Below are positions 1 through 36,388 of a stretch of 36,388 nucleotides of DNA, one piece after another. Every line of letters starts with the position of its first letter. Position 1 is the stretch's first letter. Location of the stretch: assembly GCA_944393295.1 (NCBI GenBank), contig CALXZR010000066.1, positions 1 through 36,388 on the forward strand. Reading direction: 5' to 3'. The stretch is from an uncultured Clostridia bacterium (lineage in GTDB: Bacteria > Bacillota_A > Clostridia > TANB77 > CAG-508). Below the pieces are notes generated by a model. The model had not been told where the DNA came from. It did not search any database and was given only the letters and a program-made list of their open reading frames with translations. The translations under genes were made by a program, and so were the position numbers.

Positions 1-37
1 AGAAATAGGTGGAAACTTAAAAACAACATCTTTAAAA

Positions 38-82
38 AAGCACTAAATAAATTAGTGCTTCGTGTGAACGAAGTTCACATTT
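38..82 (+). terminator. Two tandem hairpins, probable terminator of a gene left of the window
   Basis: A 9-bp stem (38-46 with 52-60, loop of 5) is followed at once by a 7-bp stem (63-69 with 73-79, GAA loop) and a short T run. They lie before the first gene and probably end transcription of an upstream gene outside the window. The T tract is weak, so termination efficiency is uncertain. Confidence 0.5.
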
Positions 83-156
83 GTTCTTTATAACTAATTT
101 GGAAAATTAATGTATAGAAGCTAAAAAAAGGATTCATACTAAAATTAGGTGAAACT

Positions 157-978
157 ATGAATTCGATTATTTATATTATATTAGGTTGCATAATTTCTTC
201 CTTTGGAATATCAGTATTTTTACTTCCAAACCAGCTTTCTAATGGAGGATTTTCTGGAATAGCCACAATAGGATTTTATTTTTTAAAAATACCAATGAGT
301 ATAACTATTATATTACTTAATATACCATTTTTTATATTAGGATATTTTAAATTAGGAAAAAAATTTATGATAAAAACAATAATATCAACTACTATATATT
401 CTTTATGTATTGATTTGTTTTCAAAAATACCACCACTTACAGATGATAGATTTTTAGCAAGCATATATGGAGGAATTGTAGTTGGCATAGGATTAGCTCT
501 AATTTTTAAAGCTGGAAGTTCTACAGGCGGAACAGATCTTATAGCTTACATTATACAAGTATATAAAGATGGATTTAGAATAAGTAATATATTAGTTGGA
601 TTAGATATATTTGTAGTAACTTTAAACTTAATTTGTTTTAGACAAATAGAGATAGGTTTATATTCAGCAATTACAATTTATATTGTAGGAAAAATGCTAG
701 ATATAGTGTTTGAAGGCTTAAATTTTAGTAAAATGATATATATAATTTCAGATGAAAATGAGAAAATAGCAAGTAAAATTACAAAAGAATTAAGTAGAGG
801 CTTAACTGGTTTTTATGGAAAAGGTATGTATACAGGAAAGCAAAAAACAATTATTTTATGTGTTACTAATAGAAGAAATATAATATATATTAAAAATTTG
901 GCAAAAGAAATAGATCCTTATTCTTTTATAATAATAACTGATGCAAGAGAAGTATATGGATTAGGCTTTAAAAATTAA
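157..978 (+). CDS. YitT family membrane protein (DUF2179 C-terminal domain)
   Basis: A 273-residue integral membrane protein. About five hydrophobic segments fill residues 1-185 and include the family-typical glycine-rich stretches LPNQLSNGGFSG (about 23-34) and GSSTGGTDLIAY (about 120-131). A soluble DUF2179 domain follows (about 195-270), ending with DAREVYGLGF, the usual end of this family. Length fits the family. The ATG at 157 has the ribosome site AGGTGAA about 4 bases upstream. The molecular function of YitT proteins is not firmly known; transport has been proposed. It seems to be a single-gene unit: the next gene is 108 bases away and has its own promoter. Confidence 0.88.
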   Translation: MNSIIYIILGCIISSFGISVFLLPNQLSNGGFSGIATIGFYFLKIPMSITIILLNIPFFILGYFKLGKKFMIKTIISTTIYSLCIDLFSKIPPLTDDRFLASIYGGIVVGIGLALIFKAGSSTGGTDLIAYIIQVYKDGFRISNILVGLDIFVVTLNLICFRQIEIGLYSAITIYIVGKMLDIVFEGLNFSKMIYIISDENEKIASKITKELSRGLTGFYGKGMYTGKQKTIILCVTNRRNIIYIKNLAKEIDPYSFIIITDAREVYGLGFKN

Positions 979-1002
979 TACATCTAAATTTAAATATTTC
1001 CA

Positions 1003-1031
1003 TTGATAAATAGAAGAATATGTAATAAAAT
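1003..1031 (+). promoter_or_regulatory. Putative sigma-A promoter for the ogg-addB-alr run
   Basis: TTGATA at 1003-1008 and TAAAAT at 1026-1031 are separated by 17 bases, about 55 bases before the ogg start. No other good promoter was seen before the downstream genes of this run. Confidence 0.5.
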
Positions 1032-1086
1032 AAAAGTGAATTGTAACATAAAATGGAATTTATAAATTAAGTAAGGAAGATAAAAA

Positions 1087-1962
1087 ATGGAAGAACAGAT
1101 ATATATATTAGAGAATCAAAAATCCTTTTGTATGAAACACATTTTTGAATGTGGACAATGTTTTAGATGGAATAAAGAGGAAGATGGTAGCTACACAGGA
1201 GTTATAAACGGGGCAGTTTTAAATGTTAATCAGAATAAAGAAAAAATAATATTTAAAGGAATTAGCAAAAATAACTTAGAGGAAGTAGTGAGAAGCTACT
1301 TTGATTTAGATAATAATTACGAAATAATGAAAGAAAAACTTTCAAAAATAGATAATTTTATGGAAGAGAGCATAAAATTTGGAGAAGGAATTAGAATTTT
1401 AAATCAGGACTTATGGGAATGTATAATATCTTTTATTATATCTGCGAATAATAATATTCCAAGAATAAAAAAGATAATAGAAGCAATCTCAAGAAAATAC
1501 GGAAACGAGATCATTTGGCAAGGTAAAAAATATTATTTGTTTCCAACAATAGAACAATTATCAAAGGCTAGTATAGAAGATTTGAGAGCTTTAGGAACAG
1601 GCTTTAGAGATAAAAGGATTTATAATACAACTCAAATGATATATAAAGGAGAAATAAGCTTAGAAAAAATAAAGAATTTAAAAAATAGCAATAGTATTAA
1701 AGAAGAACTTTTGAAATTAGATGGAGTTGGAAATAAAGTTGCTGATTGTATAATGCTATTTTCTTTAAAGCGCTATGATGTATTTCCTATAGATGTGTGG
1801 GTTAGAAGAGTAATGAATGATTTGTATTTACACAAAGAAAATGAAGAAGATGTTAATAAAAAAGAATTACAAGCATTGGCAGAAGAAAAATATAAGGATT
1901 TGGCAGGAATAGCCCAACAATATTTGTTCTACTGGAGAAGAGAGGATAAAAATTCTGCATAA
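1087..1962 (+). CDS. ogg: 8-oxoguanine DNA glycosylase/AP lyase (OGG1 type)
   Basis: A 291-residue base-excision repair enzyme that removes 8-oxoguanine and nicks the strand by beta-elimination. The N-terminal OGG domain carries the family sequence ECGQCFRW (21-28). The helix-hairpin-helix/GPD domain follows; its hairpin LDGVGNKVADC holds the expected catalytic lysine K217, and FPIDVWVRR holds the catalytic aspartate D236. The 19-residue K-to-D spacing equals that of human OGG1. The ATG at 1087 follows AAGGAAGA. It is the first gene of a run that also holds addB and a uracil-DNA glycosylase, which suggests a repair theme. Confidence 0.95.
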   Translation: MEEQIYILENQKSFCMKHIFECGQCFRWNKEEDGSYTGVINGAVLNVNQNKEKIIFKGISKNNLEEVVRSYFDLDNNYEIMKEKLSKIDNFMEESIKFGEGIRILNQDLWECIISFIISANNNIPRIKKIIEAISRKYGNEIIWQGKKYYLFPTIEQLSKASIEDLRALGTGFRDKRIYNTTQMIYKGEISLEKIKNLKNSNSIKEELLKLDGVGNKVADCIMLFSLKRYDVFPIDVWVRRVMNDLYLHKENEEDVNKKELQALAEEKYKDLAGIAQQYLFYWRREDKNSA

Positions 1963-1994
1963 GATAAATTTATTATATAGAAGGGATTAAGAAT

Positions 1995-3206
1995 ATGGGA
2001 AAAAATAGAGGAGAAAATTTTGTAACAGCTGTATTAATGGTTGCAATTATAGTAATATTCTCTGTAACAACATATTTTTGTTTAGATATATTTGAAATAA
2101 TAGATGTTCCAGAAAAGTATAGTTTGGTTAGCTTACTAGGCTCAAAAATAGAGCTTTCTACTGTGGCTGAAAGTATAGAAGAAGTACTACCAGAAGAAGA
2201 GGTTAAAAAGAAAGTTGTAATAGATAATTCAACATCAAAAAATGAAACTTATACAAATGTACAACCACCTACTTTTGATGTAGTAAAAGATGGAACAACA
2301 GTAGAGGGTAATAGTTCAAATTTTGGAACACAAAAAACAATGACTGCAGAGACAGAGTTTTACTACAATCAATTAGATTCTTATGCTAAAGTCATTTATA
2401 CAGAATTATATAATCATAAAGAAGACTTAAAAACAGGTTTACATACTATTGATTTTGATGTTACATTTAACGACTTACTTCATGAGGAAAACGGAGCAGA
2501 AACATTGGAAAATGATTTTCAATTAGCTGTAAATGCTTTAGTTTTTGATAAACCTGATATATTCTTTTTGGATATTACAAAGATGTATCTATTTACAGAA
2601 ATTACTACTTTTGGTCCAAAGAAAACATACAGAATTTCAATAGGACCAAATAATAATATACCATATTTAGCTACACCTTTTACAAATAAAGAAAGTGTAG
2701 AAAATGCTGAAAGGCAAATTGATGAAATTGTATATAATATAGGTTTTTCTTCTGATGTATATGAGCAAATAAGAACAGCACATGATTATATAATAGAAAA
2801 TACAGAATATGATCAAACTGTTTCAAAAGCCAATATATATAGTATATATGGAACATTAATAAATAGAGAAGCTGTATGTGAAGGATATGCAAAAACATTT
2901 AAATATATAATGGACAAATTAAATATACCTTGTATTATTGCTTGTGGAGTTGGTCAAAATTCAAGAGGAGAATCAGAAAGTCATGCTTGGAATTATGTTA
3001 GATTAGAAGATAAATGGTATGCTGTTGATGTAACTTGGGATGATCCTGTTATTGTGGGATATGGAAATGCAACTAATGAAATGAGATATCAGTATTTTCT
3101 AAATGGTTCAAATAGCTTTTTTGAAGACCATACAGAAGATGGAAATTTAATAGGAACATATAGATTTGAATATCCGATATTAAGTGTAGAAAATTATGAA
3201 AAATAG
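1995..3206 (+). CDS. Membrane-anchored transglutaminase-like (TGc) protein
   Basis: A 403-residue protein with one N-terminal hydrophobic segment (about 10-31) acting as a signal anchor, a low-complexity Glu/Ser/Thr stretch (about 55-120), and a transglutaminase-like domain toward the C-terminus. The catalytic triad is visible: C295 in REAVCEGYAK, H330 in ESHAWNYV and D345 in YAVDVTWDD. This is the arrangement of bacterial secreted TGc proteins, many of which act as proteases or peptide-modifying enzymes rather than crosslinkers. The domain therefore probably faces outward, perhaps on wall or surface proteins, but the substrate is unknown. It sits 32 bases after ogg and 11 bases before addB. 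Ribosome site AAGGGA precedes the ATG. Confidence 0.85.
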   Translation: MGKNRGENFVTAVLMVAIIVIFSVTTYFCLDIFEIIDVPEKYSLVSLLGSKIELSTVAESIEEVLPEEEVKKKVVIDNSTSKNETYTNVQPPTFDVVKDGTTVEGNSSNFGTQKTMTAETEFYYNQLDSYAKVIYTELYNHKEDLKTGLHTIDFDVTFNDLLHEENGAETLENDFQLAVNALVFDKPDIFFLDITKMYLFTEITTFGPKKTYRISIGPNNNIPYLATPFTNKESVENAERQIDEIVYNIGFSSDVYEQIRTAHDYIIENTEYDQTVSKANIYSIYGTLINREAVCEGYAKTFKYIMDKLNIPCIIACGVGQNSRGESESHAWNYVRLEDKWYAVDVTWDDPVIVGYGNATNEMRYQYFLNGSNSFFEDHTEDGNLIGTYRFEYPILSVENYEK

Positions 3207-3217
3207 GAATGTAAAAA

Positions 3218-6200
3218 ATGAAATTTAAACTTGTTTATGGTAGAAGTGGAACTGGAAAAAGTACATATATATATGAAGATATAAAAAATAAAAAAGACGA
3301 TAATCAAATTTTTTTAATAGTTCCAGAGCAAAGTAACTTAATGGCAGAGCAAAATTTATTTAAATATACTGGTAAAAATACCTTGATGAACATAGAGGTT
3401 CTAACTTTAAGTAGAATGATTACAAGAGTTGAAGATGAGCTTGGTGGTAAATTAGATACCAAGCTTTCAAAAGTTGGAAAAAGTATGCTTATTTATAATT
3501 TACTTATTAAATATAAATCTAAATTACAGTTTTTAGGTAAAACTGCAAAAAATGCAGATACAGTAAGCCAATTGATAACTGAATTTAAAAAGCATAATAT
3601 AAAACCTGAAAATATAAAAGAACTAAAAACAGAGAATAAATATCAAGAACTAAAATTACAAGATATTTTATTTTTATATGAGACTTATGAGTCAAACCTT
3701 TCGAATAAATTGGTAGATGAAAATGATAAATTAGATATATTGTCAAGTAAATTAACTGAGTCTAAATTATTAGATAATACATATATTTATATAGATGACT
3801 TTCAAGGTTTTACTGAGCAGGAATTTAAAATTGTAAGTAAAATAATGGACAAATGTAAAGAATTAACTGTAGTAGTAACTTTGGATGAATTAAATACATT
3901 AACAAAACCAGAAAATGATTTATTTTATTTTAATAAATTATTTGCTGTAAGATTATTAGATTTAGCAGAAAAAAAGAATGCTAGTATAGAAAAAATAAAA
4001 TTAGAAAAAAATTTACGTGCTAAAACTCCAGAATTAAAATTTTTAGAAGAAAATTTTAATAAGATATCTGCCAAACAATATTCAAATGAAGTTAAAAATA
4101 TATCTATTTGTTTATCTAATGATGTTTATGCGGAATTAGAAGAGGTTGCAAAACAGATTACAACTTTAGTTCAAAAAGAGAACTATAGATATAATGAAAT
4201 TTCAATTATTACACAGAATACAGAAAGCTATGCAGAGGATGCAAAGGCAATTTTTGAAAAATTCAATATACCAATTTTTATAGATGAGAAGAAAAAGTTA
4301 AATCAAAATATAATAATGCAATTTATTTTGTCAATGCTTGAAATTTTCCAAAAGAATTGGTCTTATGAAGCTATGTTTACATATATAAAATCAGATTTAT
4401 TGCAAATACAAGAAGAGGATATTTATGAATTAGAGAATTATTGTAGAAAATGGGGAATTAAAGGCAAAAAATGGAATAAAGAATTCAACTATGAAGCAGT
4501 AAATAAAACACAAGAAAAATTAGAAATTTTAAGAAATAAAATTTTAAAACCACTAAATAATTTTAAAAATGAAATAGAAAATAATAAAAGTGTTGTTCAA
4601 ATTTGCAAAGCTTTATATAATTTTCTAAAAGAAAATGAAATAGATGAAGTTTTAAATAAACAATTAGAAAAAATCCAAAATACAGAACTGGCTCAAGAAT
4701 ATCAAACTAGTATAAAAATTTTAATGAATATTTTGGATGAGATGGTATTAGTTTTTAATGATGACAATATTTCGATTCAAAAATTTAAAGAACTTATGCA
4801 AATAGGTTTTGATAGTAGTGAACTTGGTAAAATTCCTTTGTCACAAGATATTGTTATTCTAGGTGATACTGAAAGAAGTAGAAATCATCAAATTAAAATA
4901 TTATTTGTAGTGGGAATGAATGATGGAGCATTTCCAAAGCATTCAAGAGAGGAAGGCTTTTTGAATGATACAGATAGAAAATTCTTTAGAGAAAATGGTC
5001 TATCTGTTGCTAAAGATTCAACAGAACTTTTATACGATGAACAATTTAATATATATAGAACTTTTTCTATGCCATCAGAAAAAATTTTTTTATCTTATTG
5101 TATGACAGATGCAGAAGGCAAAAGTATTAGACCTTCTATTACTTTAAAGAAAATAAAAAGATTATATCCCAATTTAAAAGAAAAAAGTAATATTATTGCT
5201 AATACTTTCTCTTTTGCAAATGAAAAAGTAACTTTTGAAGAAGCTTTAAATCAATATAAAGAATTTTTAGAGGGAAAAGAAATATCAGGAGATTGGGTAA
5301 ATTTTATATGTTATTTTTACAGAAAAAATCCATATCAATTTGAAAGATTGACCTCTGGCTTTTATTATACAAATCAAGCAGAGAGAATAAAAGAGGAAAA
5401 TATAAAAAGACTTTATGGAAATAACTTAAAAACTAGTGTATCAAGATTGGAAAATTATAGAAAATGTCCTTTTTCCTTTCATTTAACTTATGGACTAAAG
5501 CTTAAAGAAAAAGAAGATTTAAAAATAGAAGCGATAGATACAGGTTCTTTTATGCATGAAGTAATAGATAGATTTTTTGAATTTATAAATAATAATGAAA
5601 AGGATATAAAATTGCTAGAGGAAGATGAAATTCAAAAAATTGTAAATGAAATAATAGAAGAGTTATTACAAGCTAGTAAATATTATATTTTTAATAGTAC
5701 AGCTAAATTCAGAATGTTAACAAAAAAATTGAAAAAAGTAGTTGCAAAGTCAATTTCTTATATAATTTATTCTTTAAAATATAGTGATTTTAAACCTATT
5801 GGAAATGAAGTGGAATTTGGAAAAGATGGAGCTTATAAACCTATTACAATTGATATTGAAAATGGACAAAAGGTAGAGATAACAGGAAAGATAGATAGAA
5901 TAGATATAGGTAAAATAGATAATAAAACTTATGTTAGAATAATTGATTATAAATCTTCTATAAAAAAATTAGATTTAAATCAAGTAGAGGCAGGACTTCA
6001 AATACAACTTATTACATATTTAGATGCTATTACAGAGCAAGAGGCATATTTGCCTAGTGGAATATTATATTTAGGTTTAATAGATAGCGTAAAAAAAGCT
6101 GCTAGAAATATGAGTGATGAAGAAATTGAAAATGATTTGAGAAAAAGTTATAAAATGCAAGGTTTAATTTTAGCAGATGTAAAAGTTATACATTCAATGG

Positions 6201-6484
6201 ATACAAAGCTTGAAACAGGAAGTTCAGATATAATACCAGTTTATATAGGAAAAACAGGAGAAATTAGTTCAAGTAAATCTTCTGTTGCAACGAAAGAAGA
6301 ATTTGAAAATCTGCAAAAAAAGGTAAAAGAAACTATTAAAGAAATTTCAAAAGAAATTTTAAAAGGAAAAATAGATATAAAACCCTATAAATACCAGAAA
6401 AAGACAGGATGTGATTATTGTAAATATCGCACAATTTGTATGTTTGATCCAACAAGAAAAGATAATGAATTTTTCTACATTTAG
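3218..6484 (+). CDS. addB: AddB subunit of the AddAB helicase-nuclease
   Basis: A 1088-residue protein of the usual AddB size. AddAB resects double-strand breaks to start RecA-dependent repair. Visible parts are an N-terminal Walker A (GRSGTGKS, 8-15), a helicase-like core, and a C-terminal RecB-family nuclease with the catalytic segment IIDYKSS (D910, K912). The four iron-sulfur cysteines are also present: C750 (ENYRKCPFSF) and C1065, C1068 and C1074 (GCDYCKYRTIC), which clamp the nuclease domain. The start has only a weak site (AGGAATG). The partner addA normally follows directly, but here alanine racemase follows 9 bases later and no addA lies in the window. Confidence 0.93.
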   Translation: MKFKLVYGRSGTGKSTYIYEDIKNKKDDNQIFLIVPEQSNLMAEQNLFKYTGKNTLMNIEVLTLSRMITRVEDELGGKLDTKLSKVGKSMLIYNLLIKYKSKLQFLGKTAKNADTVSQLITEFKKHNIKPENIKELKTENKYQELKLQDILFLYETYESNLSNKLVDENDKLDILSSKLTESKLLDNTYIYIDDFQGFTEQEFKIVSKIMDKCKELTVVVTLDELNTLTKPENDLFYFNKLFAVRLLDLAEKKNASIEKIKLEKNLRAKTPELKFLEENFNKISAKQYSNEVKNISICLSNDVYAELEEVAKQITTLVQKENYRYNEISIITQNTESYAEDAKAIFEKFNIPIFIDEKKKLNQNIIMQFILSMLEIFQKNWSYEAMFTYIKSDLLQIQEEDIYELENYCRKWGIKGKKWNKEFNYEAVNKTQEKLEILRNKILKPLNNFKNEIENNKSVVQICKALYNFLKENEIDEVLNKQLEKIQNTELAQEYQTSIKILMNILDEMVLVFNDDNISIQKFKELMQIGFDSSELGKIPLSQDIVILGDTERSRNHQIKILFVVGMNDGAFPKHSREEGFLNDTDRKFFRENGLSVAKDSTELLYDEQFNIYRTFSMPSEKIFLSYCMTDAEGKSIRPSITLKKIKRLYPNLKEKSNIIANTFSFANEKVTFEEALNQYKEFLEGKEISGDWVNFICYFYRKNPYQFERLTSGFYYTNQAERIKEENIKRLYGNNLKTSVSRLENYRKCPFSFHLTYGLKLKEKEDLKIEAIDTGSFMHEVIDRFFEFINNNEKDIKLLEEDEIQKIVNEIIEELLQASKYYIFNSTAKFRMLTKKLKKVVAKSISYIIYSLKYSDFKPIGNEVEFGKDGAYKPITIDIENGQKVEITGKIDRIDIGKIDNKTYVRIIDYKSSIKKLDLNQVEAGLQIQLITYLDAITEQEAYLPSGILYLGLIDSVKKAARNMSDEEIENDLRKSYKMQGLILADVKVIHSMDTKLETGSSDIIPVYIGKTGEISSSKSSVATKEEFENLQKKVKETIKEISKEILKGKIDIKPYKYQKKTGCDYCKYRTICMFDPTRKDNEFFYI

Positions 6485-6493
6485 GAGGTATTA

Positions 6494-7579
6494 ATGGAAA
6501 ATAGACAATCTGTTTTAGAAGTAAGCTGTGAAGCTTTTAAAAGAAATGTTCAAGAAATTCAAAAATACATAGGTAAAAAGGAAATAATGCCAGTAATTAA
6601 AGCTAATGCTTATGGTACTTATATTAATAAAAACTTAGAGCTAATAAAAGATTTTAAAATAGTTGCTGTTGCAATGGTTTTAGAAGCAATAGAACTTAGA
6701 AAAACAGGTTTTGAAAATGAAATATTTGTATTAAATCAACCATATAGTGAAGATATACCAAATATTATTAAATATAATGTGTCCGTAGGAATATCAAGTA
6801 AAGAGTTTTTAGAAGAACTTAAAAAATATAATTCAAAAATAAGAGTTCATATAGAATTAGAAACTGGTATGGGAAGAACAGGAGTAGATTTAAAAGATTT
6901 AGAAGAATTTATTAAATTAGTTAAAGAAAATAAAAATATAGAAGTAGATGGTGTATATACACATTTTTCTTCAGCAGATGATGATTTTGAATTTACTAAA
7001 AAACAAATAGAAAAATTTGAAGAAGGAGTAAAACTGGTAAAACAAGAATTCCCTAAGATTAAATATATACATTCTTCAGCATCTAATGGACTCCTTAATT
7101 TTAAAAGTAATATTTGTAATTTAGTAAGACCAGGAATAATTTTATATGGATATGAAGCATGTAAAACAACTTTAGATAAGATAAAATTAATACCTACTAC
7201 TAAGCTTAAATCTAAGATTTGTTTTATAAAAGAAATCGAGAGAAGAACAAGTATTAGTTATGGAAGAAAATTTATTTCTGATAGCAAAATGAGAATTGCA
7301 ACAGTTGGAATAGGATACGCTGATGGAATAGGAAGAGCTCTTACCAATAAAGGTGAGGTCGTAATAAAAGGGAAAAAGGCTAAAATAGTTGGAACCGTAT
7401 GTATGGATTCTTTTATGGTAGATATTACAGATATAGAAAATGTAAATATAGGGGATGAAGTGTTTATTTGGGATAATGATATTATTACATTAGAAGAAGT
7501 GGCTAAAAATTGTGATACGATTAATTATGAAATTATTTCTACAATATCAGATAGAGTACCTAGAAGATTTGTAAATTAA
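6494..7579 (+). CDS. alr: Alanine racemase
   Basis: A PLP enzyme of 361 residues that makes D-alanine for peptidoglycan. The N-terminal TIM barrel has the PLP-binding lysine K36 in VIKANAYG. The C-terminal beta domain holds the second catalytic base Y256 (SISYGRKF), the substrate-pocket CMDSF (303-307) and the terminal RVPRRF. Family enzymes usually read NAYGHG after the lysine; here it is NAYGTYINK, a change outside the catalytic pair. A strong AGGAGG lies 5 bases before the ATG. The gene follows addB by 9 bases and precedes pgeF by 21, so co-transcription is likely. Confidence 0.94.
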   Translation: MENRQSVLEVSCEAFKRNVQEIQKYIGKKEIMPVIKANAYGTYINKNLELIKDFKIVAVAMVLEAIELRKTGFENEIFVLNQPYSEDIPNIIKYNVSVGISSKEFLEELKKYNSKIRVHIELETGMGRTGVDLKDLEEFIKLVKENKNIEVDGVYTHFSSADDDFEFTKKQIEKFEEGVKLVKQEFPKIKYIHSSASNGLLNFKSNICNLVRPGIILYGYEACKTTLDKIKLIPTTKLKSKICFIKEIERRTSISYGRKFISDSKMRIATVGIGYADGIGRALTNKGEVVIKGKKAKIVGTVCMDSFMVDITDIENVNIGDEVFIWDNDIITLEEVAKNCDTINYEIISTISDRVPRRFVN

Positions 7580-7600
7580 ATATAAGTTAAGGAGAATAAT

Positions 7601-8393
7601 ATGTTTCAAATTAATAATTCCGAAATTATATATGTAAAAGGAAAAAATGTAGATTATCTTCAATTCAAGCGTTTATTAAAGTACAATATAAAGCATGCAT
7701 ATACATTAAGAGGAAAAAATGTAGATTTTTCTAAATATGGAGAACCTTCAAAAAAAAGTTATGAATTACTCTGTAAAGAGCTAGGTTTTGATTTTAATAA
7801 TTTATGTATTCCTATCCAAACACATACAGATATAGTTAAATGCGTAGGAGAAGATATTAGTAGTATTGATTTTGAAAATGTAGATGGCTTAATTACAAAA
7901 GAAAAAAATAAAATATTGATTTCTAGAAATGCAGATTGTATATTGTTTTTATTATATGATCCTCAAAAAAAGGTTATAGCGAATGTACATTCTGGTTGGA
8001 AGGGTACTTTTAAAAAAATAATTGAAAAAACAGTAATAAAAATGAGAGATTATTATGGCTCAAACCCAGAAGATATTATTTGCTGTATATGTCCTTCTAT
8101 AAGGAAATGTCATTTTGAAGTAGATGAAGATGTAAAAGAACTTTGCGAAGATATATTTTCTTTTACACGGACAAACAGATTCTTTTATAGAAAAAGCAGA
8201 TATAGTAGATGGAAAGCAAAAATACAAAATAGATACAGTATTAATTAATAAAATTTTATTAAAAGAGCTAGGAATAAAGGAAAAAAATATTATAGATAGT
8301 AATCTATGTTCTGTTTGCAATCAAGATATACTTTATTCGTATAGAGCAGAAGGTAAAGAATCAAAAAGAAATGTTGCAATAATAAGTTTGTAG
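7601..8393 (+). pseudogene. pgeF: Peptidoglycan editing factor PgeF (YlmD/DUF152) with a frameshift
   Basis: Family: copper/zinc laccase-like proteins, now described as peptidoglycan editing factors that remove L-Ser wrongly built in at position 1 of the stem peptide. The metal ligands are in place: His in IQTHTDIV, Cys in NADCILF and His in NVHSGWKG. The frame beginning at ATG 7601 runs correctly to about 8167, then degenerates and stops at 8248. Family-typical sequence resumes in the +1 frame from 8169 (GQTDSFIEKADIVDGKQ, then LCSVCN and YSYRAEG) and stops at 8393. One extra base near 8165-8168 explains this. It is either a real lesion or an assembly error; if corrected, the protein would be about 264 residues. 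Confidence 0.85.
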
Positions 8394-8409
8394 AAAAGGA
8401 ATATTAATT

Positions 8410-8976
8410 ATGGAAATAGATTTGGAGCAATTAGAAATAGAAGTAAAACAATGCAAAAAATGTGGGTTATGTAAAAACAGAACAAACACAGTATTTGGAA
8501 CTGGAAATAAAAATGCTACTATTATGTTTATAGGAGAAGGACCAGGAGCTGATGAAGATAGAGAAGGAATTCCTTTTGTAGGAAAAGCAGGAAAATTAAT
8601 GAATATGGCTTTTCAAGGAATAGGAATAAAAAGAGAGGAAGTTTATATTTGTAATGTTGTAAAATGTAGACCTCCAAATAATAGAACACCTTTAAAAGAA
8701 GAAGCTATGGCTTGTTTAGATTACTTAAGAGCTCAAGTAATAGAAATCAGACCAAAGATAATTGTTTTATTAGGAAATACAGCATTAAAAAATATTTTAG
8801 GTGATGAATATGGAATAACTTCTGCTAGAGGAAAATGGATAGAAAAAAAGGATATTTTATATATGCCTACTTTTCATCCAGCAGCATTATTAAGAGACGA
8901 AGCTAAAAAAATAGATTTTTGGGAAGATTTAGAATTAGTGGCTCAAAAATATAAAGAATTACAAATAGAAAAATAA
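8410..8976 (+). CDS. udg: Uracil-DNA glycosylase, iron-sulfur family 4 type
   Basis: A 188-residue enzyme that removes uracil from DNA arising from cytosine deamination or dUTP incorporation. Family 4 motifs are present: GEGPGADEDREG (42-53) and TFHPAALLR (154-162), plus cysteines for a 4Fe-4S cluster, probably C15, C18, C86 and C102 (C21 and C81 are also present). The proline-rich KCRPPNNRTP is typical. Ribosome site AAAAGGA precedes the ATG. It is the last gene of the ogg-addB-alr run, 16 bases after the end of pgeF, and is followed by a strong hairpin. A dUTPase is encoded elsewhere in the window and acts on the same problem. Confidence 0.93.
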   Translation: MEIDLEQLEIEVKQCKKCGLCKNRTNTVFGTGNKNATIMFIGEGPGADEDREGIPFVGKAGKLMNMAFQGIGIKREEVYICNVVKCRPPNNRTPLKEEAMACLDYLRAQVIEIRPKIIVLLGNTALKNILGDEYGITSARGKWIEKKDILYMPTFHPAALLRDEAKKIDFWEDLELVAQKYKELQIEK

Positions 8977-8980
8977 AATA

Positions 8981-9017
8981 CACCTCCAAGTATTAGAGCA
9001 TCTAACATTTGGAGGTG
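8981..9017. terminator. Bidirectional terminator between udg and the - strand gene
   Basis: Perfect outer 9-bp stem (8981-8989 with 9009-9017) continuing through a nearly paired 3-base step into a perfect inner stem (8993-8997 with 9001-9005, GCA loop). The T-rich side is stronger on the - strand, so it probably serves the converging - strand gene best and udg as well. Confidence 0.8.
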
Positions 9018-9031
9018 CATTTAAATATATA

Positions 9032-10165
9032 TTACATATTTTTTTCTCTTAGACCATCTTCAATTATCAAAGAGAGTTTATAAAAAATTTTTTTAAAAAA
9101 AGATAAGCTATAAAAATTGTTTTGTACTAGGGCTAAATCTTTTTGGGCATCTTCTGATATATTTAATATACCATATTTTTTAATAAGTTCTCTTTTTTCT
9201 TCTAAGCGATTCATCATATCACAATAAAAATCGTTATAGAAATTATAGTTCTCAGCATTTATAAGCAAATTTTTAAAATTATAGATATGAGTTTGAAAGG
9301 CTTTTAAAGAATCTATATTATTTATTTGATTAAATTCTTTAGTAAAACAACTTTCAAGAATTATATTTTGTGTTTCTAGAGTTGTATTAAATATTAATTT
9401 TTTTAAATTATCTGATTTTTGAGTTAAATTTTTTAGTCTATTGTTACCTGATTTTGTTTCTGAGCAAGTTGTTAATTTATAGGATAAATTGGCAAGTTCT
9501 GATTCGTAATAAACTAGCAAATCAAAATTTTTTTCTATTTCATTGTAAGCTTTTTCACTTGATTTAGCTATAAAAGTATTTTTAAAAACATCATTACTAA
9601 AAAGTGTACTATGAAATAAAGGATAAGTTCCTGTAAAATAAGCAAGTTCACGCATAAGGGCAGTTTGCAAAGGATAGAAATCTGTACTTTCTGTTGAAAA
9701 ATCCATACCATAATATTTTACTGTGTCTAAACTACTTTCAGAAGCAATAGATGCCATCAATTGAACAGCAGCTTCGTTTAAAGCCATTCCAGTATTTTTA
9801 TTTCCTTCTAAGTTATAAAGACCTAAGCGTAATAATTTACCATTTTTATTTTTTAATTCTTGAATAAAATGTATACATTCATGAATTGCTAGAGTATTTA
9901 AATCGTTTAAATCCATCTTATTGCTAAAATATATAGAATTATTCTTATAGAAATATTTAGCAACAGCATCATTACTAGGAAATTTAGCTACATACATATT
10001 TAAACGAGCAATAGAAACAAAAAGTTTACTTTGATCTAAGTTATGTTCTGGAAATGTAGCACATAGTTTTTCTGAAATAGTAGATGCTATTTTATTGATT
10101 TCTAGTGTATTTAAAGGTCCAATTACTTCTATACCTTCTCTTTTTAAAGTAGAATTAATACTCAT
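9032..10165 (-). CDS. Unknown protein with an HExxH zinc-peptidase-like motif
   Basis: A 377-residue protein that I do not recognise as a named family. I chose the start at 10165 because GAGGGAG lies 5 bases before it; a longer frame up to 10207 lacks such a site. Residues 93-101 read AIHECIHFI, giving the zinc motif H95-E96-x-x-H99. About 32 residues later comes ALNEAAVQL with E131, in the place where gluzincins have a third zinc ligand. The second half is helical and lacks clear motifs. No signal peptide or membrane segment is visible, so it should be cytosolic. It stands alone on the - strand, diverging from the dockerin protease gene. Peptidase activity is inferred from the motif only. 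Confidence 0.7.
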   Translation of the reverse strand: MSINSTLKREGIEVIGPLNTLEINKIASTISEKLCATFPEHNLDQSKLFVSIARLNMYVAKFPSNDAVAKYFYKNNSIYFSNKMDLNDLNTLAIHECIHFIQELKNKNGKLLRLGLYNLEGNKNTGMALNEAAVQLMASIASESSLDTVKYYGMDFSTESTDFYPLQTALMRELAYFTGTYPLFHSTLFSNDVFKNTFIAKSSEKAYNEIEKNFDLLVYYESELANLSYKLTTCSETKSGNNRLKNLTQKSDNLKKLIFNTTLETQNIILESCFTKEFNQINNIDSLKAFQTHIYNFKNLLINAENYNFYNDFYCDMMNRLEEKRELIKKYGILNISEDAQKDLALVQNNFYSLSFFKKIFYKLSLIIEDGLREKNM

Positions 10166-10195
10166 AAGAACTCCCTCAATCTTTCGTATACTTAT

Positions 10196-10266
10196 ATTAT
10201 ACAACAAATGGAGTAAATGAACATATCAAGTACATTAAAAAAATGTTACATTTATGTAACAAGTAC
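10196..10266. promoter_or_regulatory. Divergent regulatory region with an 18-base perfect palindrome
   Basis: The bases 10244-10261 form a perfect inverted repeat (TGTTACAT, TT, ATGTAACA), an operator-like shape. The 7-base word CAAGTAC occurs on either side, at 10227-10233 and 10260-10266. A consensus -10 box for the - strand gene (TATAAT on that strand) is at 10196-10201. No -35 with normal spacing was found; TTGATA lies 22 bases away. An activator-dependent promoter is one reading. Confidence 0.45.
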
Positions 10267-10395
10267 TAAAAAATACTTAAAAAGCTTATATTTAAAATGT
10301 AATAAAAATTTAATATAAGGGGTAAAAAAATATAATAAAGTATAGATCCGTAAAGAGTTAGAAACTGCAAACTCACTATTTGTAAGGCTTTAGAC

Positions 10396-10423
10396 TTGAT
10401 TAGAAAAGAAAAAGTGCTATAAT
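10396..10423 (+). promoter_or_regulatory. Putative sigma-A promoter of the dockerin protease gene
   Basis: TTGATT at 10396-10401, 16-base spacer, TATAAT at 10418-10423 preceded by TGC, which makes an extended -10. The start codon is 36 bases downstream. The stretch 10267-10395 holds no gene; it contains AT-rich DNA and a small GAGTT/AACTC inverted repeat. Confidence 0.65.
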
Positions 10424-10458
10424 AAAGTAAAATATATTTAGAGAAAGAGAGAATAGTA

Positions 10459-12621
10459 ATGAATTTAATAAAGAATATACCAAGTAAGTTAAAAATAGTT
10501 GGTTTAGGTATTGCATTTATTTTGTGTTCGAATAGCTCTTTTGCAACAACTATAGATGATATAGATGTTAAATATTCTACAGAATATCAAAAATGGTTAG
10601 AGCTTTCTCAGGAAGAAAAATTAAATACTCCGATACCGAGTACATATGTAGCTGAAATGCCTGATGAATTAGTACAAGAATTTACTAAAGATAATATGCC
10701 AAGTATTTTAAACGAACTAAATAATAGAAAATTAAATTTCTCTTTACAAAATATGTCAGCATCATATAGTGATGATAGTTATAATTTAACAGAAGATATT
10801 AAAATTGATATAAAAAATCAGGGGATAACAAATCAATGCTGGGCTTTTTCTGCTATTTCAAGCTTAGAAACTAATTTATCTTTAAGTCAAAAATTAGAAG
10901 AGGTAGTGAGATTTTCTGCTAGACATATGGACTATGATACTTCAAGAACTTTTGCAGATGGTATAAATGAAAAAGGTTATGGAAGAGAAGTAGGAGATGG
11001 TGGAATTCCAAATGTTTCATTTAATTATCTTGTAAATGGTGAAGGAGCTGTTTTAGAAGAAGATATGCCTTTTGAAAATAATGAAGATAAAATAAATCTA
11101 TCTGAAATAGAAAAAGAAGTAGATACAGTAACTACTGGATATAGTACTTTACCAGCAATTAATAAAACCTATGATAGTAATGGAAATGCAATTTGTTCAG
11201 ATAGCACTGGAGCAATATATACAGAGGAACAGCTTGAAGCAGCTCGTAATATTATAAAAGATCATATTGTTAATTTTGGTGCAATTGCAGCTGTTACTGC
11301 TGCAAATTATACTGAATATTATAATAATCCAAGTAATATTGCTTTAGCTACTGCTTATTATTGTAATAAAGCAGGAATGACAAGAGATCATGCAATAACA
11401 ATTGTAGGTTGGGATGATAATTATAGTAAAACTAACTTTAATAAAAATAATATGCCAAAAAATGACGGTGCATACATTGTTTTAAATTCATATGGTAGTA
11501 ATGTTTTAGATAATGGATATTATTATATATCTTATGAAGATGTATTAATAGAAACAAGTTTGTATGGTGTGACATCAGCAGAAAAAGTAGATTATGAAAA
11601 TATTTATCAAAATGATTTTTATGGAGGTTTATATCCAATTGGCGCTGCAAGTCAAGATGATGGATATATAGCTAGTGTATATGATAGAACAATAGCAGAA
11701 GAAGAAATATTAAATAGTGTTGGTATTACAAATACACAATATGCAGAATATGAAATATTTGTAAATCCAAATGGAAAAGATTTATTACCAGAAAACTTAA
11801 TTAAGATTGGAGAAACAGAACTATTATCACCAGGATATACAAGAGTTGATGTAGAGCCAACAAAAATAGTAGGTAGTCAATTTGCAATAGTAGTAAAACA
11901 AAAATCTTATGAAAATACAGGTTTCTATTTTCCAATAGAAGTAAATCTTATAGATACAGTATTTGAATATGTTGATTCAAAGGCTGGAAGTAGTTATATT
12001 TCACTAGATGGAAGCTATTGGTTTGAACTTAGAGATGTAAGTATACAAGGAATAGATATGAATAAAGCAGATACTTGTTTAAAAGCTTTTACTACAGTAA
12101 GCGATTCTCAAGACTCAGAAAATGGTAATACAGGTTCAAATGAGGATGAAGAAAAACCAGAAGATCCTGGTACAGATGAACCAGAAACTCCTACAGAAGA
12201 GCCTGAACAACCAGAACTAAAAATTATTTCTGATTTCTATAAAATAGAAGACGGATATATATCAAAAGTAACTTTTAATACAAGCATTGAGGATTTTAAA
12301 AAGAAAATAACTACAAATGCTACTCAAATAGATTTTCTAGATGAAGAAAATAAGGTGATTGTAGATACAAAAGCAATTGTAAAAACAGGTATGAGAGTAA
12401 GATTTAATAATGATAGTATTTATACAATTATTGTACGAGGAGATATAAATAAAGATGGAAATATCAGTTTAGTTGACCTTTCAAAATTAGTAGCACATTT
12501 TAATGAATTAAAAGGTTTTATACTTACTGGTAATGAAGAAAAAGCAGGAGATTTAAATAGTGATGGTAAAATTACAATAACAGATATATCTCAATTAATG
12601 GTAATTTATTCTGCTTTGTAA
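10459..12621 (+). CDS. Secreted papain-like (C1) cysteine protease with C-terminal dockerin
   Basis: A 720-residue exported protease. A signal peptide ends near residue 29. The C1 catalytic domain (about 110-375) has oxyanion Q121, nucleophile C127 (NQCWAFS), H311 (RDHAITIVGWDD) and N343 (LNSYGSN). A lectin-like beta region typical of clostridial C1 proteases follows (about 385-545), then an acidic Pro/Glu/Thr linker (550-586), a small beta module (about 588-658) and a type I dockerin. The dockerin has two calcium loops, GDINKDGNISLVDL from 661 and GDLNSDGKITITDI from 697. Dockerins bind cohesins, and the next gene encodes a cohesin-like wall protein, so the protease is probably held on the cell surface. 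It has its own extended -10 promoter. Confidence 0.9.
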   Translation: MNLIKNIPSKLKIVGLGIAFILCSNSSFATTIDDIDVKYSTEYQKWLELSQEEKLNTPIPSTYVAEMPDELVQEFTKDNMPSILNELNNRKLNFSLQNMSASYSDDSYNLTEDIKIDIKNQGITNQCWAFSAISSLETNLSLSQKLEEVVRFSARHMDYDTSRTFADGINEKGYGREVGDGGIPNVSFNYLVNGEGAVLEEDMPFENNEDKINLSEIEKEVDTVTTGYSTLPAINKTYDSNGNAICSDSTGAIYTEEQLEAARNIIKDHIVNFGAIAAVTAANYTEYYNNPSNIALATAYYCNKAGMTRDHAITIVGWDDNYSKTNFNKNNMPKNDGAYIVLNSYGSNVLDNGYYYISYEDVLIETSLYGVTSAEKVDYENIYQNDFYGGLYPIGAASQDDGYIASVYDRTIAEEEILNSVGITNTQYAEYEIFVNPNGKDLLPENLIKIGETELLSPGYTRVDVEPTKIVGSQFAIVVKQKSYENTGFYFPIEVNLIDTVFEYVDSKAGSSYISLDGSYWFELRDVSIQGIDMNKADTCLKAFTTVSDSQDSENGNTGSNEDEEKPEDPGTDEPETPTEEPEQPELKIISDFYKIEDGYISKVTFNTSIEDFKKKITTNATQIDFLDEENKVIVDTKAIVKTGMRVRFNNDSIYTIIVRGDINKDGNISLVDLSKLVAHFNELKGFILTGNEEKAGDLNSDGKITITDISQLMVIYSAL

Positions 12622-12714
12622 TGTATGTTATATAAATGTAAACAAAAAGCAAAAAATAAAGCTTGATTTTTTGAATATAAAATGTTATTCTATAATAGAA
12701 AAGGAGATTATCTA

Positions 12715-13464
12715 ATGAAAAAGAAAAGTTTAGTAATTACATTAATAATGGTATTAGTTATCTGTAGTTTAATTAATAGTGTTAGTGCATTAAGCTTTAC
12801 TGCTACTATGACACCAAGTAGTACAACAGTTCCAGAATCAACAGAATTTACAATAACTGTTAAAGTATCAAATATTGATGCTGGTGCAAATGGTATTAAT
12901 TCACTTGCTGGATATCTAAAATATGATACAGCAGTATTTGAAACAGTAAGTAGTACTAGCATAGATCAATTAAATAGCTGGCAACCAAGTTACAATAGTG
13001 AAAATGGAAAATTAACTTTAGTAAAAAGTTCTTTTGTAAAGGAAGAAGAAGAAGTTTTCCAAATTACTTTTAAAACAAAAAGCGGTGTTACTGGAAAATC
13101 TGGTGCAATAAGTTTCTCAAATATTGTAGCTTCAAATAGTGAGGGTGACATTTCAGCTGCTGATATTTCTACAACAATTACTGTTGGAACTGCAGGAGCA
13201 AATACTAATACAAACACAAATAGTGCACAAAATCCATTGACTATTAATGTTAATACAAACACAAATAGAAATACAAACACAAATGTTGTAAATCCAACTG
13301 TAAACAATCAGGGAACTAATACAAACCAAGTACCAACTAATACAGCTGATGAAGAAATGCCATATACAGGCGCTGAAGATGTAGCAATGAGAGCTATATT
13401 TGTAGTTTTAGTTGTAGCTGCTGTTTCATATTTCAAATATGAAAGCATGAAAGATGTAAAATAG
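12715..13464 (+). CDS. Cohesin-like surface protein with LPxTG-like sorting signal
   Basis: A 249-residue protein. I start it at ATG 12715 because AAGGAG lies 8 bases upstream and a classic signal peptide begins there (MKKK, then a hydrophobic core to about 25); an in-frame ATG at 12682 would add 11 residues with no such site. Residues about 27-157 form a cohesin-like beta domain: FTATMTPSSTTVPES, GYLKYDTAVFE, then short strands up to STTITV. A linker of TN repeats follows (about 160-212). The C-terminus carries MPYTG (215-219), a hydrophobic segment (226-240) and a lysine-containing tail, the order of a sortase substrate. It lies 93 bases after the dockerin protease gene and is its likely anchor. 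No sortase gene is in the window. Confidence 0.82.
   Translation: MKKKSLVITLIMVLVICSLINSVSALSFTATMTPSSTTVPESTEFTITVKVSNIDAGANGINSLAGYLKYDTAVFETVSSTSIDQLNSWQPSYNSENGKLTLVKSSFVKEEEEVFQITFKTKSGVTGKSGAISFSNIVASNSEGDISAADISTTITVGTAGANTNTNTNSAQNPLTINVNTNTNRNTNTNVVNPTVNNQGTNTNQVPTNTADEEMPYTGAEDVAMRAIFVVLVVAAVSYFKYESMKDVK
13201..13340 (+). repeat. Asn/Thr codon repeat tract in the cohesin gene linker
   Basis: Imperfect repeats of the unit ACAAACACAAAT and relatives encode runs of TNTN in the linker between the cohesin-like domain and the wall-sorting signal. Such tracts can change length by slippage. Confidence 0.7.
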
Positions 13465-13489
13465 TAAATATATTATAAAAATGTAAAGT

Positions 13490-13534
13490 AAGTCCAAATT
13501 ATTAAGCGTAAAAGTTTAATAGTTTGGACTTTTT
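13490..13534 (+). terminator. Terminator after the cohesin gene
   Basis: A 16-bp stem with one G-U pair (13490-13505 with 13516-13531, 10-base loop) followed by a T run. It closes the protease-cohesin block. Confidence 0.88.
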
Positions 13535-13585
13535 GCGTATAAATATTTGATTTACATTTTCTTTTTGAAAGCTATGTGAATTGCA

Positions 13586-13614
13586 TTGAAAAAATGTTCC
13601 AAGTGAGATATAAT
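13586..13614 (+). promoter_or_regulatory. Sigma-A promoter for topB
   Basis: TTGAAA at 13586-13591, 17-base spacer, TATAAT at 13609-13614, about 30 bases before the start codon. Confidence 0.75.
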
Positions 13615-13643
13615 AATATAGATTAAATGAAAAGGTGAGAAAA

Positions 13644-15548
13644 ATGAAGGCACTAATTACAGAAAAACCATCAGTAGCAATGGAATTTGCAAAAGCATTA
13701 AAATTAAATACTACTAGAAAAAATGGCTATATAGAAGGAAATGATTGGATTATTACATGGTGTGTTGGACATCTAGTAACAATGTCTTATCCTGAAAAAT
13801 ACGATGAAAGTTTAAAAAGATGGAGTTTAAATACTTTACCTTTTTTACCAAAGGAATATAAATATGAAGTAATACCAGCTGTAGAAAAGCAATTTAATGT
13901 TATAAAAGAGTTGCTTACAAGAGAAGATATTACAGAAATATACATTGCGACTGACTCTGGACGTGAAGGAGAATATATTTATCGTTTAGTAGATAATATG
14001 ATAGGTATTCCAGAAAATAAGATAAGGAAAAGGGTTTGGATAGATTCTCAAACAGAAGAAGAAATACTAAAAGGAATAAAAGAAGCTAAAAATTGGGAAG
14101 AATACGATAGCTTATCTGATTCAGCATATTTAAGAGCTAAAGAGGATTATTTAATAGGTATTAATTTTTCAAGGCTATTATCAATAATTTATGGAAGAAG
14201 AATTGCAAAAGACTTAGATGAAGAAAAAATCTCAATTTCTGTGGGAAGAGTTATGACATGTGTTCTTGGAATGGTAGTTTCAAGAGAAAGAGAAATTCGA
14301 AATTTTGTAAAAACTAAATATTATAAGATTATTGGAGAATTTGGAGAAAAAGAATCTTCTTTTAAGGCTGAATGGAAAGTAAACGAAAATTCAAAAGTTT
14401 ATAATTCACCTAAATTATACAATGATTCTGGTTTTAAAAAAGAAGATGATGCTAAAGCTTTTATATCATATTTTGCTGGAAAAAAAGGCAATGTTTTAGA
14501 AGTAAAAAAGTCAAAACAAAAAGAAAATGCACCATTATTGTTTAACTTAGCTGAGATTCAAAATGAATGTACAAAAAACTTTAAAATAAAACCAGATGAA
14601 ACTCTAGAAATAATTCAAGATTTATACGAAAAAAAGCTAGTTACTTATCCGAGAACTGATGCTAGGGTATTGTCTACTGCTATAGCAAAAGTAATTGGAA
14701 ATAATTTAAACGGTATATACAAAAATTTTAAAGATGAAGAAATTCATGGCTATATAGATAAAATGATTAAAGAAAAGTATAGCACAAATCTAATTAAAAC
14801 AAAATATGTTAATGATAGTAAAATTACAGACCATTATGCTATTATACCAACAGGGCAAGGGTTTGAAAATTATGAAAAACTAGATAATTTAAAGAAGAAT
14901 GTATATAGACTAATAGTAAAAAGATTTATTGCTATTTTTTATCCACCGGCTGAATATAGCAAAGTTTCTGTAACAGTTGAAGTTGAGAAAGAATTGTTTA
15001 CAAGTAGTGGAAAAGTATGTATGAAACAAGGCTATTTAGAGGTTTTAAAAAACAAAGCTAAAGAAGGTGAATCTACAGATAATTTAAGTATACTTGCAAG
15101 TTTAAAAAAAGGTCAAGAGCTAGAAGCTTTAAACTATGAAATTAAAGAAGCTGAAACAAATCCACCATCAAGATATAATTCAGGTTCTATGATTTTGGCA
15201 ATGGAAAATGCAGGAAAATTAATAGAAGATGAGGCTTTAAGAGAACAAATAAAAGGAGCTGGAATAGGAACTAGTGCAACTAGAGCAGAGATAATAAAGA
15301 AGCTAGAAAGAATAAAATATATAGATATTAATAATAAAACACAAATTATAACTCCAACTAAAAAAGGAGAAATGATATATGACATAACATTAAAATCTAT
15401 ACCAGATATGCTTAATCCAAATTTGACAGCAAGCTGGGAAAAAGGTTTAGATATGGTTGCTAAAAAAGAAATAGATTCAGCCACTTTTATGGAAAAATTA
15501 GAAAAATATATTAGAAGTAAAATAGATAAATTAGTAGTAAAATATTAA
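13644..15548 (+). CDS. topB: DNA topoisomerase III (type IA)
   Basis: A 634-residue type IA topoisomerase that cuts and passes single strands, mainly to decatenate DNA. The Toprim domain opens with ALITEKPSVA (catalytic E7) and contains ATDSGREGEYIY with D104. The DxGRE form of the second Toprim motif is common in TopB proteins. The active tyrosine is Y335 in LVTYPRTDAR. There is no C-terminal zinc-finger tail, as usual for TopB compared with TopA. The ATG at 13644 has AAAGGTGAG just upstream; an in-frame GTG at 13635 lies inside that site and is less likely. The HD-domain gene follows after 12 bases, so they form a two-gene unit. Confidence 0.92.
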   Translation: MKALITEKPSVAMEFAKALKLNTTRKNGYIEGNDWIITWCVGHLVTMSYPEKYDESLKRWSLNTLPFLPKEYKYEVIPAVEKQFNVIKELLTREDITEIYIATDSGREGEYIYRLVDNMIGIPENKIRKRVWIDSQTEEEILKGIKEAKNWEEYDSLSDSAYLRAKEDYLIGINFSRLLSIIYGRRIAKDLDEEKISISVGRVMTCVLGMVVSREREIRNFVKTKYYKIIGEFGEKESSFKAEWKVNENSKVYNSPKLYNDSGFKKEDDAKAFISYFAGKKGNVLEVKKSKQKENAPLLFNLAEIQNECTKNFKIKPDETLEIIQDLYEKKLVTYPRTDARVLSTAIAKVIGNNLNGIYKNFKDEEIHGYIDKMIKEKYSTNLIKTKYVNDSKITDHYAIIPTGQGFENYEKLDNLKKNVYRLIVKRFIAIFYPPAEYSKVSVTVEVEKELFTSSGKVCMKQGYLEVLKNKAKEGESTDNLSILASLKKGQELEALNYEIKEAETNPPSRYNSGSMILAMENAGKLIEDEALREQIKGAGIGTSATRAEIIKKLERIKYIDINNKTQIITPTKKGEMIYDITLKSIPDMLNPNLTASWEKGLDMVAKKEIDSATFMEKLEKYIRSKIDKLVVKY

Positions 15549-15560
15549 GGAGAACTTTAT

Positions 15561-16349
15561 ATGATTAATTTAGAAAATGCAGAAAAAACCTTTTTAGATT
15601 ATGTAAGTAACTATTATGTAGAAGGTATAGATAATTTAATGATAAAAAGAAAAGTAGAGCACACACTTAGAGTAAGAGATAATTCTAAAATAATTGCAAG
15701 TTCACTTAAATTGACTGACGATGAAATTGATTTAGCAACTTTAATAGGACTCTTGCACGATATTGGGAGGTTTGAACAACAAAGAATTGCACATGGATAT
15801 AATGACATAAAAACAGGAATTGATCATGCTCAAATGGGTGTAAAGGTTTTATTTGAAGATAATAAAATACAAGATTTTTTGCCTGATACAAGAGAGTATG
15901 ATAGGATAATCAAATTAGCAGTAAAGAATCATAATAAATTTAAAATTGAAGAAGACTTAACTGAAAAAGAAATAAGATTTTGCAAAATAATAAGAGATGC
16001 TGATAAGCTAGATGTGTTAGAAATTTTTGTTTTAAATGATGAAGATACAGTACTTATTGGAAAAAATAATGGATATGAACTAAGTGCTAATATTACAAAA
16101 GAGTTTTTAGATGCTCTATTTGAAAATAAGCAACTAGATAGAAAATATCAAAATTATTTTTTAGATTGGTATTTGAATACATTGACATTTTTATTTGATA
16201 TAAATTATTCAAAGAGTTTTGAAATTATTAAACAGAAAAAATATGTTGATAATGTTATAGATAGAATAATAGATTTAGTTCCAAATGATAAAGAGATATT
16301 CGAAAAAATAAGAGCGCATATGAATAATTACGTTATAAATAAAATTTAG
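15561..16349 (+). CDS. HD-domain phosphohydrolase
   Basis: A 262-residue cytosolic protein of the HD superfamily, metal-dependent phosphohydrolases. Metal ligands can be followed in order: H34 (VEHTLRVRD), H66-D67 (GLLHDIGRFEQQ), H89 (DHAQMG), probably H124 (KNHNKF) and D146 (RDADKLDVLE). The substrate cannot be told from the sequence; relatives act on nucleotides, signalling nucleotides or tRNA ends. AAGGAG precedes the ATG. It lies 12 bases after topB. No clear terminator follows, so some readthrough toward murA is possible. Confidence 0.85.
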   Translation: MINLENAEKTFLDYVSNYYVEGIDNLMIKRKVEHTLRVRDNSKIIASSLKLTDDEIDLATLIGLLHDIGRFEQQRIAHGYNDIKTGIDHAQMGVKVLFEDNKIQDFLPDTREYDRIIKLAVKNHNKFKIEEDLTEKEIRFCKIIRDADKLDVLEIFVLNDEDTVLIGKNNGYELSANITKEFLDALFENKQLDRKYQNYFLDWYLNTLTFLFDINYSKSFEIIKQKKYVDNVIDRIIDLVPNDKEIFEKIRAHMNNYVINKI

Positions 16350-16438
16350 TAAAGCTTTTAGTAAATAATTGATTTTTCACACTTTATGTAAAATCTTCAT
16401 AATATGTAACATAAAATATTATGGAGAGGGTGAAAAAA

Positions 16439-17692
16439 ATGTATTATTACATAGTTAAAGGAGGAAAAGCCTTAAAAGGAACAACTAAGATTTCTGGTTC
16501 AAAAAATGCTAGTTTACCAATATTAGCAGCAAGTATTATAAATGGAAAAACAACTAAATTATATAATTTACCAGACATAGAGGATGTAAGAACCACACTT
16601 AAAATTTTAGAATTTTTAGGATGTAAAATAAAAAGAGAAAAAGACAAGGTAATAATAAATTCTAAAAACTTAAAAGAAAAACAAATACCAGATCATTTAA
16701 TGAGAAAACTTCGTTCATCTGTTATTTTAGCAGGTGCAATGATAGCGAGGTTTGGAGAAGCTAAATTTTCATATCCAGGAGGATGTGATATTGGTAGCAG
16801 ACCTATTGATTTACATTTAAAATCTTTTCAAAAAATAGGTATAAAAATTGATGAAACTACTAGCTTTATAGAGTGTAGTTGTGATAAAATAAAAAGCAAT
16901 GAAATTCACTTAGATTTTCCTAGCGTTGGAGCAACAGAAAATATTATTTTAGCTTCTGTTTTAGGAAAGCATGAAGTTAAAATTGAAAATGCTGCTATGG
17001 AGCCAGAAATAGTTGATTTAGCACAGTTTTTAAATAAAATGGGAGCTAAAGTATATGGTGCTGGAACAAATTTAATAAAAATTATAGGAGTAGAAAACTT
17101 AAAAGAAGTATCATATAGAATTATGCCAGATAGAATAGAAGCAGGTACAATTTTAATTGCAGCAGCAATGACAGCAGGTGAGGTTACAATTGAAAATGTA
17201 ATACCAGAACATATTAGTCCATTAATTTCTAAGCTTATAGAAACAGGATGCAAATTAGATATAGATACAAGGAAAATTACAATAAAAGCACCAACTAGGT
17301 TAACAGCGACAGATATAAAAACTTTACCATATCCAGGTTTTCCTACAGATTTACAACCAATTTTTTCAAGTATGCTAACTATAGCAAAAGGAACTTCTAT
17401 AGTTACAGAAACTATATTTGAAAATAGATTTAAATTTGTTCAAGAGCTAAAAAGAATGGGAGCTAAAGTTGACCAAGAAGGAACAACTATTATAATAAAA
17501 GGTGTAAAAAAACTACATGGCGCAGAAGTGCATAGTACAGATTTAAGAGGTGGAGTAGCTTTACTACTTGCAGGATTGGTTTCTAAGGGCACTACAAAGG
17601 TAGAAAAAATAGAGTATATTTTAAGAGGGTATGATAATATAGACTTGAAATTAAACAGCTTAGGAGCGAATATAGTAAGAAAAGAGGTATAA
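16439..17692 (+). CDS. murA: UDP-N-acetylglucosamine 1-carboxyvinyltransferase
   Basis: MurA carries out the first committed step of peptidoglycan synthesis, moving enolpyruvate from PEP to UDP-GlcNAc. It has 417 residues from the ATG at 16439, which I prefer over 16421 because GGAGAGGGTG falls between the two and serves as its ribosome site. With this start K22 (SGSKNA) matches the E. coli numbering, and the PEP-binding, fosfomycin-target cysteine is C116 in PGGCDIGSRPID. The late catalytic aspartate is in PGFPTDLQP. Cysteine rather than aspartate at this site predicts fosfomycin sensitivity of the enzyme. It opens the division cluster and ends 2 bases before ftsQ. Confidence 0.95.
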   Translation: MYYYIVKGGKALKGTTKISGSKNASLPILAASIINGKTTKLYNLPDIEDVRTTLKILEFLGCKIKREKDKVIINSKNLKEKQIPDHLMRKLRSSVILAGAMIARFGEAKFSYPGGCDIGSRPIDLHLKSFQKIGIKIDETTSFIECSCDKIKSNEIHLDFPSVGATENIILASVLGKHEVKIENAAMEPEIVDLAQFLNKMGAKVYGAGTNLIKIIGVENLKEVSYRIMPDRIEAGTILIAAAMTAGEVTIENVIPEHISPLISKLIETGCKLDIDTRKITIKAPTRLTATDIKTLPYPGFPTDLQPIFSSMLTIAKGTSIVTETIFENRFKFVQELKRMGAKVDQEGTTIIIKGVKKLHGAEVHSTDLRGGVALLLAGLVSKGTTKVEKIEYILRGYDNIDLKLNSLGANIVRKEV

Positions 17693-17694
17693 AT

Positions 17695-18618
17695 TTGAGA
17701 AACGGAATTGAAGATGATGAAATAATTATAGGAATTCAAAAAAAATCAAATGCTACTTCTAAGAAAAAAAGAAAACCAAGGGAAAAAACAAAAAAAGGGG
17801 CAATTACTGCCCCTAAACCTAAAAGTAATACTAAGCAAAAGAAAAAAGAAAAGAAAAATAATATACGAAGCTTTGAAGGCTATGAGAAGACAAGCAGATT
17901 ACGAAAATTAAAAATATTTTTTATATTAGTAGTACTTATAGTTGCTATAATGTTAATTTTATCCTCTGAAATATTTAATATACAGAATATTAATGTAGTA
18001 AATAATAGCATTATAAGTGCAGAAGAAATTATAAATTTATCTAAAATAAGTATAGGTGAAAATATTTTTAAAATTAGCAAAAGTTCTGCTATAGAAGCTA
18101 TAAAAGAAAATACTTATATAGAAAGTGTAGAAATTTCTAGAAAACTTCCAAATACTTTAGAAATAAGTGTAAAGGAAAGAAGTAGAAAATATATGTTGCA
18201 GTTTGCAGATAGTTATGTTTATATAAATAATCAAGGCTATATGCTAGAAATTTCAACTGAAAAATTAGATTTACCAATTATAACAGGTTTTAAAACAGAT
18301 TTAAGCAATATAAAAGCTGGAGACAGATTAGATGTAGAGGATTTAAAAAAATTAGATACAGTAATAAAGATTGTTGAAACAGCCAATGTTAATAATATAG
18401 GAAATCTAATAACTAAGATAGATATTTCGGATAGTAAAAACTATATTGTAGAATTAGCTTCCGAGAATAAAAGTGCATACTTAGGAGATTGTTCTAATTT
18501 AAATACAAGAATGTTGCTTTTAAAAACTATTATAGAACAAGAAAAAGGAAATGCTGGAACAGCATATATAAATATGGATTTAAATACTGGTAGAGTATAT
18601 TTTAGACCAAGTACATAA
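17695..18618 (+). CDS. ftsQ: Cell division protein FtsQ/DivIB
   Basis: A bitopic divisome protein of 307 residues that links early and late division proteins (the FtsL/FtsB group). It has a long, very basic cytosolic tail (1-65, rich in Lys), one membrane helix (about 69-90) and an extracytoplasmic POTRA domain beginning near IFNIQNINVVNN. A beta domain with LPNTLEISVKER and YINNQGYMLEI follows, both typical of FtsQ. The start codon is TTG at 17695 with AAGAGGT upstream. It follows murA by 2 bases, the usual murA-ftsQ pairing of Clostridia. Confidence 0.9.
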   Translation: MRNGIEDDEIIIGIQKKSNATSKKKRKPREKTKKGAITAPKPKSNTKQKKKEKKNNIRSFEGYEKTSRLRKLKIFFILVVLIVAIMLILSSEIFNIQNINVVNNSIISAEEIINLSKISIGENIFKISKSSAIEAIKENTYIESVEISRKLPNTLEISVKERSRKYMLQFADSYVYINNQGYMLEISTEKLDLPIITGFKTDLSNIKAGDRLDVEDLKKLDTVIKIVETANVNNIGNLITKIDISDSKNYIVELASENKSAYLGDCSNLNTRMLLLKTIIEQEKGNAGTAYINMDLNTGRVYFRPST

Positions 18619-18635
18619 AAAAGGAGGAATATAAT

Positions 18636-19349
18636 TTGAATAAAAAACAAATTTCAATTGCTTTAGGCACAATATGTTTACTTTTAACATTAGGAATTTG
18701 TGTGCAATTTAAAACCGTAGATAATAGTATTGCGAGTGTAGCAAGAACACAAGCAGAAAATGAATTGAGAGATAGTGTTCTTAAATGGAAAGAAAACTAC
18801 GACAATGCGGAGTCAAAATTGGAATATAAAGAGGCAGAACTAGAAACACTTAGAAACCAAGTAGCTAGTTCAGATGAGAGTTCTACACAAATAAGTGAAC
18901 AACTAGAACAAAATAATAGTTTACTAGGATATACAGATCTAACAGGAAGTGGAGTAGTAATTACAGCAGCTGATGGAGATTATTCTTCTTCAAAAGGTCT
19001 TGCTTCGCAATATATTGTTCATGATGGAGATTTAGTTGCTTTAGTAAATGCTTTAAAAAACGCAGGTGCAGAGGCAATATCTATTAATGGACAAAGGATA
19101 GTAAATACAACAGCAATCACTTGTGTTGGAAATACTGTAATGATAAATGGAGAAAGACAGGGCTCACCATTTATAATAAATGCAATAGGAAGTCCAGAAA
19201 AACTATATGGACAAATTACAATGCCAGAGAGCTATTATGATAAAATGAAAACAGATGGTGTAGATGTAAAAATAGAAAAAGTTAATTCTATAGATGTACC
19301 TAAATATACAGGTTTGTATAAATTTGAATATGCTAAAGTGGCAGAATAG
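18636..19349 (+). CDS. DUF881 family membrane protein (first copy)
   Basis: A 237-residue protein with an N-terminal membrane helix (about 7-25), a coiled-coil region (about 40-95) and a DUF881 domain containing LLGYTDLTGSGVVIT, ALKNAGAEAISINGQRI and a C-terminal beta part. DUF881 proteins occur next to ftsQ and sbp in many Firmicutes and Actinobacteria and are thought to be linked to division, but the role is not known. It starts with TTG behind a strong AAGGAGGA. It is paralogous to the next gene. Confidence 0.87.
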   Translation: MNKKQISIALGTICLLLTLGICVQFKTVDNSIASVARTQAENELRDSVLKWKENYDNAESKLEYKEAELETLRNQVASSDESSTQISEQLEQNNSLLGYTDLTGSGVVITAADGDYSSSKGLASQYIVHDGDLVALVNALKNAGAEAISINGQRIVNTTAITCVGNTVMINGERQGSPFIINAIGSPEKLYGQITMPESYYDKMKTDGVDVKIEKVNSIDVPKYTGLYKFEYAKVAE

Positions 19350-19361
19350 AGGTGAAATAAT

Positions 19362-20063
19362 TTGCAAAATAGAAAAGGAAGAAATACAATGATTATCTCA
19401 ATCGGTACTATTGCTTTAATTTTAACAATGGTTTTATTTATACAATTTAAAACCGTAAGAGAAACAGATATTACAGCAATAGAAACAATGAGAGAAGCTG
19501 AACTTAGAACAGAACTTGCAAGTTGGAAATCAAAATATGATGAAATATCAACAAAATTGCAAGATACGGAAGAAAAGATTTCTAACTATAGAAATGATAT
19601 AGAAAATAATGAAAAAAGCTCACAACTATTAGAGCAAGAACTAATAGAAACAGAAAAATATTTAGGATATACAGATTTAGAAGGAGAGGGAATTTCTGTA
19701 AAATTAGATGATACTGAATATAAACAAGTAGAGAGTAGTGATATATTATCTTTAGTTAATGAGCTTAGATTAGCAGGAGCAGAAGCGATATCTATAAATG
19801 AAGAAAGAGTAGTATCTACAACTGAAATTGTAAATGTTGATACAAGATTTATTATTGTAAATGGAAAAAGAATTGTTGCACCTTATGAGCTAAAAGCTAT
19901 AGGCGATAAAAAATATTTAGAAAGTGCAATTTCAATAAAAGGTGGTTATGTAGATGAAATAAAGGCAAAAGAAATAACCATTAATTATTCAATAGAAGAT
20001 AATATAACTATTCCTAAATTTTCTGGAAAAATGACTTTACAAAATGCAAATGTTAGCAAATAA
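19362..20063 (+). CDS. DUF881 family membrane protein (second copy)
   Basis: A 233-residue paralogue of the preceding protein with the same layout: membrane helix (about 9-27), coiled coil (about 45-95) and DUF881 domain with YLGYTDLEGEGISV and ELRLAGAEAISINEERV. The two share motif order but have clearly diverged, so the duplication is old. The start is TTG with AGAGGTGAA upstream, 12 bases after the first copy. Its end is close to the sbp start, suggesting translational coupling. Confidence 0.87.
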   Translation: MQNRKGRNTMIISIGTIALILTMVLFIQFKTVRETDITAIETMREAELRTELASWKSKYDEISTKLQDTEEKISNYRNDIENNEKSSQLLEQELIETEKYLGYTDLEGEGISVKLDDTEYKQVESSDILSLVNELRLAGAEAISINEERVVSTTEIVNVDTRFIIVNGKRIVAPYELKAIGDKKYLESAISIKGGYVDEIKAKEITINYSIEDNITIPKFSGKMTLQNANVSK

Positions 20064-20082
20064 AAAATTGAGAAAGGAGAGT

Positions 20083-20502
20083 ATGGATTTCCATACAAAT
20101 AATAAAATGGTATATATATCTATAATAATAGGCTGTATAATAGGTGCAATAATAGGACTAAATTCACCTGTTATACCATATACATATTCAAGTTATTTAG
20201 CAATAGCAATAATTGCAGCACTAGATACAGTTTTTGGTGGAATTGCATCAGTTATAAAAAGAAATTTTGATTTAAAAATATTTCTAACAGGTTTTTTCGG
20301 AAATGCAATTTTGTCAATTCTTTTAACTTATTTAGGTAATAGATTAAATGTAGATATTTATTTAGCAGCAATTATAGTTTTTGTTGGTAGAATGTTTACT
20401 AATTTAGCAATAATTAGAAGATATTACGTAGAAAAATGGTCAATGAAGATAGAGAGCTTATCAGAAAATAAAAAAGTTAAAAAAGAACCGGAAAGCAAGT
20501 AG
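20083..20502 (+). CDS. sbp: Small basic protein Sbp (DUF1290)
   Basis: A small integral membrane protein of about 139 residues with three or four hydrophobic segments. Family-typical stretches are LNSPVIPYTYSSYLAIAIIAALD and the glycine-rich FGGIASVIKRNF, and the C-terminal tail is basic and charged. Sbp is found between divIB and ftsZ in Firmicutes; its role is unclear. I choose ATG 20083 behind GAAAGGAG, although the 3-base spacing is short; ATG 20107 is the alternative. The longer in-frame start at 20044 would overlap the DUF881 gene and has no site. Confidence 0.85.
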   Translation: MDFHTNNKMVYISIIIGCIIGAIIGLNSPVIPYTYSSYLAIAIIAALDTVFGGIASVIKRNFDLKIFLTGFFGNAILSILLTYLGNRLNVDIYLAAIIVFVGRMFTNLAIIRRYYVEKWSMKIESLSENKKVKKEPESK

Positions 20503-20510
20503 ATAAAAAT

Positions 20511-20558
20511 AAGTTAAGATTTTCTAAAATTTTAAGGGAATTTTAACTTTATTTTTTT
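20511..20558 (+). terminator. Terminator ending the murA-sbp run
   Basis: An 11-bp stem (20511-20521 with 20539-20549, one G-U pair, 17-base loop) followed by a run of eight T with one A. It separates murA-sbp from ftsA-ftsZ. Confidence 0.78.
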
Positions 20559-20592
20559 ATTATTAAAAAAACAAAAAAAGACAAAATTTGAC

Positions 20593-20621
20593 TTGAATTT
20601 CACAAAAAAATGGTGTATAGT
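20593..20621 (+). promoter_or_regulatory. Upstream promoter of ftsA (P1)
   Basis: TTGAAT at 20593-20598, 17-base spacer, TATAGT at 20616-20621. It is about 160 bases before ftsA and would give a long leader. Confidence 0.5.
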
Positions 20622-20693
20622 TATCAATGTGTTTTAAATAAAAAATGAAGTTACAAATTCATTACAAATATTACAAAAATATCTCATTTGCAC

Positions 20694-20722
20694 TTGACTT
20701 TTGATGAAAAATGTAATATTCT
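20694..20722 (+). promoter_or_regulatory. Proximal promoter of ftsA (P2)
   Basis: TTGACT at 20694-20699, 17-base spacer, TATTCT at 20717-20722. It lies about 58 bases before the ftsA start. With P1 it forms a tandem pair. Confidence 0.55.
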
Positions 20723-20779
20723 AAACGCATACGTAGAAGATTAAAAAATTAACGGAAAAATAAATGGAGGAGATAAGCT

Positions 20780-22012
20780 TTGGCAATAGGAGATATAATT
20801 GTTGGTATCGATATTGGAACCTCTAAGGTAAGCACAGTTGTTGGCGAAGTAAATAATTTTAATCAAATTGAAATTATTTGTAGCACAAATTGCAAATGCA
20901 CTGGTATACAAAAAGGCAAATTTACAGACGAAGATGAAATAAGTCTTGCTATTTCAAAAACAATTCAAGAAGCAGAAGAAATTTCAAATTTAAAAATAAA
21001 TTCAGCTTATACAACAATACCAGGTAAACATGTAACAATTGTACAAAACAGTATCGTAAAAGATGCAAAAGATAAGCTTGCTGGCATTTCTGTAAAAGAT
21101 GTTGCTTCAGCAATTATTCAAGTTAGAGATATAGAAATTCCAGAAGATAAAGTGCTAATCGATATAGTACCAGACAAATTTATACTAGAAGATGGAAAAG
21201 CGGTAGAAGATCCTGTTGGAAAGTTTAGTGCACATTTTACTTTAACAGCACAAATTATATTAGCAGAAAAAGAATATATAAAGCAATTAACATCAATATT
21301 TAAAAAAGCTGGAATAGAAATAGATGGAGTTGTGCCAACATCTCTAGCAGAAAGAAATTTGGTATTAGATACTAATGAGTTAAATGATAATGTAATGCTA
21401 TTAGATATAGGGGCAGGAAATACAGATATTGGTGTATTTAATGGAACATCATTTATTTATACAAATACTATAAACTTGGGTGGAGATAACATTACAAGCG
21501 ACATAGCATATGTGCTTAATATCTCTAAAGAAGAAGCTGATAAATTAAAAAGACAATATGGACTAGCTTTAAAATCTTTTATTGATAATGACAACAATAT
21601 TGTATTAAATACTTGTAGAGATATAGATGGAAAAAATAAAACAATAAAAAGTTCAGAGTTGGTAGAAATAATAGAAGCTAGAATAGAAGAAATTTTCACT
21701 TTGGTAAATAAAGATATAATAACACATGCTATAAAGCCAAATATTAACAATGTAGTGCTTACAGGTGAAGGAATTGTTAATATAAATAAAAGTGATATGG
21801 CAGGTAAAATTATATTGAATATACCGGTAAAAATATCAACAGGAAGACTAGTTAGTACAATAAAATCTACATATAGAGCAAGTTATGCTTTAGTTAGATA
21901 TATAGCAGCAAGACCTTATGCAAAAACTGTTTCAAGTAGTATAGATGTAAAAACAGAAAAAAATATATTGAAAACAGCAATAGAAAAGATAAAAGATTTC
22001 TTTTATTCTTAA
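20780..22012 (+). CDS. ftsA: Cell division protein FtsA
   Basis: An actin-fold ATPase of 410 residues that tethers FtsZ filaments to the membrane. The phosphate-1 motif VGIDIGTSKV (8-17), the SHS2 subdomain 1C (about 85-165), the phosphate-2 motif LLDIGAGNTDIGVF and the adenosine motif VVLTGEGIVN are in order. The C-terminus ends in a short amphipathic segment (EKIKDFFYS) that can serve as a membrane-targeting sequence. The start is TTG at 20780 behind GGAGGAGA. ftsZ follows after 55 bases with no terminator between, so the two form a unit. Confidence 0.93.
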   Translation: MAIGDIIVGIDIGTSKVSTVVGEVNNFNQIEIICSTNCKCTGIQKGKFTDEDEISLAISKTIQEAEEISNLKINSAYTTIPGKHVTIVQNSIVKDAKDKLAGISVKDVASAIIQVRDIEIPEDKVLIDIVPDKFILEDGKAVEDPVGKFSAHFTLTAQIILAEKEYIKQLTSIFKKAGIEIDGVVPTSLAERNLVLDTNELNDNVMLLDIGAGNTDIGVFNGTSFIYTNTINLGGDNITSDIAYVLNISKEEADKLKRQYGLALKSFIDNDNNIVLNTCRDIDGKNKTIKSSELVEIIEARIEEIFTLVNKDIITHAIKPNINNVVLTGEGIVNINKSDMAGKIILNIPVKISTGRLVSTIKSTYRASYALVRYIAARPYAKTVSSSIDVKTEKNILKTAIEKIKDFFYS

Positions 22013-22067
22013 AATAAATCGTTTTTAATTTTAAAATATAGATAGATAATAAAGGAGGATACACCTT

Positions 22068-23204
22068 ATGATTATGGATAATGAGGATTTAAACTTTATG
22101 ATGGATGGAACTGCTACAATAAAAGTAATAGGAGTTGGAGGAGCTGGAAACAATGCTGTAAATAGAATGGTTGAAGCTGGAATAAAAAGCGTTGAATTTA
22201 TTGCAGTAAATACAGATAGACAAGCTCTAAATATGTCTAAAGCTAACTCTAAAATTCAAATTGGAGAAAAATTAACAAGAGGTTTAGGAGCTGGTGCTAA
22301 CCCAGATATTGGTGCACAAGCTGCTGAAGAAAGCAAAGCTGAAATAGCAGAAATATTAAAAGGTGCTGATATGGTTTTCGTAACTGCTGGTATGGGTGGT
22401 GGAACAGGAACTGGTGCAGCTCCACTTGTTGCAGCAACAGCAAAAGAACTTGGAATTTTAACAATAGGAGTTGTAACAAAACCATTTACTTTTGAAGGAA
22501 AGAAAAGATTAGCACAAGCTGAAAGGGGAATTGCAAATTTAAAAGGAAAAGTAGATACTCTAGTTGTAATTCCAAATGATAAATTGCTACAAGTAATTGA
22601 TAGAAAAACATCTATCGTAGAAGCTTTTAGAATGGCAGATGATATTTTAAGACAAGGTGTACAAGGTATATCTGACTTAATTGCTGTACCTGGTTTAATC
22701 AATCTAGATTTTGCAGATGTAAAAACTATTATGCTAAATCAAGGAATGGCTCATATGGGTATAGGTAGAGCTAGTGGAGAAAATAGAGCTGAAGATGCAG
22801 CAAAACAAGCTATACAAAGTCCTTTATTAGAAACTTCTATCGAAGGTGCAAGAGGAGTTATTATTAATATAACTGGTGGAAGTGATATTGGATTACATGA
22901 AGCTAATACAGCAGCAGAACTTGTTCAAAGAAGTGCTGATCCAGAAGCAAATATTATTTTTGGTACAGTTACAGATGATTCTATGGGAGATGAAATTCAA
23001 ATTACTGTTATTGCTACAGGTTTTGAAAAAGAAGATGAGAAAAGACCAGGTCTTTCAGGATATGAAAATATTGTGGCAGATACTTGGAGAAAAAGAAATG
23101 CTGTAAATACAACATCTTCTACATCTCAATCAACAGAGAGCAATCCAAATGATTTAGATATTCCAGCATTTTTAAGAAAAAACAAAGGATTAGGAAATAA
23201 ATAA
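22068..23204 (+). CDS. ftsZ: Cell division GTPase FtsZ
   Basis: The tubulin-like GTPase that forms the Z ring, 378 residues. The nucleotide-binding [13 protein letters not shown] (22-34), the tubulin signature GGGTGTG (110-116) and the T7-loop region around [11 protein letters not shown] are intact. A short variable linker leads to the C-terminal peptide [11 protein letters not shown], which binds FtsA and other partners. The ATG at 22068 follows AAAGGAGG by 8 bases. A second ATG two codons in is possible. It is the last gene of the division cluster, with a strong terminator behind it. Confidence 0.97.
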
Positions 23205-23236
23205 TCATATAAAGTAAAAAAATAAAATATATAGAG

Positions 23237-23272
23237 AAGAAATAATCTATTTTGTAGATTATTTCTTTTTTT
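23237..23272 (+). terminator. Terminator of ftsZ
   Basis: A perfect 13-bp stem (23237-23249 with 23255-23267, TTTTG loop) merging into a run of T to 23272. Confidence 0.92.
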
Positions 23273-23284
23273 GTGTTCTATAAA

Positions 23285-23317
23285 TTGACACAATTTTAAA
23301 TTTAAAAGAAGTAAAAT
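23285..23317 (+). promoter_or_regulatory. Putative spoIIGA-sigE promoter with long spacer
   Basis: A consensus TTGACA at 23285-23290 has no good -10 at 17 bases, but TAAAAT lies at 23312-23317, a 21-base spacer. In Bacillus subtilis the spoIIG promoter also has an over-long (22-base) spacer and depends on Spo0A. The complement of the -35 region reads TGTCAAT, close to the Spo0A box core TGTCGAA. This assignment is by analogy. Confidence 0.45.
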
Positions 23318-23349
23318 ATTTATAGTAACAAAAGAGGAGCTTAATTTAT

Positions 23350-24261
23350 ATGACGGTTTATATAGATGTAGTAATTTTAGAGAATTTAGCTATGAACTAT
23401 ATTATTTTGATTGCAACAGCACTTATAGGAAAATATGAAATTAAATATTTTAGAAATATCTTAGCAAGCACTTTGGGAGGCATTTATGCAATTTTAAATT
23501 ATATAAAAACTTTTTCTATAGTTCAAAATTTAATTTTTAAAATTGCAGTTTCAATACTTATGATTATAATTACTTTTGGAATAAAAGATTTAAAAACAAT
23601 GGCAAAACAATTAGTTATATTTTATTTAGTATCCTTTACTTTTGGTGGAGCAGCTTTTATGCTACTATTTTTCTTAAAACCAGAGGATATAATATTTAAG
23701 AACGGACATCTAGTAGGTACTTATCCAATAAAAATAGCAATGCTTGGAGGAATTGTCGGCTTTTCTATAATAGCTATTGTTTCTAATATTATTAGAGATA
23801 GAAGAAAAATAAAATCAATGCTATGTGATATGGAAATTTTTTATAATGAAAGAAAAGTAAAATTAAAAACTATGATAGATACAGGAAATTTATTAAAAGA
23901 TCCTATAACGCAAAATGATGTAATAATTGTCGAGAAAAATAGCTTAAAAGGTTTAGTAGAAGATGAAATATTAGAGCACATAGAGGATATATTAAAGGGA
24001 AAATGGTTAGAAGACAATAAAATTCATAATTATAAATTTAAACTAATTCCATTTTCGTCACTTGGAAATGAAAATGGACTCATAATAGGGTTTAAACCAG
24101 AATATATTAAAATATATGATGAAACTGAAAAAATAAGGAGGAATGTAATTGTAGGGATATATCCCGGTAAGCTTACAAAAACAAATTTATATACAAGCCT
24201 AATAGGATTGAATATTTTGAAGGAGGGAATTCATAGTGAAAAACTTATTAAAAATGCTTAA
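23350..24261 (+). CDS. spoIIGA: Sigma-E processing peptidase SpoIIGA
   Basis: A membrane-bound aspartic protease of 303 residues that removes the pro-sequence of pro-sigma-E in the mother cell after engulfment signals. The N-terminal half has five hydrophobic segments (about 5-150) and starts with [17 protein letters not shown], typical of the family. The cytosolic half carries the aspartic-protease motif [11 protein letters not shown] with D177, matching D183 of B. subtilis. Its end overlaps the start of sigE by 26 bases, so translation of protease and substrate is coupled. Confidence 0.94.
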
Positions 24262-24973
24262 AAGTGTAGTTCTTAAAATATTTAAAAAATATTCAAAAAG
24301 AGATGAAGTTCAAAAATTACCAATATTTTATATTAATGGAAGTCAGACTTTGCCACCACCATTAAATATTATGGAGGAGGAAAAGCTTTTAGAAAAGCTT
24401 AATAATAATGATGAAGAAGCTAAACAAATTTTAGTTGAGAGAAATTTAAGATTAGTTGTGTATATAGCAAAGAAATTTGAAAATACAGGTTTGGATTTAG
24501 AAGATTTAATTTCTATAGGTACAATTGGACTTATGAAAGCAATTAATACTTTTAATGTTGATAAAAATATTAAACTTGCAACTTATGCTTCAAGATGTAT
24601 AGAAAATGAAATTTTAATGCAACTAAGAAGAACAACAAAAATTAAAACAGAAATATCTATTGATGAACCTCTAAATAAGGATGGAGATGGAAACGAACTT
24701 TTACTATCTGATATATTAGGAACAGAAGGAGATGTTACTTCAAAGGGAATTGAAGATGAAGTAGATAAAAAATTATTAAAAATTGCAATTAGTAAATTAA
24801 ATCCAAGAGAAATGAATATTATGAAATTGAGATTTGGAATAGATGGGCAAGAAAAAGAAAAAACACAAAAAGAGGTTGCAGATATGCTTGGAATTTCTCA
24901 AAGCTATATTTCAAGATTAGAAAAGAAAATAATGAAAAAAATGAAAAAGGAGATAATCAGTAGGACAGGATAG
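24236..24973 (+). CDS. sigE: RNA polymerase sigma-E factor (early mother cell)
   Basis: The first mother-cell sigma factor of sporulation, 245 residues. The amphipathic, basic pro-sequence (about 1-28, [19 protein letters not shown]) is the part removed by SpoIIGA. Region 2 follows ([26 protein letters not shown]), then region 4 with the helix-turn-helix [22 protein letters not shown]. The length is close to the B. subtilis 239. The start is GTG at 24236 behind GGAGGG, inside the end of spoIIGA. Unlike many relatives, sigG is not the next gene. Confidence 0.95.
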
Positions 24974-24983
24974 AATAGATTAA

Positions 24984-25015
24984 AATACTACTACAATATG
25001 TAGTAGTATTTTTTT
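24984..25015 (+). terminator. Terminator of sigE
   Basis: A perfect 12-bp stem (24984-24995 with 24999-25010, 3-base loop) followed by seven T. Confidence 0.92.
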
Positions 25016-25033
25016 GCAATTTATGTATAGGTA

Positions 25034-25062
25034 TTGACAAAAAAGCTTAAAATTAATATGAT
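25034..25062 (+). promoter_or_regulatory. Sigma-A promoter of the DnaB-like gene
   Basis: TTGACA at 25034-25039, 17-base spacer, TATGAT at 25057-25062, 31 bases before the start. This vegetative-looking promoter suggests that the gene is not sporulation-specific despite its neighbours. Confidence 0.72.
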
Positions 25063-25093
25063 AAATAAAAATGTACATAGGAGGAAATAAGTT

Positions 25094-27040
25094 TTGGAAG
25101 AACTTAATAAAAATAATAAAATAAACCAAAATAATGAAGAGATAGAAGAATATATACCAACAGAAGATGATTTTGTCACAGATGAGAATATTAATTACAA
25201 TCAAAAAAAGGAAAGAAAAATTATTAAAAAAAGTAAAAAATTAGAGCAACTTATGGAAGAAGAAGGTCTTACTGAAACAGAAGTATATCAAAAGTATGGT
25301 CAAATTGATGGACAATTTTCTAATACAACAGAAATAGAGGAAGAAAATGAACTTGAAGATGAAAGTGAATATGATGATTATGATGAAGAATTAGAAGAGG
25401 AAGATGAAAATACAGAAGAAGAACCAGAAGAAGATGCAGAAGAACAAGAAGCAGAAGATGATGAAGAATATGAAGATGATACTGATGAGAATACTACAAC
25501 TTTAGTTGATACAGGAGAATTTCCAGAAGAAATAACAGATTTAAAACTAGAATGTATTTATATAGGTTTATTACTAAATAATCCAAAAGCTATTTCTATG
25601 TATTATTTTGTTTTTGATGAATGTTTATTTTCTGACGAAGAACTTGCAAATATATACAAGATTATATTATTTCAAGACGGAGAAGCTTATGCACCAGCAG
25701 TAGCAAAAGAAAAATTTAAGTTTCCTAGAGAAAATACAGGAACTTATGATTTTAAAATGCAATTAAAAAATGCTGTAAAAGACAGAAATTACAATTTAGA
25801 AGAAACATATACAAAACTAAAAAAATTGTTTATATTGAAAAAATATTATAAAAGTGCACCAACTTTAAATATTCAAAATAAAATTGTTGAAATTGCAAAA
25901 TATGAAAGATATAGTGAAATGACAATAGAAGAGGTAGAAAGTGCAATTGAACAAATAGGTGTAACAAATCGTTTAAGTCAGGCAATTTTAAATGAAGGTG
26001 CAACAGAATTTTTAATAAGTGGTGAAAATAATTTAGTAAACGGTGTGCCTCTACCTTTTCCAATTTTGTCAAGTGTATTTAAAGGCTTAAGAAAAGGAGA
26101 AACAATGGCATATGCTATGCCATCTAACTCAGGTAAAAGTAGATTTACAGTAGATATAGCAGCTTATTTAGCCTTAGTAGAAAGAAAAAAAGTTTTAATA
26201 ATTTCAAATGAAATGTCTGAAGAAAAAATGAGATTATGCTTAATTACCACTATAGTAAACAACCCATATATACAAAAATTACACAAACAAAAATTGTGTA
26301 AAACAGAGGGTGAATTATTAGAATTAAAATTTAGACCAGATAAAAATGCTAAAGATGTAGAATTAGACGAAAATGGATTTATTTTAAAAAGAGAAAATGA
26401 AAGTAATAGTGAATTTGCAAAAAGAATATCAAAGGTTTCGACTGAATTTAAGCAAACTATTCAAGTTACAGAATGGTTAAAGCAACAAATAGATGAATCT
26501 ATACATTTTATTCATATCACAGAACATTCTAATGAAGATTTAAGAAAAATTATATTAAATTATTTTTACAAATATGATATAGAATATATTTTTTATGATA
26601 CACTAAAAACAGATACTGATAATATAGGTAATGGAGAAGAATTAAAAAAGACAGCAACAATACTTTCAAATATTGCACAGAAATATCATGTATTTATAGG
26701 TTCTTCATTGCAACTTTTAGAGAGCAGTACTTTACCAGTAAATTTAACTATAAATGATATGTCAGCAAGTAAAACTATTAAAGAGGTATTAGATACTTTG
26801 TGTTTAATAAAACAAATAAATCCACATACTTATGATAAATATGAATATTCAGAAGAGGAACTTGCAGAAGAGTACAAAGATATAGAGCCATCTAAAAACC
26901 CAGATGTGCGTTATTATGCTTGTGTTGTAGATAAAAATAGAGCAGGAGCAAAACCAACATTATTATTTAGATTAAATTTAGCTTACAATATATGGGAAGA
27001 ATTGGGATACTTAAGATTAAAACAAGAATTTATAAATTAA
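25094..27040 (+). CDS. DnaB-like helicase/RecA-fold ATPase with acidic N-terminal extension
   Basis: A 648-residue protein. Residues 1-145 are an extension with no counterpart in standard DnaB, including a run very rich in Asp/Glu (81-133). Residues about 149-250 resemble the DnaB N-terminal helical domain (LECIYIGLLLNNPKAISMYY). A RecA-like motor follows: a Walker A variant AMPSNSGKS (341-349) with one residue more than the DnaB form, SNEMSEEKM after it, Walker B IFYDTLK (D502) and motif SSLQLLES (Q540). It looks like a DnaB paralogue rather than the replicative helicase, though dnaB is not in the window to compare. Function unknown. The start is TTG behind AGGAGGA. The flavodiiron gene follows after 42 bases. 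Confidence 0.72.
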   Translation: MEELNKNNKINQNNEEIEEYIPTEDDFVTDENINYNQKKERKIIKKSKKLEQLMEEEGLTETEVYQKYGQIDGQFSNTTEIEEENELEDESEYDDYDEELEEEDENTEEEPEEDAEEQEAEDDEEYEDDTDENTTTLVDTGEFPEEITDLKLECIYIGLLLNNPKAISMYYFVFDECLFSDEELANIYKIILFQDGEAYAPAVAKEKFKFPRENTGTYDFKMQLKNAVKDRNYNLEETYTKLKKLFILKKYYKSAPTLNIQNKIVEIAKYERYSEMTIEEVESAIEQIGVTNRLSQAILNEGATEFLISGENNLVNGVPLPFPILSSVFKGLRKGETMAYAMPSNSGKSRFTVDIAAYLALVERKKVLIISNEMSEEKMRLCLITTIVNNPYIQKLHKQKLCKTEGELLELKFRPDKNAKDVELDENGFILKRENESNSEFAKRISKVSTEFKQTIQVTEWLKQQIDESIHFIHITEHSNEDLRKIILNYFYKYDIEYIFYDTLKTDTDNIGNGEELKKTATILSNIAQKYHVFIGSSLQLLESSTLPVNLTINDMSASKTIKEVLDTLCLIKQINPHTYDKYEYSEEELAEEYKDIEPSKNPDVRYYACVVDKNRAGAKPTLLFRLNLAYNIWEELGYLRLKQEFIN

Positions 27041-27047
27041 ATATTAG

Positions 27048-27085
27048 AAAGGAGAAGAGCTAAATAAATTAGCTAAGAAAATATG
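27048..27085 (+). promoter_or_regulatory. Ribosome site separated from the fprA start by a hairpin
   Basis: The only good Shine-Dalgarno site, AAAGGAG at 27048-27054, is 28 bases from the ATG, too far for normal use. A perfect 6-bp hairpin (27058-27063 with 27069-27074, 5-base loop) lies between them. Folding would bring the site to an effective distance of about 11 bases. There is no alternative upstream start because a TAA lies in frame at 27074-27076. Confidence 0.5.
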
Positions 27086-28243
27086 AAGGTAGAAGAATTT
27101 GTAAAAAATGTTTATTATGTAGGTGTGGAAGACAATACACTTGATTTATTTGAAAGTCAATATCCACTTCCAAAAGGAATCACATATAATTCTTATATTA
27201 TAAAAGATGAAAAAAACATAATTATTGATACTGTAGATAATAGAAAAACAGATGAATGGTTACAAAATATAGAACAAGTTTTACAAGGAGAAAAACTAGA
27301 ATATTTAGTAGTATCTCATTTAGAGCCAGATCACAGTGGAAGTATTGATGCTTTAATTTCTAAATATCCAGAGATTAAAATAATAGGAAATGCAAAAACT
27401 TTTGCTTTTCTACCACAATTTATTAAATCAGATATCGAAAACAATAAAGTTGTTGTATCAGAAGGAGAAACATTAAACATAGGAGAACATACCTTTAAAT
27501 TTATAATGGCACCAATGGTACATTGGCCAGAGGTAATGGTAGAATATGAGATGAAAGAAAAAATTCTGTTTTCTGCAGATGCTTTTGGTACATTTGGTAT
27601 TTTAGAAAATGAAGAAGATTGGTACGAAGATGCAGGAAGATATTATTTTAATATAGTAGGTAAATATGGTGTGCAAGTTCAAATGTTATTAAAAAAGGCA
27701 GCTTCTTTAGATATAAAAATGATATGCTCACTACATGGACCAATTTTAAGAAATAATTTAGAAAAATATATAAAACTATATGATACTTGGAGCAAATATG
27801 AATCAGAAGAGGAAGGAATTGTTGTAGCATATGCATCAATACATGGAAATACAAAAAAAATAGCAGAGGAATTTGCAAAACAGTTACTAGATAGAGGTAA
27901 AAAAGTTGCAATTTATGATTTAGCAAGAGAAAGCTTATCTTATACAATCGCAGATGCTTTTAAATATAGTACACTTGTTTTAGCTGCGTCAACTTATAAT
28001 ATGAATGCTTTTCCACCAATGCAATCTTTATTGTACCAATTACTTGGAAAAAATTATCAAAATAGAAAAATAGCAATTATAGAAAATGGTACTTGGGCAC
28101 CAAATGCAGCAAATTGTATGAAAGAATATATAGAAAAAATGAAGGATATTACAATATACGAACCAATAGTAACAATAAGAACTACTTTAAATGATGAGAG
28201 TAGAAATAAATTAAATGAATTAATTGAAAATATTGTCAAATAA
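27083..28243 (+). CDS. fprA: Flavodiiron protein (FprA-type oxygen/NO reductase)
   Basis: A cytosolic enzyme of 386 residues that reduces O2 to water, or NO to N2O, protecting anaerobes from oxidative or nitrosative stress. The metallo-beta-lactamase domain (1-240) has all diiron ligands: H79, E81, D83 and H84 (HLEPDHSGS), H147 (MVHWPE), D166 (SADAFGTFG) and H218 (SLHGPI). The flavodoxin domain (about 246-386) binds FMN with AYASIHGNTKKIAEE and ASTYNMNAFPP. No C-terminal rubredoxin is fused, so an external electron donor is needed. It probably shares a transcript with the DnaB-like gene. Confidence 0.94.
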   Translation: MKVEEFVKNVYYVGVEDNTLDLFESQYPLPKGITYNSYIIKDEKNIIIDTVDNRKTDEWLQNIEQVLQGEKLEYLVVSHLEPDHSGSIDALISKYPEIKIIGNAKTFAFLPQFIKSDIENNKVVVSEGETLNIGEHTFKFIMAPMVHWPEVMVEYEMKEKILFSADAFGTFGILENEEDWYEDAGRYYFNIVGKYGVQVQMLLKKAASLDIKMICSLHGPILRNNLEKYIKLYDTWSKYESEEEGIVVAYASIHGNTKKIAEEFAKQLLDRGKKVAIYDLARESLSYTIADAFKYSTLVLAASTYNMNAFPPMQSLLYQLLGKNYQNRKIAIIENGTWAPNAANCMKEYIEKMKDITIYEPIVTIRTTLNDESRNKLNELIENIVK

Positions 28244-28269
28244 AGATAAATTATACAGAACAATATAGC

Positions 28270-28304
28270 GTATAAATTGACCTGTTTCTGGAAATAATTA
28301 TAGT
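28270..28304 (+). promoter_or_regulatory. Putative sigG promoter, sigma-F-like overlapping sigma-A-like
   Basis: Two readings overlap. Sigma-F-like: GTATA at 28270-28274, 15-base spacer, GGAAATAAT from 28290, fitting the GYATA and GGnnAnAnT pattern. Sigma-A-like: TTGACC at 28277-28282, 16-base spacer, TATAGT at 28299-28304. In Bacillus sigG is transcribed by sigma-F, so the first is attractive. Confidence 0.5.
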
Positions 28305-28317
28305 AAATTATTTCTAG
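28288..28317. promoter_or_regulatory. Inverted repeat just before the sigG ribosome site
   Basis: A 12-base inverted repeat (28288-28299 with 28306-28317, one non-complementary pair that is G-U in RNA, 6-base spacer) overlaps both candidate -10 boxes and abuts AAGGAGGT. No T run follows, so it is not a terminator. It could be an operator, or a hairpin in transcripts reading through from fprA. Confidence 0.45.
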
Positions 28318-28333
28318 AAGGAGGTCTTATTTT

Positions 28334-29107
28334 TTGATAAGTAGAGTAGAAATTGCAAATACAAATACCTCCAAACTAAAAGTATTAACAAACAAGGAAA
28401 ATAAAGAATTATTTTTGAAAATGAAAGAAGGAGATAAAGGAGCAAGAGAGGAACTAATAAATGGAAACTTAAGACTTGTACTGAGCGTAATTCAAAGGTT
28501 TGGCGGAAGAGGAGAAAATGCAGATGATTTGTTTCAAATAGGCTGTGTAGGTTTAATCAAAGCTATTGATAATTTTGATATTTCCTTAGATATTCAACTT
28601 AGCACATACGCTGTTCCAATGATTATAGGAGAAATTAGAAGATATTTAAGAGATAATAATATGGTTCGTGTAAGTAGATCTGTTAGAGATCTAGCTTATA
28701 GAATTTTACAAGCTAAAGAAAAACTTTTAAAAGAAAAAGGAAAAGAACCTACTGTAGAAGAAATTGCAAAAGAATTACAGGTAGAAAAAGAAGATGTAGT
28801 TATGAGTTTAGATGCTATACAAGATCCAATATCTTTACAAGAACCAGTATACAATGACGGTTCTGATAGTATTTATATAATGGATCAGGTAAAAGATAAA
28901 AAAAATACTGACGAACAATGGACTGAAAATATTACAATAGCAGAGGCAATGAAAAAACTAACAGAAAAAGAAAGAATGATTATAAATAAAAGATTTTTTA
29001 TGGGAAGAACTCAAATGGAAGTCGCTGATGAAATTGGTATTTCCCAAGCACAAGTATCTAGAATAGAAAAAAGTGCAATAGATCATATTAGAAGATTATA
29101 TAAGTAA
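28334..29107 (+). CDS. sigG: RNA polymerase sigma-G factor (late forespore)
   Basis: The late forespore sigma factor, 257 residues (B. subtilis 260). The N-terminus carries VEIANTNTSKLKVLTN, the characteristic SigG opening that takes part in control by anti-sigma factors. Region 2 (NGNLRLVLSVIQRF, then DDLFQIGCVGLIKAIDNFD), region 3 and region 4 with MEVADEIGISQAQVSRIEKSA follow. The start is TTG at 28334 with AAGGAGGT upstream. A bidirectional terminator separates it from the converging ymxH gene. Confidence 0.95.
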   Translation: MISRVEIANTNTSKLKVLTNKENKELFLKMKEGDKGAREELINGNLRLVLSVIQRFGGRGENADDLFQIGCVGLIKAIDNFDISLDIQLSTYAVPMIIGEIRRYLRDNNMVRVSRSVRDLAYRILQAKEKLLKEKGKEPTVEEIAKELQVEKEDVVMSLDAIQDPISLQEPVYNDGSDSIYIMDQVKDKKNTDEQWTENITIAEAMKKLTEKERMIINKRFFMGRTQMEVADEIGISQAQVSRIEKSAIDHIRRLYK

Positions 29108-29131
29108 AACTCGATATAAATATCGAGTTTT
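29106..29131. terminator. Bidirectional terminator between sigG and ymxH
   Basis: A perfect 11-bp stem (29106-29116 with 29121-29131) whose arms begin with AAAA and end with TTTT, so either strand gives a hairpin followed by U. Both flanking genes end here. Confidence 0.88.
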
Positions 29132-29365
29132 TCAAATTTCAACTAAAATTATTTCCGAACCTATGCATTTTATAGAAGACCAAGGAATTGTAATTTCATT
29201 TCCACTAGAAAACAAATTAAAAAATTTAGTATTACCAGGAACAATAATTGAAGTTATTTTTCCTGTTTCCAAATCTGCATTAACATCTAAAACATATCCA
29301 AGTTTTTCTCCAGTTTTAATATTAATAACTTCTTTATGCTTGAAATCTAATCCTTTTGAATTCAT
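29132..29365 (-). CDS. ymxH: YlmC/YmxH family PRC-barrel sporulation protein
   Basis: A 77-residue single PRC-barrel domain: KHKEVINIKTGEKLGYVLD, then DLETGKITSIIVPG and IPWSSIKCIGSEIILV, the usual full length of the YlmC/YmxH family. These small proteins are conserved in spore formers and often lie beside sigG. A role in sporulation is assumed but the mechanism is unknown. On the - strand the ATG follows TAGGTGATAAA. It converges on sigG. An antisense frame on the + strand over the same DNA is a shadow. Confidence 0.88.
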   Translation of the reverse strand: MNSKGLDFKHKEVINIKTGEKLGYVLDVNADLETGKITSIIVPGNTKFFNLFSSGNEITIPWSSIKCIGSEIILVEI

Positions 29366-29469
29366 TTTATCACCTAATCTATGTTATGCCAAATACTAGA
29401 TAATATGTGAATAAATATATAAAAATTGGAAAAAATATACAACAAATATTTATAAAAAGAGGGTTTGAT

Positions 29470-29772
29470 ATGCAAATTAATAAAATGAAAAATATGATTG
29501 TTTTGAACAATTTAGCCTCAAACGTTGTAGAAGAGGCTTTTGTGGTTTTAAAACCTAATATTAAAATAGAGGAAAATAAAATAGAAAACCCAAAAGCTGA
29601 AACAATACTAAAAGAGGCAGAAGCAGTGGTAGCTTCTTATATGATAGAATTACAAAATAAAAATCAAAAAACAAGTTTAGAAAAAAAGTTAGAGAAAAAA
29701 TGTAAAATTTTAAAAGGTTGGAATATCGGTCTTATTATATTTTCAATTTTAAGTATAATAATTTCTTTTTAA
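29470..29772 (+). CDS. Small protein with C-terminal membrane anchor, unknown
   Basis: A 100-residue protein that I do not recognise. I start it at ATG 29470 behind AGAGGG; an in-frame GTG at 29407 would add 21 residues with no ribosome site. Residues 1-75 are soluble, with a hydrophobic then charged helical stretch (EAFVVLKPNIKIEENK, then AETILKEAEAVVASYM). A lysine-rich stretch (about 66-80) precedes a hydrophobic C-terminal segment (about 84-100), so it looks tail-anchored. It lies between ymxH and the SpoIVFA-like gene, so a link to sporulation is possible by position only. Confidence 0.6.
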   Translation: MQINKMKNMIVLNNLASNVVEEAFVVLKPNIKIEENKIENPKAETILKEAEAVVASYMIELQNKNQKTSLEKKLEKKCKILKGWNIGLIIFSILSIIISF

Positions 29773-29805
29773 AAATGGACATAAAAAAACAAGGCTCTGA
29801 ATATA

Positions 29806-29844
29806 TTTGAAATATATAAAACTATATAGAAAGGAAATTTCAAA
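29806..29844 (+). promoter_or_regulatory. Inverted repeat bracketing the spoIVFA ribosome site
   Basis: TTTGAAAT at 29806-29813 and ATTTCAAA at 29837-29844 could pair. An inner ATATA/TATAT hairpin would leave AAAGGA single-stranded between the stems, directly before the ATG at 29845. AT-rich stems of this kind can arise by chance. Confidence 0.3.
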
Positions 29845-30705
29845 ATGGAAAGAGCTTTAACAGAAAATGAAAGATTAAAAAGAGCAGAAGAAATTGCTTA
29901 TAGAAGAAAGTATCCTGATGAAAAAATATCTATTAATGAAAAAAGGAAAAAAAACTATATAGGAAGTAAAATTTTACTTGAAATTTTAATATTATTTAAT
30001 ATTACTGTTATTGTTTTTTGTATGCAAAATAAAAATGAAATTTTTAGTGAGAGCTTTTTAGAAAAAATAAACTCATATGGATTTGATATAAGAGCATGTT
30101 TGCAAAATTTCTATAATTCTATTGTGTCTATTCCAGAGGATGCAACAGTATTTGAAAATGAAGTAAAAAATGAAACAGAAAATACAGAACAAGCTATTGT
30201 AGAACAAATAGAAAATAATCAAAATACTTTAGCTCTAGGCGGAGCAGTAGAAAATGTTGCAGAGACAAAAGAAGAAGTTCTTTCAGCAGTAGAAACTGAT
30301 AGCAGTAAAATTAAAGAAAATTATGATCTTACAAAGCCAATTTCTGGCACAATTACATCAACTTTTGGAATAAGAGAGTCAAGTAATCAAAAGATTAGTG
30401 GTTACCATACAGGAACAGATATAGCGGCAAATCAGGGAACAGAAATTTTATCTGCAATGAGTGGAACGGTAATTTTAGTTTCGGAAGAAGGGGATTATGG
30501 AAAACATGTTAAAGTGCAAGATGGAGATTTAATAACCTTATATGCACATTGCTCTGAAATTTTAGTTAAGGAGGGGCAAAAAGTAAATAAAGGTGAAACA
30601 ATTGCAAAAGTTGGAAGCACTGGAAATAGTACAGGACCACATTTGCATTTTGAAATAAGATATCAAAATAGATATGTAAATCCACAAGAAATATTTGAAT
30701 TTTAA
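29845..30705 (+). CDS. spoIVFA: SpoIVFA-like membrane protein with M23 (LytM) domain
   Basis: A 286-residue bitopic protein: basic cytosolic N-terminus, one membrane helix (about 43-60), a Glu/Asn-rich linker, and a LytM/M23 domain (about 163-285) outside. Pairing with an M50 protease 14 bases downstream is the spoIVFA-spoIVFB arrangement, in which SpoIVFA holds and regulates SpoIVFB. Unlike the degenerate B. subtilis SpoIVFA, the zinc-peptidase residues look intact: H188 and D192 (GYHTGTD), H235 (YAHC), and H266 and H268 (PHLHF). It may therefore cut peptidoglycan. SpoIIQ, another sporulation LytM protein, is the main alternative identity. Confidence 0.75.
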   Translation: MERALTENERLKRAEEIAYRRKYPDEKISINEKRKKNYIGSKILLEILILFNITVIVFCMQNKNEIFSESFLEKINSYGFDIRACLQNFYNSIVSIPEDATVFENEVKNETENTEQAIVEQIENNQNTLALGGAVENVAETKEEVLSAVETDSSKIKENYDLTKPISGTITSTFGIRESSNQKISGYHTGTDIAANQGTEILSAMSGTVILVSEEGDYGKHVKVQDGDLITLYAHCSEILVKEGQKVNKGETIAKVGSTGNSTGPHLHFEIRYQNRYVNPQEIFEF

Positions 30706-30719
30706 AATAGGGATGTTTT

Positions 30720-31337
30720 ATGAGAATACAGATAGATTTAAAAATAGTTTTTTTAGTCATTTTTTATTTAATTTTGAAGCAATTAGAGATGTATTGCTTA
30801 TTTTTGATTTTCATAACAATTCATGAATTGTCACATACTTTTATAGGAATGTTTTGTGGATTTAAACCGCAAAGTATGGAAATAAGACCTTTTGGCCTGG
30901 CTTTAAATTTTTATTCTTTCAGTGAAGCTAAGTCTTCGAAAAAAATTGTTACATATTTAGCAGGTCCATGTTCTAATTTTATAATTGCTACTATTCTGAT
31001 TTTGAGTAATTTAAATAGTAATTTAATAGTATATAGTATATATATGAATCTTGCTCTAGGAATATTTAATTTACTACCAGTATTACCATTAGATGGTGGG
31101 AAAATATTAAAAGAAATTTTAAAAAGAAAGTGTGGAAGTAAACAAGCTTATGAAAAAATGAATTTAATAGGAAAATGTACTTTAATATCAATAACTTTAA
31201 TGTATAGTTTTTTAATTTTAAAAATTCAAAATATAGGAATTTTAATTATTATAATATATTTATGGTATTTGAAAATAAATGAAGATAGAAAGGCTAAAAC
31301 TATAATAAAAATGTACGATATTTTAGATAAAGTGTAG
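30720..31337 (+). CDS. spoIVFB: SpoIVFB-type M50 site-2 intramembrane metalloprotease
   Basis: A polytopic zinc protease of 205 residues with several membrane segments. Zinc ligands H35 and H39 with catalytic E36 lie in ITIHELSHTF, and the third ligand D125 is in LPLDGGKIL; YLAGPCSNF is also a family landmark. SpoIVFB cuts pro-sigma-K within the membrane late in sporulation. It is short compared with the B. subtilis protein (288), which has a C-terminal CBS domain; here the protein ends soon after the last helices. Lack of CBS would remove the ATP-sensing part. sigK is not in the window. Confidence 0.8.
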   Translation: MRIQIDLKIVFLVIFYLILKQLEMYCLFLIFITIHELSHTFIGMFCGFKPQSMEIRPFGLALNFYSFSEAKSSKKIVTYLAGPCSNFIIATILILSNLNSNLIVYSIYMNLALGIFNLLPVLPLDGGKILKEILKRKCGSKQAYEKMNLIGKCTLISITLMYSFLILKIQNIGILIIIIYLWYLKINEDRKAKTIIKMYDILDKV

Positions 31338-31360
31338 AAAGATAAAATATAAAAATGATA

Positions 31361-31389
31361 TTGCAAAAAGAAAAGATTAATAGTAAACT
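31361..31389 (+). promoter_or_regulatory. Weak promoter candidate before the pilin-like gene
   Basis: TTGCAA at 31361-31366, 17-base spacer, TAAACT at 31384-31389, 30 bases before the ATG. Match is moderate, and readthrough from spoIVFB is an alternative. Confidence 0.35.
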
Positions 31390-31418
31390 ATAAGTATGAA
31401 TATTGAGAGGAAAATATT

Positions 31419-31901
31419 ATGATTAAATTTAAAGATAAAAAAGGAATTACAATCGCAGCTTTAACTATTACAGTATTATTATTTTTATTGATTTTGTCAA
31501 CGATAACTTTTACGTCTTTGTCAAGTGTTCAAATAAAACAGCTAAATAATATGTATGCAGATATAATAAATCTACAAGAAAAAATAGATTTATATTATTT
31601 AAAAAATGGATTTTTACCAATAGATACCTCTAAAAAAGTTGAATATTCAGCAGACTTAGAATGGTTAGCTTCAAGAAATCCAAATGATGGAAATACATAT
31701 TATGAATTAGATAGTGAGTCCTTAAAGAAACTTGATGGGATTACTTTAAATAATTCAAAAGATGATGATAAATTTTATATAAATGAGCAATCACATACTA
31801 TTTATTATTCAAATGGTATTCAAATGGAAGAGGGAGAAAGTAAGATATACACTATAGATTTATCAGAATATAAAGAAATAAATTTAGCAAATTATCAATA
31901 A
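31419..31901 (+). CDS. Isolated type IV pilin-like protein
   Basis: A 160-residue protein whose N-terminus looks like a prepilin: short basic leader (FKDKKG, G9) followed by a long hydrophobic helix (10-33) and a soluble domain. The sequence after the putative cut reads ITIAALTITV, so the usual glutamate at +5 is missing (A14 instead). The remainder contains LYYLKNGFLP, as in minor pilins where the helix leads into the head. No prepilin peptidase or pilus ATPase genes are near. It could be a minor pseudopilin or a signal-anchored protein that only resembles one. GAGAGG precedes the ATG, and a terminator follows at once. Confidence 0.6.
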   Translation: MIKFKDKKGITIAALTITVLLFLLILSTITFTSLSSVQIKQLNNMYADIINLQEKIDLYYLKNGFLPIDTSKKVEYSADLEWLASRNPNDGNTYYELDSESLKKLDGITLNNSKDDDKFYINEQSHTIYYSNGIQMEEGESKIYTIDLSEYKEINLANYQ

Positions 31902-31908
31902 TTTTTAG

Positions 31909-31937
31909 ATCGTAGCAATAGGCTACGATTTTTGTTT
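31909..31937 (+). terminator. Terminator of the pilin-like gene
   Basis: A perfect 8-bp stem (31909-31916 with 31922-31929, 5-base loop) followed by a T-rich run with one G. Confidence 0.85.
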
Positions 31938-31969
31938 TTAAAATAAGTTTAAAAAATATTTGGAAACAC

Positions 31970-31998
31970 TTGAAATATTGAATAAATTATGGTAAAAT
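31970..31998 (+). promoter_or_regulatory. Sigma-A promoter of the rpsF operon
   Basis: TTGAAA at 31970-31975, 17-base spacer, TAAAAT at 31993-31998. It would start transcription just at or after the structured leader that begins near 32001. Confidence 0.65.
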
Positions 31999-32000
31999 AA

Positions 32001-32038
32001 ATGAGCATTTTAAGGGAAACCTTGAAATCCTTACTCAT
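32001..32038 (+). ncRNA. Structured leader of rpsF, possible S6:S18 autoregulatory element
   Basis: Three nested helices can be drawn: 32001-32005 with 32034-32038, 32007-32010 with 32025-32028, and 32012-32015 with 32020-32023 closed by a GAAA tetraloop. An asymmetric 3' bulge (CCTTA, 32029-32033) remains. rpsF leaders in many bacteria bind the S6-S18 complex through a bulged hairpin, but the conserved CCG of the described motif is not present, so this is only a candidate. The promoter would have to start at or before 32001 for the outer helix to form. Confidence 0.35.
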
Positions 32039-32075
32039 GTTTATGGGTTATATAGCCAAAAGGAGGTGAAAGATA

Positions 32076-32363
32076 ATGAATAAATACGAAACAGTATTCA
32101 TTATTAATCCAAGTGTTGAAGATGCAGGAGTTAAAACATTAATCCAAAAATTTTCAGACTTAATTAATAGTGATGGAAAAGTAGAGAAAGTTGATGAATT
32201 AGGAAAAAAGAAATTAGCTTATGAAATTAAGAAAAATACAGAAGGAAATTATGTAGCAATTAATTTTGAAGCTAATCCTGGACTAATTTCAGAACTAGAA
32301 AGAATTTACAGAATTACAGATGAAGTAATGAAATTTATCACTATAAGAAAAGATGAAGAATAA
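32076..32363 (+). CDS. rpsF: Ribosomal protein bS6
   Basis: A 95-residue small-subunit protein that binds 16S rRNA together with S18. It opens with MNKYETVFIINPSV and contains VDELGKKKLAYEIKK and EGNYVAINFEANPG, standard bS6 signatures, and ends KFITIRKDEE. A strong AAAGGAGGTGA lies 6 bases before the ATG. First gene of the conserved rpsF-ssb-rpsR operon. Confidence 0.97.
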   Translation: MNKYETVFIINPSVEDAGVKTLIQKFSDLINSDGKVEKVDELGKKKLAYEIKKNTEGNYVAINFEANPGLISELERIYRITDEVMKFITIRKDEE

Positions 32364-32389
32364 TCTGTGAAATGAAAGGAAAAGAGTAA

Positions 32390-32815
32390 ATGAATAAAGT
32401 AATTTTAATGGGTCGTTTAACAAGAGATCCTGAAGTAAGATATACTCAAACAAACAATACTTTAGTAGCATCTTTTAGCTTAGCTGTAAACAGAAGATTT
32501 GCAAGACAAGGAGAAGAAAGACAAGCTGACTTCATAAATATTGTTGCTTGGAGCAAAACAGGAGAATTTTGTAGCAAATATTTCAAAAAAGGTCAACAAG
32601 TTGGAATTATTGGAAGACTACAAACTAGAACTTGGGATGATGACCAAGGACAAAAACATTATGTAACAGAAGTTGTTGCTGAAGAAGCATATTTTGCAGA
32701 TAGTAGAAGAGATGGTGAAACAGGAAGCGCTGGATTTGAAAACACATTTGGTGAAAATTTATCACAAAGTGCAGAATTCCAAGTTAATGCTTCTGATGAT
32801 GATTTACCATTCTAG
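32390..32815 (+). CDS. ssb: Single-stranded DNA-binding protein
   Basis: A 141-residue SSB that coats single-stranded DNA in replication and repair. The OB fold begins [19 protein letters not shown] and contains [29 protein letters not shown] and [18 protein letters not shown]. The acidic C-terminal tip DDDLPF, which recruits partner proteins, is intact. The linker is short, about 25 residues. It lies between rpsF and rpsR as in most Firmicutes. Confidence 0.97.
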
Positions 32816-32850
32816 GAGAATATAAGTTTGAAAGATTGGAGGAAAAGAAA

Positions 32851-33132
32851 ATGGCAGATAAAAAACAAGCAAAGAGAAATAACAGAAATAATCAAGATGA
32901 TGATTTCAATCCAAAGTTTAGAAAAGCAAGAAAAAAAGTTTGTGCACTATGTAATGATAAGAACTTTGAATTAGATTATAAAAATGCAGATCAATTAAAG
33001 AAATTTATTAATGAAAAAGGTAAAATATTACCAAGAAGAGCAACAGGTGCTTGTGCTAAACATCAAAGATTTATCACAACAGCTGTAAAAAGAGGAAGAC
33101 ATATTGCAGTTATTCCATATTCTCAAGATTAA
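32851..33132 (+). CDS. rpsR: Ribosomal protein bS18
   Basis: A 93-residue small-subunit protein. The ATG at 32851 is chosen because TTGGAGGAA lies just upstream; an in-frame TTG at 32836 lies in that site. CALCNDKN and the later GACAKHQR give three cysteines and a histidine, the zinc-binding form of bS18. [16 protein letters not shown] is the family signature. The N-terminal 20 residues are rich in Lys, Asn and Asp. A terminator follows, closing the operon. Confidence 0.96.
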
Positions 33133-33144
33133 TAAAGTTTTTGT

Positions 33145-33170
33145 AGAGCATCTTTAGATGCTCTTTTTTT
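33145..33170 (+). terminator. Terminator of the rpsF-ssb-rpsR operon
   Basis: A 9-bp arm pair (33145-33153 with 33156-33164) with a tight loop, followed by seven T. Confidence 0.92.
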
Positions 33171-33173
33171 GGC

Positions 33174-33202
33174 TTGAAAAAAGCCATAGAAAGTAGTATA
33201 AT
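33174..33202 (+). promoter_or_regulatory. Strong sigma-A promoter of the unknown membrane-protein gene
   Basis: TTGAAA at 33174-33179, 17-base spacer, perfect TATAAT at 33197-33202. The leader to the start codon is about 150 bases. It contains an 8-bp hairpin (33210-33217 with 33222-33229, AAAA loop) and a strong ribosome site AAGGAGGG (33258-33265) with no good start codon behind it. Confidence 0.75.
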
Positions 33203-33358
33203 ATAATTCAATTTATCAAAAGATAAATTAATATACAAATAGGATAATTCCTAGAAGAAGGAGGGTAGTATTTTAAAAACTGAATATTGTATTTGTCTAA
33301 TGCTAAGCAAAGGACAAAAGTAACTGAAGGCTAGCAAGAGAAAAAAGAGGAAGAGAGT

Positions 33359-34702
33359 ATGAATGAAATTAGACCAAGTGACTTAGAAAACAACGAAGGG
33401 GGAAAAGGAAATAAGTTTGAAATAGATGTTCCAGATATTACAAAGAATGAACATCAAGAGCAAAGCAGTTCAAGAAACAGTCAAAGGCGGAAGGCTTTAA
33501 GAAGAAAACGCAGAATGCGTAAAATAACGCTTTTGATAAAAAATATCTTTATGTTATCTGTAAGCATATTAGCCTTAATTGCTATTATTTTAATATTAAG
33601 CAATTTATATAAGATGTTTGTAACCAGGCGTGTAGAGAAAACTACTGTATATGGTGAAAAATATGCTGAAAAGAATATTGATTTATACTTATCTGACATA
33701 GAAGAAGAACCAACAGGCAGAGATATTGCTTGGAGCTCGGAGCTACCGGCTTGGATGGAAGATGATATGTCATATTTAATAAATAACTATATGGAATATA
33801 TAGTATACAAGTTTGGAAGCTATGAATTTTATATGGAACCATACGGAGACACTTATCTATATTATTATGGAGATGAAGGACTTAGTAATTGTTCCATATA
33901 TAAAAATGAAAACCATATTGTTATTTATGGAGAAGACGAATATGAGAGATTTGTGAGATATGAGATATCAAAAGTTGGAATATATTCTACGGATGTGATT
34001 ACCGAAAATATTGCTGTGAAATTTTCAGATTCTGAAAAAATAAGTGATATTATTTATCTAACCTATGGATACAATTTATGTATAGGGAATGATAAGAAAA
34101 CTGTTTTTTTGTATTCTGATAACCAACAAGTAGGGGATAAGATTATTTTAAATTCAGAAGTGGATTACCAAAGAATTTGTGAGAATTATACTGTGTTATA
34201 TACAGCTGATAACGAGGTTTATATGCCGTATATTTTAGGTAATAGTTTGCATTTAGAAAAGCTTCCTTCTGAATTTAATTTAGATAGTAATATAGGTACA
34301 GTCGAGTTTAGAGATGATGAAATGTACTTTTCTAACATTGCTCCTATAATATTTCAAGAAAATGGCGCAAATGTTCTTGTCCCTAAAAATGAAGAGGCTT
34401 TTAATATAAATCAGGAAAATTATGATGGAACAAGCTTAGAATGGGAGCTAATACCTATTGAGGAAATGTTTATAAAGGCTGATATAGATCACCAAAATAT
34501 GCTCGCAACAGTATATCTCAAATATGGAGACTTGATTGGTACATTCGATTACAGAATTAATGGGTATGACAGCAATATTTCTATCTCTAGAAGCGAAACA
34601 TCACTAAGCAACAGTTACACGGTATTTAGCGAAGAGGAATACTGGCAAGTTATTGAAAAAATCCGGGAAACTTATGCAAAATACTACGATAGACGAAGCT
34701 AA
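33359..34702 (+). CDS. Single-pass membrane protein of unknown function
   Basis: A 447-residue protein that I do not recognise. The N-terminal 55 residues are hydrophilic and end in a very basic run (RRKALRRKRRMRK), followed by one membrane helix (about 57-81). The remainder, about 360 residues, should be outside the cell, by the positive-inside rule. That part is rich in Tyr, Glu, Asp and Asn, looks beta-rich, and has no visible catalytic motif, dockerin or repeat. The ATG follows AGAGGA. It is a single-gene unit with a strong promoter and a hairpin terminator, so it is probably well expressed. Confidence 0.7.
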   Translation: MNEIRPSDLENNEGGKGNKFEIDVPDITKNEHQEQSSSRNSQRRKALRRKRRMRKITLLIKNIFMLSVSILALIAIILILSNLYKMFVTRRVEKTTVYGEKYAEKNIDLYLSDIEEEPTGRDIAWSSELPAWMEDDMSYLINNYMEYIVYKFGSYEFYMEPYGDTYLYYYGDEGLSNCSIYKNENHIVIYGEDEYERFVRYEISKVGIYSTDVITENIAVKFSDSEKISDIIYLTYGYNLCIGNDKKTVFLYSDNQQVGDKIILNSEVDYQRICENYTVLYTADNEVYMPYILGNSLHLEKLPSEFNLDSNIGTVEFRDDEMYFSNIAPIIFQENGANVLVPKNEEAFNINQENYDGTSLEWELIPIEEMFIKADIDHQNMLATVYLKYGDLIGTFDYRINGYDSNISISRSETSLSNSYTVFSEEEYWQVIEKIRETYAKYYDRRS

Positions 34703-34727
34703 AGTCTGTTATTAAATAATTGAACTT

Positions 34728-34766
34728 AAAGGGCAGTAATTTGCTGAAAGCAAGTTGCTGCTCTTT
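34728..34766 (+). terminator. Long hairpin after the unknown membrane-protein gene
   Basis: A 12-bp outer stem with two G-U pairs (34728-34739 with 34755-34766) enclosing an inner TTGCT/AGCAA stem. The T tract behind it is weak. Confidence 0.65.
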
Positions 34767-34799
34767 GGCTATTTTGTAGAAATTATATAAAAAAATCAC

Positions 34800-34828
34800 T
34801 TGAATTTTTATATATTAGATTATATAAT
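34800..34828 (+). promoter_or_regulatory. Sigma-A promoter of dut
   Basis: TTGAAT at 34800-34805, 17-base spacer, perfect TATAAT at 34823-34828. Confidence 0.72.
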
Positions 34829-34840
34829 GAGTAAAAAAAG

Positions 34841-34889
34841 AAAGGAGTGTACGATTAGATTAGTAAAATCGTATAGGCAGTAGAAAATG
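34841..34889 (+). promoter_or_regulatory. Ribosome site separated from the dut start by a hairpin
   Basis: AAAGGAG at 34841-34847 is about 39 bases from the ATG at 34887. A 7-bp inverted repeat (34850-34856 with 34867-34873, 10-base loop) lies between and could shorten the gap to about 15 bases. Only a weak AGG is nearer to the start. Confidence 0.4.
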
Positions 34890-35348
34890 GAAAAAAAGAG
34901 AGGCTTTGAAATAGCAAAAGGTTGGGAAAATAAAGGAATTAATTTACCAGTTAGAAAAACAAAAAATTCAGCAGGATATGATATAGAAGCTGCTGAAGAT
35001 ACAATAATTCCAGCATTTAAACCGGGACAAAAACCAACATTAGTAAAAACGGGTTTAAAAGCATATTGTGAGCCAGACGAATTTTATATGCTATGCAATA
35101 GAAGTTCAAATCCAGGTAAAAGAGGATTGGTAATGGCAAATAGTGTTGGAATTATAGACAGTGATTATTATGAAAATGAAGATAATGATGGACATTTTAT
35201 GTTTGCTTTTTATAATTTCTTTGACCATGATGTTGAGATAAAAAAAGGTGAAGCAATAGGACAAGCAATATTTATGAAATATTTAATAGTAGACAATGAT
35301 AATGCTGATGGTGTTAGAAAAGGTGGTTTTGGCTCAACAACAAAATAA
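34887..35348 (+). CDS. dut: dUTP diphosphatase (dUTPase)
   Basis: A trimeric enzyme that hydrolyses dUTP to dUMP and pyrophosphate, keeping uracil out of DNA and feeding dTMP synthesis. All five motifs are visible in 153 residues: SAGYDIEAAED (1), RSSNPGKRGLVMAN (2), VGIIDSDYY (3), KKGEAIGQAIF (4) and RKGGFGSTTK (5). Motif 2 and the insertion YENEDNDGHFMFAFYNFF are of the clostridial type. It forms its own unit between two terminators. With the family 4 uracil glycosylase at the left of the window it guards against uracil in DNA. Confidence 0.94.
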   Translation: MEKKRGFEIAKGWENKGINLPVRKTKNSAGYDIEAAEDTIIPAFKPGQKPTLVKTGLKAYCEPDEFYMLCNRSSNPGKRGLVMANSVGIIDSDYYENEDNDGHFMFAFYNFFDHDVEIKKGEAIGQAIFMKYLIVDNDNADGVRKGGFGSTTK

Positions 35349-35354
35349 ATAGAT

Positions 35355-35395
35355 AAAAAACTATTTAAAGCTCGATACTTTAGATAGTTTTTTTT
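35355..35395 (+). terminator. Terminator of dut
   Basis: A 12-bp core stem with one G-U pair (35359-35370 with 35378-35389, 7-base loop), extended by A/T pairs into a run of eight T. Confidence 0.88.
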
Positions 35396-35461
35396 GTGTG
35401 TAAAAGCTTTTTTGAGATAAAAAATTATTGAATTTTCTTATGTAAATTTTGGTAAAAAACT

Positions 35462-35490
35462 TTGACTTTTGGTAGATTTTGTAGTATAAT
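35462..35490 (+). promoter_or_regulatory. Strong sigma-A promoter of the carD-family gene
   Basis: TTGACT at 35462-35467, 17-base spacer, perfect TATAAT at 35485-35490, about 45 bases before the start codon. Confidence 0.82.
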
Positions 35491-35534
35491 AGAAATGTAG
35501 TAATTAAGAGAATTACTTGGAAGGAGTGACCAAA

Positions 35535-36098
35535 ATGTTTAAAGTAGGAGATAAGATAGTATACCCAATGCATGGAGCTGGTGTTATTCAATCAATAGAA
35601 GAAAAAGCTATTGGAGATGAAAAACAATCATATTATATTATAAAAATGCCAGGTGAAGTAAAAGTTATGGTGCCTACTGCAAAAGCAGAAGAAATTGGAG
35701 TGAGAAATATTATAGACAAAGAAACAGCCGGAAAAGTAATCAATGTGTTAGAACAGGAATGTACAGAAATGTCTATGAAGTGGAACAAAAGATACAGAGA
35801 AAATGTAGAAAAAATGAAATCTGGCGATATCTACGAAGTAGCAGATATTGTTAGAAATCTAACTTTTAAACAAAAAGATAAAGGCTTATCTACAACTGAG
35901 AAAAAAATGCTATTAAATGCAAAACAAATTCTTGTAAGTGAACTAGTTTTAGCAGAAGATAAAGATAAAGACGAAGTTGAACAGTTAGTAGAGCAAAAAA
36001 TTAATACTTCTTACGAAATGCACAATGTAGTTTCAGAAACTACAGTACAAGATGATATTTCAAATCCTAAAGTGATGAAGAAATTTATACAAGCCTAA
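35535..36098 (+). CDS. CarD/CdnL-family RNA polymerase-binding regulator
   Basis: A 187-residue protein. The N-terminal Tudor-like RNA polymerase-interacting domain (1-65) has the family opening MFKVGDKIVYPMHGAGVI and ends with VMVPTAKAEEIGVR. A helical C-terminal domain (70-165) with LSTTEKKMLLNAKQILVSEL contacts promoter DNA in relatives. These proteins stabilise open promoter complexes, often at rRNA promoters. I start at ATG 35535 behind AAGGAGTG, since the longer frame from 35517 begins upstream of that site. It is a single gene with a consensus promoter and its own terminator. Confidence 0.92.
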   Translation: MFKVGDKIVYPMHGAGVIQSIEEKAIGDEKQSYYIIKMPGEVKVMVPTAKAEEIGVRNIIDKETAGKVINVLEQECTEMSMKWNKRYRENVEKMKSGDIYEVADIVRNLTFKQKDKGLSTTEKKMLLNAKQILVSELVLAEDKDKDEVEQLVEQKINTSYEMHNVVSETTVQDDISNPKVMKKFIQA

Positions 36099-36119
36099 TT
36101 ATAATAATACATAAAAACG

Positions 36120-36151
36120 AAAGATGGTATACAAAAGTATATCATCTTTTT
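36120..36151 (+). terminator. Terminator of the carD-family gene
   Basis: A 13-bp stem with one G-U pair (36120-36132 with 36137-36149, AAAA loop) followed by T. Confidence 0.9.
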
Positions 36152-36297
36152 GTTGCAAAATAATAGTATCTAAAAAAGAGGAGAATAAAATATTTTGTCA
36201 ACTTATAAAAAGTAAATAAATTATGTACACTTTTCTATAAAAAAAGGAAGGATTTAAAAATAATCTGTCGAATAATATATTTGAAAGGTATGAAGTA

Positions 36298-36388
36298 ATG
36301 GTTCAATATAGTAATGAATTAAAAGAAGAAATTCGATCTGCAAATGATATTGTTGAAGTCATATCTCAATATGTTGTATTAAAAAGAA
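36298..36388 (+). CDS. dnaG: DNA primase DnaG (5' end only)
   Basis: The first 30 codons of a gene that runs off the window. The peptide contains KEEIRSANDIVEVISQYVVLKR, cut by the window end just before the zinc-finger region expected in DnaG; NDIVEVIS followed by a short hydrophobic-basic step is the standard DnaG opening. AAAGGT lies 8 bases before the ATG. About 200 bases separate it from the carD-family terminator; a weak promoter (TTGTCA 36195-36200, 16 bases, TAAATT 36217-36222) may lie there. In Firmicutes dnaG is normally followed by the primary sigma gene. Confidence 0.85.
   Translation, partial: MVQYSNELKEEIRSANDIVEVISQYVVLKR

Follow-up and report, generated by a model that had tools for sequence, protein, structure and literature searches.

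Cohesin and dockerin modules are known as pairs mainly from the assembly of cellulosomes and from a few enzyme complexes. Among the closest described systems is ScaE of R. flavefaciens, a single-cohesin sortase substrate which holds the X-dockerin proteins ScaB, CttA and RflaF_05439 on the wall, the last being a cysteine-peptidase-like (NlpC/P60) protein (PMC3573020, PMC2930009). The cohesin/dockerin glycoside hydrolases of C. perfringens carry cohesins on GH-domain proteins, which join other enzymes, and the Limousia mucinolysome, from gut bacteria, has peptidases with dockerins as well as cSca5, a cohesin protein anchored to the wall through LPxTG (PMC12997984). The same source puts at 4333 the number of human-gut MAGs in which cohesin and dockerin occur together, and the co-occurrence of the two in gut genomes is therefore already known (PMC12997984). 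The 'scaffoldin-containing' Lachnoclostridium sp. MSJ-17, presumably non-cellulolytic, is described as having single-cohesin proteins with C-terminal membrane helices (PMC11557425).

Domain organization of the two proteins

The window, the whole analysed stretch of 36,388 nucleotides from an uncultured Clostridia bacterium (contig CALXZR010000066.1), contains two adjoining genes that an earlier note on this DNA had described as a dockerin protease and a wall-anchored cohesin. An ORF check recovered both reading frames where that note had placed them (Table 1). The protease matches Peptidase_C1 with E 6.3e-15 and Dockerin_1 (PF00404) with E 1.3e-8, both above the curated Pfam cut-offs. The proposed catalytic residues are present and conserved, with the oxyanion Gln Q121 and C127 and H311 invariant and N343 retained in at least 90% of the 27 aligned protease sequences, the window copy included. 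The nearest homologues of the protease with a solved structure are 4ci7 (E 8.8e-24, with residues 260–481 as the best-matching stretch) and 4d59 (residues 115–481), which carry the title 'putative cell surface-associated cysteine protease' and which we take to be C. difficile Cwp84; the homology extends past the catalytic domain, up to residue 481, and judged by its sequence the window protease is a C1A protease of this kind. Lectin_like (PF18560) is annotated in many of its homologues in precomputed Pfam data, and a Pfam scan of the window protease gave no scoring match to PF18560.

Table 1. Features of the locus in the window, with positions on the forward strand numbering.
Feature	Position	Strand	Basis
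Conserved flanking gene, no Pfam match, syntenic marker U391	9032..10207	-	Pfam scan, synteny
Secreted cysteine protease of type C1A, 720 aa, ending in an X module and a type I dockerin	10459..12621	+	ORF, Pfam, homologues
Papain-type (C1) catalytic domain, residues 117-360; Q121, C127, H311, N343	10807..11538	+	Pfam and alignment
Protease second half (lectin-like region), about residues 365-545, boundaries inferred	11551..12093	+	Relation to 4ci7/4d59
X module ahead of dockerin, residues 588-660	12220..12438	+	Profile
Dockerin of type I with two calcium loops, residues 661-713	12439..12597	+	Pfam, structure match
Wall-anchored single-cohesin protein	12715..13464 (likely start 12715; longest ORF, 260 aa, from 12682)	+	ORF, homologue alignment
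Cohesin domain	12793..13194	+	Pfam and predicted fold
Asn/Thr-rich linker	13195..13356	+	Sequence composition
MPYTG sorting-signal-like motif, membrane segment, charged tail	13357..13461	+	Sequence, aligned relatives
Topoisomerase III-like gene (Topoisom_bac, Toprim), second flanking syntenic marker	13635..15548	+	Pfam, synteny

The dockerin with two calcium loops was likewise confirmed: its predicted fold superposes on 1ohz_B with 0.8 Å over 56 residues, and with its two EF-hand-like loops the C-terminus is, on the predicted model, a type I dockerin. Ahead of it, alignment and profiles place a module of about 70 residues throughout the close protease family, for which comparison with solved folds gave only weak and no clear matches to known X modules. 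This X module and the second half of the protease had been overlooked in the earlier note.

The second protein matches Pfam Cohesin at residues 48–168 (E 6.5e-8, above the curated cut-off). The structure predicted for the domain, which the earlier note had delimited as residues 27–157 of a secreted, cohesin-like protein, has the cohesin beta fold in agreement with the sequence profile, and not the unlike fold that would have refuted the note. Its closest solved folds are those of Clostridium perfringens cohesin/dockerin glycoside hydrolases (2vo8, 2jh2, 2w1n and 2ozn among the structure matches). In most aligned relatives the protein starts at the methionine encoded at 12715, which follows AAAGGAG, and the upstream start at 12682 is therefore probably 11 codons too long. 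The TN-rich linker reported earlier is borne out by 18 N and 13 T among the 55 residues directly after the cohesin. After these stand MPYTG and then a hydrophobic segment with a charged tail; xPYTG (where x is I, M, V or A, not L) with such a segment and tail recurs in 28 of 30 aligned cohesin-protein sequences. The protein fits the pattern of a sortase substrate, with a putative signal peptide, an LPxTG-like motif, a hydrophobic segment and a positive tail. A promoter scan returned 23 sites against a mean of 25.2 in shuffles, which is no excess, and no promoter is claimed.

Gene order at the locus

The protease and cohesin reading frames adjoin on the same strand, and the order of minus-strand U391 gene, protease, cohesin and topoisomerase III is shared by the window and loci L001–L011, L013, L015, L021 and L190; in L014 the sequence stops before the expected position of topoisomerase III. 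The protease has at least 471 homologues at E ≤ 1e-3, scored among the 7995 candidates with most words in common, and the cohesin protein has 364 at the same threshold; these numbers and the conserved gene order take the pair beyond chance. Altered loci are also found. The cohesin is kept and the protease is absent in L188 and L189 (two genomes), a dockerin protease stands without a neighbouring cohesin in L016 and L017, and in L028 protease and cohesin are in place and the protease lacks a dockerin. Taken with the conserved order, these loci indicate that the pair is old and stable, yet that either member can be kept alone. On the same loci, a strictly private protease–cohesin pair was rejected as a firm claim.

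L188, L189, L016 and L017 also favour an alternative that we consider unlikely, in which the cohesin is a shared wall socket, a hub like ScaE, with the protease as one of several dockerin users and the adjacency arising from inheritance at a single locus.

Several further observations concern the surroundings of the pair. The flanking minus-strand gene without a Pfam match is its constant neighbour across relatives. The topoisomerase III gene is split over three ORFs in L015:13159-15104 and over two in L009:13143-15090, by a broken gene or an assembly error, and a different gene stands in its place in L191. Elsewhere in the window, positions 17695–29107 encode an FtsQ-type POTRA protein, FtsA, FtsZ, SpoIIGA and two sigma factors, genes of cell division and sporulation that suggest descent from a spore former.

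Dockerin or sorting tail among related proteases

Scanning genomes with the protease alignment gave 552 loci, of which 80 were kept; those with more than about 44% identity belong to MAGs of uncultured Clostridia. The ORFs of the kept loci were searched with custom profiles of protease, X module, dockerin and cohesin, and 88 proteases were compared, leaving out four cut by contig ends and two fragments. A dockerin is present in 26 of the 88 and absent from 62. Sortase-like tails, called by a home-made rule that misses some tail forms, occur in none of the 26 dockerin-bearing proteases versus 39 of the 62 dockerin-less ones, and a same-strand cohesin ORF no more than 3 kb away accompanies 20 of the 26 versus 2 of the 62. 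Both dockerin proteases of L026 have a cohesin ORF 5.6 and 3.5 kb past their ends, in the same gene run, and the dockerin proteases of L016, L017, L041 and L057, which have no neighbouring cohesin, come from genomes with 2, 2, 2 and 4 Pfam cohesin matches, respectively. The dockerin-less proteases with a cohesin neighbour are those of L028 and of L019, where a dockerin lies in the next frame, overlapping the protease end; this dockerin (L019:12258-12422), one frame off, reflects a real frameshift or an assembly error.

The states of dockerin, tail and cohesin neighbour are clustered on the tree of the 88 proteases, which provides three independent contrasts on supported branches, and once relatedness is counted neither association is significant by a sign test on these contrasts. 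The idea that dockerin and own tail were swapped independently many times was not upheld on this basis. Among the 20 genomes behind 17 tail-bearing and three dockerin-bearing protease loci, a cohesin match was found in 19 and a dockerin match in 18, and the modules, being also common in genomes with tail-bearing proteases, belong to the group as a whole instead of accompanying only this protease.

The gene pair is, in our view, probably a split surface protein, comprising a sortase-fixed cohesin and an X-dockerin protease caught outside the cell, with one protease per cohesin. The cohesin protein would be exported and linked by sortase to the wall at MPYTG, as its signal suggests, and the exported protease would then be caught through calcium-dependent binding of its X-dockerin to the cohesin, a step to which the folds, the adjacency and the dockerin-for-tail difference among relatives point. 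The outcome would be one cysteine protease on each wall-anchored cohesin, displayed without a scaffoldin. Comparison with relatives supports this display, proposed by the earlier note, as the most likely role of the pair. Against the split surface protein stand the small number of independent events and the exceptions L028, L016, L017, L041, L057, L188 and L189.

Cohesins, dockerins and sortases in related genomes

The cohesin alignment matched in 47 of 98 genomes drawn from the family of G001, the nearest relative (G001 included), at 1e-10, with only five below 1e-50, and 20 of these 47 were also searched with the protease alignment. A protease-X-dockerin adjoins the cohesin in G047, G050, G053, G063, G073 and G102, a different X-dockerin protein does so in G048, G079 and G127, and nothing of the X-dockerin kind adjoins it in, for example, G089 and G118; the search with the protease alignment found no match in G100. 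Pfam sees two dockerins in G089 and two in G118, and the protease-class motif is absent from all four. In G118, which has two dockerins and two cohesins by Pfam, one of each shares a contig, and a cohesin of this locus type and a dockerin in a 607-aa frame remain unpaired. These leftovers would suit a cohesin serving as a shared socket, but the unpaired dockerin does not bear the motif of the protease class.

Pfam, at the thresholds used, detects 115 dockerins and 99 cohesins in the 21 genomes from which 21 of the loci come. Sortases were found in all 21, and the sortase on which the earlier note relies is to this extent present in relatives. A cohesin match lies within 1.5 kb of 63 of the 115 dockerins, the same frame included, versus 1.25 expected under uniform placement. 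The stretches that were read come from 20 genomes and contain 109 of these 115 matches; the remaining six are four dockerins of G016, closely related to G015, and single ones of G009 and G017. Our own profile marks 109 dockerin ORFs in these stretches, an equal number by coincidence. The earlier note had allowed for other dockerin proteins on the same anchor; 57 of the 109 dockerin ORFs have a separate same-strand cohesin ORF no more than 3 kb away, yet the genomes of L188 and L189 keep the locus cohesin without the protease. In 24 of the 109 the ORF itself includes a cohesin. For 38, the profile finds no cohesin either inside the ORF or, up to the 3 kb limit, beside it, which is an upper bound: some of these ORFs stand at contig ends, and a few cohesins seen by Pfam or at a laxer cut-off escaped the profile (L087, with a Pfam cohesin in the same frame, L103 and L158). 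These dockerins, up to 38, would again be compatible with a shared socket. G001 has three Pfam dockerins, on the C1A protease, an LRR protein and an SH3-domain protein, and four cohesin matches in four different frames. Scans of its LRR and SH3 dockerin proteins found no glycoside hydrolase family, and the 'counterpart of the cellulosome' of the earlier note is thus only an analogy.

Dockerin and cohesin classes

The dockerins fall into recurring classes that differ by motifs in both calcium loops, as defined by simple patterns that leave 28 of 109 as a remainder. Besides the protease class there are an LRR class, found on an LRR protein in L081 (the only paired member scanned), a QRHIL class beside cohesin and sortase, with SH3 in L082 (the only one scanned), a TDLAKLK class of chain-like cohesin-X-dockerin proteins, with several dockerins per genome, and a class of proteins of about 590 aa without a cohesin neighbour. 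The mean identity of paired cohesins is 45% within a class across genomes versus 28% between classes within a genome, and that of dockerins is 53% versus 34%. For 52 of the 57 paired cohesins, the most similar one from a different genome shares the class, versus a mean of 14.7 (maximum 32) after within-genome shuffling. This matching of class-specific dockerin motifs with cohesin classes argues against a shared socket, although the inheritance of whole operons could by itself yield it, and the figures therefore speak for dedicated lineages rather than for orthogonal binding.

The LRR class is a second paired class kept across genomes: in L081:4023-9115 (G001:C14) and 12 further pairs of the class, the dockerin protein adjoins a single-cohesin protein, which in several of them has an LPATG-like tail. 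A cluster of cohesin-LPKTG, sortase match and dockerin is conserved in L082:7684-11315 (G001:C25), L114, L128, L143, L155, L166, L174 and L187, with a second cohesin match in some, and resembles a dedicated sortase locus. In L088, L090, L091, L116, L150 and L169, ORFs of about 1,250–2,660 aa, some cut by the stretch, end in a cohesin, X module and dockerin, and their products might link head to tail.

A run of cohesin with membrane tail, protease-X-dockerin, cohesin-X-dockerin adaptor, protease-X-dockerin and cohesin-LPxTG (L022:6128-14094, L023:350-8295) forms a possible two-protease chain, in which the first of the two L022 proteases has six Big_2 repeats. The existence of such longer chains in relatives is what could be said for a protease that is released, its dockerin meeting cohesins on other cells or on cohesin-X-dockerin chains in a mobile or multi-part complex. 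This seems very improbable, as the partner encoded next door in the window's own clade has a wall anchor and many related dockerin-less proteases have an anchor of their own.

It is conceivable, though doubtful, that small-genome gut Clostridia possess parallel, mutually exclusive cohesin–dockerin plugs by cargo class (protease, LRR, SH3 and chain-forming), which would generally replace direct sortase anchoring. In G011, the LRR-class motif occurs on L104 (DUF4832/DUF4874) and on L106, two proteins whose surroundings up to 3 kb contain no cohesin ORF; this sharing of a motif and the several chain-class dockerins per genome count against one-to-one pairing, lower the odds of parallel plugs and fit a shared socket. 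If parallel plugs exist, surface proteins would be exchangeable and not covalently fixed to the wall.

Comparison with known systems

In the uncultured gut bacteria described here, the modules recur as units of two genes, for a protease and also for further surface proteins. This poses the testable question of the orthogonality of pairs coexisting in one small genome and offers natural matched pairs for surface display. The window protease is homologous to that of 4ci7/4d59, including the part after the catalytic domain. Cwp84 is presumably held at the surface by cell-wall-binding modules, whereas attachment by a dockerin is proposed for the window protease.

By sequence, the architecture of the window pair resembles that of ScaE and its partners, with a single cohesin bearing a sortase signal on one side and an X-dockerin protein on the other; however, ScaE holds a large cellulosome through the scaffoldin ScaB and has several partners, whereas the likely partner in the window is the C1A protease encoded next door, no scaffoldin is apparent at the locus, and relatives have several separate pairs per genome. 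The C. perfringens proteins are similar in having single cohesins outside cellulosomes, but the window cohesin is a bare, probably wall-anchored socket beside a protease gene. The Limousia mucinolysome likewise combines a dockerin peptidase with a wall-anchored cohesin protein, but it has multi-cohesin scaffoldins, many mucin-aimed dockerin CAZymes and broad predicted cross-binding instead of separate pairs (PMC12997984). The MSJ-17 cohesins are described as sockets for up to 39 dockerin proteins, with no adjacent protease–cohesin pair in the accessible sections (PMC11557425), and no description of an adjacent protease-dockerin and wall-anchored-cohesin pair was found in the accessible portions of the open-licence literature. 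What differs here, as far as gene content and order tell, is the adjacent and conserved pair without a scaffoldin at the locus, together with the coexistence of several such pairs in small genomes among the relatives.
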